A stretch of 64,000 nucleotides of DNA, from positions 1-64,000 of the forward strand of contig JANXET010000006.1 of the NCBI GenBank assembly GCA_025058315.1, written 5' to 3'. Both the position numbers and the translations under genes were made by a program. Source of the DNA: Candidatus Bathyarchaeota archaeon (GTDB taxonomy: Archaea > Thermoproteota > Bathyarchaeia > Bathyarchaeales > Bathycorpusculaceae). A model generated the notes under the pieces. The model made no database searches. It was not told where the DNA came from and saw nothing but the letters and a program-made list of their open reading frames with translations. This document shows, one piece after another, positions 1 through 64,000 of this stretch (position 1 is its first letter; each line of letters starts with the position of its first letter).

Positions 1-2
1 AG

Positions 3-134
3 AGGCTTGGGGATGCAGGGTTCGCGAGTGTGGAGACTTTGGCCGTTACTTCTGCAATGTAGGTTAAGGAGAAGGCCGGTTATGAGAAGCTTGAAGCTGC
101 CCAGCGAATTTTTGAGGCTGAAAGAGAGCATTGA
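3..134 (+). pseudogene. Degenerate RadA-like helix-hairpin-helix fragment
   Basis: In the frame starting at base 3 the translation reads RLGDAGFASVETLAVTSAM, then TAG at 60-62, then VKEKAGYEKLEAAQRIFEAE, then TGA at 132-134. This resembles the N-terminal helix-hairpin-helix of archaeal RadA (AGF.tVE.lAvt ... eeaG ... A.kiieaAre). The next stretch, in another frame from about 134, reads LNAAFIVDVLQVHI, which fits the following RadA segment but then stops. No Walker A or ATPase core follows. I read it as a decayed remnant with a stop and a frameshift. A short HhH module from another protein is possible. The resemblance is by eye only. Confidence 0.4.
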
Positions 135-512
135 ATGCTGCTTTCATTGTTGACGTGCTGCAAGTCCACATTTGAATCCAACAATTTCCTCGTAAGCTTG
201 CTAAGCTAGCTTTTTCTCCTAGTCCTTGAATAGAATTATTTTGTTTCCTCTTAAAGGCACGTACAGTTCTATTAGTATATACAGTTGCTTCTACAGGATA
301 CTGCCTTCCGTAGGCTATATCCCTTGGATTCAATTCAATGACTCTGAAAAAGACGAGAAGACAGCAAGATCCATAGCCGCACAGTTCAAACAATACATAC
401 TGAAACTTGAATGTTCAGATTAATTGTAATCTTAAAGTCGACCTGTCTGCTGCAAGAATCGCGCTTAAAAATTTAATTATTCAATTTGACTGTATTTTTA
501 CGTGTTTTCGAA
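135..512. other. Non-coding or decayed stretch
   Basis: I see no convincing gene between the RadA-like remnant and the CARF-HEPN gene. The open frame at 226-423 (+) encodes 65 residues with no recognisable motif and no good ribosome-binding site. No repeats of CRISPR type are present. The stretch may contain further gene debris. Confidence 0.4.
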
Positions 513-1737
513 ATGAAAGCTCTTATCTCTTATCATTTCTGTTGGAACCGGAACAAAACACGTCACGCAAGCCATTGAAAGCGTTGCTGGAGCAATCGCC
601 TACAGTATTAAACATCACAACGCCGAAAAAATATTCTTCATAGCGAGCAAACAAAGCAGAAAAGACACACTGCCTAAAATCTTCGAAAAAGCAAAGCTTC
701 AAAAACAAGAGTATGAAGTCATCGAAATCGACGACCCGGACAACGTCCAAAGCATATATGAAACTGTCGGCACATACCTCCAAAAAATAAGAGCCAAATT
801 CGATAATATCGTGGTGGACTATACTTCTGGAACCAAGGCGATGGCAGCTGCCCTAGCAATCCTTGCAACTGTACATGAAGCTGATGAATTGAGCTATATA
901 ACTGGGAAAAGACAAGGAGGAATAGTTCAACCAGGCACAGAGAGGGTAATGGCTATACAACCCTACTTTGCAACAACAGAACAAAAAATAAAATTGGCCG
1001 TTCAATTCTTCAACAGAAGCCAATACAACGCCGCAATCTCAGTTCTAACTCAAATCCAAAATTTCATCAGAGACCAAACAATAATAAACCGCATAAGGCC
1101 TCTACTCCAACTTGCCAAAGCCTATGCCCAATGGGACAAATTCCAGCACCAAAACGCCCACAAAATAATCTTAAAATTGAAAATTCCTCAACTAAACCAT
1201 AACAAGCGGTTTCTCGGCCAACTCATAAACAAACTTAAACGAGGCGAAGAGCCGGAAACGTACTTAATAGCAGACTTAATTAACAACGCCCAAAGAAGAG
1301 CTGAAAAAGAACAAAAATATGACGACGCAGTGGCGAGGCTATACAGAACCATGGAACTCATAGCCCAATACAAATTAAAAAGCAAATACGGCATAGATCC
1401 AGCAAACGCAGAAACAAAACAAATTCAGCAACAACTCCTTGAAAAATGGAACACGCCGCCAGAAGCAAAAACACTAAAACTTACCCTGGAAAAGGACTAT
1501 CAACTCCTAAAAGCACTAGGGGACGAAATAGGACAAAAATACGCACAAGACAAAAAACTGAAAGACCTACTCTCAAAAAGGAACGCATCAATTTTAGCCC
1601 ATGGACTACAACCAATAAATAAACACGAATACACTCAGTTATACAATAATGTAAAAGACTACGCAAAAACAGTCATCCCAAACCTCACACAACTCCTCGC
1701 AGACTCAAAATTCATAAAATGGAAAACAACAATATAA
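513..1737 (+). CDS. CARF-HEPN nuclease of Cas02710/Csm6-like type, frameshifted near its start
   Basis: Read from ATG 513 with one 7-bp copy removed (see 521-534), this gives a 405-residue protein beginning MKALIISVGTGTK, typical of a CARF domain. A long intact frame runs from 517 to 1737, but its first usable start is GTG 811, inside the CARF domain. Visible motifs are the CARF strand motif DYTSGTKAM at about residue 100 and a C-terminal RNASILAHG at about residue 355, which fits the HEPN ribonuclease pattern R-X4-6-H. Family knowledge: such proteins bind cyclic oligoadenylate made by type III CRISPR systems and then cut RNA. No cas genes or array are visible here. It is probably inactive unless the slip is an assembly error or is corrected. 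Confidence 0.7.
521..534 (+). repeat. Perfect 7-bp tandem duplication TCTTATC x2
   Basis: Bases 521-527 and 528-534 are both TCTTATC. The duplication lies four codons into the CARF-HEPN reading frame and shifts it. Removing one copy restores a continuous 406-codon frame from ATG 513 to the stop at 1735-1737. Confidence 0.85.
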
Positions 1738-1840
1738 CGGAAAATCAAAAAAGAAAACGCATAATGTTTTCAAGCTCGGCTAGTACGGCTGCCTGGGCAT
1801 CATCGTAATGGGTAATGGACCTACACTCGAACCCAAAAAT

Positions 1841-1933
1841 TGGCGGGTCCGCCGGGACTTGAACCCGGGATCTCCGGCTTAGAAGGCCGACGCGCTTTTT
1901 GGCGTTTCCGCGTCCAAGCTACGCCACGGACCC
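1841..1933 (-). tRNA. tRNA-Arg (anticodon TCT) with a ~15-nt D-loop insertion, CCA encoded
   Basis: On the minus strand the acceptor GGGTCCG (1933-1927) pairs with CGGACCC (1851-1845). The anticodon stem TCGGC/GCCGG encloses loop CTTCTAA (anticodon TCT), the T arm is CCGGG-TTCAAGT-CCCGG, the discriminator is G and CCA is encoded at 1843-1841. The D stem works as GCGT (1924-1921) with GCGC (1895-1892) only if about 15 nt, 1911-1897 (GCGGAAACGCCAAAA, containing a GCG-GAAA-CGC hairpin), are removed from the D-loop. I infer a non-canonical archaeal intron at about position 20/21. Without removal only a 3-bp D stem forms and the tRNA is too long. Confidence 0.85.
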
Positions 1934-2014
1934 TTAAAATTTCAAAATAACATGGCTAAATATAGTCTTATCTTTTCGCGAGATGTAAAGCTGAAGGAAG
2001 GGTGCTTTTCAACA

Positions 2015-4945
2015 CTATTCAATGTATATTGCTGGACGCAAGGGCTTAGCTAGGTGTGCTCTATTTTTCGGGTCATTTATCGCCGGGTCGTCCTCTGCAT
2101 AAATATGTACTTCCGCGTTCAATTCAGCTTTAAGGAATTCTTCAGCTTCCCTAAGCAGCTGAACTTCATTTATTACGCCAATTTTAAGCAGCCTATGCCT
2201 CCTATCCGTTGATGTGCGGTTAACCTCGTCGACAATTTTCCCAGCAAATTCCGCGACCTCTCTGGCCTTGGCTTTGAGGTTCGGGTCTTCCATAAGCTTC
2301 CTTATCAGGTTGCCCTGCACAAGTTTTCCTGCGGAGGCCATCTCTAAGGCCGTTAAGTACACGCGCCACTTCCACGAAGCTGCAGCGTAATAGAATACTT
2401 TCTTAGGTTTTATACCTGTTGCTTCCTGTATGTCTATGGTGTCTTCCAGCAAATTACTGATGAAGGCTTCAGCCTCCTCAGCCTTGAAATCTACTTTCGC
2501 TTCATCCGGCTCTGGCCATGAGGCTTTAGAGACAAACCCTTTTCCTCCAAGCATCTCCCAAAGTTCCTCGCTTATGTGAGGTGCAAAGGGCGCTAGCATC
2601 CGTATCTGGATATTCAGCACCTCCCTAAGGGTCTTGAATGGAGCGTTATTTTTGGAGTTTTTCACCCGTTTCTGGTACCATTGAATATCATGCTCCAGCT
2701 CGAAGAGGATTGTGTTTATCACCTTGCGCACTGCCAGTTTCTCCATGGACTCCGTTGCCCTCAAGATATGTCCCTGTAGCCTGCTAAGCATCCACCTATC
2801 AACAGGTCCCAACTCCTCTTCTAATTGCCCTTTTGAAATTTCGGAGACAAGCCTGTATAGACGCTCTAACCTGTCCCTCATGGCTTTTGCAACAGCCGGG
2901 CTGAAATCCGCATCCTGTAGCAGTTCCGCTGTGCCTAGGACACTTAGCCTTATGGGATCAGCTCCGAACCTGGCCAGCCCCTCCCTGAGGGGTATAATGT
3001 TGCCGAAGGACTTACTCATCTTAGTCCCCTCCATAGTGACATGTCCATTGGTGACTATCTGGCGCGGCCAGAGATTTTCAGGGAATATTGCCACGTGGTT
3101 GAATATCATGAAAGTCAAGTGGTTAGGAATAAGTTCATGTGCAGAGTGTCTGCTGTCAAGGGGGTAAAAGTACATGAACTCTCTCCGCATTTCCTCCAGA
3201 ATTGAGGATTTTATGCCGGTTTTTGCAGCTACCTCTGCGGCGCTGCCTAATCCCAGGAACACATAGTCGAAAACTTCATCAGTTAGCTGATCTGCCCTGA
3301 TCCCGTAGGCGTTTATGTGTTTTGCTATAGTGTAGTATGCCATGTAAATTGTGGAGTCGGAAAGCGATTCAATGATCCACTCGGGATCCCATGGAAGCTT
3401 AGTGCCTAGGCCTGCCTTTCTTGCACATGCTTTCTCGCGGAGCCAATCTATCACGTATAAGTATTCCGTGCGAAGTTCTTCTGGCAAAATTCTCATTCTT
3501 TCAAGACATTTATATGCCAAATCTTTCCACTGCTTGTTTCCATAATTTATGAACCATTGATCCTTGAAGATTTTAACAACACATTCTGTCCCGCACCTGC
3601 ACTTAACAGGCCTGTTCAGCAGCTCATACATTACGGTAGCCTTTCCCTCCGAGATCAAATTGTGCTTGACTCTTTCCTTTGCCTCAGCCACGGACATTCC
3701 TGTGTACTTTTCAATTTCAGCCCTCATCCTGCCATTATGGAACTCATGTCTATACACCTCCTTCGTGGCGTCCTCAAGCTTTGGATCAGTTTGCTTCTGA
3801 ATTCCCATCCGCTTAACGACATCCGCTGCCGGGATCTCAGAATATCCGGGCACTTCAATTACTGAGATAGGCTTTATAGATTCAACCAGTTCAGCTGAAA
3901 TTCCATATTCCTCCAAATATTGCTTGTTCACTTTTATGTTTTCCAAAGCAACGTAGTCGTATGGTGCATGTCCAGGAACGGACATCACAACGCCTGTTGC
4001 ATTTTTAGGGTCAACGAATTCTGCCGGCAGGATCGGGACGTTTTTTCCTGTGGCAGGGTTATGAGCATCTTTACCTATGAGATGCTTTCCCTCAAATTCC
4101 TCCAGCACCGTGACTTTATGGTTCTGGTATGTTAGCTTTTCAGCGCATTCCCAGCTTACTATCCATTTCTCTCCATCAACTGAAGCTTTAACATACTTGG
4201 CGTTTGGATTCAACCATATGTTAGTAACGCCGAAAACCGTTTCTGGACGGAGGGTGGCTGTCGGCAGAATCCAATCGTCATGTTTGAACTTTATGAGGGT
4301 GAATTCACCTATCTCTGGCTCCACATCCCCAACTGTGTCATGTTGGCCTACAGGGTTCCCATCCTTGGGACACCAGCCTACTGGGTGGCTGCCGCGGGTT
4401 ATGTAGCCTGCTTGAAGAAGCTTGCGGAACTGCCACTCTATAAAGCGGTTATATTGGGGATCTATTGTGGTGAATTCCCTTCTCCAATCTATCGAATATC
4501 CAATACGTTTCATTCCCTCTTTTATCTCCTCATGGAAGTACCTGGCCATTGAAAGCGGGTCAGTAAGCTCATTCAGCTTTTCTCTTGGAACCTTGTAGAT
4601 TTCCGTGAAATCCTTAATCAGCTCCTTGTCGTCCTCGGCTAAGCGTCTCGCCATGGCTAGAACGGGGGTTCCAGTATAATGGAAAGCCATGGGTAAAAGT
4701 ACATTGTAGCCGCGCATCCGCATGTACCTGGCGTAGGCATCAGCCAATGTGTATGTTCTTGCATGTCCAATATGCTGGGGAGAATTCGGGTAGGGGTACG
4801 CTACTGTAATGTAAAACTTGGGCCTTGAAGGATCCGGATCAGCTTCGAAGATTCTGGCTTCACGCCATCTCCTCTGCCATTTTTCCTCTAATTCTCTAAG
4901 AATCTCCATAAAACCCTCTGAACTGCCTCTAGAGATATTAAGCAT
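2015..4945 (-). CDS. leuS: Leucyl-tRNA synthetase, archaeal type
   Basis: Charges tRNA-Leu with leucine in the cytoplasm. The class I signature HIGH is seen at residues 58-61 (SPQHIGHART) and KMSKS near residue 642 (GTKMSKSFGN). The long insertion between them (about residues 200-430) is the CP1 editing domain, and the C-terminal ~300 residues are the anticodon-binding and archaeal C-terminal part. The length (976 aa) is normal for archaeal LeuRS. The first methionine gives a 12-residue leader; ATG at 4909 (MEILRELEEKW) is the likelier start because conservation begins there. It is divergent from the thioredoxin reductase gene, and the stop lies close to the tRNA-Arg gene. Confidence 0.95.
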   Translation of the reverse strand: MLNISRGSSEGFMEILRELEEKWQRRWREARIFEADPDPSRPKFYITVAYPYPNSPQHIGHARTYTLADAYARYMRMRGYNVLLPMAFHYTGTPVLAMARRLAEDDKELIKDFTEIYKVPREKLNELTDPLSMARYFHEEIKEGMKRIGYSIDWRREFTTIDPQYNRFIEWQFRKLLQAGYITRGSHPVGWCPKDGNPVGQHDTVGDVEPEIGEFTLIKFKHDDWILPTATLRPETVFGVTNIWLNPNAKYVKASVDGEKWIVSWECAEKLTYQNHKVTVLEEFEGKHLIGKDAHNPATGKNVPILPAEFVDPKNATGVVMSVPGHAPYDYVALENIKVNKQYLEEYGISAELVESIKPISVIEVPGYSEIPAADVVKRMGIQKQTDPKLEDATKEVYRHEFHNGRMRAEIEKYTGMSVAEAKERVKHNLISEGKATVMYELLNRPVKCRCGTECVVKIFKDQWFINYGNKQWKDLAYKCLERMRILPEELRTEYLYVIDWLREKACARKAGLGTKLPWDPEWIIESLSDSTIYMAYYTIAKHINAYGIRADQLTDEVFDYVFLGLGSAAEVAAKTGIKSSILEEMRREFMYFYPLDSRHSAHELIPNHLTFMIFNHVAIFPENLWPRQIVTNGHVTMEGTKMSKSFGNIIPLREGLARFGADPIRLSVLGTAELLQDADFSPAVAKAMRDRLERLYRLVSEISKGQLEEELGPVDRWMLSRLQGHILRATESMEKLAVRKVINTILFELEHDIQWYQKRVKNSKNNAPFKTLREVLNIQIRMLAPFAPHISEELWEMLGGKGFVSKASWPEPDEAKVDFKAEEAEAFISNLLEDTIDIQEATGIKPKKVFYYAAASWKWRVYLTALEMASAGKLVQGNLIRKLMEDPNLKAKAREVAEFAGKIVDEVNRTSTDRRHRLLKIGVINEVQLLREAEEFLKAELNAEVHIYAEDDPAINDPKNRAHLAKPLRPAIYIE

Positions 4946-5043
4946 TTCCTTTCTATTCGAGAATTTGATCCCTCAAGGAGACACCGCATAAAGGGTTAAA
5001 TACAGAGGCATTAAACTTTTACCCATAAGATCCTGTGGTTGCC

Positions 5044-5976
5044 ATGGAAAAAGTAGACCTGTTGATAATAGGCGCTGGCCCTGCAGGTTTAACCGCTGGA
5101 ATATATGGAGTTAGAAGCGGGTTAAACACGTTAGTTGTTGAGGAGAAGCTGGCCGGCGGAACCGCCGCTGACGCCCCAATCATAGAGAACTATCCTGGCC
5201 TTGGAAGGATAAGCGGGGCAGAGCTGATGCAGAAAATTGTGGAGCACTGTAGAATGTTGAAAGTTCCGATAAAAGAGTTTGAAAAGGCTGTGAGTTTGAA
5301 CCTCATGGGAGTGGAAAAGATTATAAAAACTGATAAAGCTGTCTACTCTGCTAAAGCATTGATAATTGCTTCCGGAACAAGTTATCGAGAGCTTGGGGTT
5401 CCAGGTGAAAAGGAGTTTAAGGGAAGGGGGGTTAGCCATTGCGCCGTCTGTGACGGGCCCCTTTTCAGGGGTAAACGTGTACTTGTTGTTGGCGGCGGGA
5501 ACTCCGCTGTCGCAACAGCTTTATACCTGGCTGAATTGGCCTCAGAAGTTAAAATTGTTCACCGTAGAGACGCGTTTCGTGCACAGGAATCCTTAATAAA
5601 TGATTTAATGGCGAAAGGCAATGTTGAAGTCTATTTTAACACGCAGCTTAAGGAAATTAGAGGTGAAACGTTAGTCGACAAAGTTGTGCTTTTAAACCTG
5701 AAGGATGGAGAAGCTTGGGAGATGCCTGTAGACGGGGTTTTCGTGCAGGTTGGTGAAACCCCGAACAGCCAACTGGCCAAGGAAGCCGGCGTGGAAGTTG
5801 ATGAGAATGGATACATAAAAGTTGATATACGTCAGAGGACAAGCATTCCCGGAGTTTTTGCAGCAGGAGACGTAACCAATTACCCGGCTAAGCAGGTTGG
5901 CGCTGCTGTGGGACAGGCTGTAACAGCCGCGTTGGAAGCTTATGGATACATTAGACGTCCATACTACTATGCCTAG
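5044..5976 (+). CDS. trxB: Thioredoxin reductase, FAD/NAD(P)H dependent
   Basis: Reduces a thioredoxin-like partner with NAD(P)H. The N-terminal FAD motif GAGPAGLTAG is at residues 10-20, the redox CxxC is in CAVCDGP near residue 135, the NAD(P)-binding motif VVGGGNSAVA follows, and the C-terminal FAD motif GVFAAGDV is present. At 310 aa it matches the short low-molecular-weight TrxR class. ATG 5044 is preferred over GTG 5035. An AT-rich TATA-like element (TTAAATAC) lies at about 4996-5003. A thioredoxin/glutaredoxin-like protein is encoded at 36604 and may be a partner, which is inference only. Confidence 0.92.
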   Translation: MEKVDLLIIGAGPAGLTAGIYGVRSGLNTLVVEEKLAGGTAADAPIIENYPGLGRISGAELMQKIVEHCRMLKVPIKEFEKAVSLNLMGVEKIIKTDKAVYSAKALIIASGTSYRELGVPGEKEFKGRGVSHCAVCDGPLFRGKRVLVVGGGNSAVATALYLAELASEVKIVHRRDAFRAQESLINDLMAKGNVEVYFNTQLKEIRGETLVDKVVLLNLKDGEAWEMPVDGVFVQVGETPNSQLAKEAGVEVDENGYIKVDIRQRTSIPGVFAAGDVTNYPAKQVGAAVGQAVTAALEAYGYIRRPYYYA

Positions 5977-6007
5977 AATATTTTAAAAAAAGAGAATATT
6001 TTAAAAA
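5976..6007 (+). repeat. 14-bp direct repeat GAATATTTTAAAAA, period 18 bp
   Basis: Copies lie at 5976-5989 and 5994-6007, immediately after the trxB stop and about 100 bp before the Nfn-like operon. Each copy contains AATATT and a TATA-like TATTTTAAAA. The repeat may be a tandem operator, a promoter element for the downstream operon, or A/T-rich terminator sequence. It is seen directly; any function is inferred. Confidence 0.6.
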
Positions 6008-6103
6008 TAAATGAATAAAACTGTTAAAAACTGAGGATAACCTTAAAAGGTTTTTCTTCATCTCTCATTTCTTCAATTTGCCCGTTAATTGGAGGACGTG
6101 GAA

Positions 6104-8340
<2,237 letters not shown>

Positions 8341-8404
8341 CAAAACCTTCAGCTCCATTCCTTAGAACTCATAAAGTTTTAATTACGCTGTCCCCTCCTT
8401 CACC

Positions 8405-11134
8405 TTGGGATTAAAATTGGTTACATTTTATCTTGAAAAATTTTTTAACCCTAAAAGCGTTGCAGTTGTAGGCGCAACTGACAGGGAAGGATCTGTTGGA
8501 CGCGCTTTAATTGCAAACATTATCGGGGCGGGCTTCGAGGGAGACATTTACCCAGTTAACCTTCGTAAAAAAGAAGTTCTCGGACTAAAGGCCTATCAAA
8601 GTGTGGAGCAAATACCGAAGCCCGTTGACCTCGCAGTCATTGCAACTCCTGCAACAACGGTTCCTGAGATAGTGGAACAGTGTGGAAGGGTAGGAATAAA
8701 AAGCGTGGTGATAATCTCAGCCGGATTTAGAGAGATTGGACCCGAAGGTAAAGCCCTTGAGGATAAAATATTAGAAGCTAAGCAAAAGTATGGTCTGCGA
8801 ATAATAGGCCCAAACTGTCTAGGCGTGATGCGGCCGAAAATCAAGCTAAACGCAACCCTTCTGGGGAAAATACCTAAACCGGGTAATGTGGCGTTCATCA
8901 CTCAAAGTGCAGCGTTAGGCGCTGCAACTCTCGACTGGGCAATTCATGAGAATATAGGGTTCAGCTACTTTGTCTCCGTGGGCTCCATGATTGACGTTGA
9001 CTTCGGAGACTTAATAGACTACTTTGGAACAGACCCTGAAACCCGAAGCATACTCATGTATATAGAGGGGGTAAAGAACGCGAGGAAGTTCATGAGCGCT
9101 GCGAAGCACTTTGCAAGGACAAAGCCCATAATAGTGGTCAAAGCTGGAAAGTTCGTTGAAAGCGCAAAGGCTGCTGCATCCCACACGGGGTCAATTACAG
9201 GAGAGGATCAAATTTACGATGCAGCCTTTAAACGTGCAGGCATAGTGCGAGTTGAAGAGATTTCTGACTTATTCAACTGCGCCGAGGCGCTGGGACTTCA
9301 ACCGCTGCCGAAGGGTCCGAACCTTGCCATAATAACAAACGCCGGCGGCCCTGCTGTTGTCGCTACGGACGCTTTAATAGCTAGGGGCGGAAAACTTGCA
9401 GTTTTAAGCCAGAAAACCATGGAAGCGCTTAGCAATGTTCTTCCGAAGTACTGCAGCATAGTAAACCCCATTGATCTTTTAGAGGAGGCTGGAGCCGACC
9501 GTTACAGGACTGTGCTGGAATTTTGCTTAAAAGACGAGAATGTAGACGGCATCCTAATAATATACACTGCGCAGGCGATATCTGACCCTGTTGAGGTAGC
9601 TAAGGCCATAGTTGAAACTTACAAGAGCTTAAAGTACTGCAACAAAACCGTATTAACGTCCTTCATGGGCTACGGGGCTGTTGAAGAAGCAAACCATATA
9701 CTTAACGAGAACGGTATACCTACCCACCTTACCCCTGAACAGGCTATAAAAACATACCTTTACATGTACCAGTACAAGCGGAACTTGGAGCTTCTATACG
9801 AAACCCCTGAGGAATTGCCAGTTGACTTTTCACCGCCTAAGCGTCCAATAATCGCGGCTATGCGAAGCGCAGCTATGGAGAACCGTGAAGTATTAACGGA
9901 GGCTGAATCCAAAAAGATCCTTGAATTCTACAACATTCCCGTAGTAAAAACCCTTGTGGCTAAGACGGCGGATGAGGCTGTGGGCGCAGCCTCCAGGATA
10001 GGATACCCCGTGGCCATAAAAGTGCTGTCTCCACAAATCACACATAAGACTGATGCAGGAGGCGTCGCCCTTGACTTAAACAGTGACGCCGAGGTGAGAG
10101 AAGCATTTGAACGTGTAGTTAAACGCGCCAAAGAATACGATCCTGAAGCCGAAGTTTTAGGGGTAACTGTTCAACGGATGATCAAAGGCCAAGGCTACGA
10201 GGTTATGGTTGGCGCTAAAAAAGACCCGATTTTCGGGCCTGTAATCCTTTTCGGAATGGGTGGATTAGCCGTTGAGCTCTATAGGGATTATGCTGTTGGT
10301 TTACCGCCGCTGAATCAAACCTTAGCTAGAAGGCTGATTGAAGAGACAAAAGCGTATCATATGCTTAAAGGGTACAGGAATTTACCGCCCGCCAACATTA
10401 AGCTTCTAGAGGAATTGTTAGTGCGTTTCTCTCAGCTGCTCGTGGATTTCCCGCAAATAAAAGAGATCGACATAAACCCGCTTTGGATAAACGACAGGGA
10501 AGCTTATGTTTTAGATGCGCGCATAGTTGTTGACAAGGATCTGGTTTTTAAGAACTTGGATCCTCATCAGCATTTGGTCATCAGCCCTTATCCCAAAAAG
10601 TATGAAACCCTGTGGAGAATGCGGGATGGAAGACATGTGCTGCTTAGACCTATAAAACCTGAAGATGAACCTCTCTGGCTTGAGATGTTTCAGAATTTTT
10701 CCGAGGAATCTATCCGGTTCCGGTTCTTTCAAATAATTAAGGATACGCCTCATGAGGTTAGAGTGCGTTACTGTAATATAGATTATGACCGGGAAACAGC
10801 CATAGTGGCTGAGCTTAATGAGGGAGGCAGCAGGAAAATTCTGGGCGTAGTGAGGATAAGCCTAGAGTCTGACGGTAAAAGGGGTGAGATAGCATTTATT
10901 GTGGCAGATCCATGGCAAGGGCTAGGTCTAGGCACTAAAATGGTGGATTACGCAATAGAGGTTGCCAGAGATATGGGTGTCGAAACGCTTTACGCCATAA
11001 TACTTCCAGACAATAGTAAAGCCATAAACCTCCTGAAGAACATGGGTTTCACCATAAAAATCCAGGAGGACGGCAATCTAAAGGCAGTTCTGAGCCTCAA
11101 GGAAGAAGAGAGCCCTAACAGCAATAGCTCCTAA
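8405..11134 (+). CDS. ADP-forming acyl-CoA synthetase (fused alpha-beta) with C-terminal GNAT domain
   Basis: Converts acyl-CoA + ADP + Pi to acid + CoA + ATP, the archaeal substrate-level phosphorylation enzyme. The CoA-binding N domain begins FFNPKSVAVVGATDREGS. The phosphohistidine motif SHTGS is intact (His at about residue 260). The ATP-grasp beta domain (about 480-715) has ITHKTDAGGV. Residues from about 730 to the end are a GNAT acetyltransferase domain (QGLGLGTKMV acetyl-CoA loop). The domain order equals that of protein acetyltransferase Pat/Pka, but those often lack the catalytic histidine. TTG 8405 or TTG 8417 are possible starts, with TATA-like AGTTTTAATTA at about 8374-8384. It may be bifunctional. 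Confidence 0.88.
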   Translation: MGLKLVTFYLEKFFNPKSVAVVGATDREGSVGRALIANIIGAGFEGDIYPVNLRKKEVLGLKAYQSVEQIPKPVDLAVIATPATTVPEIVEQCGRVGIKSVVIISAGFREIGPEGKALEDKILEAKQKYGLRIIGPNCLGVMRPKIKLNATLLGKIPKPGNVAFITQSAALGAATLDWAIHENIGFSYFVSVGSMIDVDFGDLIDYFGTDPETRSILMYIEGVKNARKFMSAAKHFARTKPIIVVKAGKFVESAKAAASHTGSITGEDQIYDAAFKRAGIVRVEEISDLFNCAEALGLQPLPKGPNLAIITNAGGPAVVATDALIARGGKLAVLSQKTMEALSNVLPKYCSIVNPIDLLEEAGADRYRTVLEFCLKDENVDGILIIYTAQAISDPVEVAKAIVETYKSLKYCNKTVLTSFMGYGAVEEANHILNENGIPTHLTPEQAIKTYLYMYQYKRNLELLYETPEELPVDFSPPKRPIIAAMRSAAMENREVLTEAESKKILEFYNIPVVKTLVAKTADEAVGAASRIGYPVAIKVLSPQITHKTDAGGVALDLNSDAEVREAFERVVKRAKEYDPEAEVLGVTVQRMIKGQGYEVMVGAKKDPIFGPVILFGMGGLAVELYRDYAVGLPPLNQTLARRLIEETKAYHMLKGYRNLPPANIKLLEELLVRFSQLLVDFPQIKEIDINPLWINDREAYVLDARIVVDKDLVFKNLDPHQHLVISPYPKKYETLWRMRDGRHVLLRPIKPEDEPLWLEMFQNFSEESIRFRFFQIIKDTPHEVRVRYCNIDYDRETAIVAELNEGGSRKILGVVRISLESDGKRGEIAFIVADPWQGLGLGTKMVDYAIEVARDMGVETLYAIILPDNSKAINLLKNMGFTIKIQEDGNLKAVLSLKEEESPNSNSS

Positions 11135-11263
11135 GTAACGCTTAAGAAGGACATTAAGCGGTTCCAGCTAAACTTTTACGAAGTATTCTCCGTCTGTTAT
11201 ACGCTAAGCTTAAATTAAAATTAGCTGATAAAATACTACTCATCATTACATCATGGTGATGGC

Positions 11264-12202
11264 GTGGAAAAACTAAAGTTTGCATTTTATTGGGCTGCAA
11301 GTTGCGGAGGATGCGAAATCGCCGTGCTAGACATAAACGAGAAAATATTGGATGTAGCGGCAAAAGCGGACATTGTCTTCTGGCCTGTAGCCCTAGACAT
11401 CAAGTATAAGGATGTTGAAGCTATGCCTGATAAAAGCGTAGATGCCTGCTTCTTCAACGGAGCCATAAGAAACGAGGAAAATGAACGTATGGCTAAACTT
11501 TTAAGACAGAAATCGAAGGTGATGGTGGCGTTTGGCTCATGCGCATGCGACGGCAGCGTTATAGGCCTCGGTAACCTATGGAACCGGGAGAAAATCTTCG
11601 AAAGAGTGTACCTTGAAACTCCTTCAACGAATAATCCGCAGGACGTAACGCCGCAAACCCGCTTTAAGGTTACGCAAGGAGAACTTGAACTTCCAGAATT
11701 CTATGATACGGTTAAAACATTAGTGCAAACTGTTGACGTGGACTACTTTATTTCAGGCTGCCCGCCTCCAGTTCCAAGGATAATCGAGGCTTTAGACAAT
11801 ATTTTAAGCGGTAAACTTCCACATAAAGGCTCAAGTTTTCTCCTTAACAAAGCATTATGCGAAGAATGCCCAAGAGAGAAAAAGGAGAGAAAAATCACTC
11901 AGATAAAAAGAGTTTATGAAATCGAAGATGACTTCAAGACGTGTTTTCTTGATCAGGGCGTTGTCTGCATGGGGCCTGCAACTCGCGGAGGCTGCGGCGC
12001 CCAATGTTTGAATGCGAATATTCCTTGCACCGGATGTGGCGGTCCAGCTCCCCGCGTGTCAGATCAGGGTGCAGCTATGGCGGGCGCTTTCGCATCAATA
12101 ATAGCCAACCCGAAACTCGTCAGGCAGATTGTTGACCCTGTTGGCACATTCTACAAGTATTCTCTTGCCAACTCGATTCTGCAAAGGAGGATTATGAAAT
12201 GA
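11264..12202 (+). CDS. mvhG: F420-non-reducing [NiFe] hydrogenase small subunit, copy 1
   Basis: Electron-transfer subunit that carries iron-sulfur clusters between the NiFe site and MvhD/Hdr. Cysteine motifs include SCGGCE at residues 14-19, GSCACDG, SGCPPP and a C-terminal cluster set with CTGCGGPAP. Length 312 aa fits group 3c hydrogenase small subunits. It starts at GTG 11264, preceded by GGTGAT, and overlaps mvhA by 4 bp. This is the first gene of the operon 11264-17485. It is closely related to the copy at 27665. Confidence 0.92.
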   Translation: MEKLKFAFYWAASCGGCEIAVLDINEKILDVAAKADIVFWPVALDIKYKDVEAMPDKSVDACFFNGAIRNEENERMAKLLRQKSKVMVAFGSCACDGSVIGLGNLWNREKIFERVYLETPSTNNPQDVTPQTRFKVTQGELELPEFYDTVKTLVQTVDVDYFISGCPPPVPRIIEALDNILSGKLPHKGSSFLLNKALCEECPREKKERKITQIKRVYEIEDDFKTCFLDQGVVCMGPATRGGCGAQCLNANIPCTGCGGPAPRVSDQGAAMAGAFASIIANPKLVRQIVDPVGTFYKYSLANSILQRRIMK

Positions 12203-13656
12203 GGGAGATAGTTATAGACCCTGTAACAAGGCTTGAGGGCCATGGCAAGATAACAATATTCTTAGACGATGAAGGCGATGTTGACGAAGCCTATTTTCAG
12301 GTTCCAGAGCTCCGCGGCTTTGAAAAATTCTGCGAGGGCAGAAGGGCTGAAGACCTGCCTATAATAACCACTAGAATATGCGGAGTATGCCCAGTTGCCC
12401 ATCATATGGCGGGCGCTAAAGCCTTAGACGCAGCTTTCAATGTTGAACCTCCAGAACCCGCTAAGAAACTTAGGGAACTCATGTACTGTGGATACTACAT
12501 GTACGATCATACTTTGCACTTCTATTATCTCGGGGGCCCCGACTTCGTGGTGGGCCCAGAAGCGCCGCCGGAGAAACGAAACATTTTAGGCGTAATTGAA
12601 AAGGCTGGACTCGAAATAGGGAGAGAGGTTATAAAACATAGGGCTTATGGACAGAAAATAACCGAAATTATAGGAGGCAAGGCAACCCATCCGGTAAGCG
12701 CGTGTGTTCCAGGAGGAATAGCAAGGCCTATTTCAGAAGATGAAAGGCGAGAAATAGAAAGGATGGTTAGAAGCTTCCTTGAATTCGCCAAGTTTTCTCT
12801 TAAAATTTTCGATGACATAGTTTTGAAAAACATGGACTATGTGAACATGATCAAGAGCGAACCTTACATTATAAAAACCTACTATATGGGAACCGTTGAC
12901 AAAGATAATAAGGTGAACTTCTACGATGGAAGCGTCAGGATTGTTAACCCTGAAGGAAAGGAGCTCGTTAAGTTTCTTCCAAAAGACTACTTAGACGTTA
13001 TAGAGGAGCATGTGGAGCCTTGGACTTATGTTAAGCTTCCATACCTGAAGAAAGTGGGTTGGAAAGGCCTGGTGGATGGCCCTGAGAGCGGGGTATATCG
13101 TGTCGGCCCCCTTGGAAGACTTAACGCTGCAGATGGCATGGCCACGCCGCTGGCTCAAGCAGAGTATGAACGCATGTACACTACCCTAGGCGGAAAACCT
13201 GTTCATAATACTCTCGCTTATCATTGGGCCAGGCTTGTTGAGCTGCTGTATGCGGCTGAACGTGCACTAGAACTTGTAACGGATCCTGAAATAACAAGCA
13301 AGAACCTGCGCAATAAGCCTGGAAAACCCGGTGAAGGTGTTGGAATAGTTGAAGCTGCAAGGGGCACACTTATCCATCATTACCAGCTGGATGAGCACGC
13401 CTTAGCCAAAAAAGTCAACCTTATAGTAGCTACAGTAAACAATGCACCAAGCATATGTCTATCTATTAAAAAAGCTGCTGCAGCCCTCATCAAAAAGGGC
13501 AAGATTACCGATGGAATATTGAACATGGTGGAGATGGCTTTTAGAGCTTACGACCCATGCTTCGGATGTGCAACACACCATGCAATAGGCCAGATGCCCC
13601 TGGAGGTGGAAATTTACGACAGCCAAAAAAGGCTTATTCAAAAATTTGAGAGGTGA
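12199..13656 (+). CDS. mvhA: F420-non-reducing [NiFe] hydrogenase large subunit, copy 1
   Basis: Catalytic subunit that splits or forms H2. The N-terminal L1 motif RICGVCPVAH and C-terminal L2 motif DPCFGCATH supply the four cysteine ligands of the NiFe centre; all are cysteines, with no in-frame TGA. About 25 residues follow the L2 histidine, consistent with a maturation tail for endoprotease removal, although no protease gene lies in this operon (one is at 30127). The length (485 aa) fits group 3c. The ATGA overlap with mvhG and the 6-nt gap to hdrA show one transcript. Confidence 0.93.
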   Translation: MREIVIDPVTRLEGHGKITIFLDDEGDVDEAYFQVPELRGFEKFCEGRRAEDLPIITTRICGVCPVAHHMAGAKALDAAFNVEPPEPAKKLRELMYCGYYMYDHTLHFYYLGGPDFVVGPEAPPEKRNILGVIEKAGLEIGREVIKHRAYGQKITEIIGGKATHPVSACVPGGIARPISEDERREIERMVRSFLEFAKFSLKIFDDIVLKNMDYVNMIKSEPYIIKTYYMGTVDKDNKVNFYDGSVRIVNPEGKELVKFLPKDYLDVIEEHVEPWTYVKLPYLKKVGWKGLVDGPESGVYRVGPLGRLNAADGMATPLAQAEYERMYTTLGGKPVHNTLAYHWARLVELLYAAERALELVTDPEITSKNLRNKPGKPGEGVGIVEAARGTLIHHYQLDEHALAKKVNLIVATVNNAPSICLSIKKAAAALIKKGKITDGILNMVEMAFRAYDPCFGCATHHAIGQMPLEVEIYDSQKRLIQKFER

Positions 13657-13662
13657 GTTGGA

Positions 13663-16065
13663 ATGGAGGCGGCAAAAGTTGGCGTTTTCATAGCTGACTG
13701 TGGAGGACAAATTTCAAAGGTCCTTGACATTGAAGCCATAACAAACTTTGTGAAGAATATTGATGGAGTTGCCTTCGTTGCAAGAAACAGTGAGTTTTGG
13801 CGTGGCCAAGGCCTCCAAATTATAGTTGAAGCCGTCAAAAATAAAAAGATAAATCGGGTCGTTGTCGCTGAAAGTATTCCGAAAATTAGTGAGCTAGCCA
13901 TTACTAAGGCGGTTGAAGAGGCAGGGCTGAACCCATATTTGGTTGAAGTTTTAGACCTGAAAAACCATTGTGCATGGCCCCACCGCGACGCGCCGCTGGA
14001 AGCCACAGAAAAAGCTAAAGCCCTGCTTTTAGCCGCCATTGAAAAGGCCAAGCTTCTTGAGCCTATTGAAAAGGCGGAGTTCCCAGCTGTGAAATCGGTT
14101 CTTGTGATAGGCGGCGGAATAGCCGGGATGCAGGCAGCCGAAGACCTGGCTGAAATGGATTTTCAAGTGTATCTAGTTGAGAGGGAACCATTCCTAGGCG
14201 GTTTAGCCGCTATGGCAGGGCATTTCTTTCCAACAGACGACTGCGCGGTATGCATACAGTCTCCAGATCTCAAAACCATAAGCCGCACATCCCGAAAGTG
14301 TGTCTACCGCTCTGGATTTTCAGAAATTCCAAACCTGAATATTCTAACGAACTCAAGAGTAGTTAAGTTAGAGGGTGCCCCCGGGAACTATAAGGTTACC
14401 GTGGAGCGCAAACCCCGATATGTCAACGAAAAGAAATGTGTAGCATGCGATTTATGCGCTTCAGTCTGTCCAGTGGAAGTTCCAGACGAGTATAATGCAA
14501 AGCTTAAAACGCGCAAAGCCATATACATAAATAAGCCTCTAATTTATCCGCCAGTCTACGTTATAGATGAGGAAGCCTGCAAGTTTCATGACTGCGCTAG
14601 ATGTGTTGAAGTATGTCCTGCAAAGGCTATTGAATTAGACCAGAAACCGGAAAAAGTAACGCTTAATGTGGGCAGCATAATAGTGGCTACAGGCTTTAAG
14701 GAATATGATCCAAGCGTTATAAAAGAGTACCATTACGGCGAATATCCAGACGTTATAACGCATTTGGAACTTGCAAGGATGCTGGATGCTTTTGGACCTA
14801 CAAACGGTGTAATCATCAAGCCTTCAGATAAAAAACCCGCTAAACGTATAGTTTTTATACAATGCGTGGGCTCAAGAGACAGACGATGGAACCCCTACTG
14901 CTCAAGCATATGCTGCATGATATCCCTAAAACATGCAATAATGATTAAGTCAGCTTATCCTGACGCGGATGTTACCATATGCTACATTGACATGAGAACA
15001 GCTGGTCGAGGATATGAAAAATATTATGAGAGAGCTCGTGAGCTCGGGGTGAAATTCGTAAAGGGCAGACCATCCGAAATAGTGCATGACCCATCAGCTA
15101 ACACGTTGATCGTGGAAGTTGAGGATGAGCTATTAAGGAGACTTTTAGAGCTTGAAGCAGACTTGGTGGTTCTCGCCACCGCCATGGTTCCATCGGAAGA
15201 CTCGAAGGAGCTAGCGGGGATCCTAGGCTTAGAACTTGATGAGGACGGCTTCTTTAAGGAGTATAATGCAAAACTCAGACCCACCGAGACCAAGCGCAGG
15301 GGCATATTTATATGCGGAGGCGCAACCTTTCCAAAGGATGTTCCCACAACATCCATCCATTCCCATTCTGCAGCTCTTAAAGCCGCCAAATTCCTTTTGC
15401 ATGGCAGGATAGTTAAGGATTTAAAAGTAGCCTTCGTGAATGAGGAGTACTGTAGCAATTGCCAGATCTGCCCGGTTACATGCCCATATGGCGCCATAAC
15501 TCTCGTACCGAAGGAAAACGGACACTTCGTCGCTAGGGTTTCAGCCCTCATATGCGAGGGATGCGGGATATGCGTTGGCACATGTCCAGTGGGCGCCATC
15601 GAACTTACCCATCTGAGGCAAAACCAAATTCAGACGCAAATACGCGCTCTGCTCTCCATTAATGGAACTTCAAATCCGCTTATACTTGCGATAAGCTGTT
15701 CAGAATGTGGCCATACAGCTGTAGACTCTTCCGGAATGTCGATGATGCGCTACCCGGCGAACGTGAGAGTTCTCAAGGTGCCATGTGCTGGGATGGTGCA
15801 GGTTCAACATATCCTTGAAGCGCTTAAAGCAGGCGCCCAAGGCGTGATGATCGTGGGCTGCAAGCCTGATGGGTGTCATTACGAGGTCGGCAGCGGCAAG
15901 GCTCAAAAGAAGGTTGAAATGGCCAAGATGCTGCTTAAAGCCTACGGGATAGAACCCGAAAGGCTAGAAATGTTCCATTTAATCTACGTGGAGGGTGACA
16001 GGTTCGCAGAGGCCGCCAGAATAATGACTGAGAACTTGAAAAAATTAGGTCCGCTACGGCTTTAA
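13663..16065 (+). CDS. hdrA: Heterodisulfide reductase subunit A fused to MvhD
   Basis: FAD-containing electron-bifurcating hub of the Hdr complex. An N-terminal HdrA domain (about 1-140) is followed by FAD motif VIGGGIAGMQAA near residue 147, an internal ferredoxin-type pair (CVACDLCASVCPVE and CKFHDCARCVEVCP), and a second ferredoxin pair near residues 600-650 (CSNCQICPVTCP, CEGCGICVGTCP). Residues from about 670 to 800 are an MvhD/FlpD [2Fe-2S] domain with SCSEC, PCAGMVQ and GCKPDGCHY. This fusion explains why no separate mvhD is found in the operon. Start ATG 13663 follows the mvhA stop by 6 nt. Confidence 0.92.
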   Translation: MEAAKVGVFIADCGGQISKVLDIEAITNFVKNIDGVAFVARNSEFWRGQGLQIIVEAVKNKKINRVVVAESIPKISELAITKAVEEAGLNPYLVEVLDLKNHCAWPHRDAPLEATEKAKALLLAAIEKAKLLEPIEKAEFPAVKSVLVIGGGIAGMQAAEDLAEMDFQVYLVEREPFLGGLAAMAGHFFPTDDCAVCIQSPDLKTISRTSRKCVYRSGFSEIPNLNILTNSRVVKLEGAPGNYKVTVERKPRYVNEKKCVACDLCASVCPVEVPDEYNAKLKTRKAIYINKPLIYPPVYVIDEEACKFHDCARCVEVCPAKAIELDQKPEKVTLNVGSIIVATGFKEYDPSVIKEYHYGEYPDVITHLELARMLDAFGPTNGVIIKPSDKKPAKRIVFIQCVGSRDRRWNPYCSSICCMISLKHAIMIKSAYPDADVTICYIDMRTAGRGYEKYYERARELGVKFVKGRPSEIVHDPSANTLIVEVEDELLRRLLELEADLVVLATAMVPSEDSKELAGILGLELDEDGFFKEYNAKLRPTETKRRGIFICGGATFPKDVPTTSIHSHSAALKAAKFLLHGRIVKDLKVAFVNEEYCSNCQICPVTCPYGAITLVPKENGHFVARVSALICEGCGICVGTCPVGAIELTHLRQNQIQTQIRALLSINGTSNPLILAISCSECGHTAVDSSGMSMMRYPANVRVLKVPCAGMVQVQHILEALKAGAQGVMIVGCKPDGCHYEVGSGKAQKKVEMAKMLLKAYGIEPERLEMFHLIYVEGDRFAEAARIMTENLKKLGPLRL

Positions 16066-16085
16066 TGGCCTGGAGGGAAACGTGG

Positions 16086-16601
16086 ATGGCTGCTCAAGAA
16101 AGAACATCATCAGACTTTACAGTGGAAATAAAGCAAACTTTGGGCGGAGAATCTATAACACGTTGCTATCAATGCGGGACTTGCGCAAGCAGTTGCCCAG
16201 TAGCCAAAATGACTGATCGTTATAACCCTAGAGAGGTAATTCGGCTGGCTCTTCTGGGCCAAAGAGAAAACGTGCTTGGAAGTGACACAATATGGCTTTG
16301 TGCATCTTGCTACCAATGTCAAGAGCGTTGCCCTCAAGAAGTCGAGATTGCCGACGTAATTTACGCTTTGAGGAACATTGCAATAAGGGAGGGAAAGGTT
16401 CCCAAAATATACGCTGAGTTTGCAGCTACATTGACGAGGGATGGCCGCCTGGTTTCAATGTCTAAATTCCTGGAAAAGAAGAGGATTGAATATGGCCTTC
16501 CCCCATTGAAGCCCACAGGCGTAGAAGCCATCAGGAAGATTCTGTCGGCAACAGGATTCGATAAACTGCCTATATCAGGGATGAAAGGTGAGTCAACTTG
16601 A
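16086..16601 (+). CDS. hdrC: Heterodisulfide reductase subunit C, copy 1
   Basis: Iron-sulfur protein carrying electrons from HdrA to HdrB. It has two [4Fe-4S] motifs, CYQCGTCASSCPVA and CASCYQCQERCPQE. ATG 16086 is preferred because GGAGGG at 16072-16077 is 8 nt upstream; an in-frame ATG at 16065 overlaps the hdrA stop and would add seven residues. The gene overlaps hdrB through TTGA. Length (171 aa) is normal for the soluble HdrC. Confidence 0.92.
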   Translation: MAAQERTSSDFTVEIKQTLGGESITRCYQCGTCASSCPVAKMTDRYNPREVIRLALLGQRENVLGSDTIWLCASCYQCQERCPQEVEIADVIYALRNIAIREGKVPKIYAEFAATLTRDGRLVSMSKFLEKKRIEYGLPPLKPTGVEAIRKILSATGFDKLPISGMKGEST

Positions 16602-17485
16602 CAAGCTATGCGCTTTTCTTAGGATGCACCATACCTGCACGTCAGCCTCATTATGAGCTTTCAGCGAGAAAGGCTATGGCGAAGCTTGGGGTAGAGCTTG
16701 TAGACTTGGAGGGTGTGACCTGCTGCGCGCCTCCTCCCGTGCAATCTATAGATTTGGAGACAAGTTTGATCGTTGCTGCTTATAATATATGTTTAGCTGA
16801 GGAAGCTGATCTAAACATAGTGACTCTCTGTACAGGCTGTTTTGAGTCGTTGGCCGTTGCCAACAATATTCTCAAGGAGAATGTGATGTTGAGGACCCGG
16901 GTAAATGGCGTTCTCTCCTGCTTAGGGAAAGAATTTAAGGGAAAGAAGGAAGTTAGGCATTACCTGCAGGTTTTGCTAAACGACGTGGGCTTAAATTATT
17001 TGAGGCGAAGTGTTGTAAAACCTCTAAAAAGCCTCCGGGTAGCAGCGTTTTCAGGATGCCACTTGCTAAGGCCAAGCAAGCTTTTACGTTTTGATGATCC
17101 TGAACGACCTAGAATTTTCGACACTTTAATTGAAGCTTTAGGCGCAGAAAGTGTATGGTACCGAAACAAGCTTAAGTGCTGCGGCGGCCTCCTTAGAGGC
17201 TACGCAGATGATGTGGCGCTGGCGATAGCGAGGGATAAAATTGTGAACGCTGCCCATGCTGGCGCAGATTGCATAGCAACTCTATGTCCCTTCTGCTTCT
17301 TAACGCTTGATCTGGGGCAAGTGCTGATAAAATCAACATATAAAGAGGAATACGATATGCCTATAATTCATTACACTGAACTGCTCAGTTTAAGCCTAGG
17401 GATAGACCCTAAGGAGTTAGCTCTAGAATTCCATAAAGTGAAAATTGACAAGGTGCTTGACAAGATAGGCTTAAACCTTCCTTAA
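16598..17485 (+). CDS. hdrB: Heterodisulfide reductase subunit B, copy 1
   Basis: Catalytic subunit with two CCG domains, which in methanogens hold non-cubane [4Fe-4S] clusters that reduce the disulfide. The first domain has LGCT, TCCAPPP and LCTGC; the second has SGCH, KCCGG and CPFC. The first domain carries CCAPPP rather than the usual CCG(Y/F)P, though both cysteines are kept. Start TTG 16598 overlaps the hdrC stop (TTGA) and has GGTGAG upstream. The physiological disulfide is unknown since no CoM/CoB pathway is visible. Confidence 0.92.
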   Translation: MTSYALFLGCTIPARQPHYELSARKAMAKLGVELVDLEGVTCCAPPPVQSIDLETSLIVAAYNICLAEEADLNIVTLCTGCFESLAVANNILKENVMLRTRVNGVLSCLGKEFKGKKEVRHYLQVLLNDVGLNYLRRSVVKPLKSLRVAAFSGCHLLRPSKLLRFDDPERPRIFDTLIEALGAESVWYRNKLKCCGGLLRGYADDVALAIARDKIVNAAHAGADCIATLCPFCFLTLDLGQVLIKSTYKEEYDMPIIHYTELLSLSLGIDPKELALEFHKVKIDKVLDKIGLNLP

Positions 17486-17512
17486 GCATCCGTTGATGAA
17501 GCTGGAATTATG

Positions 17513-17959
17513 TTATAAGATGGGTTTCAATTTTGGAATGTCAACTTCAAAGGCCATGTTGTTGTTACACGTCATAACCATGCTATCTATTCGCAACTGG
17601 TTTAGGGGCAAACTTACTTTCCAGCATCGATCTTCCAGGCATAACTGTAAACCATCGACATCTCTTTGAATAGTCACTTTTTGATCTCTGCAACGGCACT
17701 GCATCAGGATTCTAATGTAGTTATCGTCTTCAAAGATGTCTATGAGAGGCTCATCGACATGTGGAAGTGGAATGAAGCATTTGATTTTGATCTTATCTCC
17801 AACGCTTTCCTCTATTGTGTATTTCCTCTTTAGAAGATTCTCTATGGGTTCAACAGGTATATTGCCGTCTTCAGTTTCCTTTTCGCTCTCAGCAAGTTTC
17901 TTAACTAAAACTCTGCAGAAAACATCTATGTTGCGTAGTGCTTCCTCAAAATCGTCCAT
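17513..17959 (-). CDS. Hsp20/alpha-crystallin-like (GvpH-like) protein
   Basis: 148 aa. The segment EPLIDIFEDDNYIRILMQCR followed by beta-strand-rich sequence to FEVDIPK matches the layout of the archaeal Hsp20-like/GvpH fold (EPLVDVFEEDDEI ... NGVLEVRIPK). The N-terminal ~60 residues are helical and acidic. Four cysteines (CRCRD, LCLEDRCW) are unusual for small heat-shock proteins. It is convergent with hdrB and probably monocistronic. The role is unknown; a chaperone-like role is inferred from the fold only. Confidence 0.6.
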   Translation of the reverse strand: MDDFEEALRNIDVFCRVLVKKLAESEKETEDGNIPVEPIENLLKRKYTIEESVGDKIKIKCFIPLPHVDEPLIDIFEDDNYIRILMQCRCRDQKVTIQRDVDGLQLCLEDRCWKVSLPLNQLRIDSMVMTCNNNMAFEVDIPKLKPIL

Positions 17960-18015
17960 ATATTCCCTTATTTATAGTAATTACATTCAACGATTTAAGC
18001 CTTGTTAATTTATAC

Positions 18016-19107
18016 TTAGCGTAAAATTGACTCATGCCTCTTCTCGGCCAGCAGGGGCACCGTCCTCACATGCTTGATTGTCTTAACGATCTCTTCCACA
18101 TCCTTGTCGGGCTTTTCCAGAGATCTGTTTATGGCTATCTCAGCGATGGATGCCCCAAGATCTGCGATTTTATTTAAACTTGATATCATCGCTCTAAGAT
18201 ATGGGATTTCGGGAAGTTCCGTCATTAATCTGTCAACTTTTTCATATAATAATTTGTGCATTTCTAAAATTCCATTTGCAATTTTGAGGTCTCTGGAAAA
18301 CAGGCAGTCCACGGCTTTCTGAAATATTGCCTGGGTTAAATCGCCGAGGTGTGCGATATCTTTTATGGTTTCGTCTGAAACCTTATTTCTGTATGTGGTG
18401 AAGGCTAGAACCTTCTTGGCGAGGTCTTCACAGTAGTCCGCGATCATCTCAAGAAATTGCAGTATTAAGCGTGTAGCAGGGATGAATATTATTTCTGTTA
18501 CTCCCACATTTTCAGCTACTTCAGGTTTCAACTGTGCTAGCAGAAGCAGTCTGACAGATAAATAATAGATTTTGTCAGCTTCCTCCTCGCGCCTCATAGC
18601 CTCATTCGCTAGTTCTTTATTGCCCTCGACAAGGGCTTGGGTCACCTCAGACAACATCGTTGAGGCTATTATTGCAAGTCTTCGCATGAGCATATCAAGT
18701 TTAAATTTCGTTGGGTCAATGGAGCATTGCAAAAGAATGCTGTTTTGCGTTTCCTCAAGAATCCCGAGACCTATGAGTTTTTGGACTATTCCCCTAACTT
18801 CTTCCACGTAACTTTTTTCTATCCTTTTTGAGGATATGATCTTAATAACGTCGCGTCCAAGAATGTAGCTTCCAACAATTATTCTTTCAAGCATGCCTTT
18901 CTCATTGCATGCATCCGCGTTTATGATGTGCTCTTCTGCCTCTTCCCTTCGCGCCACGTGTCCCGGCATGATTTTTAATGTTCCGTCCCTCTCCTGCATA
19001 ATGAAGATTAGGTCGCCTGGGTTGATGTTGTTACGTTTAGCCCATTCGCTTGGAAGGGAAACCGTGAGAGTAGAATATCCAACCTTCTGAACTTTTCTGC
19101 TCTCCAA
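18016..19107 (-). CDS. AbrB-PhoU domain regulator (phosphate uptake regulator-like)
   Basis: An N-terminal SpoVT/AbrB DNA-binding domain (KVGYSTLTVSLPSEWAKRNN, residues about 5-50) is followed by two helical PhoU-like repeats (REEEADKIYYLSVRLLLLAQ and later). This fusion is common in archaea and is thought to regulate phosphate uptake. I choose TTG 19107 because GGTGAG (19116-19111) is just upstream and conservation starts at ESRKVQKVGYS; the longer form would start at 19158. No pst genes are nearby, so the target is unknown. Confidence 0.82.
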   Translation of the reverse strand: MESRKVQKVGYSTLTVSLPSEWAKRNNINPGDLIFIMQERDGTLKIMPGHVARREEAEEHIINADACNEKGMLERIIVGSYILGRDVIKIISSKRIEKSYVEEVRGIVQKLIGLGILEETQNSILLQCSIDPTKFKLDMLMRRLAIIASTMLSEVTQALVEGNKELANEAMRREEEADKIYYLSVRLLLLAQLKPEVAENVGVTEIIFIPATRLILQFLEMIADYCEDLAKKVLAFTTYRNKVSDETIKDIAHLGDLTQAIFQKAVDCLFSRDLKIANGILEMHKLLYEKVDRLMTELPEIPYLRAMISSLNKIADLGASIAEIAINRSLEKPDKDVEEIVKTIKHVRTVPLLAEKRHESILR

Positions 19108-19219
19108 AATCTCACCATTTATACAGTAAATATTCAAAAATACTAGTACATAAGTCATATTTTTCTTTTTCCATTTGTAAAACAGATATATTCACCAAAA
19201 ATTATTAACCTTAACCATA

Positions 19220-19441
19220 GTGGGAGATTTCAAATTGGAGAAGCCCATCAGGAGTTTGTTAAAGGCGATTTCATGGAGGATTGTGGCGACTCTTACAACG
19301 GTTCTTCTGGTGATTTTATTCAGCAAGGATTGGACCCTTGGAGGCGTAGTTGGAATCTTTGAATTTGTGATGAAGATTTTTGTTTATTATGTTCACGAGA
19401 GACTTTGGAACTTGATTGGTTTTGGCCGAGAACGCGGATGA
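19220..19441 (+). CDS. Small membrane protein, DUF2061 family
   Basis: 73 aa with signature RSLLKAISWRIVATLTT typical of DUF2061, then a hydrophobic segment (VLLVILF) and a second one (GGVVGIFEFVMKIFVYYVHE). Such proteins are predicted membrane proteins with two helices; they are often found near sulfate assimilation genes in bacteria, but none are seen here. Start GTG 19220 or TTG 19235. It is divergent from the PhoU-like gene. Confidence 0.8.
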   Translation: MGDFKLEKPIRSLLKAISWRIVATLTTVLLVILFSKDWTLGGVVGIFEFVMKIFVYYVHERLWNLIGFGRERG

Positions 19442-19512
19442 GTGCTGAAAAATCACAAGCACGCTAAACCGCAATTTATTTATAATATATTCTATTAATG
19501 ATAGTATTTGCA

Positions 19513-19525
19513 AATGGTATATATA
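19513..19525 (+). promoter_or_regulatory. TATA-like element upstream of the RHH-GcvH gene
   Basis: A TATA-like sequence (GGTATATATAG) sits about 50 bp before ATG 19575. The mRNA would carry the strong Shine-Dalgarno AAGGAGGTG at 19558-19566, 8 nt from the start codon. Confidence 0.5.
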
Positions 19526-19574
19526 GTTATGTTTGAGTTAAATATAGCATAGATGAAAAGGAGGTGTATGGTTA

Positions 19575-20162
19575 ATGCCTGAATGGAGAACAATAAGTAT
19601 TAGGCAAGAACTGATTAAGGAAATAGAGAAAGCGCTTGAAACTGGGCGATACAGAAGTGTCTCAGAATTCGTCTCAGAGGCTATACGACTACGCCTTGAA
19701 GAGCTGATGAGGGTTGAGGGTATTTCAGCAACAAAAAGGGAACAGCTTCTGGCAATACCTGAACAGTTACTTTACACGCCTAAACATACATGGGCCCAGA
19801 TAACTCCTGAGGGAAACATCCGCGTCGGCATCTCAGATTATGCACAGAGGCATCTGAAAGGTATAGCTCAAGTGATAGTTGACAATGTCGGTAAAGAGGT
19901 TGCTCAAATGGAGCCTTTCGGCGTCGCCGAGACATGGATGTTCATGTTCGACCTTTACGCGCCTGTGAGCGGCAAAATAGTGAAGGTTAACGAGAAATTG
20001 AAGGAGAAGCCTCAACTTATAAATGAGGACCCCTACAATGAAGGATGGATTGTGGAGATCAAGCCCAAAAATTCCATAACCCTGGAAGAGGAGCTCAAAA
20101 AGCTTCTCAGCTCAAGAGAATATAACAAGTGGGTAAACAAGCTTGAAGGAAGATTCCGTTAA
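19575..20162 (+). CDS. Ribbon-helix-helix protein fused to a GcvH-like domain lacking the lipoyl lysine
   Basis: Residues 5-45 form a ribbon-helix-helix DNA-binding domain (RTISIRQELIKEIEKAL, YRSVSEFVSEAIRLRL). Residues about 62-195 are a glycine cleavage H-like (lipoyl) domain (YTPKHTWAQI, VGISDYAQRHLKGIAQVIV, LYAPVSGKIV, NEDPYNEGWIVEIKP). In GcvH the lipoylated lysine lies in VESVKAxSDLYAPVSG; here the matching stretch is VAETWMFMFDLYAPVSG, so Met122 replaces lysine. It cannot be lipoylated there. It lies between two Hdr operons and is followed by the second one. I infer a transcription regulator using a degenerate H-domain for sensing or assembly. Function is unproven. Confidence 0.88.
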   Translation: MPEWRTISIRQELIKEIEKALETGRYRSVSEFVSEAIRLRLEELMRVEGISATKREQLLAIPEQLLYTPKHTWAQITPEGNIRVGISDYAQRHLKGIAQVIVDNVGKEVAQMEPFGVAETWMFMFDLYAPVSGKIVKVNEKLKEKPQLINEDPYNEGWIVEIKPKNSITLEEELKKLLSSREYNKWVNKLEGRFR

Positions 20163-20242
20163 TAGCATCCATTTCATTATGTGAAATCCCTTCTTATTAT
20201 CCGTTTTATACCATATTTTTACTATTTTTGGTTCAGATGGCT

Positions 20243-20254
20243 TAATATATATGT
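20243..20254 (+). promoter_or_regulatory. TATA box of the second Hdr-Mvh operon
   Basis: TTAATATATATG at 20243-20254 lies about 38 bp before ATG 20291, which places transcription start a few bases before the gene. AGAGGGGCG just before the start codon is a weak ribosome-binding site. Confidence 0.55.
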
Positions 20255-20290
20255 CTAATTATCCAGATTATCTCCAAGAGGGGCGCTGAG

Positions 20291-22003
20291 ATGGAAAAAC
20301 CGCAGCTGAAAATTAGGAAGCTGCCTCCATGTAGGGCGGCATGCCCAGCGCACGTAAATGTTCAGGCGTATGTTTCTCTTATTCAAAGGGGTAAATTTAG
20401 GGAAGCCGTAGAAATAATAAGGAAGGATTTGCCGTTTCCCGCCATTTGTGGAAGGGTCTGCTTCAGCCCATGTGAAGATGCCTGTGCCAGAGTTAACGTT
20501 GACCAGTCCGTGGCAATTCGCGGCCTAAAGAGGCTTGTGGCGGACATTGAGCGTGAGCAGGGACGAGTAAAGGGCGAGCCGGTTCCCAAAAAATACAGCG
20601 AAAAAGTCGCCATCATCGGGGCCGGCCCCGCCGGTCTAACTGCTGCTTATGAGCTTGCAAAAATGGGTTATCCCGTAACTGTTTTTGAAAGAATGCCTGA
20701 ACCTGGGGGAATGATGCGCTACGGCATACCTAACTTTCGATTAGAAAAATTCGTTGTAGCAAACGAAATTGCATATATCCAGGATATAGGGGTTGAAATT
20801 AAAACTGGTGTTGAATTTGGGAAAGACATAACTCTTGAGGGTCTCAGAGAGGAAGGCTACAAGGCCTTTTTCATAGCTATAGGTGCTCAGTTAGGAATGA
20901 AGCTCAACGTGCCCGGCGAGGATCTTGAGGGAGTGATAAGCGCTGTAGACTTCCTTAGGGCTTTAGCCACTGGGAAGCCATTGAGAGTTGGTGAACGGGT
21001 AGCTGTGATAGGCGGTGGCAACACTGCGATGGACGCTGCCAGAACAGCTAAAAAACTAGGCGCCAAGGAGGTTATAGTGCTTTATAGACGCTCCCGCGAG
21101 GAAATGCCTGCTCATCCTCACGAGGTGGAATTAGCTGAAAAGGATGGAGTGAAGTTCTATTTCTTGGTTGCGCCGAAAAGGATTATTGGCGAAAACGGCA
21201 AGGTCAAAGCCATTGAGTGTATTAGAATGCGCCTAAGTGAGCCGGACGAATCTGGTAGAAGGCGTCCTGTTCCAATAAGTTTCTCAGAGCATCAGTATGA
21301 GGTTGACATGGTTATCCCGGCGATAGGGCAGGTGGTTGAAACTTCAGCTCTACCTCAGGAGTTGTTAAACAAGGATAAAGGCGGGATGCTGATAAAGTAT
21401 GACCCTCAAACGTTGGAGACTAGAATTCCAGGCGTTTTTGTTGGAGGCGACTTGGCGACAGGCCCCGCCAGCATTATTGAGGCTGTAGGCGCTGGGAAGC
21501 GTGCAGCCATTTCCATTCACCTGTACTTAAGGGGCCGAGATCCGAAAGAGGGATTGGATGAGACAATTGAGGAGGTCACCTGGGTTAAGGATTGGAATAT
21601 GGTTAATAAGAAAGCGCGCCGATACGACGCTCCAATAGAAAAGCCCCATTTAAGCCTTGAAGAGGCTATGGAGTATCTGATGCAGCTTAAGAAGAAAGCT
21701 AGGTTTGAGGCTTTCCGTTGTCTAGGCTGCGGGCCGTGCGCTGAATGCTTAGCAGGCGTGGAGCTCTGCGAAGGCGATAAAGCTGTTGTTGATGAAGTTA
21801 AATGCGTAGGCTGCAATGTATGCGCTGTTATCTGCCCTGTCGGCGCCATCAAGAAGAATGATCGTGGCGTAGCTCAGGTTAATGAGGACCTATGCAAGGG
21901 ATGTGGACTTTGTGCAGCAAGATGTCCAGAGAACGCAATAGCAATGAGGAAGCTATCGGCTGAAGCGATTATGGCCATGATTTCCACAGCATTGGAGAGG
22001 TGA
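20291..22003 (+). CDS. GltD-like FAD/NAD(P) oxidoreductase with C-terminal 2x[4Fe-4S] ferredoxin domain
   Basis: 570 aa. The N-terminal iron-sulfur domain (CRAACPAHVNVQAY, CGRVCFSPCEDAC) is followed by FAD motif GAGPAGLTAAY, NAD(P) motif GGGNTAMDAAR and C-terminal GVFVGGDLATG. Residues about 470-555 add CLGCGPCAEC, CVGCNVCAVICPVG and CKGCGLCAARCPEN, a ferredoxin-like tail with two [4Fe-4S] sites. The family moves electrons between NAD(P)H and iron-sulfur partners. As first gene of the operon it could link NAD(P)H to the Hdr-Mvh complex, which is an inference from context. It overlaps the next gene. Confidence 0.88.
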   Translation: MEKPQLKIRKLPPCRAACPAHVNVQAYVSLIQRGKFREAVEIIRKDLPFPAICGRVCFSPCEDACARVNVDQSVAIRGLKRLVADIEREQGRVKGEPVPKKYSEKVAIIGAGPAGLTAAYELAKMGYPVTVFERMPEPGGMMRYGIPNFRLEKFVVANEIAYIQDIGVEIKTGVEFGKDITLEGLREEGYKAFFIAIGAQLGMKLNVPGEDLEGVISAVDFLRALATGKPLRVGERVAVIGGGNTAMDAARTAKKLGAKEVIVLYRRSREEMPAHPHEVELAEKDGVKFYFLVAPKRIIGENGKVKAIECIRMRLSEPDESGRRRPVPISFSEHQYEVDMVIPAIGQVVETSALPQELLNKDKGGMLIKYDPQTLETRIPGVFVGGDLATGPASIIEAVGAGKRAAISIHLYLRGRDPKEGLDETIEEVTWVKDWNMVNKKARRYDAPIEKPHLSLEEAMEYLMQLKKKARFEAFRCLGCGPCAECLAGVELCEGDKAVVDEVKCVGCNVCAVICPVGAIKKNDRGVAQVNEDLCKGCGLCAARCPENAIAMRKLSAEAIMAMISTALER

Positions 22004-22764
22004 TGGAGATGGAGGCTGAGCCACCTAAAATAGTTTGTTTCATGTGTAATTGGGTCTTTTGTGGAGAGGAACTGCAGGTTCCATACAATTTTAACGTTTT
22101 CAGAGTTCCATGCATAGGCCGCATGGATCCAGTCCTAATTTTAGAGACATTTGCAAATGGTGCAGACGGCGTCATGCTTGTAGGATGTAAACCGGCAGAC
22201 TGCCACTTTGTTGACGGCAATTTGCATGCGGAACGCGCAGTGAAAATGTTAAAGAAACTTTTAAATTTAGCCGGCCTCGGACATGGACGTCTAAAAATCA
22301 TTTTATTCTCGCCATTGGAGGATGGGAACTTTGATAAGTATGCTAAGGAATTCTCAGAGGAAATATGGGTTCTTGGATCCTCTCCGCTTAAAAATGCCGA
22401 GTTGGCTCCGAAAATAACCGCTAATCTTGCAGCTGCTAAAAATGCAGCATCCGCCTTCAGACTTAGAGTGTTGCTGGGTAGGGAGGAAGAGTTGACAGAA
22501 TTAGAAAATGCCTATGGCGAAAGGATCTCAGAGAAGGATTATGACGCCCTACTGGATGATATCGTTAACGCTGAGTTCGTACGATACAAAATCCATTATC
22601 TCACCAGGGATAAGCCGCTCTCTGTTAGGCAGTTGGCTGAAATGCTCGGATTGAAACCATCAATAGTTCTCAGGCATATTACGAATATGCGGAGGAAGGG
22701 AATGATAAGCATGTACAGGGTTGAAGGTAACACTCCACTTTACAAGGCCCTGGAGGTGCATTAA
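22003..22764 (+). CDS. MvhD-like [2Fe-2S] protein fused to a winged helix-turn-helix
   Basis: Residues about 8-135 are MvhD/FlpD-like (PCIGRMDPVLILETFANGAD, LVGCKPADCHF). The first cysteine motif reads CNWVFC instead of the usual CNWC, so cluster coordination may differ. Residues about 165-250 end in a winged-helix domain (LSVRQLAEMLGLKPSIVLRH, then RRKGMISMYRVEGNTPLY), like ArsR-type regulators. ATG 22003 overlaps the upstream TGA; ATG 22009 has the better distance to GGAGAGG. I infer either an Hdr subunit with a DNA-binding tail or a redox-responsive operon regulator. I do not know this fusion from a characterised protein. Confidence 0.85.
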   Translation: MEMEAEPPKIVCFMCNWVFCGEELQVPYNFNVFRVPCIGRMDPVLILETFANGADGVMLVGCKPADCHFVDGNLHAERAVKMLKKLLNLAGLGHGRLKIILFSPLEDGNFDKYAKEFSEEIWVLGSSPLKNAELAPKITANLAAAKNAASAFRLRVLLGREEELTELENAYGERISEKDYDALLDDIVNAEFVRYKIHYLTRDKPLSVRQLAEMLGLKPSIVLRHITNMRRKGMISMYRVEGNTPLYKALEVH

Positions 22765-22765
22765 A

Positions 22766-25700
22766 ATGGCTGATGGAAAGGTTGGAGCCGTTTTAGTTGT
22801 TGGCGGCGGCGTTGCAGGTATACAGGCTTCGCTGGACTTGGCTGATTCAGGCTTCAAGGTTTACCTGCTGGATGAAGCTCCAAGCATCGGTGGAGTAATG
22901 GCTCAGCTTGATAAGACGTTTCCGACAAACGATTGTTCCATGTGCATTTTGGCGCCTAAGCTTGTTGCAGCGGGTAGACACTCCAACATCACGCTGATAA
23001 CTAACGCTGAAGTTATGGCTGTGGATGGTGAACCTGGAAACTTCGAAGTTAAGATTCTGAAAAGAAGCCGCTACATAAATGAGGAAAAATGTAACGGATG
23101 CGGGCTATGCGCCCAGAAGTGCCCAGTTGAAGCCATAGACACATATAATAAAGGCTTAACTGACAGAAGCGCAATATACGTGGAGTTCCCGCAGGCTGTA
23201 CCGCTAAGATTTAAGATAGACCGTGAAAAGTGCATAGGCTGCAGAACATGCCAGGAAGTTTGTAAGGCTAACGCGGTGGAATATGACCAGAAGGACACCG
23301 AAGTTGTTTTGAATGTAGGCTCAATAATACTTGCCCCCGGATTTGAACCCTTTGACGCGCGTCTCAAAAGCGAGTACGGCTATGGCCGCTACCAGAATGT
23401 GGTCACAAGCATGGAGTTTGAGCGTATCCTGAACGCTTCAGGCCCCTACGGTGGAGTTGTTTTAAGACCTTCAGACGGCGAGATTCCGCGAAAAATAGCC
23501 TTTGTGCAGTGTGTAGGTTCTCGTGATGCCCAAGTTGGAAACATCTACTGCTCTGCAGCGTGCTGCATGTATGGAATAAAGGAAGCCATAATAGCCAAAG
23601 AGCATGTGCCAACCAAGCTTGACTGCACAATGTTCTATATGGACATTCGAGCTTATGGAAAGGAGTTCGACGCATATTACAAGCGTGCCCAGGAGGAGTA
23701 CAGCATAAGATTTGTAAGATCAAGGGTTGCCCGTATAACTGAAGATCCCTCAACTGGTAACCTACTCGTTCATTATGTGGGTGAGGATGAAACACCAAGA
23801 GTTGAAGAGTTCGATATGGTGGTTTTATCAACAGGGATGAAGCCGCCTAAAAATTTTGAGAAGCTTGCTAAGGTGTTTGGAATAAAGATCAATAAGTACG
23901 GGTTCTGCGAGACAGATCCATTTACACCGCTGGAAACCTCAAAACCAGGCATATATGTATGTGGCGCCTTCAACTCCCCAAAGGATATTCCTGAAAGCGT
24001 CGCCCAGGCAAGCGGAGCAGCAGCTAAAGCTATGGCGGTAATAGCTTCAGGGAGAGGTAAACTAGTAGCTGCTAAAGAGTATCCGCCAGAAATCGATGTA
24101 ACCTCGGAGGAGCCTCGCATTGGAGTTTTCATATGCCACTGCGGCATTAACATAGGTGGGTTCGTGAATGTTCCGGAAGTTGTGGAATATGCCAAGAGTC
24201 TTCCAAATGTAGTTTATGCTGAAGGCAACCTCTACACTTGCTCAGACGATACCCAAAAGAGGATAAGGGAGAAAATTCAAGAGTTCCGTTTAAACCGGGT
24301 GGTAGTGGCCTCATGTACTCCTAGAACTCATGAACCATTATTCAGAGAAACACTACGCGAGGCAGGTTTAAATCCCTACCTTTTCGAGATGGCGAACATC
24401 AGAGATCAATGCAGCTGGGTGCATATGCATCAGCCCAAAGAAGCAACAGAGAAAGCTAAAGATCTCGTAAGGTCTGTTGTTGCCAAAGCCCGCCTTTTAA
24501 CACCCCTCAAAAACCCAACAGTGAACGTTACACCAGTCGCCCTTATAATAGGCGGCGGCGTTTCCGGAATGACAGCTGCTCTTGAACTTGCTGCTCAGGG
24601 ATTCGAAGTTCACTTGGTGGAGAAGGAGAAGGAACTCGGAGGCCACCTTAGAAAAATTTACTACACACTTGAAGGCATAGACCCTCAAAAGTTCCTGAAT
24701 AATCTTGTAAAATCAGTTATGGAAAATGACAGAATACATGTTTACTTAGGCGCCGAGGTAACTGAGGTAAGCGGGTTCGTGGGGAATTTCAAGTCAAAAA
24801 TACTTCACGAAGGTAAAGAGAAACTTGTGGAGCATGGGGTTGTAATAGTCGCTGTTGGCGCAACAGAATATCAGCCAAAGGAATATTTATACGGGCAGGA
24901 TCCGCGGGTGTTGACGCAGCATGAACTTGAAGAGAAACTGGCCAAAGGCGAGTTTAACGCTAAAAGAATCGTTATGATACAATGCGTCGGCGCAAGGAAT
25001 GAGGAAAGGCCTAACTGTTCAAGAATCTGCTGCGGCCAAGCTGTGAAAAACGCTCTGAAAATTAAAGATGTGAATCCTGAAGCTGAAGTTTACGTTTTAT
25101 ACAAGGACATAAGGACTTATGGTTTCATGGAAGAGTATTATCGTGAAGCTTCTGAGAAAGGTGTGCTATTCATAAACTATACTGATGCCTGCAAACCAAA
25201 AGTTTCAAACGAGAACGGCGTGTTAAAGGTGTCATTCTGGGAGCCAGTGCTGAAGCAGGAAGTTGAAATAGAACCTGACCTTGTAATCCTAAGCGCGGCT
25301 ACAATACCTAACCCTGACAACAAACATGTCGCTGAAATGCTTAAAGTACCCTTAACCAAGGAAGGCTTCTTCCTTGAGGCTCACATGAAGCTTAGGCCAG
25401 TTGACTTCCAAACTGACGGGGTTTTCCTATGTGGAATGGCGCATTCGCCGAAGTTTATAGACGAATGTATCGCGCAAGCATGCGCAGCCGCCGCCAGAGC
25501 TGCAACAATCCTGTCGAAGAAGTACCTTGAGATGGAAGGAATAGTGGCAAACGTGGATGAAGATTTATGTAGCGGATGCAGAATTTGTGAATCTCTATGC
25601 CCGTACGGCGCGATTGAGATGACTGAAAAGGCTGGAAAAGTCGTGGCGCATGTCATTGAAGCCCTATGCAAGGGCTGCGGGGTATGCGGAACTGCATGTC

Positions 25701-25789
25701 CAACCAAAGCAATAGTGCTTGGACACTTCACAACGGAGGAAATCCTTGCTCAAGTTAGAGCTGTACTGAAGGAGATGATTGCGGAATGA
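22766..25789 (+). CDS. hdrA: Double HdrA: two heterodisulfide reductase A modules in one chain
   Basis: About 1007 aa, longer than the usual 650. Module 1 has FAD motif [38 protein letters not shown] and the HdrA motif QCVGSRD. Near residue 450 an HdrA N-terminal domain appears ([14 protein letters not shown]). Module 2 has FAD motif [12 protein letters not shown] and QCVGARNEE. The C terminus has two ferredoxin motifs ([28 protein letters not shown]). ATG 22766 is fixed by GGAGGTG at 22751-22757. Two FAD sites in one chain may give a more complex bifurcation path than HdrA copy 1. It overlaps mvhD by ATGA. Confidence 0.93.
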
Positions 25790-26229
25790 GCGCCCACGAG
25801 AAGAGGGAATTTGAGCCTAAAATTGTTGGTTTCCTATGTAACTGGTGTTCCTATGCAGGCGCAGATCTGGCGGGAGTAAGCCGTATCCAGTATCCGCCAA
25901 ACATACGTGTAATCCGAGTTATGTGCAGTGGAAGAATAGATCCCGTGTTTATTTTAGAAGCCTTCAAGAACGGTGCTGACGGCGTCCTAGTGTCCGGATG
26001 CCATCTTCCTTCAGATTGCCACTATCTAAGCGGGAATTTCAAGGCACTTAGGAGGGTAACTCTATTAAGGAGAGTTATAAAAGAATTTGGCATAGAGCCT
26101 GAAAGGCTCCGGCTGGAATGGATCTCTGCAAGTGAAGGGGATAAGTTTGCGGCTGTCGTACGGGACATGGTTGAGCAGATTAAAAAGCTTGGGCCAAGTC
26201 CATTAAAAATGAAGGAGGGTGAAGAATGA
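25786..26229 (+). CDS. mvhD: Hydrogenase iron-sulfur subunit MvhD
   Basis: 147 aa. Links the hydrogenase to HdrA through a [2Fe-2S] cluster. Conserved cysteines are in [19 protein letters not shown] and [11 protein letters not shown]. It overlaps both neighbours through ATGA junctions. It is a stand-alone version of the domain that is fused to HdrA in the first operon. Confidence 0.93.
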
Positions 26230-26780
26230 GCCAGACGCAGGAACAGGTTCCCTCTGTCATAAAAGCCGAGGAGCTTAATTCAAAATTTAAGTACGAAATC
26301 AGCAAGATGCCCGGTGCAGAAAAGATCATGGCTTGTTTCCAGTGTGGAACATGCACAGCCGACTGTCCCATCGCCAGGTACAGCCAATTCTATAGGCCTC
26401 GAAGGATAGCCCGCATGGTTCAGCTTGGACTGAAGGAAAGGCTGCTCTCAGATGAAGCATTGTGGCTGTGCTCCTCCTGCTTCACATGCGTAGATCATTG
26501 TCCGCAGGGAGTAGAAATAGCGGGTATAGTGAGGGTTCTGCGTAACATGGCCGTAGCTGATAAGGCTGTTCTGCCGCTTGTCTACAAGGAGTTAGCGACG
26601 AATCTCATGAAAAATGGTTACGTGTATGAAATTCCCGAGTCAAGACGACAGAAAAGAGTTGAGATGGGTTTACCGCCCCTTCCAAAGCCAAACTTGAATG
26701 ACATTTTGAAAATCTTCGAAGTAACTGGTTCCCTAAAATTAATTGAGAAAGTTAAAACCATCGAGAAGGTGAGGAGCTGA
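26226..26780 (+). CDS. hdrC: Heterodisulfide reductase subunit C, copy 2
   Basis: 184 aa iron-sulfur subunit with two [4Fe-4S] motifs ([28 protein letters not shown]). Start ATG 26226 overlaps the mvhD stop; a GGAGGGTG ribosome-binding site lies just upstream. The gene joins hdrB through TGATG. It is paralogous to the gene at 16086, with a longer N terminus. Confidence 0.93.
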
Positions 26781-27658
26781 TGGCTAATCCCAAATATCTA
26801 ATTTTCACAGGCTGCGTCATCCCGTATAGGCTTTCAAGCTATGAAATTTCAGCTAGAAAGGTTCTCTCTAAACTAGGCGTAGAGCTTATGGAGATGCCTG
26901 ACTTTAATTGCTGCGGATATCCCATGGACGTAATAAATCATGACTTAATGTTGACGCTTGCAGCTAGAAATCTATGCATAGCTGAAAAGGAGGGCTTGAA
27001 CATAATGACTCTGTGCAATGGATGCTTCTGCAGCCTTAACGAGACAAATAAAGCGTTGAAGGAGGACAGGAAACTGCGTGAGAAAATCAACGGTTACCTT
27101 AAAGAGGTGGGAATGGAGTTTAAGGGCACCATAGAAGTTAAGCACCTCATATACGTGCTTTCAGAGGATTTAGGCTACGAGAAAATAAAAAGCGCTGTTG
27201 TAAAGCCGCTGAGCAAGCTTAAGGTAGCCCAGCATAGTGGATGTCACGTTGTTAGACCTGCAAAGTACGTTGGACGAGATGATCCTGAGAATCCCCACAC
27301 CCTGAAGAACCTGATTAGGCTTACAGGCGCCGAATGCCTAGACTATGTTGATGAAGCTGAATGCTGCGGAAACCCAATCATCGGAGTTAACGAGGAGGTG
27401 CCTTTCAGCATGGCTAAGGAAAAGCTTGACCATATACGTGCCGCCGGCGCTCAGGCGCTTATAACCATATGCCCATTCTGCCATATTATGTTTGACCTTA
27501 ATCAGCCGAGAATAGAACGGGCGTTCAACGAGAAATATGGGCTTCCGGTGCTGCATTACACTCAGCTTCTCGGCTTAGCCATGGGCTTCACCCCTGAGGA
27601 ACTTGCGGTTAATGAACTGCGGGTTAAACCCCTGGAAATTTTAAACTTGATAAGGTGA
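26780..27658 (+). CDS. hdrB: Heterodisulfide reductase subunit B, copy 2
   Basis: 292 aa with two canonical CCG domains: FTGCVIP, NCCGYP, LCNGC and then SGCH, ECCGNP, CPFC. Unlike copy 1, the first domain keeps the standard CCGYP. The residue set for two non-cubane clusters appears complete. ATG 26780 overlaps the hdrC stop. The substrate disulfide is not indicated by any neighbour. Confidence 0.93.
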   Translation: MANPKYLIFTGCVIPYRLSSYEISARKVLSKLGVELMEMPDFNCCGYPMDVINHDLMLTLAARNLCIAEKEGLNIMTLCNGCFCSLNETNKALKEDRKLREKINGYLKEVGMEFKGTIEVKHLIYVLSEDLGYEKIKSAVVKPLSKLKVAQHSGCHVVRPAKYVGRDDPENPHTLKNLIRLTGAECLDYVDEAECCGNPIIGVNEEVPFSMAKEKLDHIRAAGAQALITICPFCHIMFDLNQPRIERAFNEKYGLPVLHYTQLLGLAMGFTPEELAVNELRVKPLEILNLIR

Positions 27659-27664
27659 AATGTT

Positions 27665-28648
27665 ATGTCGAAAGAAAAATTGAAAATAGCATTCTATTGG
27701 GCGGCAAGCTGCGGAGGCTGCGAAATAGCAGTCCTGGATATAAACGAGAAAATCCTTGATGTGGTGCAAATCGCAGACATAGTTTTCTGGCCAGTAGCAA
27801 TGGATGTGAAATATAAAGACGTTGAGAACATGCCTGACAAGCACATAGACATCTGCTTCTTTAACGGTGGAATCCGAAACAGCGAGCAAGAATACATGGC
27901 GAAACTTCTGAGGCAGAAATCAAAAGTGCTTGTGGCTTACGGAGCATGTGCACATTTAGGCGGCGTCCCTGGACTAGCAAACTTGTCCAGCAAGAAAGAA
28001 ATCTTCGAGAAAGTTTACCTGTCAACACCGTCAACAGTGAATTCTGAAGGTGTAGTGCCTCAGCCCAAGACAAAAGTCGGGGAAGGCGAGTTAGAAATTC
28101 CAGAATTTTACGACACTGTAAGAACCCTAGATCAAACAGTAGATGTTGATTATTATGTGCCTGGATGCCCGCCTGCAGTGGAACGCACATTATATGCCAT
28201 AGAAGCCTTGACAAAGGATTCGCCGCCGCCGAAGGGCACAGTGCTGGCTCCGCCAAAATCAGTCTGCGATGAATGTCCGAGAAAGAAGGAAAGCAAGAAA
28301 GTTTCGAATGTTTACCGTGTTTACGAGAAGATACCTGAGCCTGAAAAATGCTTGCTTGAGCAAGGCTTCATCTGTATGGGGCCTGCAACCCGAGGAGGCT
28401 GCGGTGCAAGATGCTTAAAGGCGAACATGCCGTGCACCGGTTGTGGCGGGCCATGCCCCAACTCGCCTGAGCAAGGCGCCGCCATGATAAGTGCCCTAGC
28501 TTCAATACTTGGATTAGAAGAGGAAAAGGAAATGTACACTGAGGAAAAAGTGGAAAAACTTGTAGATCAGATAAAGGATCCCATCGGCACATTCTACATG
28601 TACGCGTTACCAGCCTCCATCCTCAGGCGGAGGGTGATTCGTCAATGA
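27665..28648 (+). CDS. mvhG: F420-non-reducing [NiFe] hydrogenase small subunit, copy 2
   Basis: 327 aa, close paralogue of the 11264 gene (shared AFYWAASCGGCEIAVLDINE). Cysteine motifs SCGGCE, GACAHLGG, GCPPAVE and CTGCGGPCPN are present. In the second cysteine region this copy has ACAH where copy 1 has SCACDG. It is 6 nt after hdrB, preceded by a GGTGAA ribosome-binding site, and overlaps mvhA by ATGA. Confidence 0.93.
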   Translation: MSKEKLKIAFYWAASCGGCEIAVLDINEKILDVVQIADIVFWPVAMDVKYKDVENMPDKHIDICFFNGGIRNSEQEYMAKLLRQKSKVLVAYGACAHLGGVPGLANLSSKKEIFEKVYLSTPSTVNSEGVVPQPKTKVGEGELEIPEFYDTVRTLDQTVDVDYYVPGCPPAVERTLYAIEALTKDSPPPKGTVLAPPKSVCDECPRKKESKKVSNVYRVYEKIPEPEKCLLEQGFICMGPATRGGCGARCLKANMPCTGCGGPCPNSPEQGAAMISALASILGLEEEKEMYTEEKVEKLVDQIKDPIGTFYMYALPASILRRRVIRQ

Positions 28649-30099
28649 AGGAAGTAATAATAGATCCAATAACAAGACTTGAAGGGCATGGTAAAATAGC
28701 CATATTCCTAAATGAAGCTGGCGAAGTTGAAAACGCTTATCTGCAGGTTCCTGAACTCAGAGGCTTCGAAAGGTTCTGCATAGGAAGAAAAGCTGAAGAC
28801 ATGCCTCTGCTTACAAGCAGAATCTGCGGAGTCTGTCCCGTAGCCCATCACATGGCTGGAACCAAAGCCTTAGACGCCGCGTTTAATGTGGAACCTCCTG
28901 AGCCGGCTAAAAAACTACGCGAGCTAATGTATTGCGGATATTACATATACGATCACACGCTTCACTTCTACTACTTAGGCGGTCCAGACTTTATTGTGGG
29001 GCCAAAGGCTCCTGCCGAGAAACGTAACATTCTCGGCGTTATAGAGAAGGCCGGCATAGACATCGCCAAAGAAGTAATAAAGCATAGGGCCTATGGCCAA
29101 AAAATAACTGAGATAGTAGGTGGCAAAGCTACCCATCCAGTATGCGGCCTCCCAGGCGGAGTGTCAAAGTCCATAAGCGAGGAAGAGAGGCGGGAAATAG
29201 AAAATATGGCGACGTCCGCTGTTAACTTTGCACAGCTAACCCTGAAGATATTCCATGATCTTGTTCTCGGAAATACTGAATATGTGGATCTAATAAAAAG
29301 CGGTGCATACACGCTGCATACGCATTACATGGGTCTTGTGGATGAAAATAACAAGGTTAATCTTTACGATGGAAAAATAAGAGTCGTAGATCCTTACGGT
29401 AAGGAATTCGTAAAATTCGAAGCAAAAGACTACTTGAATCACATAGCTGAACATGTGGAGCCGTGGACATACGTTAAGTTTCCGTATCTTAGAAAATTAG
29501 GCTGGAAAGGGTTCGTCGACGGCCCTGACAGTGGAATATACCGTGTTGGGCCTCTTGCAAGGCTTAACGCATCCGACGGTATGGCCACTCCTCTAGCCCA
29601 GGCGGAATACGAGCTGATGTACAAGACATTAGGCGGGAAACCTGTCCACTCCACTCTCGCATACCACTGGGCTAGGCTTATTGAACTCTTATATGCGGCT
29701 GAACGTGCAGTTGAGCTTGTGAAGGATCCGGAGATAACAAGCACTAACATCCGTAATAAGCCCGGAGAGCCCGGAGAAGGCGTAGGCGTGGTTGAAGCTG
29801 CGAGGGGGACGCTAATCCATCATTATGTGCTCGATAAGGATGCATTGGTTAAAGATGTAAACCTCATTGTCGCCACCGTGAATAATGCACCATCCATAAA
29901 CATGTCAGTGCGAAATGCAGCTAAGGGGCTTATCCATGGCGAAAAAGTGGATCCTGGACTGCTAAACATGGTGGAGATGGCCTTCAGGGCTTACGATCCA
30001 TGCTTCGGATGTGCAACCCACTATGCAATAGGCCAAATGCCATTAACATTGGAAATCTACAATGCCAATGGAAAACTAGTAAAGACTGTTCAAAGGTAA
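28645..30099 (+). CDS. mvhA: F420-non-reducing [NiFe] hydrogenase large subunit, copy 2
   Basis: 484 aa catalytic subunit with L1 motif RICGVCPVAH and L2 motif DPCFGCATH, so all four NiFe ligands are present, followed by about 25 residues of likely maturation tail. It is highly similar to copy 1 over its whole length, suggesting duplication of the mvhGA pair. Difference seen: HPVCGLPGG here against HPVSACVPGG in copy 1. The gene for its likely maturation protease follows at once. Confidence 0.94.
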   Translation: MKEVIIDPITRLEGHGKIAIFLNEAGEVENAYLQVPELRGFERFCIGRKAEDMPLLTSRICGVCPVAHHMAGTKALDAAFNVEPPEPAKKLRELMYCGYYIYDHTLHFYYLGGPDFIVGPKAPAEKRNILGVIEKAGIDIAKEVIKHRAYGQKITEIVGGKATHPVCGLPGGVSKSISEEERREIENMATSAVNFAQLTLKIFHDLVLGNTEYVDLIKSGAYTLHTHYMGLVDENNKVNLYDGKIRVVDPYGKEFVKFEAKDYLNHIAEHVEPWTYVKFPYLRKLGWKGFVDGPDSGIYRVGPLARLNASDGMATPLAQAEYELMYKTLGGKPVHSTLAYHWARLIELLYAAERAVELVKDPEITSTNIRNKPGEPGEGVGVVEAARGTLIHHYVLDKDALVKDVNLIVATVNNAPSINMSVRNAAKGLIHGEKVDPGLLNMVEMAFRAYDPCFGCATHYAIGQMPLTLEIYNANGKLVKTVQR

Positions 30100-30126
30100 G
30101 CTCCCATTTCCTCCTTTATTTTGTTA

Positions 30127-30636
30127 ATGGCGAATTTTTTGGGAGAACCAACACGTATAATTGAGGAAAAACTTGAGACATGGCTTTCTGATGCAAAAAA
30201 GGTTGCAATTGCAGGCATCGGTAATCCGATACGTATGGACGACTTTGTAGGCGTGAGAATCGTTCAGATTCTCAGTGGGAAAGTCTCCGATAAAGTGCTT
30301 CTGATAGAATGTGAGTCCATTCCAGAAAGTTACATTCAGCAGATAATCAACTTCAATCCAACCCATGTGCTGCTAATTGACGCGGCCCTTTTAGGGCTGA
30401 ATCCAGGTGAGCCGGAATTTCTCAGCCCAGAGCAGCTGCCTATTTTCCCAGCTTATTCAACGCATATTCTGCCGCTTAGGATTTTCTGCGAGCATTTACT
30501 CAAAACGACAGAGGCCAAAATAGGGCTTCTTTTAATACAGCCCAAGCAGACGGATTTCGGAGAGGGTTTAACTCCCGAGGTTGAGGCTTCAGCAGAAAAG
30601 CTTTCAAGTATTTTATTATCTAAGCTTCCCAAATAG
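30127..30636 (+). CDS. Hydrogenase maturation endopeptidase, HycI/HyaD family
   Basis: About 169 aa. Cuts the C-terminal tail from the NiFe large subunit after nickel insertion. Visible are the family motif GIGNPIRMDDFVGV with the metal-binding aspartate, ECESIPES (Glu/Asp metal site region) and THILPLRIFCEHL. ATG 30127 is chosen; TTG 30121 is an alternative. It is the last gene of the operon and the only such protease in the window, so it may process both MvhA copies. Confidence 0.88.
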   Translation: MANFLGEPTRIIEEKLETWLSDAKKVAIAGIGNPIRMDDFVGVRIVQILSGKVSDKVLLIECESIPESYIQQIINFNPTHVLLIDAALLGLNPGEPEFLSPEQLPIFPAYSTHILPLRIFCEHLLKTTEAKIGLLLIQPKQTDFGEGLTPEVEASAEKLSSILLSKLPK

Positions 30637-30638
30637 TC

Positions 30639-30656
30639 ATTTTTGTAAACAAAAAT
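30639..30656. terminator. Bidirectional stem-loop between convergent genes
   Basis: ATTTTTG-TAAA-CAAAAAT is a perfect 7-bp inverted repeat with a 4-nt loop, just after the protease stop and before the end of the convergent ferredoxin gene. The T/A-rich arms give U-tracts on both strands, which suits archaeal termination. Confidence 0.6.
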
Positions 30657-30666
30657 AAGGGAAAAA

Positions 30667-31176
30667 TTAGGATGTTGGGGTAACTTTCATCGCTTCCACA
30701 AGAAGCTTCTTTGTGGCTGAGATCCGTGATTTCTGAGCTAGAACGTCAGGTGTCACCACATCTAATGCTTCCTCAGGGCACCATTTAACACATTGTGGCC
30801 CGTCAGGCTTGTCTTTACATAGGTCACATACAAAAACAACTTTCCTGTCAGGGTGCAGCATTATAGCCCCGTAGTCGCATGCTTCAATACACCATCCGCA
30901 TCCGTTGCATTTGTCTTCGTCGACAAGTATTGTGCCGTCCTCTTCAGACTGCTTAAGTGCATCTCTTGGGCAGGCTGCAACGCATGGAGGGTCTTCGCAG
31001 CGTCTACAGGTTAAAGAAACATTGACCAGCGGGTTCAACCTTACAACCCTTATTCTGGACTTCAGCGGATTGAAGGCTTTTTCTTTCGTCCATGCGCAAA
31101 TGTACTCGCAGACCTGGCATCCCACACATTTGTCCGGATCAACTGAAACGAACTTTCTCTCATGAATCTTAACCAT
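30667..31176 (-). CDS. Four-cluster ferredoxin-like protein of an aldehyde oxidoreductase unit
   Basis: 169 aa with cysteine motifs CVGCQVCEYIC, CRRCEDPPCVAACP, CNGCGWCIEACD and CDLCKDKPDGPQCVKWCP, the pattern of DMSO-reductase-B type electron-transfer subunits with four [4Fe-4S] clusters. It starts 14 bp after the AOR stop on the same strand, so it is the probable electron acceptor or wiring subunit of that enzyme. No transmembrane segment or signal peptide is seen. Confidence 0.88.
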   Translation of the reverse strand: MVKIHERKFVSVDPDKCVGCQVCEYICAWTKEKAFNPLKSRIRVVRLNPLVNVSLTCRRCEDPPCVAACPRDALKQSEEDGTILVDEDKCNGCGWCIEACDYGAIMLHPDRKVVFVCDLCKDKPDGPQCVKWCPEEALDVVTPDVLAQKSRISATKKLLVEAMKVTPTS

Positions 31177-31190
31177 TGATCTGTCCTCCC

Positions 31191-33068
31191 TTATGCTTTT
31201 TTGATTTTGGCTTCAACTATCGGAATCATGTCTTCCATACCTAACTCCTTCAGCTTCTCCGGTGTTGGTACACCATCCCTAGTCCATCCTCTGACTTCAT
31301 AGTAGTCGTCCAGCATCAGGTTTAATTCTTCCTGTTTAACGTATGCTCCTTTAGATGGGCCTTCGTCTGGAACTGGATAGTTCATAACCTTGTATGGTAG
31401 CGTGTCATCCTTCCTGCCTAAGCCTTCTCTAACGTTTATCACTCTTGCAAGGTTGTTTATCCTTTCTCCTTTGCGGCGCATTTCGTCAGGTGTCGTCTCT
31501 ATCCCTGTGACAAGGCTGTACACTTTAGCTAGATCTTCAATTTCTTTATAGTATGTGCCTCTTGAGAACTTGCATATGATCAGTGAATCGATTATCGTGT
31601 AGATGTCCTCGAGATCTTTAACAGCCTTCGCCCTGCCCTTCTCGTATGTTAGCCTGTTATATTTGCCCTTTATATCTAAGGCGTAGGCTCCGTGCCTGTT
31701 ATGGTCTGCCCCTCTGAAGGATACGGCAAATCCCAAAGCCGCCGTTTTGAGGCATCTTATATCGTATCCCGTGACCTCAACGCCTTTAATGTGTTGGGCC
31801 AGTTTCTCCGCTCCTTTTCCTATTTTTTCAGCTGCAATTTTTACGCCCTCAGCTAGTATGTCGCCTATGCCTTCACGTTTGCCTATCTTCTCGAGAAGCT
31901 TCACTAGGGCTTCATGGTTGCCGAATTTAGCCTCTATTCCATCCATTTCCTTCTGAGTTAGTATGCCGTTCTCGTAGCAGTCCATTGCGAAGCCGACGAT
32001 TACTCCTGCGCTTATGGAGTCTATGCCATAATAGTTGCAGATTTCAGATCCTTTAATTATGGCGTCCAGCCTGTCTACTCCGCAGTAGGGTCCCATGGCC
32101 CATAGGGGCTCATATTCAACTCTTGCCATGGCTCCTTTGTAGGGGCCTTCCCGCACTACACAGACGTGTTCACATCTCATTGCGCATGAGCTGCAACCTA
32201 TAATCTTGGCAACGTACCTTTCGTTTAATAGTTCACCGCTGACTTTCTCCGCGCCTTCGAAGTGTGCATTATTGTAGTTTCGTGTGGGCATGCAGTGGAG
32301 AGCGTTATGCACCAGAACGTTTTCAGGCGTACCCAGCGTCCGATACTTCTTGGTAGCCGGCCCCTTCATTCTTTCATGGAATTCCTTTACAAATTCCAGG
32401 AACTCATCCGGCTTAGCTACTCCGACATCTCTGGTTCCGCGCACCGCGATGGCCTTCAGATTCTTCGAGCCCATTACAGCGCCGAGTCCTGTTCTGCCGG
32501 CAGCCCTTGATTTTTCATTAATTATGCAGGCTATTCGAACAAGTTTTTCTCCAGCAGGGCCAATAGCTGCAACTCTTACGTAGAAGTCTCCAAGTTCCTC
32601 CTTGATTATATCTTCGGTTTCTTGTGGAGATTTACCCCAAAGGTGAGAGGCGTCTAGAATTTGCACTGAATCATCATCTATCCAGACATAAACAGGCTTT
32701 TCAGCTTTGCCTTTAAAGATTACAGCATCGTACCCGGCCCTTTTCAGTTCCGCTCCGAAGCTTCCATGGGATTTTGACTCGCTGATTCCGAAGGTCTGCG
32801 GAGACTTTGCAACGAAGACGTGTCCATTCCCGCCGGTTGGCCATATTGTCCCAGATGTCGGTCCTGTTGTAAGAACTAACGGATTTTCTGGGCTGAACGG
32901 GTCAACTCCAGGTTTCGAGTTGTCAAGCCATAAACGCATTCCCAGCCCAATGCCGCCGATGTATTTTTTGGCGTAGTCCTCGTTTAAAGGTTCAGTATAT
33001 GTCTTGCCTGTTGTTAAGTCTACATAGAGAATCCGGCCAGCATAGCCGTACAACGTGTTTTCCTCCAT
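31191..33068 (-). CDS. aor: Aldehyde ferredoxin oxidoreductase (tungsten/molybdenum)
   Basis: Oxidises aldehydes to acids with ferredoxin as acceptor. The N-terminal domain YGYAGRILYVDLTTG and GGIGLGMRLW are family hallmarks; SKSHGSFGAELKRAG follows; the [4Fe-4S] ligands are CSSCAMRCEHVC with a distal cysteine in IICKFSRG; pterin-contacting residues lie in GRTGLGAVMGSKNLKAIAV and FRGADHNRHG. ATG 33068 (MEENTLYGYAG) gives 625 aa, the normal size; a start at 33137 would add 23 unconserved residues. It forms a unit with the ferredoxin-like gene downstream and has a MoaD-like gene divergently upstream. Confidence 0.93.
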   Translation of the reverse strand: MEENTLYGYAGRILYVDLTTGKTYTEPLNEDYAKKYIGGIGLGMRLWLDNSKPGVDPFSPENPLVLTTGPTSGTIWPTGGNGHVFVAKSPQTFGISESKSHGSFGAELKRAGYDAVIFKGKAEKPVYVWIDDDSVQILDASHLWGKSPQETEDIIKEELGDFYVRVAAIGPAGEKLVRIACIINEKSRAAGRTGLGAVMGSKNLKAIAVRGTRDVGVAKPDEFLEFVKEFHERMKGPATKKYRTLGTPENVLVHNALHCMPTRNYNNAHFEGAEKVSGELLNERYVAKIIGCSSCAMRCEHVCVVREGPYKGAMARVEYEPLWAMGPYCGVDRLDAIIKGSEICNYYGIDSISAGVIVGFAMDCYENGILTQKEMDGIEAKFGNHEALVKLLEKIGKREGIGDILAEGVKIAAEKIGKGAEKLAQHIKGVEVTGYDIRCLKTAALGFAVSFRGADHNRHGAYALDIKGKYNRLTYEKGRAKAVKDLEDIYTIIDSLIICKFSRGTYYKEIEDLAKVYSLVTGIETTPDEMRRKGERINNLARVINVREGLGRKDDTLPYKVMNYPVPDEGPSKGAYVKQEELNLMLDDYYEVRGWTRDGVPTPEKLKELGMEDMIPIVEAKIKKA

Positions 33069-33213
33069 TTCATTAGATTCTGTTGGGTCTTCCTTAAGTA
33101 TATTAAGGTATCTATAAAGAACCCTCCTTTTCAACAATCTATAGTGTTCAAGTAAAAGTGCCGATCACTCCATTAATGAAACAGATATATCCAAGTTTTT
33201 CCGCTATTACAAC

Positions 33214-33531
33214 ATGGAAGTGTCATGGAGGCTGTTTAGGTTGAGGGTTAAGGTGGAATACATTGGACACATTAAGAAGTTGATAGGCAGCGGGAGTGAG
33301 GAGATTGTGGAGGTCTCCGACGGTGCCCTGCTTGAGGATTTATTGACAATGCTTTCAAATAAATATGGTGCGGCATTCAGGATGGCGGTTTACGCTCCAG
33401 GAGATTCTGATCTTAAACAGGGTTATATTGCAACCGTTAACGGCTACCTGATTAACCAGCTTAACGGTGTAAAAACGAAACTTAAAGATGGAGATAATGT
33501 GATTCTAACTTCTATTGTAAGCGGCGGCTAA
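33214..33531 (+). CDS. MoaD/ThiS-like small ubiquitin-fold protein
   Basis: Sulfur carrier for molybdopterin/tungstopterin synthesis or small archaeal modifier. The beta-grasp core (VKVEYIGHIKKLIG ... LEDLLTMLSNKYG ... LKDGDNVILTSIVSGG) ends in the diagnostic Gly-Gly tail. Position divergent from the AOR gene suggests pterin cofactor supply. The start is uncertain: ATG 33214 or TTG 33241, the latter about 10 nt after GGAGG at 33226-33230. Confidence 0.85.
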   Translation: MEVSWRLFRLRVKVEYIGHIKKLIGSGSEEIVEVSDGALLEDLLTMLSNKYGAAFRMAVYAPGDSDLKQGYIATVNGYLINQLNGVKTKLKDGDNVILTSIVSGG

Positions 33532-33568
33532 GCATCAGAACCTTTTATTACAGACATCATTTATTGTC

Positions 33569-34651
33569 TTGGCATGTGGGTTCATATTGAAGAGGATAGA
33601 GATCCTGAGACAGAGTTGTCTAGACAAGGGTTTTGACGGTTTTTTGGTTGCTAACGAAATTAACATTCTCTATTTCTCTGGCGCTCCGGGGGCTTCATGT
33701 CTGCTTGTCCCTGATGGAGGAGAGAGCATTCTCTACGTGTATGGAGTTAACTATGAGCAGGTTAAAGCTGAAGCTAAGGGGTTCAGGGTTGAACTTGTGA
33801 AGCGTGAAGAAAATCTTATGGCGAAGGTTGCTGAGCATGTGAGAGCCCTCGGGATAAGAAGGTTGGCGTTTGACACATTGAATGTTGAGAGTTACCGTGC
33901 TATCTCGAGAAAGTTGAGGGGTGCAGCGAAGCTGAAGCCGCAAGGTTCCATCGTATGGTCGTTACGTAGAATCAAGGATATGGATGAGCTTGAGCTTATG
34001 CGAAGGGCAGCGGAGCTCGCCTGCGAGGGTATGAAGACTGCACAGGAAGTTCTAAGGCCGGGGATGATGGAATATGAGGTTGCCGCGGAAATAGAATATG
34101 CAATGAGGAATAAGGGTTCTTGGGGAACAGCCTTCGAAACCATAGTTGCTTCAGGCGCAAGATCCGCCTATCCTCATGGAGGATGCGTTGACAGGAAAAT
34201 ACAGGCTGGCGACTTAGTGGTTATCGATATTGGAGCATCCTATCGCCACTACCGCTCAGATATGACTCGCACCTTCGTCGCCGGTGAACCGTCAAGTAAG
34301 CAAAAGCAACTTTATGAGCTAGTTAAGCTTGCGCAGGAAAAAGCGATTAAAGCTATAAAGCCTGGAGTAAAAGCCAGCGATGTGGATGCTGCTGCTAGAA
34401 GCGTAATAGAGAAAGCGGGTTATGGCGAGAATTTTGTTCATGGCCTTGGACATGGAGTTGGCTTGGAGGTTCATGAACCTCCAACAATAAGCCCGCAAAG
34501 CATGGATAAACTGGAAAGCGGGAATGTGGTGACAATAGAGCCTGGAATATATCTTGTTGGCTTCGGCGGAATCAGAATTGAAGACATGGTGCTGGTGAGC
34601 GAGTTTAACGCTGAAAAATTAACTGATGATTTTTACGGTTTAGAGGCATGA
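33569..34651 (+). CDS. Xaa-Pro peptidase, M24 family
   Basis: Metallopeptidase removing or cleaving at Xaa-Pro bonds. The N-terminal creatinase-like domain (about 1-125) is followed by a pita-bread fold with all five metal ligands: Asp in VVIDIGA, Asp in YRSDMTRT, His in HGLGHGVGLEVHEPP, Glu in TIEPGIY and Glu in IRIEDMVLV. Length 360 aa is typical of archaeal PepQ. TTG 33569 or TTG 33587 (MKRIEILRQ) may be the start. It seems monocistronic. Confidence 0.92.
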   Translation: MACGFILKRIEILRQSCLDKGFDGFLVANEINILYFSGAPGASCLLVPDGGESILYVYGVNYEQVKAEAKGFRVELVKREENLMAKVAEHVRALGIRRLAFDTLNVESYRAISRKLRGAAKLKPQGSIVWSLRRIKDMDELELMRRAAELACEGMKTAQEVLRPGMMEYEVAAEIEYAMRNKGSWGTAFETIVASGARSAYPHGGCVDRKIQAGDLVVIDIGASYRHYRSDMTRTFVAGEPSSKQKQLYELVKLAQEKAIKAIKPGVKASDVDAAARSVIEKAGYGENFVHGLGHGVGLEVHEPPTISPQSMDKLESGNVVTIEPGIYLVGFGGIRIEDMVLVSEFNAEKLTDDFYGLEA

Positions 34652-34935
34652 ATCTATGCTGGAGATTTTAGACATCCCTGTTTTTAGGGTAAGCTTGATC
34701 AGGAAAAGCCTGATGTCAAACAAGTATCTGAAGGGCTGCATGCGCCTTTAAAACCGATGTATAGATGGATTAAGAGAACCTCAAATGTTGTCTCAACACG
34801 TAAAGGAGGGCTCCGTGTTAAGCGGACAAAAAACCGTTTCAGGCCCGTGGAGGTTGGATTCAAGCATGCCGATGAATGTGTTCAAAATCCTTAGAAAGAG
34901 GAAATGAAAACTATGAAAGTGTAGGAGTGTCAAAT
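34652..34935. other. Intergenic stretch with a small basic open frame
   Basis: The only coding-like item is 34757-34894 (+), 45 residues, very basic (YRWIKRTSN, LRVKRTKNRFRPVEVGF). I do not recognise it and no ribosome-binding site precedes it. It may be gene debris. Confidence 0.3.
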
Positions 34936-35532
34936 ATGTTTGATAGAATGTGTGTAATAATAATTGATATGCTGAACGATTTTGTAATTGGCGAATTAAA
35001 GTGTGACAGAGCTTTACGCATTGTTCCAGGAATTAAGAAGCTATTGGAAGCAGCTCGGAGAAATAATGTTCCAGTTATATACTGTAATGACGCCCATTAC
35101 CCGCATGACTTTGAGGTTGTGCATAAATGGGGAGGACATGCTGTAAAGGGAACTAAAGGCGCTGAGGTCATCTCTGAGCTTAAACCCTCAGATAAGGATT
35201 TCATCGTTGAAAAGAGGACCTATAGCGGTTTCTTTGACACGGGATTAGATTCTCTTCTGCGAAGCTTTTACGGCGGCGATGGCGCAAAAACCCTTATACT
35301 CTGCGGAATTCACACCCACATATGTGTTAAGCATACGGCGGCCGATGCATTTTTCAGAGGATACAAAATAGTGGTTGCAAGGGACGGCGTGGAGGCTTTC
35401 ACACAGGAAGATCATGAGCAGGGTTTAAGATATATGGAATATTTCTATAACGCGAAAATAATGGCCATCGATGATATAGTGGCTGAAATTGAAAAGCAGA
35501 GAAACTTGATTAGTAAACCATTCTGTTCTTAA
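34936..35532 (+). CDS. Isochorismatase-family cysteine hydrolase (nicotinamidase-like)
   Basis: About 198 aa. The catalytic triad is visible: Asp in IIDMLNDFV, Lys in IVEKRTYSGF and Cys in GIHTHICVKHTA. Metal-site residues of nicotinamidases (CNDAHYPHDFE) are also seen, so nicotinamide to nicotinate deamidation is the best guess, although other amides are possible. ATG 34936 is set by GGAGTG at 34922-34927, 8 nt upstream; a longer frame begins at 34876. Confidence 0.85.
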   Translation: MFDRMCVIIIDMLNDFVIGELKCDRALRIVPGIKKLLEAARRNNVPVIYCNDAHYPHDFEVVHKWGGHAVKGTKGAEVISELKPSDKDFIVEKRTYSGFFDTGLDSLLRSFYGGDGAKTLILCGIHTHICVKHTAADAFFRGYKIVVARDGVEAFTQEDHEQGLRYMEYFYNAKIMAIDDIVAEIEKQRNLISKPFCS

Positions 35533-35572
35533 GAAAAGTTTAAAAGCAACCTGGTTTTTAACTTGCGACACT

Positions 35573-35645
35573 GGGAGAAGACGGGGTTCGATGTTTATAT
35601 CCCGTTTTCTCCTGTCTCCCCCCGAACCCCCACCCGTCTTCTCCC
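35573..35645 (+). promoter_or_regulatory. GC-rich inverted repeats with two competing pairings
   Basis: The arm GGGAGAAGACGGG (35573-35585) pairs perfectly over 13 bp with 35633-35645, extended by GTTCG (35586-35590) with CGAAC (35623-35627). The same arm (35574-35585) can instead pair with CCCGTTTTCTCC (35601-35612), 12 bp with one G-U. The two folds exclude each other. The element lies in the leader region of the flavodoxin gene or as the terminator of the hydrolase gene. Function is inferred. Confidence 0.6.
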
Positions 35646-35713
35646 ATCCCCCGAATGGATTATCCAGAAAATTTTAAGAAGTTCTCAAGCAGATTTAAGC
35701 CCGTGGGTTGGGT

Positions 35714-36217
35714 ATGGTGAGAATTCTAATAATTTACGACTCTAGAACAGGTAACACTGAGAAGATGGCCTATTCTGTAGCTGAAGGTGCAAGGAAGGTG
35801 GAAGGAGTGGAGGTGGTTGTTAAGAAAGTGGATCAGGCAAGAATAGTGGATCTGCTGGATGCTGACGGGATAATAATGGGTTCTCCAACATACTTTGGCC
35901 AGATGTCCGCGGAACTTAAGAGTTTCATAGATAAGTCCGTTGAAATTCATGGAAAACTTGAGGGAAAAGTTGGCGCGGCTTTCACGAGTTCAGGTGGAAC
36001 AGCCACGGGAGCGGAGACCACGTTACTGTCAATGCTTCAGGCAATGCTGATCCATGGAATGATAGTGCAGGGTAGACATGATGACAAGCACTATGGCGTA
36101 GCCGCCGTTGAAAATCCAGAGCAGGAAGATTTGGATTATTGCAGAGAACTCGGAAAGAGGACAGCCCTCCTGGCGAAGAGGTTAAAAGGCATTAATGATG
36201 GGCCCGGCCGGACTTGA
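35714..36217 (+). CDS. Flavodoxin-like (WrbA/FldA-type) protein
   Basis: FMN-binding electron carrier or quinone reductase. The FMN phosphate loop YDSRTGNTEKMAYSVAEGA is near residues 7-25; MGSPTYFGQMSAELK and FTSSGGTATGAETTLLSML form the other FMN loops. 167 aa. ATG 35714 is preferred over TTG 35708. The last codons overlap the 3' end of the tRNA gene on the other strand by 19 bp, so the C terminus (GPGRT) is dictated by tRNA sequence and may be a recent extension. Confidence 0.9.
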   Translation: MVRILIIYDSRTGNTEKMAYSVAEGARKVEGVEVVVKKVDQARIVDLLDADGIIMGSPTYFGQMSAELKSFIDKSVEIHGKLEGKVGAAFTSSGGTATGAETTLLSMLQAMLIHGMIVQGRHDDKHYGVAAVENPEQEDLDYCRELGKRTALLAKRLKGINDGPGRT

Positions 36218-36273
36218 ACCGGCGACCAACAGGTTATGAGCCTGTCGCTCTAACCTAGCTGAGCTACGGGCCC
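36199..36273 (-). tRNA. tRNA with CAT anticodon (Met elongator or Ile2)
   Basis: Acceptor GGGCCCG/CGGGCCC, D arm GCTC-AGCTAGGTTA-GAGC, anticodon arm ACAGG-CTCATAA-CCTGT, variable loop TGGTC, T arm GCCGG-TTCAAGT-CCGGC, discriminator A. No intron and no encoded CCA. The anticodon CAT leaves open elongator Met or Ile decoded through agmatidine; GGGCCCG...A is Ile-like, but I cannot decide. Confidence 0.92.
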
Positions 36274-36603
36274 ATGTATTTTCCAGCTTATCTACAGCTA
36301 CACACTGTAATACAAAACCATCTTTTTAAAATTTTTTGAGAGATGTTCCATGCTGGTGTGTGCTGGGATTACAAGGATCAGTTTGCATTTTAATGTAAAG
36401 TTTTATAAATTAGGTTTCTGAATTCATGGTGAGTGATGAGCCGCCTCAAAACAATGAGCCCCTATTTGGGCTGTGAAATCAATATCCCCGGCTGACGTTG
36501 TCATGTTGAACTTTCGCTCTGTTAAGTTCATGTGCTGTGAACAGCGCCTAACCTGTAACATACGGCAAAACAATTTTAAGCATGCTTGCGGGAAACTAGA
36601 AGC
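36274..36603. other. Gene-free stretch of about 330 bp
   Basis: No convincing protein gene is visible. It holds an AT-rich segment near 36400 (AAAGTTTTATAAATT), a candidate C/D-type small RNA at 36433-36495, and the promoter region of the thioredoxin-like gene (AATTTTAAGCATGC near 36571). Confidence 0.5.
36433..36495 (+). ncRNA. Candidate C/D box small RNA
   Basis: A perfect C box GTGATGA (36433-36439) is followed 53 nt later by a D box CTGA (36492-36495), with a possible C' (TGTGAAA near 36472). The 63-nt span fits archaeal C/D RNAs. The D' box is poor and the terminal stem is weak, so this is tentative. Confidence 0.22.
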
Positions 36604-36933
36604 ATGGAGGATTATAGTCGCCTCTTAGAGTTGAAGGTTTTCACCCTTCCAGGCTGTTCCATCTGCCCTGTGGCAAAGCAGATTGCATCGGAAGTAGCTA
36701 ATAAGCTAGGGCTTTCCTATAGAGAGGTAAACCTAAGTACAATAGAGGGACTGGAGGAGGCTTCTCCTCACAAAATAATGAGCGTTCCAAGCATAGCATT
36801 AAATGATGATGTTATCGTCAGAGGCCGCCTAATATCCAAGGAGAAGCTTGAGGAGGAAGTGCAAAAGAGGCTTGAGAAATGGAGGAACAGAGTGGAGAGA
36901 GATAAAATCTCAGATGGATATAGGCATGTCTGA
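36604..36933 (+). CDS. Thioredoxin/glutaredoxin-like protein
   Basis: About 109 aa. A thioredoxin fold with CxxC in FTLPGCSICPVAKQIA (cysteines about 18 and 21) and the cis-proline in SVPSIALND. The family covers small archaeal thioredoxins and redox-active thiol proteins. ATG 36604 is chosen over TTG 36586. It overlaps the next gene by 8 bp, so the two are co-transcribed. It is a possible substrate of the reductase at 5044. Confidence 0.85.
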   Translation: MEDYSRLLELKVFTLPGCSICPVAKQIASEVANKLGLSYREVNLSTIEGLEEASPHKIMSVPSIALNDDVIVRGRLISKEKLEEEVQKRLEKWRNRVERDKISDGYRHV

Positions 36934-37285
36934 AGCGAGAAAAGCCATCATAACCTTTCTTTACACTGAGAAGATAAAATCCAGCCTTATAATTGCCTCA
37001 AGTCTAATTGAGCATGTTAAGGGCTTGAATGATGCTGAAAGGGCTGGAGCTGAAAAAATTCTATATGCATACTTTGACGCGTTAACCCTTGAGGTTAACA
37101 TGGCGGCTAATGCGGCTCAGCTAGATGGATTCCGAATTGTTACTTCAAAAATTCGGGAATTAGTGGAGCATGTTAAAAAGCGGAATTATGAGGGCGCTGT
37201 TAGACTTGTCTCAGAAGCTATATCTGCAGCGACTACTCAGGGAAACCAATCTGCTCAGATGCTTAATGAAATGGGGCTACTATAG
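36926..37285 (+). CDS. Conserved hypothetical helical protein
   Basis: 119 aa, mostly amphipathic helices (SEARKAIITFLYTEKIKSSL, SEAISAATTQGNQSAQML), no cysteine pairs, no signal peptide. I do not recognise the family. ATG 36926 overlaps the stop of the thioredoxin-like gene and its 3' end overlaps the convergent glycosylase gene by 31 bp. Confidence 0.65.
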   Translation: MSEARKAIITFLYTEKIKSSLIIASSLIEHVKGLNDAERAGAEKILYAYFDALTLEVNMAANAAQLDGFRIVTSKIRELVEHVKKRNYEGAVRLVSEAISAATTQGNQSAQMLNEMGLL

Positions 37286-38151
37286 CTGATCCTCTCGTTA
37301 TGGTAGAGATACTCCTGAGCGTAACCTGCATATTTTCCGAAGTAGTTTCTTCCGAAATAACTCAGCTTTTCATATTCACTTTTGGATAGGGATCGTTTGC
37401 AAGATATCTTCTCGACAAATTCTCTGTCAAAATGCTCCGCGTAGTGTCCAAGCAGTGCACGCTTTATCCATACGTCGACAGGAAACGCCTCCAACTTTCC
37501 CAGGGAAAAAAGTAGAACGCAGTCCGCAACCTTTGCTCCAACTCCTGGCAGAGTCATCAATTCGCTTTTTGCCTCCTCATAGCCTTTACTTCTTAAGCTC
37601 TCAAGTTCAATTTCCCCGTTGAGAATTTTTACAGCAGTTTCATGGACGTATTCAGCCCTATACCCTAAACCGCATTGTGTTAGTGTTTTTAAGCTGGCCT
37701 TGGCCAGCTTTTCAACGCTTGGAAAAGTATAGAAGCTGTAGCCGTCTAGGCTGGTTTTTTCCCCGAGTTTTCTAGCAAGGTTTGACAGCATCTGGTTTAT
37801 CGCTGGAATGTTCTTGTTGGTTGCACATATATAGGAAATCAAGCATTCCCATGGTTTTTGACGGAGAATTCGCAGTCCCATAAAGGCGCTTACTATCTTC
37901 TTCATTATATTGTCCTTAGCTATGTGGTTCAAAATCAGGGGCAAGTTATCTCTGAGCCCAAAATATTCCAGTATAGCCTCACAGGTGGCGTTTTCAAACT
38001 CAAGCTTCTCGCTTCGCTGTCTGATTTTCACGGCTTTTTCTTCTATGATGCCATACCACCATCCTCCAATTTTGCTCCATCTGAATGCTTGTCCACAGCA
38101 GAGAGTCAGCTCCAGATTGAATGGTTGAGAGGGATCCAGCAATATTTCCAC
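37255..38151 (-). CDS. ogg: 8-oxoguanine DNA glycosylase, OGG1 type
   Basis: Removes 8-oxoguanine from DNA. The N-terminal domain (CCGQAFRWSKIGGWWYGII) is typical of OGG1, followed by the HhH-GPD core LPGVGAKVADCVLLFSL and VDVWIKRAL, which holds the catalytic aspartate; the catalytic lysine lies in the HhH (GAKVADC). 298 aa. Upstream, EF-2-like begins on the same strand and ends 18 bp before, so co-transcription is likely. Confidence 0.88.
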   Translation of the reverse strand: MEILLDPSQPFNLELTLCCGQAFRWSKIGGWWYGIIEEKAVKIRQRSEKLEFENATCEAILEYFGLRDNLPLILNHIAKDNIMKKIVSAFMGLRILRQKPWECLISYICATNKNIPAINQMLSNLARKLGEKTSLDGYSFYTFPSVEKLAKASLKTLTQCGLGYRAEYVHETAVKILNGEIELESLRSKGYEEAKSELMTLPGVGAKVADCVLLFSLGKLEAFPVDVWIKRALLGHYAEHFDREFVEKISCKRSLSKSEYEKLSYFGRNYFGKYAGYAQEYLYHNERISYSSPISLSI

Positions 38152-38169
38152 GGCAAAAATTACTCCCTT

Positions 38170-40335
38170 TTATGCCTTTCCGAGAAGTCCCTCTGGCTTC
38201 GGAATCTCAGGAGGTAACCCTTTTCTCGCTCTTATATGCATTATCCTCTCAGCCGCCATGCTTTCAGGCATTCTTTCCCAGTGGTGAAATGTACACTGCA
38301 AGAAAGCCCGTCCCGACGTAGCTGATCGAATCTCTGAGGTTAAACCGAAGGACTCGGCTACCGGCATATACCCGCTGATAACGGCCAGTATGCCTCTAAC
38401 TTCTGAGGATACTATTTTGCCCCTTCTCTTCGCTATTACGTTTAGGCATTCACCCATCCATTGGACTGGAACAGAAACATTGATCCTGTATGTGGGCTCT
38501 AGGAGTGTAGGCTTAGCTGTCAAGAATGCTGCCCAAACGGCCCTTCGTATTGTCGGCGTTATCTGAGTGGTTCCGCGTTGCGCTGCATCTTCAGACAGCA
38601 GAGTCTTCATAATTTTAACTTTAACGCCTCTCATTGATTCTTCACATAATGGTCCAGCCCTGCAAGCCCAATGAAATCCCGACTTCACAGAATCCATTAT
38701 TTCATGAGCAGCTTGAATTTTTCCCGTGGTATCTATCAAAATGTTTCCATACTTGTCTATGGCTATGATGTTCCCTGATTCTTCCATCTTGATCATTTCA
38801 GTTAGCTCTCCTTTATCAATTAACTCAATTAGTTTTTCATTCAGAGGCTCAACTTGAATTGTGAAAATATTTTGCCCATCAGGACTTTCTATAGTGACTG
38901 GAGTGCTCTTGGCGGAGATTCCCTCTCTATAAATGACCATGGGTTCAGAGGATATGATCTCCATGTTTCCAGCGTATTCCCTGAGAAACTTGAGGGAAAT
39001 TTCCAGATGTAGCTCCCCCATGCCGCTTAGCAGGTACTCGCCTGTTTCTTCATTCACAAACGCCAGCAGGTTCGGATCTTCTATGCAGATTCTGTTCACG
39101 GCTTCCATAAGCCTAGGCATTTCCATCGGGTTTTTAGGCTCCACAGCCACCGTTACAACGGGCTCCGAAATGTATCTTACACGTTCAAACGGAGGCATCA
39201 TGTTCCTGTAGGACGGATCCACAATGGTCTCGCCTGATCTTGCAGATTCTAGGCCTGAAATGGCAGCTATGTTGCCGGCGCTTATCCGATTCACATTTTC
39301 CATCTTTGCTCCCATGTAAATGAAAACCCGATGGATCCTATGGATTTTCTCAGCATTCATTAAGTAAACTTCCTCGCCCTCTTCCACGGAACCGGAGAAG
39401 ATTCTGCCGGTGGCTATTAGCCCTGCCTGATGGTCCACATGTGCTGCTGTTATACACATGACGGTTGGTCCATTATCATCACATTTCAGCAGTGCGTTGC
39501 CAACTTCAGAGTTTAATTTTCCCTTCCATATTTTGGGCAGTCTGTATCTTTGTGCTTCAATGGGATCTGGCAGATTTTTGACAATCATGCCCAGGATAGC
39601 CCTTGATAGAGGTATGCTTTTCTCCAGATCCTGAGGGCGCCCCTCATTATAGGCTTCTATTATGTCTGTAAACCTTACACCTTCTTCCATGGCTATTTTC
39701 AGGGTTAATCCCCACTTATGGAGCGCCGATCCGAAGGCAACGCTCTCATTCTGAGGATTCACCTTCCAGCTTTCTTTGAATTCAGGCTCTCCATAGATCT
39801 CTATTATGTTGTTGAAGTCGCGTATTATACGGTTCAGCTTATTCTGAACCTCGCCTGGGGTAAGTTTTAGCTCGCTGATAAGCCTGTCAACCTTGTTTAT
39901 AAAAAGGACAGGTCTAACCCTCTCCTCTAGTGCTTGACGAGTTACAGTTTCCGTTTGAGCCATGATTTCTTCTACAGCGTCTACGACAACCACGGCGCCG
40001 TCTACTGCCCTAAGAGCCCTTGTAACCTTGCCTGTGAAGTCAACGTGTCCAGGAGTGTCAACGAGGTTTATGATGTATGGATGCCCGTCTGCTTCATGTA
40101 GAAGCGAGATGTTCGCTGTTTTAATGGTTATTCCACGTTTCTGCTCCTCCTCCAGATAATCTAGGACTCTGGCTTTACCCGCTATCTCCGGCGATATCAA
40201 ACCAGCATCTGCAAGCAGCATGTCCGTCACGGTTGTTTTGCCATGATCTATGTGGGCTATTATTCCAACGTTGCGAATGCGCTTCTTCTCGCCCATCAAC
40301 TTCAGAATCTCAGCGGTTTGTTTAAACCTGAGCAA
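38170..40335 (-). CDS. aEF-2 paralogue lacking the diphthamide histidine
   Basis: 721 aa translation GTPase of the EF-2 family, all five domains recognisable. G1 AHIDHGKTT, canonical switch I EEEQKRGITI, G3 DTPGHVDF, G4 NKVD and the EF-2 signature VAFGSALHKWG are present. In domain IV the loop reads DAAQRGTTQ, whereas EF-2 needs DxxxHRGxxQ; Gln586 replaces the histidine that becomes diphthamide. It is thus a GTPase-competent paralogue that cannot carry diphthamide. It is divergent from the other EF-2 gene and clustered with ogg. Role unknown: alternative translocase, ribosome recycling or stress factor. Confidence 0.92.
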   Translation of the reverse strand: MLRFKQTAEILKLMGEKKRIRNVGIIAHIDHGKTTVTDMLLADAGLISPEIAGKARVLDYLEEEQKRGITIKTANISLLHEADGHPYIINLVDTPGHVDFTGKVTRALRAVDGAVVVVDAVEEIMAQTETVTRQALEERVRPVLFINKVDRLISELKLTPGEVQNKLNRIIRDFNNIIEIYGEPEFKESWKVNPQNESVAFGSALHKWGLTLKIAMEEGVRFTDIIEAYNEGRPQDLEKSIPLSRAILGMIVKNLPDPIEAQRYRLPKIWKGKLNSEVGNALLKCDDNGPTVMCITAAHVDHQAGLIATGRIFSGSVEEGEEVYLMNAEKIHRIHRVFIYMGAKMENVNRISAGNIAAISGLESARSGETIVDPSYRNMMPPFERVRYISEPVVTVAVEPKNPMEMPRLMEAVNRICIEDPNLLAFVNEETGEYLLSGMGELHLEISLKFLREYAGNMEIISSEPMVIYREGISAKSTPVTIESPDGQNIFTIQVEPLNEKLIELIDKGELTEMIKMEESGNIIAIDKYGNILIDTTGKIQAAHEIMDSVKSGFHWACRAGPLCEESMRGVKVKIMKTLLSEDAAQRGTTQITPTIRRAVWAAFLTAKPTLLEPTYRINVSVPVQWMGECLNVIAKRRGKIVSSEVRGILAVISGYMPVAESFGLTSEIRSATSGRAFLQCTFHHWERMPESMAAERIMHIRARKGLPPEIPKPEGLLGKA

Positions 40336-40565
40336 TGCTCGGCGCTCTCCCGGATTGGCGTCTGCATCACTAATATGGATTGAGAAGCTTATAAGCAGCG
40401 TATAGGAGAATTTGCGCGGTCAGCCTTACAAAAAGTTAATATGGTGCATTTTCGCTTTCCATGTAGCTCTTGCTTTAAACCAAGGAGCATAAGCGCTTTG
40501 GCGAAGGAAAACCCATTTAAGCTCAGTCGCGGAAGAGTTCTCCACCCGTTTAAGGAGGGCTAACT

Positions 40566-42785
40566 ATGGGACGTTACAGGCAAGTTGAAGATATAATTAA
40601 ACTCATGAATTGCACGGAGAGAATAAGGAACACCAGCATCATCGCTCATGTGGATCATGGTAAAACTACCCTGTCAGACAGCCTTTTAGCCGCCGCCGGC
40701 ATAATAAGCGAGCAGGTTGCTGGTCAGAAGCTTTTTCTGGACTCTTGGGAGCTTGAGCAGAAGAGGCAGATGACAGTTTTCGCCTCCAACATCAGTCTAG
40801 TTCACACCTATAAGGGCCAAGATTACCTCATAAACCTCATTGACACCCCTGGACACATCGACTTCAGCGGTAACGTTACGCGGAGCCTTCGTATAGTAGA
40901 CGGCGCCGTGGTTGTCGTAGACGCTGTAGAAGGCCCCATGACGCAGACTGAAACCGTGCTAATGCAAGCCCTCCGTGAAAGAGTTAAGCCTCTCCTATAC
41001 ATAAACAAGGTTGACAGGCTCATTAAAGAGTTAAAGTTAACGCCTGAAGAAGTTCAAAAGCGCTTTGCGAAAATAATCGTTAAGGTTAACAATATTATTG
41101 AGAAGTACGCTCCCCCGGAGCATAAGAAAGACTGGCAGGTTAAGGTTGAAGATGGCCGTGTAGCCTTCGGCTCAGCATTGCATAAATGGGGCTTAAACCT
41201 GCCGCATATGAAGGCTAAGGGAATAACCTTCAAGGATATAATTGACGCCTACAGTGGCCCGCCTGAGGATATTGCGCAGAAGGTTGAAGCCTTAAGCAAG
41301 AAGGCTCCACTTTACGAGCCAATACTTGACATGTTCTGCGAGCACCTGCCAAGCCCGCTGGAGGCTCAGCCTTATAGGCAGACGCAAATCTGGCCCGGAG
41401 ACCCAAATAGTCCAGTGGGCAAGGCTATGGCGAAGGTTGATCCTAATGGTCCATTACTGATGTGTATAACCTTCGTGGAGGTTGACCCCCACAGCGGCGT
41501 TGTAGCTATTGGAAGGGTGTTCAGTGGAAGTGTAACGAAGGGCAAGGTTGTCCGGCTGGTTACCAGCCGCCAGAAGGGGGCCATCCAGCAGGTTTACATG
41601 AGCATGGCCACTGACCGGGTTATAGTGGAACGCATCCCCGCAGGTAACATTGCAGCTCTTTCAGGTTTACCTTCAGTGCATGTGGGTGAAACCATCGCTG
41701 AAGAGGGTGTAGAAACTGCGCCATTTGAGGCGCTGAAGTACGTTTCAGATCCTGTGGTAACGGTTGCCGTGGAGCCTGAAAACGTTAAGGATCTGCCTCT
41801 CTTCGACAAGGTTATGCATAAAATAACCATTGAAGACCCCAACTTACACTTCAGAATAGACAAGGAAAGTGGGCAGTATCTTCTAAGCGGCATGGGTGAG
41901 CTTCACCTGGAGGTTACAGCCTACAGGATGCAGGAAGCCGGCCTCAAGGTTAAGATAAGCAAGCCCATAGTGATTTACCGCGAGACGATAAGCCGCGACT
42001 ATAAGGGTTCACCCATACTTGGAAAGAGCCCTAACAAGCACAACAAGCTATGGGTCACTATTGAGAAACTTCCAGACGAGGTTATCGAGGCGATAAAGAC
42101 AGGTAAGATAAATGAGATGCAAAGCCGTGATGAACGGCAAAAAATCTTAATGAAGGAGTACGGATGGCCCACTGAAGATGCCCGCAACGTGATAGCCATT
42201 GAAGGGTCAAACATTCTGGTCAACAGGATTAAGGGTCGACAGTACGTGGAAGAAGTGCTGGATCACATAAAGTCAGGGTTCAGAGATGCCGTTAACACTG
42301 GGATCCTTGCAAAGGAGCCGATGTACGGCTTGAAGGTTAACCTGGAGGATATTCTGGTGCATGAGGACCCTGTACATAGAGGGCCAGCTCAGATTTTGCC
42401 GATGACGTGGCGTCCCATATGGTGCGCCTTCCTGCTAAGCGAGCCTAAGCTTCTCGAGCCCATTATGAGCTTTGAATGCAAGGTTCCCAACGACTTCGTC
42501 AGCTCAGTTATAGCTTTAGTTCAGAAGCGCAGGGGCCGAATCCTCGACATGGTCAACGAGGAGGATATGATAATAGTGAAGGCTGAAATTCCAGTGGCTG
42601 AATCCTTCGGAATAGCAGATGAACTGCGATCTTCAACTCAGGGCAGAGCCTTCTGGGCAACTCAATTCAGCCGCTGGGCACCGGTACCCGAGTCCATGCA
42701 GGCTGATGTTATCAGGCAGATACGTGAACGCAAAGGAATGCCTCCAGAACCGCCGAAGGCTGAAGAGTTCTACGAGGAAGAATAA
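40566..42785 (+). CDS. fusA: Elongation factor 2 with intact diphthamide site
   Basis: 739 aa translocase. G1 AHVDHGKTT, G3 DTPGHIDF, G4 NKVD, VAFGSALHKWG, and the domain IV loop HEDPVHRGPAQ with His604 in place for diphthamide. Oddly the switch I stretch reads ELEQKRQMTV instead of the near-universal E-E-QKRGITI, so glycine and isoleucine are changed while the threonine remains. Ribosome-binding site GGAGGG is about 8 nt before ATG 40566. It is the likely housekeeping EF-2 because it keeps the diphthamide loop. Confidence 0.94.
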   Translation: MGRYRQVEDIIKLMNCTERIRNTSIIAHVDHGKTTLSDSLLAAAGIISEQVAGQKLFLDSWELEQKRQMTVFASNISLVHTYKGQDYLINLIDTPGHIDFSGNVTRSLRIVDGAVVVVDAVEGPMTQTETVLMQALRERVKPLLYINKVDRLIKELKLTPEEVQKRFAKIIVKVNNIIEKYAPPEHKKDWQVKVEDGRVAFGSALHKWGLNLPHMKAKGITFKDIIDAYSGPPEDIAQKVEALSKKAPLYEPILDMFCEHLPSPLEAQPYRQTQIWPGDPNSPVGKAMAKVDPNGPLLMCITFVEVDPHSGVVAIGRVFSGSVTKGKVVRLVTSRQKGAIQQVYMSMATDRVIVERIPAGNIAALSGLPSVHVGETIAEEGVETAPFEALKYVSDPVVTVAVEPENVKDLPLFDKVMHKITIEDPNLHFRIDKESGQYLLSGMGELHLEVTAYRMQEAGLKVKISKPIVIYRETISRDYKGSPILGKSPNKHNKLWVTIEKLPDEVIEAIKTGKINEMQSRDERQKILMKEYGWPTEDARNVIAIEGSNILVNRIKGRQYVEEVLDHIKSGFRDAVNTGILAKEPMYGLKVNLEDILVHEDPVHRGPAQILPMTWRPIWCAFLLSEPKLLEPIMSFECKVPNDFVSSVIALVQKRRGRILDMVNEEDMIIVKAEIPVAESFGIADELRSSTQGRAFWATQFSRWAPVPESMQADVIRQIRERKGMPPEPPKAEEFYEEE

Positions 42786-42915
42786 ACCGGTAGGATCCAA
42801 TCTTCCCTGCTTACTTCTTTATTTACATGGGTTTAGCTATCAGCTGACTGAAGCTTAACTGTGAGTGTATATTTCCCAGTGAGTGTAATGTTGAGAATGG
42901 TTTAAGGGGGCAGAG

Positions 42916-43671
42916 ATGAGCGTTAATGTGCTGTCTATTGAGAAGCTGCGCTGTGAACCTTTTTCGTCGATATTATGTTATCCCAGGCCAAGTAAGGATG
43001 AACTGGATAAACGCATAAGAGAGTTAGCTGGACTTGGCATTTCAGCTATAGAGTTTGCTGGTGAAAAGAAGATTTTGAATATGCCTGTTTTAGGCAAAGG
43101 CTGCGTGGGGCTTGTTGTCATAGCCCATTTAGGTTCGCAGCGTGTCGCTCTTAAGATAAGGCGAGTTGACGCTGGCCGTGATATGATGTTTCACGAGGCG
43201 CAGATGCTTAGAGTTGCCAACAGCGTAAGTGTGGGGCCTAAGTTAATAGTTGCCAGTGAAGACTTCCTACTCATGCAGTTGATAGAAGGCAGCCTGCTTC
43301 CTAAGTGGCTTTATGGCGTAGTGGAGAAGAAGCTGTTGATTAAGGTTCTGCTAGATTTGCTTGAGCAGTGCTGGCGTCTTGATATGGTCCACTTGGATCA
43401 TGGGGAGCTAAGCTATGCGCCTAAGCATGTAATAGTTGACCCATTTAACCGGCCATTCATAGTTGATTTTGAAACTGCCAGTTTAACTAGAAAACCCTCG
43501 AATGTTACTTCGTTAGCTCAGTTTCTCTTCATAAGCGGGGCTCTAGCGGATAAGATAACTGGAATGCTGGATATAGCGGATAAAAACGCGGTTATAGAGG
43601 CTTTAAGAAGGTATAAGGCGGATAAGAATCGTCAAAACTTTGAAAATATCCTTGCTGCCTGTTTTAGGTGA
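42916..43671 (+). CDS. Predicted archaeal serine/threonine protein kinase (COG2112-like)
   Basis: 251 aa. Glycine-rich loop LGKGCVGLVV, ATP-binding lysine in VALKIRR, catalytic-loop equivalent HLDHGELSYAPKHVIV and metal-binding aspartate in FIVDFETAS. This fits the small RIO-like predicted kinases of archaea. The ribosome-binding site AGGGGGC is upstream of ATG 42916. The stop overlaps the convergent purP gene by 8 bp. Substrates are unknown. Confidence 0.8.
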   Translation: MSVNVLSIEKLRCEPFSSILCYPRPSKDELDKRIRELAGLGISAIEFAGEKKILNMPVLGKGCVGLVVIAHLGSQRVALKIRRVDAGRDMMFHEAQMLRVANSVSVGPKLIVASEDFLLMQLIEGSLLPKWLYGVVEKKLLIKVLLDLLEQCWRLDMVHLDHGELSYAPKHVIVDPFNRPFIVDFETASLTRKPSNVTSLAQFLFISGALADKITGMLDIADKNAVIEALRRYKADKNRQNFENILAACFR

Positions 43672-44749
43672 CCACGGCGTTCAATTGCTTCCGCTTTACG
43701 GCTTCCTTGATTTCCAAGGCTATCCTTCTGCCCATGTACATTTTCTCGCCATATTTCAAATAGGCATATGGGGAAGTGCCTATGCCAACGTTTGTTCCAG
43801 CCACTATTCGCGCTGAAATTTCAAAAGTGTATATTTCCGGTTTATCAGTTATGATGGTTTCAAGGCAGAATGGGCCTATTATGCCGGGAGGCGCGATTTC
43901 CCTCGCTGTCTTCTGCACGTTATCGCCCATCCTTAGCAGCTCAGGAAGTAATGACTCTCTAAGGGTTAGTGGGATGTTGCCGATAATTGTGTATGTGGGG
44001 CTTAAGCTTATCTCAAGCTGCTCAGCTGCAGGCACTCTGCCTATAGCGTCCACTGCGGACTCGTACCTTTTGTCAACGCCTAAAAGCTCCACATCATCAT
44101 TTATCAGGGAGGAGAAATACTGGGGGTAAACGTTCACGCCGAGAACATACTCCTGTATATGAATTCGCTGGGCATCTTCCCTGCTGATTAGTCCCCGCGT
44201 AATCATTTCATCAAGCTTCTTGTAGAAGTGCTCTGGGGAATTGGCTAAAAAGTATCCTCTTCCGCCTTTAGCGCCTTGAAGCTTCGCTATGATCAGGCGA
44301 TCGATTTCCTCTGGGCTTTTGAATGTTTTAGGCAGCTTAAGCCCGGCTTTTCTAAGCCATTCCCCCTGCTTCTCCCTGTCTGCTTCCCAGTTTAATAGTT
44401 GGCGGTTTCCAAACATGGGCACGTAGAAATCGTTTGTAAGCTGTTCAGTGCTCAAGTACGCCGTAAAGGAACCGTGGGGCACTATCAGGGTGTTCAGTGC
44501 TCTAAGTTTCTCCTGCAGTCTATCGTCCAGTATTTCCGAGAATTCTTCAACCATTATGAGCTCGTCCGCTAACTGGAACTTCCTGTAGACTATTGTGTCC
44601 TTTTCTCTGCATATGCAAACTGTTTTGAATCCCTCTTCCTTTGCTCCTTTGAAAATGTTTAGAGCTGAGTGGCTGCCGATTGTCCCTATAGCCAGCCTTC
44701 TCATGTCATACTTTTTCAGCAGTGTGCTTATTTCTTCACTTGTTATCAT
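43664..44749 (-). CDS. purP: FAICAR synthetase (formate-dependent, ATP-grasp)
   Basis: Makes FAICAR from AICAR, formate and ATP in archaeal purine synthesis. The N domain has IGTIGSHSALNIFKGAKEEG; the ATP-grasp part has KLQGAKGGRGYFLA, the phosphate-binding loop; the C-terminal part has PPGIIGPFCLE and FEISARIVAGTN. 361 aa. It overlaps the upstream purP paralogue by 4 bp in the operon purE-purC-purP2-purP. The intact GGRGYF loop suggests that this copy is the active synthetase. Confidence 0.92.
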   Translation of the reverse strand: MITSEEISTLLKKYDMRRLAIGTIGSHSALNIFKGAKEEGFKTVCICREKDTIVYRKFQLADELIMVEEFSEILDDRLQEKLRALNTLIVPHGSFTAYLSTEQLTNDFYVPMFGNRQLLNWEADREKQGEWLRKAGLKLPKTFKSPEEIDRLIIAKLQGAKGGRGYFLANSPEHFYKKLDEMITRGLISREDAQRIHIQEYVLGVNVYPQYFSSLINDDVELLGVDKRYESAVDAIGRVPAAEQLEISLSPTYTIIGNIPLTLRESLLPELLRMGDNVQKTAREIAPPGIIGPFCLETIITDKPEIYTFEISARIVAGTNVGIGTSPYAYLKYGEKMYMGRRIALEIKEAVKRKQLNAVVT

Positions 44750-45846
44750 GTTACAATATCCTCAAGCCTATTTTCTTTGACGGCGCGCTTAATTTCCATG
44801 GCGACCCTTCTTCCAGGGCCAACCTCCATACCGTACTTATACTTCATGTATGGTGATGTGGGCTCCACGCATGGGCAGCCCGGTACACGTGGGCTCACGT
44901 CGAACACGTAGAAATCAAGATTTTTCGTTATGGCGCCTTGCAACGCGAAAAGCCCGATTATGCCTGGAGGATATTCCTGTTTGCAGGTTTCAACGAAGCG
45001 TTCTCCTGCTTTGAATATCTTCTCAAGCTGGCTTTCCCTTATAGTTGCACCCATATGTCCGATCTCGATGTTCTGGGTTGGTATGTTCAGCTCCAGCTGT
45101 TCCTGTGCTGGGAGATCTAGGACGCCGTCTAAGTCAGTCTGGATCCGCCTGTCAAACCCTAAAAGGTCAATCTCGTCAGTTAGGGGAGACCAGAAGAAGT
45201 TAGCGTTAAATTTTGCGCCTATCACGTACTCCTCTATAACTGCCTTCTCGAGGGCTTCGGGGCTTATTATGCCCTTCCCTACACGTTCCTCAGCCTTTCT
45301 TCTAAACTCTTCAGGTGAAGAAGCGTAGAAAAATGCTCTTTCAATAGCGCGTTCCTTCTCAGGAACTTTGACGATGGCCAGGCGGTCTATTTCTTCCGGA
45401 GACTTGAAGGTTTTAGGTGTCGGTATCCCTGCCCTCTGAAGCAGGTAATACTGATTTTTAGGCGTATCCCGCTCCTCAGTTTTCAGCATATAGCGGTTAC
45501 CCATAATGGGCACTGTGAAGCGTTTCTCAATGTTATCGTAGCCAACATAAACTGAGAAGGAGCGGTTTGGAACAAATATGGTGTTCAATCCCCTGAGCTT
45601 TTCAAGGCTGTCCTCCTTTACGACATCTGCGAACCTGTCAAGCAGCAGCACATGATCGAATAGGTTATGGTAATATTTCGTGTATGTTTCCTCTCTTCCC
45701 TTCTGACAGACAACGACGGTTTCGAACCCTTCCTGTTTAGCGCCGTAAGCGATTTCAAGGGCTGAATGGGAGCCTAGAACGCCTATTCTGACGTGGCGCT
45801 CATCATATTCATTAACTATTTTGCGTATAATGTTTCTGTTTATCAT
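44746..45846 (-). CDS. PurP paralogue, altered ATP loop
   Basis: 366 aa, about the same layout as the adjacent PurP (LGSHSALEIAYGAKQEG, PPGIIGLFALQ, FDVSPRVPG). The ATP-grasp loop that reads KGGRGYF in PurP is ERAIERAFFYA here, so the glycines are lost; the metal/substrate end also differs (PRVPGCPCVEP). Family knowledge: archaeal genomes often encode a second PurP-like protein of unclear role. It may act in another purine step or as a partner of PurP. It overlaps purC by 4 bp. Confidence 0.88.
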   Translation of the reverse strand: MINRNIIRKIVNEYDERHVRIGVLGSHSALEIAYGAKQEGFETVVVCQKGREETYTKYYHNLFDHVLLLDRFADVVKEDSLEKLRGLNTIFVPNRSFSVYVGYDNIEKRFTVPIMGNRYMLKTEERDTPKNQYYLLQRAGIPTPKTFKSPEEIDRLAIVKVPEKERAIERAFFYASSPEEFRRKAEERVGKGIISPEALEKAVIEEYVIGAKFNANFFWSPLTDEIDLLGFDRRIQTDLDGVLDLPAQEQLELNIPTQNIEIGHMGATIRESQLEKIFKAGERFVETCKQEYPPGIIGLFALQGAITKNLDFYVFDVSPRVPGCPCVEPTSPYMKYKYGMEVGPGRRVAMEIKRAVKENRLEDIVT

Positions 45847-46901
45847 AGTTTTTCAGCCACATAGTCCCTGTATTTCTTAATGGTTTCTGCAAGGCTCGGC
45901 GCATCAAATAGTTTACGGTTGGTGATGGCGTTTGCAGCCGCCATGTACATTTCGATTATTATCTGCTTAAGCCGCGGATCAAGCTTTGGAGGGGTTTCCC
46001 TGCAGAGGCTTTTCCAATCCTCAACACCCTTCGCTGCGGCTTCACGTTTAGCCTCCTCCACAGCCTTATACCATCCAGTTTTCCTGTAGAATTGTCTGGC
46101 TACTTCCTTGCTTACATGCAGCCCCTCATAGGTGAATCTGCATTCATCCAATGTACCTACCACATCCACAATCATGAGCCGCCTTTCAGGATCGAATGCT
46201 AGTTCTATTTTTCCATCCTCATTTATCAGTCCAGCCTTTGAGGCTATTTCTGTTATTGTATTGTCAACCTCCAAAAGCAGCTTCTTAACCTCTTTAACCT
46301 CATCATCGCTTAGCCCAGCGATTATTTTCGCCTCCTCCCACGTTACGTATCTGTCGCTTTCCTCAAGTTTGGTGCTTACGTCAAAAATAGGTTTAGAAAG
46401 TCTCTCACCTGGTTTTGGCATGTGATCTAACCCTAGGTCTTTAAGGGTTATCAATCCCTGTTCAAGCCTTTTAAATATGGATGAACCCTCAGGTAATCCG
46501 TTCCGGTAGATTATTTCCAGGGGGATGAGGTAGTTTCTCAGGCTTGGCGTGTAAATGCTGTAGTCATATTTTAGCTTGCCATTTTCCACGTAGGCTTTCG
46601 GCCTGTAAACGTTCACTAAATTAATCTCCATTATATTTGTCGGTTGGTTCAGCTCGTCGAAGCGAACAACGTGTCCCTCAGCGTCAACTAGTCCTCTATA
46701 ATGGGTTTTTATTCCCTTTTCCTCAAGCTTCTCAAAGCAGTATGCTCCCATAAGGCATAGGGATGCCCCTTTCCCATCTATGTGATCAGGCATCTCTCCC
46801 CAGTCGAATACGGAATAGCGATCTGAGAAGTGGAATCGGCCTATGCCCATATCCTTCGATGTGGGCCTCTTTATGAGTTCTAGATCTTTAACGCTGCCCA
46901 T
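45843..46901 (-). CDS. purC: SAICAR synthetase
   Basis: Joins CAIR with aspartate. Family signatures include GKGASLCLMGAYCFEKL near residue 43, SLRNYLIPLEIIYRNGLPEG, and FDPERRLMIVDVVGTLDECRF, where the acidic metal-binding residues fall. At 352 aa it is longer than the common 235-aa form, matching the long type found in some archaea. It lies 6 bp after purE on the same strand. Confidence 0.92.
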   Translation of the reverse strand: MGSVKDLELIKRPTSKDMGIGRFHFSDRYSVFDWGEMPDHIDGKGASLCLMGAYCFEKLEEKGIKTHYRGLVDAEGHVVRFDELNQPTNIMEINLVNVYRPKAYVENGKLKYDYSIYTPSLRNYLIPLEIIYRNGLPEGSSIFKRLEQGLITLKDLGLDHMPKPGERLSKPIFDVSTKLEESDRYVTWEEAKIIAGLSDDEVKEVKKLLLEVDNTITEIASKAGLINEDGKIELAFDPERRLMIVDVVGTLDECRFTYEGLHVSKEVARQFYRKTGWYKAVEEAKREAAAKGVEDWKSLCRETPPKLDPRLKQIIIEMYMAAANAITNRKLFDAPSLAETIKKYRDYVAEKL

Positions 46902-46907
46902 AGAAAG

Positions 46908-47387
46908 TCACATCCTCAAGTTCCTGATGTTCTCATCTGCTTTTTCTATTTCCATCTTCTTAGTAAGCTGATAATCTTGCAGTCGTTCGGCTAATGCTTT
47001 ATCCTCTAATGCGAGTATTTTTGCTGCGGCGATGGCGGCTCCTTCAGGCTCTATGATTGTTAATGAGCCTATTCCGCTTGGAACGCGTAGGGAAGAGAAT
47101 ATGTCGGCGCCTGCGAATTTTTCTGAGTATGGGGGGCAAGCTATAACTGGCTTTGTGGTGTGGGCATCCACGAAGGCGCTTAGGGCGTTTGATCTTCCCG
47201 CTACAGTTATGTAGACAACCTTTTCAGGTTCGTTCTCCCTTAGAATTTCAAGAACTTTTTCAGGCGTTTTATGCGCTGAGGCAATCCTGAACTGGTAGTT
47301 TAATCCGAACCTTTGCAGGTGTTTAGCTATTTCTCGGCTGTGTTCCAGGTCGCGCTCCGACCCCATCAATATAACAACTTTCGCCAT
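46908..47387 (-). CDS. purE: AIR carboxylase, class II-like PurE
   Basis: Converts AIR to CAIR. 159 aa with GSERDLEHSREIAKHLQRFG, SAHKTPEKVLEIL and AGRSNALSAFVDAHT. The stretch SSLRVPSGIGSLTIIEPEGA resembles the class II (PAICS-type, direct CO2-using) enzyme more than class I; no purK is seen nearby, which agrees. It is the first gene of the purE-C-P2-P operon. Confidence 0.9.
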   Translation of the reverse strand: MAKVVILMGSERDLEHSREIAKHLQRFGLNYQFRIASAHKTPEKVLEILRENEPEKVVYITVAGRSNALSAFVDAHTTKPVIACPPYSEKFAGADIFSSLRVPSGIGSLTIIEPEGAAIAAAKILALEDKALAERLQDYQLTKKMEIEKADENIRNLRM

Positions 47388-47547
47388 TCAACTCACCATT
47401 AACGAGCTAAAAGCTCAAGTGCTATAAAAACTTAAAAATTATTCGATGCGTTGCTGCTGAGTGCATGCTGATGCGTGATTTTTGAGGTGGTCGTGAAGCT
47501 TGCGTTATCAGTGATTAAAATCCAATGCTGATTACAAAATTAATTGT

Positions 47548-47817
47548 TTAGCTTTTATTCCAAAATTTTCTACATGCATCCCTTATGTACTCTGCGAATT
47601 CCTTGTTCTCGTTTTTCTCGTATTTTAGGCCAAGCTTTGAATGAAATTTCGCGAGTATTAAATTCTCAAGGATTTGGCTTCCTTTGCTTCCAATGGCGTT
47701 TCTAAGGGCATAAACAAACTCTTCAGGCTTTTCAATAGCCTCTTGCACATCCATATTGAATTTTCTTTTAAGAAGAAACATGATTGTGGCCTTTACGGTT
47801 TCCCCTAGCGTGCTCAT
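47548..47817 (-). CDS. Small hypothetical protein
   Basis: 89 aa, helical, charged (KATIMFLLKRKFNMDVQEAI, EFAEYIRDACRKFWNKS). No recognised domain. The layout resembles small archaeal proteins next to KaiC-like ATPases. It lies downstream of the GvpD/KaiC-like gene on the same strand, about 107 bp apart. Confidence 0.6.
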   Translation of the reverse strand: MSTLGETVKATIMFLLKRKFNMDVQEAIEKPEEFVYALRNAIGSKGSQILENLILAKFHSKLGLKYEKNENKEFAEYIRDACRKFWNKS

Positions 47818-47924
47818 ACTCTCATCTATGGACTCGAGGAGTAGCCTCTTCAGCGTAGCATCATTCCGCAGCGGATTATCTCCATGATCATTCTTTGTTT
47901 CTAAGCTTCATCATCCCCTGCTGA

Positions 47925-49340
47925 TTATAGGATGGGGGTCAACTTTACATCTGCAAGGTCGCCTTCTGTTGAAACGCTGACGTTAAGCATGGGGGTCTTC
48001 GGTTTTATTCCCTGGATAAATAATGCACCGCAGATCTCCCTTAGGACGAGGTGCTTGTCCGCTAGGGCTCTTAGATGATCTGTAAGCGCGATGTTCGGTC
48101 TTGAAATATTTAGCCTCACATAGTTTAAGTTTCTAACCCTGGCCAGGTCTGCTCCTAAAACCTTGAGAACCTCATCCTTCCCATACATATACTCAAGCGT
48201 GTCGAAACCTACTATTGAAAGCGCAGGTTTGCTTGTATTCTTTGTCAGCTCGTGAATGGCGCTCCAGAATTCCTCCATGTCATCAATGATGAATCTTCCA
48301 TCGAGAAGAACCACATAGGGTTCCGCCTTCTCAGCCGGCGTCACACGATAATCCGCAACCTTCAGATTTCGCTCCAAAATTCTTTTTTCTACGAAAGGTT
48401 CCAGGGACTTTTTCACACTTAAAGCGCTTACTCCTTGAGGAGGTAGAATGGCTACGCCCTCTCCCTGGTTTAAAGCATTCTGCACTGTTACCCTTAACAG
48501 TCTTTCCGGCGGAAATGAAATGTCCTTTTCAACTTCAAGGAGGTTAAAACTTCCTTCTCTAAATATTGGTCCCATCATGTTTTCAAGGTCAGAAATACCT
48601 GATGATAAGTAGCCTTCTCCATGGGGTATAATCTTGAATTTTTTGTACGGTTCCTCCAGCATCCCCAAACTTAGCGGTTTAAATGCTCTAAACCCGCCTT
48701 TCAACGTGAACGCAACCACAGGTATTTTTATTTCTCTTCCGCGCGCTTTGATTATGTTTAATTGCCTAAGTGTGGCGCCGTTGACTTCGGTTTTAGATAG
48801 GCTGATTATGCAATCCGAAATGAATTCCACAGGTTCATGGTTTTCATTTAACCCTGGCTTCTCTATCAATATCATGGTTGTGCATCCAAGCTGCCTGACT
48901 ATTTTGCTCAGAATCATGTGCGTGATTATCCTAAGATCTGTACGATTCTCAATCATTTGACATATGGCTGAGAAAGAGTCTATCACAAGCCTGCTTGCCT
49001 TTATCTCTGAAATCTCCTTTATTATCTGCTCAATTAGCGTAGGCACTCCTTCACCTTTCAGCGTTATCATTTCCACGAACCTAAATTTCCCTTCACGCTC
49101 AAGTTTTTCAAACTCAAAGCCCAAATTTGACATGTTCTGGATGAATGTTTCATAACCTTCCACGAAGCTTACGTAAACTGCTCTCTCACCATGATTTTTC
49201 ATTCCGTCATGAATCCAGTTTGCTGCAAAAATGGTTTTACCAGTGCCGGGTAAACCAGTAACGCTTATCAGGCTTCCGCGGGGTAAGCCGCCGCCTAGAA
49301 TCTGATCAAGTACCGGGCTTCCAGTAGATACATGGTTCAT
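47925..49340 (-). CDS. KaiC/GvpD-like RecA-superfamily ATPase
   Basis: 471 aa. Walker A GLPGTGKT at about residue 29, Walker B RLVIDSFSAI near 118, and N-terminal STGSPVLDQILGGGLPRGS typical of KaiC-family proteins. The C-terminal half (about 240-471) looks like a second, degenerate RecA-like unit without a clear Walker A. GvpD is an archaeal member that regulates gas vesicle genes, but no gvp genes are present. A signalling role is inferred. Confidence 0.85.
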   Translation of the reverse strand: MNHVSTGSPVLDQILGGGLPRGSLISVTGLPGTGKTIFAANWIHDGMKNHGERAVYVSFVEGYETFIQNMSNLGFEFEKLEREGKFRFVEMITLKGEGVPTLIEQIIKEISEIKASRLVIDSFSAICQMIENRTDLRIITHMILSKIVRQLGCTTMILIEKPGLNENHEPVEFISDCIISLSKTEVNGATLRQLNIIKARGREIKIPVVAFTLKGGFRAFKPLSLGMLEEPYKKFKIIPHGEGYLSSGISDLENMMGPIFREGSFNLLEVEKDISFPPERLLRVTVQNALNQGEGVAILPPQGVSALSVKKSLEPFVEKRILERNLKVADYRVTPAEKAEPYVVLLDGRFIIDDMEEFWSAIHELTKNTSKPALSIVGFDTLEYMYGKDEVLKVLGADLARVRNLNYVRLNISRPNIALTDHLRALADKHLVLREICGALFIQGIKPKTPMLNVSVSTEGDLADVKLTPIL

Positions 49341-49441
49341 ACTAGATTCCCAGAATGATTTTCAGTTGACCCCCGGAAAAAGGGTGTGGGAGGACACTGT
49401 ATATAAGGCTTACGTGGCAAAATTAGACGTGCTTTCCGCCT

Positions 49442-49777
49442 TTAGATTTCTATTGCATTACTTGATGTGGAAAGTGCCATGTGGCATCTTTTTTCCTGTT
49501 CATAATTTTCCGTTTTCATCGGCAGGGTGTCAAGTTTGTTTAGCACTCTTTTTCCCTTCTCAGTTATCAGAAACATGGAATGTCCTTTCGTTTTTTTCTG
49601 TTCGAGAAGCCCCCATCCCTCAAGGTTTTCCAGCATTTTGCTGAGCAGCGCTCGAGAAATATTCACCGTGTACAGCATCATTGTCGGTTTGCAGGTGCCT
49701 CTCGCTGCAACTCTCAGGATGTCTATGTAGATCTCCAGCTTACTTTTCCTACATTCCGCGTAAGATAGGAGATGCAC
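49442..49777 (-). CDS. Winged-helix DNA-binding protein
   Basis: 111 aa. The core KLEIYIDILRVAARGTCKPT, NISRALLSKMLENLEGWGLLE and FLITEKGKRVL is the common small archaeal winged-helix domain. GTG 49777 is preceded by the purine-rich run GGAGGAGGGAGGAGG, which contains two tandem matches to the anti-Shine-Dalgarno sequence. It is divergent from the TrmB-like gene and shares its ~90-bp promoter region. Confidence 0.75.
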   Translation of the reverse strand: MHLLSYAECRKSKLEIYIDILRVAARGTCKPTMMLYTVNISRALLSKMLENLEGWGLLEQKKTKGHSMFLITEKGKRVLNKLDTLPMKTENYEQEKRCHMALSTSSNAIEI

Positions 49778-49841
49778 CCTCCTCCCTCCTCCCTGGCGGG
49801 TAAACTGCTACTTTCCAGCTTATTTTAGAAAAAATTTAATA

Positions 49842-49861
49842 TGTAACACGTGTTTGTTACA
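49842..49861 (+). promoter_or_regulatory. Palindromic operator candidate at the TrmB-like promoter
   Basis: TGTAACA-cgtgtt-TGTTACA is a perfect 7-bp inverted repeat immediately downstream of the TATA-like AAAATTTAATAT (49831-49842) and 5 bp before ATG 49867. A protein bound here would block transcription start, as TrmB and related regulators do. The binding factor is not known. Confidence 0.65.
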
Positions 49862-49866
49862 AAGTG

Positions 49867-51552
49867 ATGTCTCTAAAGTTATCAATAGAGTCGGTTGAGG
49901 ATTTGGTGAATATTCTTCAAGATTACGGCTTAACAAGGACGCAAGCTGAAATCCTGATCCACCTTACAAGGTTAGGCCCAAGCAGCATCGGCGCAATCGC
50001 CAAGTCTCTTAAAACAAACCGGATGAATGTTTACCGAAACCTCAAAAGGATGGAAGGATTAGGCTTAATTGAAGCTGCGCCTGGACGCCCAATCAAGTAC
50101 ACGGCGGTGCCTGTTGACAGGGCTTTCAGCCTGCTTATTTCATCCGCAAAAACTAAAGTCTCGGAGCTTGAAGCAAAATACCCATTAATAGTGGAGGCGT
50201 TCTCTAAGATCTTTCAGCTGCATCGTCCTGAACAGTCTTTTGAAGCAAAATTCAGAATTCACAGCGGCAGGAGAAGCATATACGCAGTCATAACGCGGAT
50301 GCTTGAATCCAGTAAACGTGAAGTCCTTTTCCTAACAACACCTAATGATTTGATATGCCTATCATTCTTCGGGTTCGAGGATGTGCTGAAAGGCTGCAAG
50401 TCTAGAAGAGTTAAGGTTAAGGTGCTAACGAACATCACAAGCGAGAAGGTGGCAAATATACTGAAGGGCTTCACGAAATACGCGATAATAAAACATTCAG
50501 ACTTCCCAATAAAGACACGTCTCCTAATAGTCGACGAAAGAGAAGCTTTAACCTCGCTGACCGTTGATGAATCAATCAGCCTTGAATCCGAGCTTGACTC
50601 CGGCTTTTGGGCTGACTCCCCTCAGTATGCTCAGTCTGTAAGAGCATTTTTCAATCTTGTTTGGCGAAGCTCTAACGACATATCCCTCGTGCTTCAGCAC
50701 CTAGCAGCCGGGAAACCCTTAGAGAAAACCGTCATATTTAACGATCCTGAAGAGTACCTGGAATCATTCATCGACATGATGGCTAAAGCTGAAGCAGAAG
50801 TGCTGATAATCGCTGAGAGCCTTAGAGACCCATTTTTCCCAAAGGATTTCACTCAAATAGCCAGGCTTGTGAGATCCCATGGAGCTGAGATAAAAGTGTT
50901 GACGTCCCTCGATAAGGAAACATGCGAAGCGGAGGAAATATTTAGCATTGCAAATGTGCGGCATCTGGATTTCAAAATTAACTTTGACCTGTTGGTGATT
51001 GACAGAAAGGAAAACCTGCTAAAGTTTTCATCAGCACCTGCAGGAGTAAAAACGGGCGTAACACAGTGCCTATGGTCAAATAACGCGTCGTTTTCGATGT
51101 TTCTAAGCGAAGTGTTCATGGATTTGTGGTTGAGAGCTGTAGACTCTTCAATAAAACGCGTCGAGATAAGTTTTCAAAATGCTCTTGATAAGCTGCCCAC
51201 TATACTTAAGCCAGTTGCCGAGGAAAAGGGCTGGATACTTGAAATGCCTGCTGAACTGAAGGGGACATCCGGCCTGACGCAAACTTTTGGGTTGGTGCTG
51301 AAAAAGCTGGATGATCCATGGAGGATAATTGTTGGAGAGATCTTCCCCGGGGCAGGTGATGTAAAACTTGCCTCTATAGCTACATACGTCAAGTCTGTTG
51401 ATGTCAAAGCCGTTCGCAGGATCCTACTAGTTCCCAGAAAAGATTGGTTAAGCGCTGAAGATATAGAACTACTAGCCAGCTACGGGATAGACCTTGTAAA
51501 TGGGCTTAATGCCGAGGAATTAAGCCAAAAGATTTCAGAAATAATGGAATAA
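49867..51552 (+). CDS. TrmB-like transcriptional regulator with duplicated sensor region
   Basis: About 561 aa. The N-terminal TrmB winged helix (LTRTQAEILIHLTRLGPSS, TNRMNVYRNLKRMEGLGLIE) is followed by two phospholipase-D-like/TrmB C-terminal-type regions (about 110-270 and 290-440) and a final ~110-residue alpha/beta domain (WRIIVGEIFPGAG, LASYGIDLVN) that looks restriction-endonuclease-like. Standard TrmB is about 340 aa, so this is an enlarged form. ATG 49867 or GTG 49864. The adjacent palindrome suggests autoregulation. Confidence 0.8.
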   Translation: MSLKLSIESVEDLVNILQDYGLTRTQAEILIHLTRLGPSSIGAIAKSLKTNRMNVYRNLKRMEGLGLIEAAPGRPIKYTAVPVDRAFSLLISSAKTKVSELEAKYPLIVEAFSKIFQLHRPEQSFEAKFRIHSGRRSIYAVITRMLESSKREVLFLTTPNDLICLSFFGFEDVLKGCKSRRVKVKVLTNITSEKVANILKGFTKYAIIKHSDFPIKTRLLIVDEREALTSLTVDESISLESELDSGFWADSPQYAQSVRAFFNLVWRSSNDISLVLQHLAAGKPLEKTVIFNDPEEYLESFIDMMAKAEAEVLIIAESLRDPFFPKDFTQIARLVRSHGAEIKVLTSLDKETCEAEEIFSIANVRHLDFKINFDLLVIDRKENLLKFSSAPAGVKTGVTQCLWSNNASFSMFLSEVFMDLWLRAVDSSIKRVEISFQNALDKLPTILKPVAEEKGWILEMPAELKGTSGLTQTFGLVLKKLDDPWRIIVGEIFPGAGDVKLASIATYVKSVDVKAVRRILLVPRKDWLSAEDIELLASYGIDLVNGLNAEELSQKISEIME

Positions 51553-51733
51553 CAATAGACTCCATTTAGCGCCCGCCTTCATTTAGCACAATTCATGCTG
51601 ACTAAAATTGGCAAGGCTAAATGTTAGGAACACTTTCTTTTGCCCACCAGCAAAATTCTGCACATCAAAAATTACAAAATCATCCGGGAACACCTAACTC
51701 TTAAATTGATGTAACGCATCCATAAAATCAAGC

Positions 51734-51842
51734 GGGGCCGTCGTCTAGGCTGGTTAGGGTAACCCCCTTCAGGGAGAATTTGGTCAAGGATACCAGCCTG
51801 GGGCGCTGGCGATCCCGGGTTCAAATCCCGGCGGCCCCACCA
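51734..51842 (+). tRNA. tRNA-Pro (anticodon GGG) with a ~31-nt D-arm intron, CCA encoded
   Basis: Acceptor GGGGCCG (51734-51740) with CGGCCCC (51832-51838), anticodon arm CCAGC-CTGGGGC-GCTGG, T arm CCGGG-TTCAAAT-CCCGG, discriminator A and encoded CCA (51840-51842). The D stem GTCT (51743-51746) pairs with GGAT (51788-51791) only after removing about 31 nt, roughly 51757-51787 (ambiguous by 2 nt because of flanking Gs). This is a non-canonical intron at about position 21/22. The anticodon loop has no intron. Confidence 0.92.
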
Positions 51843-51914
51843 CTAGTGTTTCTTCAGTCTCAAGAAGATTTAAATAAGCCATCATGATAATGATCCGATC
51901 AAGTGATACATTTA

Positions 51915-52442
51915 ATGTCTGAGGAAATTGAAGCATATTCTCCTGTGCATGTTAATGTGAGGTGTCCCCATTTCTTCGGTTACCTAAGTCAGCGCTTAAA
52001 AAGAGATGAAATACCTCCTGAATGCCTAACATGTAATTTGGTTTTGAATTGTATGCTTCATGCTGTAAAGAGAGATGCGCACGACGAGGTTACGGTTGAA
52101 AAAGCTGAGGCGCCAGAGGAGGTTTTGCTTGAAAAACTCCTTGAGGCTGCATGTGAACCCAATGCGGCGCCTTTTCAAAAGGACTGTTTTGTTGTGGACA
52201 ACCTCGGCATGCTCTATGCTTCCTGGACCAGTACAGTGCGTATCCCGAGGGATGCCCTGCAATTATGGGGTGTCCGTAAAGTCAAAGAGGTTGAAATTGA
52301 AACATCTGAAGGGAAAACTGCAAAATGTAGAGTCCAGCTTATGGAAGGATCCGGGGAAATGGTTATTCAAATTCCGGATAAAGTTCAAGCCGCTTTAGGC
52401 ATAGCCAAGGGAGATGCTGTTAAAGTTAGGCCCGTAAAGTAG
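51915..52442 (+). CDS. Zinc-finger plus AbrB-like protein of unknown function
   Basis: About 175 aa. N-terminal cysteine set CPHFFGYL ... PPECLTCNLVLNC is a probable zinc site. The C-terminal half (about 95-175) contains RIPRDALQLWGV and QIPDKVQAALGIAKGDAVKV, the latter an AbrB/SpoVT-like strand pattern. I infer a nucleic-acid-binding protein. GTG 51903 or ATG 51915 may be the start. It is next to tRNA-Pro and has its own AT-rich upstream region (GATTTAAATAAGCC). Confidence 0.72.
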   Translation: MSEEIEAYSPVHVNVRCPHFFGYLSQRLKRDEIPPECLTCNLVLNCMLHAVKRDAHDEVTVEKAEAPEEVLLEKLLEAACEPNAAPFQKDCFVVDNLGMLYASWTSTVRIPRDALQLWGVRKVKEVEIETSEGKTAKCRVQLMEGSGEMVIQIPDKVQAALGIAKGDAVKVRPVK

Positions 52443-52474
52443 TTAATGATGGGATTTCAGGGAGAAGACTGCGG

Positions 52475-53545
52475 CTATTCTAATATCTGTTTCCAGTCCA
52501 CATTTTTCTTAATAAGCTCCACGGCGATTTGCATCCTTCTCACGTCTTTAGGCTTCACTCTTCCGATGACCTTGTTGATATGCTGTAATGTGGTGTATGT
52601 GTCGTAGGGTACAAGTATCAGCGGGGTCTTCAACTCGTCAGCCCTTGGAAGAACTTTTGCGCTAGGATACAGGTTTCCTGTCAGAATGATGGCGGATGCC
52701 CCTGTTTCTAAGGCTGTCAAGATTATGTCGTTGCGGTCGCCTCCAGTCACCACCAGCTCGTTCCTTGCCTTTTGGAAGTACTTTGCAGCGCTCTCAGGAG
52801 TCATAGCCCCTATCAAAATGGTTTCAATAATGTTCTCTAAGCCATCAAAGCCGGCTAAAACTTTGCCTCCTAGAAAATCGCAAACCTCGCCGGCTGTTAA
52901 TGCGCTCAATTTGGCTTCTTCAGGAATTAAACCCAGCACCTTCAATCCTTGCCGTTCAATGAACGGCTTAATCTTCACTTTAACATCTTCAACTCTGTCA
53001 GGTGGAATACGGTTCAGCAAAACACAGGATATTCCAGCGTTCCATCTTGCACAATACTCTTTAGCCTGCAGCACCTCATCAACAACAGATTCATCTGTGA
53101 ACCTTAACACTAAAGTGATCTCGGAGTTAAACTCTCTTGCAAGCTTAGGCACAGGGCATCCTATGAATGACCCCGTTGCGAGGCTCCGCGGCCCCTCAAT
53201 TAAGGTTATGTCCTTTACCAACGTCACAGCCTTAAATGCGCTGTTAATTTTTTCAATATAATGGGAAGGATTAAACTCCGTAAAATCATCGAGGAAGAAA
53301 TCCCCTCTAAGCATGATTGGGCACAGGATTTCCGATTCAAACTCCAGGTTAAGAGCTTTTTTGAATATCTCCACATCCTCATCCACGGCTTCCCTGCCCG
53401 GAGTAAGCGAGGTCTCCATGCCGATGGGTTTGAAGTACCCCACGGTTTTTCCTGTTTCCTTAGCGATCATGGCCAAAGCAAGCGTCACAATGCTTTTCCC
53501 GGAATCATCATCGTTCGAGGCTACATAAACCGTCTTCTTCCCCAT
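52475..53545 (-). CDS. BioD-like/DRTGG protein (phosphotransacetylase N-terminal family)
   Basis: 356 aa. N-terminal P-loop-type fold (VYVASNDDDSGKSIVTLALA) like dethiobiotin synthetase and the N domain of bacterial Pta, followed by a DRTGG domain (VTGGDRNDIILTALETGASA). It lacks the phosphotransacetylase catalytic domain. It lies 18 bp downstream of an ADP-forming acyl-CoA synthetase gene on the same strand, so it is probably a regulator or partner of acyl-CoA metabolism. The role is not known for the family. Confidence 0.82.
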   Translation of the reverse strand: MGKKTVYVASNDDDSGKSIVTLALAMIAKETGKTVGYFKPIGMETSLTPGREAVDEDVEIFKKALNLEFESEILCPIMLRGDFFLDDFTEFNPSHYIEKINSAFKAVTLVKDITLIEGPRSLATGSFIGCPVPKLAREFNSEITLVLRFTDESVVDEVLQAKEYCARWNAGISCVLLNRIPPDRVEDVKVKIKPFIERQGLKVLGLIPEEAKLSALTAGEVCDFLGGKVLAGFDGLENIIETILIGAMTPESAAKYFQKARNELVVTGGDRNDIILTALETGASAIILTGNLYPSAKVLPRADELKTPLILVPYDTYTTLQHINKVIGRVKPKDVRRMQIAVELIKKNVDWKQILE

Positions 53546-53563
53546 TTTGCAGCATTCTCCCAG

Positions 53564-55669
53564 CTATTTTTCTATGCTTATTGTTGCTCTTATATCTATC
53601 CCAAGGCATCCCTCTCCGCTTTCATACACGAATAGGGGATTAATCTCCAGCTCAGCAATGCTTCTAAACTTGACCATCAGCTGCGATATTTTTAGGATAA
53701 CATCTATCAGGGCAGGTATGTCTGATGGAGGCTCACCTCTAACGCCTCTAAGCAGAATATACGCCTTGGTTTCCTCAATCATTTCCGCTGCTTCCCTTTT
53801 GCTTAATGGCGCAAGGCGATAGGCAACGTCCTTCAGGAAATTTACGTATATGCCTCCGAGGCCAAACATTAAAAGAGGCCCAAACTGTCTATCCCTAACT
53901 GAGCCCACGATGACTTCCTTGCCGGCTGGAGCCATGCTCTGCACCAGAACACCTTTTATTTTGGCTCTAGGCATTGCAATATGTGCCCTCCGAATAAGCG
54001 TCTCATATTTCTCTTCCGCCTCCCCTCTGCTCCTTATTCCCAGCACTACGCCTCCTATGTCTGTCTTATGCAGTATGTCCGGTGAAATGATCTTCATAAC
54101 AACTGGGTACCCGATGGAGTCAGCTAAGATTCCAGCTTCATCTTTACTTCTAGCCACAGCCGCCTTGGGCATGGATATCCCCGTAGCTTCAGCTATCCTG
54201 ATACACTCATCTATGGTGAGAACCCGCCGGCCCTCAGCAATAGCTCCATCAATTATCTTTCTAATTGCAGCCTCATCCATTTCTATAGGTGTTGCAGCTT
54301 CATCAATCAGCATGTTAAGGATTAGACTATAGTCATACATGGCTCTGAACACGCGGGCAGCGATCTCTGGAAATGCATAGTTCGGTATCATGTTCCTTTT
54401 CAGCATTTTAATTGCCGGTGAGCTTTCCTCAAGCCCCATGAAAGAGGCCAGTAGGGTTTTCTCCATTTTCTTTTGAACCTCAACTACGGCTGCAGCTACT
54501 TTTTCGCACGGCGTCATAGCTTGAGGTGTGAGAATTAGGATTACACCATCAATATTGCTGCTTTTCACGCCGGCTTCTAACGCGATTCTATAGCGGTTTT
54601 CATCAGCATCGCCAAGCACATCTACAGGGTTGTTCAGGCTTGAATGCGGAGGCATTTGCCTCCGGAGATATTCAAGCAGTTCAGGTTCAAGTAGAGGAAG
54701 TTCAAGTCCAAGTTTTTCACATGCATCCGTAGCCAATATTCCAGGTCCGCCTCCGTTGGTTACTATAAGCACCCTTTTACCCTTTGGGATAGGTTGAGAC
54801 CCGAACGCGAGGACAAAATTGAATAGATCTTCAAGAGTTTCAACCCTTATAATTCCAGCCTTTTTGAAGGCTGCCGAGACGGCGACATCGGAACCTGCCA
54901 GAGAGCCTGTGTGAGAAGATACAGCCCTAACCCCCGCGTCTGTGGTGCCGGCTTTTATCGCTATTATAGGTTTATGTCTGGCAACTCGCCTAGCTGCTTC
55001 AATAAACCTCTCTCCATTCTTAACTCCTTCAATGTATAAGGCGATAACTTTGGTTTCCGGATCCCTCCCTAAGGCTTCGATGAAATCTGCAGCTGTTAAG
55101 TCAGCCTCATTTCCCAGGCTTATAAACTTCGTGAATCCAATTTCATTCCTGACAGCCCAGTTCAATATGGCGCTTCCGATAGCGCCGCTTTGAGAGATGA
55201 AAGCTATGTTTCCCTTCGGAGGCATAAGAGGAGCAAAGGTGGCGTTCACCTTGGCTTGAACGCTTATTATGCCTAGACAGTTTGGTCCCTGCATTCTCAT
55301 ACCGTATTTCCTGCATTTACCGGCAATGTCCCGCTCAAGCTTCATACCCTCTACTCCTGTTTCGCCGAAGCCTGCAGTGATCACGATGATCCCTTTAACA
55401 CCCTTCAAGCCGCAGTCCTCAATAACTGAAGGCACGATTCTCGCTGGAACAGTTATAACCGCCACATCCACGTTCGCAGGCACATCTCTGATGTTTCTGT
55501 AGCATTTTAAGCCGAGAATTTCCTCCGCGTTTGGATTTATCGGGTATAACTCTCCGGGGAATCCTCCTTCAATGAGGTTTCTAAGCATGGTATACCCTAC
55601 TTTGCCTGGCTCCCTGCTTGCGCCGATCACCGCTATTGATTTCGGGTTAAAGAAAACATTTAAATCCAC
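53564..55669 (-). CDS. acd: ADP-forming acyl-CoA synthetase (fused alpha-beta)
   Basis: 701 aa, same fold order as the gene at 8405 but without the GNAT domain. N domain FFNPKSIAVIGASREPGKVG, phosphohistidine motif SSHTGSLAGSD, beta ATP-grasp domain with LHKTDIGGVVLGI and ELEINPLFVY. It makes ATP from acyl-CoA, ADP and Pi. GTG 55669 is the likely start. The two paralogues may favour different acyl groups (acetyl versus branched or aryl), which sequence alone does not show. Confidence 0.92.
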   Translation of the reverse strand: MDLNVFFNPKSIAVIGASREPGKVGYTMLRNLIEGGFPGELYPINPNAEEILGLKCYRNIRDVPANVDVAVITVPARIVPSVIEDCGLKGVKGIIVITAGFGETGVEGMKLERDIAGKCRKYGMRMQGPNCLGIISVQAKVNATFAPLMPPKGNIAFISQSGAIGSAILNWAVRNEIGFTKFISLGNEADLTAADFIEALGRDPETKVIALYIEGVKNGERFIEAARRVARHKPIIAIKAGTTDAGVRAVSSHTGSLAGSDVAVSAAFKKAGIIRVETLEDLFNFVLAFGSQPIPKGKRVLIVTNGGGPGILATDACEKLGLELPLLEPELLEYLRRQMPPHSSLNNPVDVLGDADENRYRIALEAGVKSSNIDGVILILTPQAMTPCEKVAAAVVEVQKKMEKTLLASFMGLEESSPAIKMLKRNMIPNYAFPEIAARVFRAMYDYSLILNMLIDEAATPIEMDEAAIRKIIDGAIAEGRRVLTIDECIRIAEATGISMPKAAVARSKDEAGILADSIGYPVVMKIISPDILHKTDIGGVVLGIRSRGEAEEKYETLIRRAHIAMPRAKIKGVLVQSMAPAGKEVIVGSVRDRQFGPLLMFGLGGIYVNFLKDVAYRLAPLSKREAAEMIEETKAYILLRGVRGEPPSDIPALIDVILKISQLMVKFRSIAELEINPLFVYESGEGCLGIDIRATISIEK

Positions 55670-55799
55670 AAAGAACCCTCAGCAACTTTCACGGGTTTTT
55701 GCTACTGTTAAAATGGTTAGATATATACTTACCTATGTGCATGTTTATCTTCAGTCAAAGTAGCTTTCACATAAGCGTCAGCTGAGCATGGGAAAAGTT

Positions 55800-55875
55800 T
55801 ATTTTGCTGGTTAAGGAATCTTTGGAAGCCGTAGGCGGAGCGAATCCGCTGGGATGTAACCCTATAAAAGGGTTG
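55800..55875 (+). promoter_or_regulatory. Structured leader of the L15e operon
   Basis: A TATA-like TTTATTTT at about 55799-55806 would start transcription near 55828. The leader then folds into GCGGA-GCGAA-TCCGC (55835-55849, plus a G-U pair) and AACCC-TATAAAA-GGGTT (55858-55874), ahead of the ribosome-binding site GGAGGTG at 55890-55896. Such a leader could serve autoregulation by a ribosomal protein. Stems are seen; function is inferred. Confidence 0.45.
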
Positions 55876-55904
55876 AACCGCAAACAAGAGGAGGTGAATT
55901 GTAA

Positions 55905-56474
55905 GTGGCCTACAAGTATATTGCCGAAGCTTGGAAGAAGCCTGACGATTCCTACGTAGGCGAGATTATGCCTAAGAGGCTTGTGGAATGGCGTAGGGAA
56001 CAAGCTGTCACCCGTATAGAAAAACCAACCCGACTTGACAGGGCTAGGAAGCTTGGATATAAGGCTAAGCAGGGATTCATTGTGGTTCGCGTTCGCGTTA
56101 GACGCGGAGGATTAAGGAAGAAGCGGCCTAACTCCGGAAGAAGACCGAAAAGGATGGGTGTACTGAAATACAAACCTGCTAAAAGCCTGAGACTAATTGC
56201 TGAAGAGAGGGCTGCAAGAAAATATCCAAACATGCAGGTTCTAAACTCCTACTGGGTAGGTGAGGATGGACGGTACAAATGGTTCGAGGTTATACTGGTG
56301 GATCCGAATCACCCGGCGATAAAGGCTGACGAGGACATAAACTGGATATGCCAAAAACAGCATAAGGGAAGAGTCTTCAGAGGATTAACAAGCGCTGGCA
56401 AAAAGGTTAGGGGCTTAAGGCATAAGGGACGGGGAGCTGAAAAGGCTAGGCCCAGCAGGAAAGCTGCTAGATAG
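55905..56474 (+). CDS. rpl15e: Ribosomal protein L15e
   Basis: 189 aa large-subunit protein. [20 protein letters not shown] at the start, [19 protein letters not shown], and the basic C-terminal [20 protein letters not shown] are family hallmarks. GTG 55905 with GGAGGTG 8 nt upstream. It heads an operon-like row L15e, L13e, COG1325, Rpp30, Pop5. Confidence 0.96.
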
Positions 56475-56485
56475 GGGTAGCCCAT

Positions 56486-56746
56486 ATGGAGCCAATCAGG
56501 CCCATGGTCATCGGGAAAGGCGGTAAAAAGCGGGCTGGAAGAGGCTTCAGCATAGGGGAACTTAAAAAGGTAAACTTCGACTTGAAAAAGGCTCTGAGAA
56601 TGGGAATCCCTGTTGATGCGCGGCGAAGAACAGTTCACGAGGAGAACGTGGAAGCACTTAAATCCATCCTGAAAGGTGTCCCGCCGAAGGAGACCGGGCA
56701 GAAGCCTGTAGAGGGGAAAAAGACTAAAAGCGGAAAAGAGCAATAG
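56486..56746 (+). CDS. rpl13e: Ribosomal protein L13e
   Basis: 86 aa. RAGRGFSIGELKKVNFDLKK, GIPVDARRRTVHEENVEALK match archaeal L13e. The protein is restricted to TACK and Asgard archaea and eukaryotes, so it is a taxonomic marker for this window. It has a lysine-rich tail and lies 11 bp after L15e. Confidence 0.9.
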   Translation: MEPIRPMVIGKGGKKRAGRGFSIGELKKVNFDLKKALRMGIPVDARRRTVHEENVEALKSILKGVPPKETGQKPVEGKKTKSGKEQ

Positions 56747-56764
56747 CAAATTGATGATGCTGTT

Positions 56765-57211
56765 TTGCAGTCTAAGAATGTTGTAGCCTACATAGAAATC
56801 CGCGCGTTCGCCCACGCTACTGAAGAAGAGGACAAAGTTTTAGCTGCAATGCGGAACATTCTGCCTCAGCGCCTGTCAGAAGAGGTGTCCATTAAAAAAT
56901 CCAGCCTAACGGGGCATCATGGAAACCCGATAACCTGCCTAGAAGCCAAGATCAAAGATAGAAACATGGTTAAAGCCGTTTTGGAGAATTTAGCTTCAAA
57001 GCTGAGGATCATGGATAAAGAGCTTTTAGGCGGCATGATCGAGCAGCATATAGATGGGGGAACCCTGTACCTGAGGCTTGACAAGCAGTCCGCATACTTG
57101 GGCGAATATAAGCTCTGCACCGCAGACCCTATTCATCTCCGTGTGCACTTCAGAAAATCCCGTCCCAAGGAGATAGCTGATGCCTGTAGAGGCTTCGGGT
57201 TAATTCCATGA
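56765..57211 (+). CDS. RNA-binding protein, COG1325 family
   Basis: 148 aa. VVAYIEIRAFAHATEEEDKV, LTGHHGNPITCLEAKI and LRVHFRKSRPKEI match the archaeal COG1325 family, often called a predicted exosome-associated RNA-binding protein and found beside rnp genes. TTG 56765 is the likely start. It overlaps the Rpp30 gene by 4 bp. Confidence 0.85.
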   Translation: MQSKNVVAYIEIRAFAHATEEEDKVLAAMRNILPQRLSEEVSIKKSSLTGHHGNPITCLEAKIKDRNMVKAVLENLASKLRIMDKELLGGMIEQHIDGGTLYLRLDKQSAYLGEYKLCTADPIHLRVHFRKSRPKEIADACRGFGLIP

Positions 57212-57942
57212 AAAGAGTCTTCGCAGATTTACATTTAAAACCTAACCTGGCCAATCTGGAACAAGCAGTACAGGTAATAAAGAAAGCTTCGGAGCTTGGT
57301 TACCGCCTTATTTCCATACCTGTAGACAGGAGCATGCGCGGAGATCAGCTTGCAAGAATCAATGCTGTATCAAGGGAGTTTGGACTTGACTTCGCCGCCC
57401 GCCTGGATCTGAAGCCTAAATCTCCAGGAGAGCTGCTTCGCCTCTTGAGAAAATTCAGAAGAAGCTTTGAAGTTTTAGCTGTAATCTGCGATTCAAAGGC
57501 TGTTGCACGGCAAGCTGCCAAGGACAGAAGGGTGGATGTTCTAAACTTCCCGCCGGATCCTAGGAGAAGATTCTTCGACAAGGCTGAAGCTGAACTTGCA
57601 TCTCAAAATCTTGCATCTCTAGAAATAGACATTGAACCCATCATAAGGCTTGAAGGCCCTGCCAGAATGAGGCTTCTAGCCGCGCTGCGGAAAGAAGCAT
57701 CCACCGCGTTAAGCTTCCACGTGCCTATCGTAATCTCAAGCGGGGCCACTGAAGCGTTATATCTGCGGAAACCCCTGGATGCAGCTGCATTAGCAATGCT
57801 GTTCGACATGGATAAGACTCTGGCTCTTGATGCCCTTTCAAGAGTTCCCGTGGAAATTGTTAAAAGGAATAGGGCTAAGCTCAGCCCAGACTTCATAGCG
57901 CCGGGAATACGCCTAATAAAAAGTGGGAAGGACTGTCCATGA
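57208..57942 (+). CDS. rnp3: Ribonuclease P protein component 3 (Rpp30)
   Basis: 244 aa with a PHP-like TIM barrel (VFADLHLKPN at the start, EIDIEPII, VPIVISSGATEALYLRKPLD). It works with Pop5 in archaeal RNase P for tRNA 5' maturation. ATGA overlaps join it to both neighbours, so the two RNase P subunits are made from one mRNA. Confidence 0.92.
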   Translation: MKRVFADLHLKPNLANLEQAVQVIKKASELGYRLISIPVDRSMRGDQLARINAVSREFGLDFAARLDLKPKSPGELLRLLRKFRRSFEVLAVICDSKAVARQAAKDRRVDVLNFPPDPRRRFFDKAEAELASQNLASLEIDIEPIIRLEGPARMRLLAALRKEASTALSFHVPIVISSGATEALYLRKPLDAAALAMLFDMDKTLALDALSRVPVEIVKRNRAKLSPDFIAPGIRLIKSGKDCP

Positions 57943-58283
57943 GGGAGAAACGCCGCTACCTAGCCATAAAGGTTGATTCAGACGAAAGTCCAAGTCAAAG
58001 AGAAGTCATGGATGCCCTCTGGGGATCCCTTATAAAACTTTTCGGGGAATATGGCGCAAGTAGGACGGGATTAGCCCTTATAAACTATGATTCAGAGAGC
58101 AGAATCGGCATTATACGCGCAGTCCACACGGAGGTTGAAAAGATCAGGGCAGCTGCAGCCGCAACAACAAAGGTCGGTGCTGCCGCTGCATCCATACACG
58201 TGATATGCGTCTCCGGCACTTTAAGGGCTCTACGTGAGAAGATTGTTAAGGCCTCGAAATCCCTTTTAAGCATGAGCGCATAG
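57939..58283 (+). CDS. rnp2: Ribonuclease P protein component 2 (Pop5)
   Basis: 114 aa. REKRRYLAIKVDSDESPSQR, LWGSLIKLFGEYGAS and a final VSGTLRALREKIV match Pop5. It forms a heterodimer with Rpp30. In many archaea proteasome and exosome genes follow; here a 950-bp gene-free gap follows instead. Confidence 0.92.
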   Translation: MREKRRYLAIKVDSDESPSQREVMDALWGSLIKLFGEYGASRTGLALINYDSESRIGIIRAVHTEVEKIRAAAAATTKVGAAAASIHVICVSGTLRALREKIVKASKSLLSMSA

Positions 58284-59241
58284 TTTTGATGGGGGATGAA
58301 GACGCCGTCCCAGACTGAAAAACCAGATGTGGACTTATGACGGGCAGACCCCGAAAACCAGATTTCCCGCAGAAGATCCAAGTACCTTTCTATTCTCAAT
58401 CCAGGTGCGCTTTCCCGCTGGTGCCCCGGCGGTTGCGGTTTATGTAGCATCTTACGGTTTATGTACATGATATGTAAGCTGCTAGGCAAAGCGTGAGTTG
58501 AATGGAACCCCATCACATCTTCTTTTTTCCTTTAAATTTCTAGAAGAGCAATGGAAAGATCTGCCTGTTTGATGGGTACATTTCGTCGACCGTTGTACGG
58601 TGCCTTTTTATCATGTTGATGAGTTGTTTTTACGTGCTTTCAAATTTGATATTTGCGTCTGAACGCATCGTTATCCATAGGCTTGGATTTTTAAGGCGGC
58701 GCTTTATCCCTTTTACCAAGATTTTCGCGTGGAGAAGCTCCATACGTTTTCAGGCTGAAATAGTAATCAGTTAACCTGAATTTTTAAGTATTTTTAAATC
58801 CCTTTTTATAAAATCCACCACTGGAACTTTTCCGCCAACTGTTTACGTCTCTAATATAAAGCGTCTCTCACACTTTCCACGAGTGTGCATCCACAGCTAA
58901 CACAAAGCTGCAAACGTTGAGCTTTATGTTGCCGTCATTATAAATCGGCTGTTAAGCATCTAAGCTCTTACAATGAATTTAGTGGCTGAACCAATGTTTA
59001 ACATCGCATCCTAAGCTGGATGCTTAACCATAGACACCGTCAATTAAAAAGACGTTACAATAGAAGATGTTGGAATACTTAAGCAGTCACTTAAAAGTTG
59101 CTGAAGCTAACCTTTTTATTTTAAAACTAACTTGCCGCTCTCTCAAAGATACGGTTGAAAATGATGAATAAATTTCCAATTGCCACACGTTTAGTCCACT
59201 TTAACCTACATTTTAGCCTAAAAAGATCCATTCTATCATAA
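58284..59241. other. Gene-free gap of about 950 bp
   Basis: No supported protein gene. The GC-rich part 58290-58470 contains direct repeats GAAAA(A)CCAGAT at 58317-58328 and 58353-58363, and CGGTTTATGTA at 58436-58446 and 58455-58465. The remainder to 59241 is AT-rich. A structured RNA in the first 200 bp is possible but I cannot name a family. Confidence 0.45.
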
Positions 59242-59250
59242 ATTTAATAT
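59242..59250 (+). promoter_or_regulatory. thiC: TATA box of the thiamine operon
   Basis: ATTTAATAT at 59242-59250 lies about 28 bp ahead of the riboswitch, so transcription would begin close to 59272-59278 and the mRNA would start with the aptamer. Confidence 0.6.
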
Positions 59251-59280
59251 ACCGCTCTTGGGGATTAACTTTCGTCAAGG

Positions 59281-59371
59281 TTTGGGGGAGCTGGGCGGTG
59301 ACCCGGCTGAGAGGACGGCTAAGCGCCGTCGACCCCTAGAACCTGATCCGGGTAATGCCGGCGGAGGGAAA
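59281..59371 (+). promoter_or_regulatory. TPP riboswitch (THI box)
   Basis: The conserved thi-box parts are all visible in order: GGGGGAGCTGGG, CGGCTGAGAGGA, a short P3a hairpin (GACGGC/GCCGTC), ACCCCTAGAACCTGATC and GGGTAATGCCGGCGGAGGGA. It sits just before thiC, the classical target. After it, GGTT-gccttc-AAACC followed by TTTTT (about 59385-59403) could end transcription in the bound state; alternatively control is on the TTG start region. TPP binding senses thiamine pyrophosphate. Confidence 0.93.
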
Positions 59372-59445
59372 ATGGAATGAATCGGGTTGCCTTCAAACCT
59401 TTTTAACAGAAATAATGACCTAATTCCAGTTTTGGAGGAGTTTTT

Positions 59446-60747
59446 TTGGCTACGCAGGTGGAAGCAGCTAAGAGAGGGCAAATAACTGAGGAAATGAAAA
59501 CAGTTGCTAAGTGTGAGGATGAATCCCCCCAAGCCATTTGTCAACGCATAGCAGAGGGCACTGTAATAATAACCCGCAACATCAAACGGGACAATGTTCA
59601 TCCGGTTGGTGTCGGAAAAGGACTTCGTACGAAGGTTAACGCTAATATTGGTACAAGCCCAGACCTATGCGACCTAAAATTGGAGATTGCAAAGGCTGAG
59701 GTTGCAGTAAGATATGGTGCAGATACTATTATGGATTTGAGTACTGCTGGCAACTTGGATGAGATAAGAAAAGCTATAATTGCGGCTGTAAACGTGCCAA
59801 TAGGAACAGTGCCAATTTATCAGGCAGCAGTAGAGGCTGCGAAAAAGAAGGGAGCGATAATCCATATGACAGAAGATGACATGTTCAAAACCATAGAAAA
59901 ACACGCCATGGACGGCGTTGACTTCATGACAGTACACTGCGGCGTTACACATCAAATTATCAAAAAACTGGCAAAACATCCTAGGCTCATGGGGGTTGTA
60001 AGCCGTGGCGGAGCATTTCTAGCCGCATGGATGCTTCACCACAACAGAGAAAACCCCTTATACGCCAACTACGACTACCTGCTGGAGTTAGCCAAAAAAT
60101 ACGATTTCGTCATAAGCCTAGGAGACGGCTTAAGGCCCGGCTGCATATTCGACTCCACAGACTGGGCGCAGATTCAAGAACTGTTTAACATTGGAGAACT
60201 TGTTAAAAGAGCAAGAGCTGCAAACGTGCAGGTCATGGTAGAGGGCCCAGGTCATCTGCCGTTAAATGATGTGGCTGTGAATGTCCAGCTTGAAAAGTCC
60301 ATATGTGGAGGCGCCCCATTATATGTGCTTGGCCCGGTCGTCACCGAGATAGCGCCAGGATACGACCATATTGTCGGGGCCATAGGCGGAGCATTGGCTG
60401 GCTTGGCTGGCGCCGACTTCCTGTGTTATTTGACACCAGCGGAGCATTTAGGATTGCCAAGCTTAGAGGACGTTAAAGAGGGTGTAATTGCTACAAAAAT
60501 TGCTGCGCATGCCGCGGACATTGCGAAGCTTGGGCGCAAAGCTGCTATGCGGGATTTGGCCATGGTTAAGGCCAGGGCAAACCTCAACTGGAAGGGACAG
60601 TTTGAAAACGCCATAGACCCGGAAAAAGCAAAAAAGTTTCATGAACGCATAAAGTCTAAAAGCCTTGAAGCGTGCTCCATGTGTTCAGAATATTGTGCCA
60701 TAAAAAATTTTGAGATGGCTTTGGAGGAAGCGGGACAATGTTTATGA
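59446..60747 (+). CDS. thiC: Phosphomethylpyrimidine synthase ThiC
   Basis: Radical-SAM enzyme making HMP-P from AIR. 433 aa. NANIGTSPDLCD, AVRYGADTIMDLSTAG, GPVVTEIAPGYDHI and a C-terminal cluster motif CSMCSEYC. The spacing here is C-x2-C-x3-C, one residue shorter than the E. coli form. TTG 59446 is fixed by GGAGGAG at 59434-59440. AIR is also supplied by the purine pathway, whose next gene (purE) is at 46908. It overlaps thiDN by 10 bp. Confidence 0.95.
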   Translation: MATQVEAAKRGQITEEMKTVAKCEDESPQAICQRIAEGTVIITRNIKRDNVHPVGVGKGLRTKVNANIGTSPDLCDLKLEIAKAEVAVRYGADTIMDLSTAGNLDEIRKAIIAAVNVPIGTVPIYQAAVEAAKKKGAIIHMTEDDMFKTIEKHAMDGVDFMTVHCGVTHQIIKKLAKHPRLMGVVSRGGAFLAAWMLHHNRENPLYANYDYLLELAKKYDFVISLGDGLRPGCIFDSTDWAQIQELFNIGELVKRARAANVQVMVEGPGHLPLNDVAVNVQLEKSICGGAPLYVLGPVVTEIAPGYDHIVGAIGGALAGLAGADFLCYLTPAEHLGLPSLEDVKEGVIATKIAAHAADIAKLGRKAAMRDLAMVKARANLNWKGQFENAIDPEKAKKFHERIKSKSLEACSMCSEYCAIKNFEMALEEAGQCL

Positions 60748-62105
60748 AAAGCAGAATTCCCGTGGCAATAACGATTGCAGGAAGCGACTCCGGCGGTGGA
60801 GCCGGGATTCAGGCGGACCTGAAAACTTTTGCAGCTTTAGGTGTTCATGGAACAGTCGCCGTCACCTCTGTCACGGCTCAAAACACTTATTCGGTTAAAG
60901 CCGTTCAAGACTTGAAGCAGGAAATTGTCTGCGAGCAGATTAGAGCTGTAGCCGAGGATTTCGGAATCGACGCTGGAAAAACAGGCATGCTTCACACGGA
61001 TGAAATTGTAAAAGCCACCGCTTCAGAAGTTTCTAAATACAATTTTCCACTAGTTGTGGACCCGGTGATGGTGGCTAAGTCTGGCGCGCCCCTGTTAAAG
61101 CCTGAAGCCGTAAAAGCCCTGAAAGAACATCTGCTTCCCTTAGCAACAGTTGTTACTCCTAACAAGTTCGAGGCAGAGAGGCTTTCAGGCTTGGAGATAA
61201 AAAGCCTAAGGGATGCTGAAACTGCTGCCAAGGAAATCTCCAAGATGGGGCCTGAGGCTGTTGTTGTTAAGGGTGGACACATTAGTGGCGTTGACGTAAC
61301 AGACATTCTATATTATGAGGGAAGATTTTGGCAGTTCACCTCGCCTAGACTGGACGCAAAAACTACACATGGAACTGGATGTAGCTTCTCAGCAGCCATA
61401 GCCGCTGAGCTTGCCAAGAAATTAGGTGTACCAGAGGCTGTTAAAAAAGCCAAAAACTTCGTCGCTTTAAGTATAAAGTTTGGCCTAAATATTGGGAAGG
61501 GTCCTGGCCCAGTTAATCCTATGGCTTATCTTTATCGTGAAGCTTCAAGGTATGAGGTTCTGCTTATTCTGGAAGAAGCCAAAAACCTTTTAGAGGGACG
61601 CCCAGAAGTTGCGGAGCTTATCCCGGAAGTGGGCATGAACATAGCCATGGCTGTTAGGTATGCTGAAAACGTTGATGATGTTGCCGCTATAGATGGGAGA
61701 ATAATCAAAACATTGAGTGGTGCTAGGGCTGTTGGTAACCCAAAATTCGGATGTTCCCGCCATCTAGCCAAGTATTTGGTTGAAATTGTTAGGCATAATG
61801 AGGATAAGAGAGCAGCAATAAACCTGAAGTTTTCAGAGGAAATCCTTAAAATCTTGGAGAAACGTGGTTTAACAATCTCCTTCTATGACCGCGCAAAAGA
61901 GCCGGAAGAAATCAAAAGGGTTGAGGGCATGAGCATATCTTGGGGCGTGAAAGAAGCCATAAAAAGTGTTGGAAAGGTGCCGGACGTGATTTATCATAGG
62001 GGCGATTTGGGCAAGGAGCCCATGATAATTGTTTTTGGAAAGGACGCTGTTTCCTTGGCTAAACTAGTTGTAGAAATTGCTGTGGAGAAGAAGGGCAATT
62101 TGTAG
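60738..62105 (+). CDS. thiDN: HMP-P kinase fused to ThiN thiamine-phosphate synthase
   Basis: 455 aa. Residues about 1-260 are ThiD (ITIAGSDSGGGAGIQADLKT, DPVMVAKSG, ATHGTGCSFSAA-like GTGCSFSAA). Residues about 275-455 are ThiN (LLILEEAKNLLEGRPEVAEL, ARAVGNPKFGCSRHLAKYLV), which joins HMP-PP with the thiazole in archaea in place of ThiE. ATG 60738, or ATG 60744 in an ATGA overlap with thiC. Confidence 0.94.
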   Translation: MFMKSRIPVAITIAGSDSGGGAGIQADLKTFAALGVHGTVAVTSVTAQNTYSVKAVQDLKQEIVCEQIRAVAEDFGIDAGKTGMLHTDEIVKATASEVSKYNFPLVVDPVMVAKSGAPLLKPEAVKALKEHLLPLATVVTPNKFEAERLSGLEIKSLRDAETAAKEISKMGPEAVVVKGGHISGVDVTDILYYEGRFWQFTSPRLDAKTTHGTGCSFSAAIAAELAKKLGVPEAVKKAKNFVALSIKFGLNIGKGPGPVNPMAYLYREASRYEVLLILEEAKNLLEGRPEVAELIPEVGMNIAMAVRYAENVDDVAAIDGRIIKTLSGARAVGNPKFGCSRHLAKYLVEIVRHNEDKRAAINLKFSEEILKILEKRGLTISFYDRAKEPEEIKRVEGMSISWGVKEAIKSVGKVPDVIYHRGDLGKEPMIIVFGKDAVSLAKLVVEIAVEKKGNL

Positions 62106-62301
62106 GTTGTATTTGGCTTTTAAGCCAATTTCTGCTCATTTCCACAGTCGCTCTTCAGAGCAAAAAACGTAGAGCTTATTTACACAGCAGTTTTCCGTTA
62201 GGATTTCCCCACAGATGTGACATCGCATATTTGGCTACTAGAGAGGAAAAGAGTTTTAAGCGGTATGAATCTTTCCCTAAAGGCTGGAGGCAGAATGAAC
62301 A

Positions 62302-63099
62302 ATGGCTGAAAAGATTAGGGAAGTTGAGGAGGAAGTTATAACAAGGGCGATAATTCGGAAAGCCATGGAAGACTGGATAAGCCTGGCCGAAACAGACGTT
62401 GTCGTCGTGGGGGCTGGGCCTTCGGGTTTGACTGCAGCTAGATACTTGGCTAAGGCTGGGCTAAAAACCGTTGTTTTTGAGAGGAAGCTTTCCTTCGGCG
62501 GCGGAATAGGCGGCGGTGGCATGCAGTTCCATAAAATTGTTGTGCAATCGCCAGCGGACAAGATTCTTAGGGATGTGGGCTGCAAGCTTGAACCTTTAGA
62601 GAATGGGCTTTTCATTGTTGATGCGGCTGATTTGATGGCGAAGCTGGCTTGCGGAGCCATCGACGCTGGGGCAAAAATAATTTTAGGTGTAACCGTTGAA
62701 GACTTAATATATCGCGACTCGCCCACAAGGATTGTCGGCGTTGTTGTTCAGTGGACATCCGTTATCATGGCAGGCATCCACGTTGACCCATTGGCTGTTA
62801 AGGCTAAGGCTGTTATCGACTGCACCGGCCATGATGCGGAGGTTATCGCAGTGGCCTCTAGAAAAATTCCAGAGCTGGCAATAACCATTCGAGGCGAAAA
62901 GTCCATGTGGTCATCCCTCGCCGAAGAGCTAACGCTCAAGAACACAAGGGAGATTTGTCCGGGACTTTTTGCCGCTGGCATGGCTGTAGCCGCCATAGAC
63001 CAAGCGCCACGTATGGGGCCAATATTCGGCGGCATGCTTCTCAGCGGCGCAAAAATCGCGCAGCTGGTTACAGAGAAGCTAAAAGGTAAGGGCGCCTAA
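62302..63099 (+). CDS. thi4: Thiamine thiazole synthase Thi4, archaeal His type
   Basis: 265 aa. FAD/NAD motif [14 protein letters not shown] near residue 37, [10 protein letters not shown], and the C-terminal [14 protein letters not shown]. The residue that is a sacrificial cysteine in yeast Thi4 is His160 here (AGIHVDPL), as in methanogen Thi4, which instead uses sulfide catalytically. ATG 62302 has GGAGG at 62286-62290. The gap of ~200 bp after thiDN contains a TATA-like GTTTTAAG near 62250, so it may have its own promoter. Confidence 0.92.
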
Positions 63100-63195
63100 T
63101 GATGTATAGATGCGTGGACAAAGAAAACGCCGGAGGATAATTGGGAGCTGAGTTCAAGTGTCTAACTGAAAGCCAAACATGTTAAAGGTATGCTC

Positions 63196-64000
63196 TCACT
63201 GGACTATCTGATGCCTCTTTCTTGGGAAATATTTTCTTGTATACAGGCCAAGTTTAACTAGGGAAAGCATTAAGGGAACCTCCATTAGAGGGCCTATGAC
63301 CGTTGCCAGGGCGGCTCCCGAACCGATTCCATACAAGGTTGTTGCTACTGCTATGGCAACTTCAAAGTGGCTACTGGCCCCTATGATTGTAGTGTCTATG
63401 GCTGATTCGTAAGGCCATCCTGCAAAATATCCCAGAGGATAGGTCCAAGCTATCATAGTTGCGTAGTGAAGAAGGTTTGGTGCAGCCAGGTAGGCCACTA
63501 ACAATGGGTTGCTTAATATGACTTCTCCCTCAAAGGAGAACAGAACTATCAGGGTTGTAAGTAAAGCCACTATGGAAATTTTCCCAATTAAAGGCCTATA
63601 AACGCCGTCAAACCATTCTTCTCCTTTGCGCCTTACAACCACGCGGCGGGATATGGCGCCTGCCGCCACAGGCAAGGCAATAAACGCTAGAACGCTTATG
63701 GCTATTAAGTCCCACGGCACTGGGATGCTGCTTACGCCAAGATATAAAGCTGCGAGGGGTGCATACAGAAACAGCATTAAAAGAGCGTTTATAGCTGTGT
63801 TTATAAGTCCTTGAGCGAGATCCCCCTTCGCAAGGTACATCCACCACATAACCATAGCCGTGCATGGCGACAAACCCAGCAAAATCACCCCTGCCCGGTG
63901 CATGGGGTCCGTAAGCATCAAGTTAGCGTAAAGAGTCATTAAAGGCGGAGCTATAACCCAATTAGCGATAACGGTTACGAGGAGTGGCTTAGGCCTCTTC
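63196..64000 (-). CDS. acr3: Arsenite efflux transporter Acr3, partial (N terminus outside the window)
   Basis: Multi-helix membrane protein; at least six hydrophobic segments are visible. GLSPCTAMVMWWMYLAKGD is the Acr3 signature with the conserved cysteine; FEVAIAVATTLYGIGSGAAL and VIGPLMEVPLMLSLVKLGL follow. The frame stays open upstream of the ATG at 63939 (KPLLVTVIANWVIAPPLM) to the window edge, so the true start is beyond base 64000. Arsenite export is known for the family. It is convergent with thi4. Confidence 0.88.
   Translation of the reverse strand, partial: KRPKPLLVTVIANWVIAPPLMTLYANLMLTDPMHRAGVILLGLSPCTAMVMWWMYLAKGDLAQGLINTAINALLMLFLYAPLAALYLGVSSIPVPWDLIAISVLAFIALPVAAGAISRRVVVRRKGEEWFDGVYRPLIGKISIVALLTTLIVLFSFEGEVILSNPLLVAYLAAPNLLHYATMIAWTYPLGYFAGWPYESAIDTTIIGASSHFEVAIAVATTLYGIGSGAALATVIGPLMEVPLMLSLVKLGLYTRKYFPRKRHQIVQ

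Follow-up and report, generated by a model that had tools for sequence, protein, structure and literature searches.

A GcvH-like domain with methionine at the lipoyl-lysine site, joined to a probable ribbon-helix-helix domain in Bathyarchaeia

Our analysis confirmed that the protein encoded at positions 19575-20162 of the window, the whole 64,000-nucleotide stretch of Candidatus Bathyarchaeota DNA analysed here, has a clear GcvH fold with methionine at the lipoyl-lysine site. This domain follows a probable ribbon-helix-helix (RHH) part, and the protein, hereafter RHH-H, represents a separate and conserved family whose lysine appears to have been replaced, rather than merely lost, in what was apparently a single event. 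A divergent AbrB-PhoU gene accompanies that for RHH-H. We consider the chances about even that RHH-H is a one-component autoregulator of itself and AbrB-PhoU, with the H domain as its docking or ligand input.

An H-protein fold with an altered lipoyl hairpin

The RHH-H gene, on the plus strand, encodes 195 amino acids from an ATG start preceded by a Shine-Dalgarno sequence. Its features are as follows.

19556..19566, plus strand: Shine-Dalgarno sequence AAAAGGAGGTG of the RHH-H gene (sequence; kept in the upstream alignment)
19575..19712, plus strand: RHH/CopG-like N-terminal domain, residues 1-46 (MPEWRTISIRQELIKEIEKALETGRYRSVSEFVSEAIRLRLEEL..) (sub-threshold RHH_1 match; matches of relatives)
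19752..20144, plus strand: GcvH-like domain, residues 60-190 (Pfam GCV_H 1.9e-31; model matches H-proteins in the PDB)
19929..19949, plus strand: hairpin ETWMFMF, residues 119-125, in place of ESVKAVS (alignment, motif counts, comparison with canonical GcvH)
19938-19940, plus strand: Met122 codon, at the lipoyl-lysine position (alignment, comparison with canonical GcvH)

The H-like domain with Met122 in place of the lysine, which an earlier note had read from the sequence, was borne out by several approaches. Pfam GCV_H covers residues 65-188 (E 1.9e-31) and NCBIfam GcvH matches at 2.4e-37, with a score under the TIGR00527 equivalog cut-off. In an AlphaFold2 monomer model built from the RHH-H family alignment (pLDDT 82), residues 60-190 superpose on solved H-proteins, best on 3ab9 (TM(target) 0.93, E 2e-13), and the lipoyl hairpin is intact, with strands at 114-120 and 124-128 and Met122 at the turn. 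Within W121-M122-F123-M124-F125, Met122 aligns with the lysine of the ESVKAVSDL motif that the canonical GcvH of the same genome (L002) carries. RHH-H thus resembles GcvH (PF01597/TIGR00527) in its fold, its hairpin and its C-terminal DPYGEGW region, with 28-41% identity to solved H-proteins over the domain, but differs in having neither the lipoyl lysine nor the Glu after the conserved His (HEW has become HTW), in its N-terminal RHH part, and in a genome without detected GDC-P.

That RHH-H is nevertheless a functional H-protein, or an LbpA-like lipoate carrier that uses another residue, would fit its complete H fold and the lipoate-ligase-type protein encoded in the window genome. Against this stand the absence of a hairpin lysine from every copy, the HEW-to-HTW change and the lack of any cysteine in the 195 residues. 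The same genome, moreover, encodes a separate canonical GcvH with the lysine (ESVKA), and GDC-P was not found there (PF02347, 0 matches in G000, 94% complete, with positive controls). We regard a carrier function as extremely improbable. ESVKA-type motifs are retained in the canonical GcvH copies read in RHH-H and related genomes.

The earlier note pointed to GcvH-like proteins as lipoate carriers of some Hdr systems. LbpA of the sHdr sulfur oxidizers is indeed a GcvH-like protein encoded next to Hdr-type genes, but all 95 LbpA proteins keep the lipoyl lysine and most have two cysteines (PMC6067878), so that they offer no precedent for a lysine-less form; RHH-H, by comparison, has neither lysine nor cysteines, carries a DNA-binding-type domain and is associated with a different Hdr type. 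As a separate observation, the lysine-bearing canonical GcvH (L002, 115-1890) adjoins a pyridine-nucleotide-disulfide oxidoreductase-like gene in this genome without detected GDC-P, which raises the question of whether it carries lipoate for a purpose other than glycine cleavage.

The assignment of the N terminus to the RHH domains, also made in the earlier note, stood in part. RHH_1 is matched at E<=0.01 by 15 of the 33 RHH-H relatives (best 4.3e-6), and there are weak matches to ParD, CdrS and NikR models as well as to NikR structures (E 0.02). The window protein itself, however, stays under the cut-off (17.7 bits against 20.5), and the monomer model, of low confidence in this part, has helices at 3-22 and 29-47 and no strand. 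Because the model lacks the ribbon, the assignment rests on sequence; it is weaker than that of the H domain but consistent, and the N terminus is probably of RHH/CopG type. In such an arrangement, RHH-H would resemble the NikR-type RHH one-component regulators, which combine an N-terminal RHH domain with a C-terminal input-like domain; in NikR the C terminus is a metal-binding domain of its own, whereas in RHH-H it is an H-protein fold. A search of the open literature, with subscription papers and preprints outside its scope, found no RHH-GcvH protein and no lysine-less GcvH regulator, and RHH-H may represent a one-component regulator whose input domain is without a precedent that we could find.

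Distribution and conservation of the family

A search for RHH-GcvH architectures with position 122 aligned, as the earlier note had suggested, recovered a family with lysine in no copy. RHH-H occurs in 41 of 257 Bathyarchaeia genomes, with 38 full-length and 3 split or truncated copies, and all 41 genomes fall in four families of one order. A further copy is found in one Jingweiarchaeum MAG (L048), and a peptide-pattern scan covering a single genome for each GTDB species, which more divergent fusions could escape, detected no further full-length relatives with more than 30% identity. The Jingweiarchaeum copy (7995-8591), accompanied by AbrB-PhoU in a DPANN genome in which no HdrA ortholog was found, reflects either transfer or mis-binning.

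The conservation of RHH-H goes far beyond chance. G116, E119 and W121, among other residues, are invariant across 33 aligned relatives, and 48 of the 51 scored hairpin motifs are of the ETW/ESW type (ETWMF, ETWWF, ESWWF and close forms), the remaining three having a short insertion ahead of the Trp; none of the 51 has a hairpin lysine. When the motif columns were removed, the H domains of RHH-H still split from all lysine-bearing GcvH on a 100/99 branch. A sequencing error or a local mutation as the source of the lysine change is excluded by the conserved family and the tree.

These data also bear on the possibility that RHH-H acts as a structural DNA binder or in the manner of an antitoxin and that its H fold is an inert oligomerization scaffold that senses nothing. 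ParD antitoxins are indeed among the closest RHH models. Nonetheless, a toxin-like partner is not kept, whereas the AbrB-PhoU neighbor is, and the hairpin at the former lysine site is among the most conserved positions, although an inert scaffold would need no conserved hairpin motif; we consider this explanation quite improbable. The exchange of a reactive lysine for a fixed aromatic-hydrophobic finger instead suggests binding rather than chemistry, in keeping with an H domain that serves as signal input. The suggestion that RHH-H reads thiols is not supported for the protein itself, since direct thiol sensing is unlikely in the absence of cysteines.

Several related proteins were observed alongside the family. 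The strict ETW-H pattern is present in 16 of 398 genomes of the phylum, every one in the same order, which rules out, for this strict pattern, ETW-H proteins elsewhere in the phylum. Within that order, ETW-type H proteins without an RHH part are encoded at L055 (7917-8411) and L136 (238-723), with a truncated copy in L150, and these are possibly free signal domains. In one clade, RHH-H is duplicated in tandem, copy A bearing ETWMF and copy B ETWWF, and near position 12260 of L093 (minus strand), close to the tandem genes, lies a gene for an RHH protein whose C terminus differs and contains Cys.

AbrB-PhoU and hydrogenase-Hdr genes around RHH-H

The neighboring genes in the window are the following.

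11264..17485, plus strand: upstream hydrogenase-Hdr operon, the second of two paralogs (MvhG, MvhA, HdrA-FlpD, HdrC, HdrB)
17513..17959, minus strand: small conserved protein behind AbrB-PhoU, Hsp20-like by eye, no Pfam match (synteny)
18016..19158, minus strand: divergent AbrB/MazE-PhoU protein (Pfam PhoU 3.4e-19, MazE 2.4e-8; synteny, co-occurrence)
19220..19441, plus strand: DUF2061 small membrane protein (Pfam DUF2061 3.7e-17; contexts)
20291..22003, plus strand: GltD-like flavoprotein, which opens the downstream operon (Pfam Pyr_redox_2 3.5e-34, Fer4_20)
22000..22764, plus strand: fusion of a FlpD/MvhD domain with an ArsR-type winged helix (Pfam FlpD 1.5e-29, HTH_5 5.9e-6)
22721..25789, plus strand: double HdrA-like flavo-iron-sulfur protein
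25786..30636, plus strand: MvhD, HdrC, HdrB, MvhG, MvhA and a maturation protease (MvhD by Pfam; others from ORF sequences and synteny)

Wherever upstream sequence is available, AbrB-PhoU lies divergently beside RHH-H, save in G088, in which a remnant only is visible. Its ortholog co-occurs with RHH-H across 61 genomes with two exceptions, G022 and G066, which have AbrB-PhoU at a contig end. The DUF2061 gene sits between the two in the window and in seven other loci. Two paralogous hydrogenase-Hdr operons (11264-17485 and 20291-30636) flank RHH-H and AbrB-PhoU, an arrangement common among relatives.

The downstream operon has the order GltD-FlpD/HTH-HdrA-MvhD-HdrC-HdrB-MvhG-MvhA. Counting one locus per genome among about 40 informative genomes, with G145 masked, we found GltD-FlpD/HTH-HdrA downstream of RHH-H in 30, across four families; a TauE/SafE permease intervenes in two of the 30. 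The Hdr-Mvh link drawn in the earlier note therefore holds widely but is not obligatory. In seven genomes of family f9, TauE/SafE (Pfam 2.6e-46 in L046) and a small protein replace GltD-FlpD/HTH-HdrA, and neither a full-length FlpD/HTH nor an HdrA2 ortholog was found in the five f9 genomes checked. The Jingweiarchaeum and G199 loci have neither GltD-Hdr nor TauE/SafE after RHH-H, and in G030 the FlpD/HTH-HdrA operon is present with RHH-H not detected. Given the exceptions in f9, Jingweiarchaeum and G030, the link is strong but separable. The TauE/SafE genes of f9 (L046, 8638-10081; L148, 4999-6308; L149, 5497-6459) are followed in several genomes by the small protein of about 124 amino acids, and TauE/SafE and DUF2061 as neighbors suggest a theme of sulfur compounds.

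This neighborhood invites the alternative that RHH-H regulates GltD-Hdr-Mvh directly, with the GltD promoter as the target of its RHH domain and with an H domain that docks onto either lipoate enzymes or the GltD/HdrA complex. The prevalence of the downstream Hdr operon speaks for it, as does the short gap between RHH-H and GltD, about 80-120 nt, in the tandem-paralog clade (in family f1 the gap is about 130 nt and has its own TATA-like element). Further support comes from some Desulfobacterales, in which independent lysine-less H domains, fused to a NuoG-like protein or a Cys-rich N terminus, are encoded beside NuoEF, HdrA::GltD::HdrA and MvhD. The f9, Jingweiarchaeum and G030 exceptions speak against it, however, and in a wider Desulfobacterales sample HdrA lies within flanks of about 1.5 kb in only 4 of 33 loci, so that docking of lysine-less H domains onto Hdr-type complexes is supported but not established. 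With the promoter evidence given below, we judge direct regulation of the Hdr operon unlikely.

The Desulfobacterales proteins (L089, 7224-13903; partly L090, L082 and L088) form a large family whose members often come in tandem pairs, with a weak match to the GcvH-related model NF045810. They share with RHH-H the H fold minus its lysine and, in some cases, proximity to HdrA, GltD or MvhD, but their N termini are not RHH, their identity to RHH-H is about 25%, and they have no ETW motif; their origin is likely separate. In a distinct Myxococcota clade (L070-L076), stand-alone GcvH proteins have Ser, Thr or Ala in place of the lipoyl lysine.

A duplicated palindrome and the proposed regulation

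The region upstream of RHH-H is kept between families, and one block stands out in the window.

19482..19529, plus strand: conserved RHH-H promoter block (upstream alignment, element scan)

In relatives, a 14-bp palindrome, ATAGTATTTACTAT, recurs 5' of both RHH-H and AbrB-PhoU; the window version, ATAGTATTTGCAAATG at 19501-19516, is degenerate by comparison. Both promoters carry the same block (RTAGTATTTACTAYTA...TATATGCATTA) where a long distance separates the two genes. Local alignment of the two promoters scored 31 in L039 (shuffle maximum 18), 23 in L042 (maximum 16), 19 in L040 (maximum 17) and 16 in L102 (maximum 15), the last two likewise with 0/500 shuffles. The similarity is weaker in L038, L107 and L109, and the scores did not exceed shuffles in the window, L037 and L101. 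The AbrB-PhoU copy overlaps a possible TATA box, but TATA boxes are insufficient as the sole cause of conservation, as the element is kept at RHH-H where DUF2061 separates the promoters.

Exact matches to the palindrome WTRGTAWWTACYAY number 20 across 13 RHH-H genomes, with 15 in the RHH-H/AbrB-PhoU intergenic region, and four in seven genomes without RHH-H; G003 has no exact match. These counts provide no independent probability, because the pattern searched for came from these very promoters and the species are related, which makes the enrichment partly circular. Their value lies in how few the other sites are, with none at the GltD/Hdr promoter in any scanned locus. The earlier proposal of 20162-20291 as operator is accordingly not supported, the RHH-H and AbrB-PhoU promoters being the place of the only duplicated palindromic element found; the same observation weighs against direct regulation of GltD-Hdr-Mvh from the GltD promoter.

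We propose a model in which RHH-H controls its own gene and AbrB-PhoU, since the palindrome lies between these two genes. An RHH dimer would bind DNA, with the 14-bp palindrome as its most likely direct site, and the lipoate-free H fold would act as a docking or ligand-binding domain through the ETW(M/W)F hairpin. AbrB-PhoU possibly joins RHH-H in this regulation, and the palindrome could instead be bound by AbrB-PhoU. Where spacing is short, GltD-Hdr-Mvh (or TauE/SafE in other families) may be controlled by read-through from the RHH-H promoter; alternatively, the products of these downstream genes may be the source of the signal to RHH-H.

If the model is right, RHH-H would be a rare documented case in which a swinging-arm carrier domain gave up its cofactor site and took over signal input for a gene regulator. 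A more specific version, which we think unlikely, is that the carrier fold has been turned into a transcription-factor sensor whose lipoyl hairpin, now an aromatic finger for docking, senses the occupancy or redox state of an electron-bifurcating complex of the Hdr/GltD type; other lysine-less H domains, in Desulfobacterales, may share this role. Jointly with the MvhD-winged-helix fusion of the same operon, the sensor would let the cell adjust hydrogenase-Hdr expression to the state of the enzyme itself. The motif W121-M122-F123, the 14-bp candidate operator and the candidate partners AbrB-PhoU, GltD, HdrA, MvhD/HTH and TauE/SafE are leads with which the regulation of H2 metabolism and electron bifurcation in uncultured Bathyarchaeia could be tested in a surrogate host.

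The FlpD/winged-helix protein (22000-22764) is kept in 31 aligned copies, with the cysteines of its iron-sulfur domain mostly retained; it is a second fusion of electron-transfer and DNA-binding domains at the locus and perhaps the better redox sensor. A separate block, TCAAACTTGATTTAGGTGGCTTAATATAT, conserved in family f1 only, lies at the GltD promoter between the RHH-H stop and the GltD start (L035, L099, L101) and may be bound by another regulator, for instance this FlpD-winged-helix protein.
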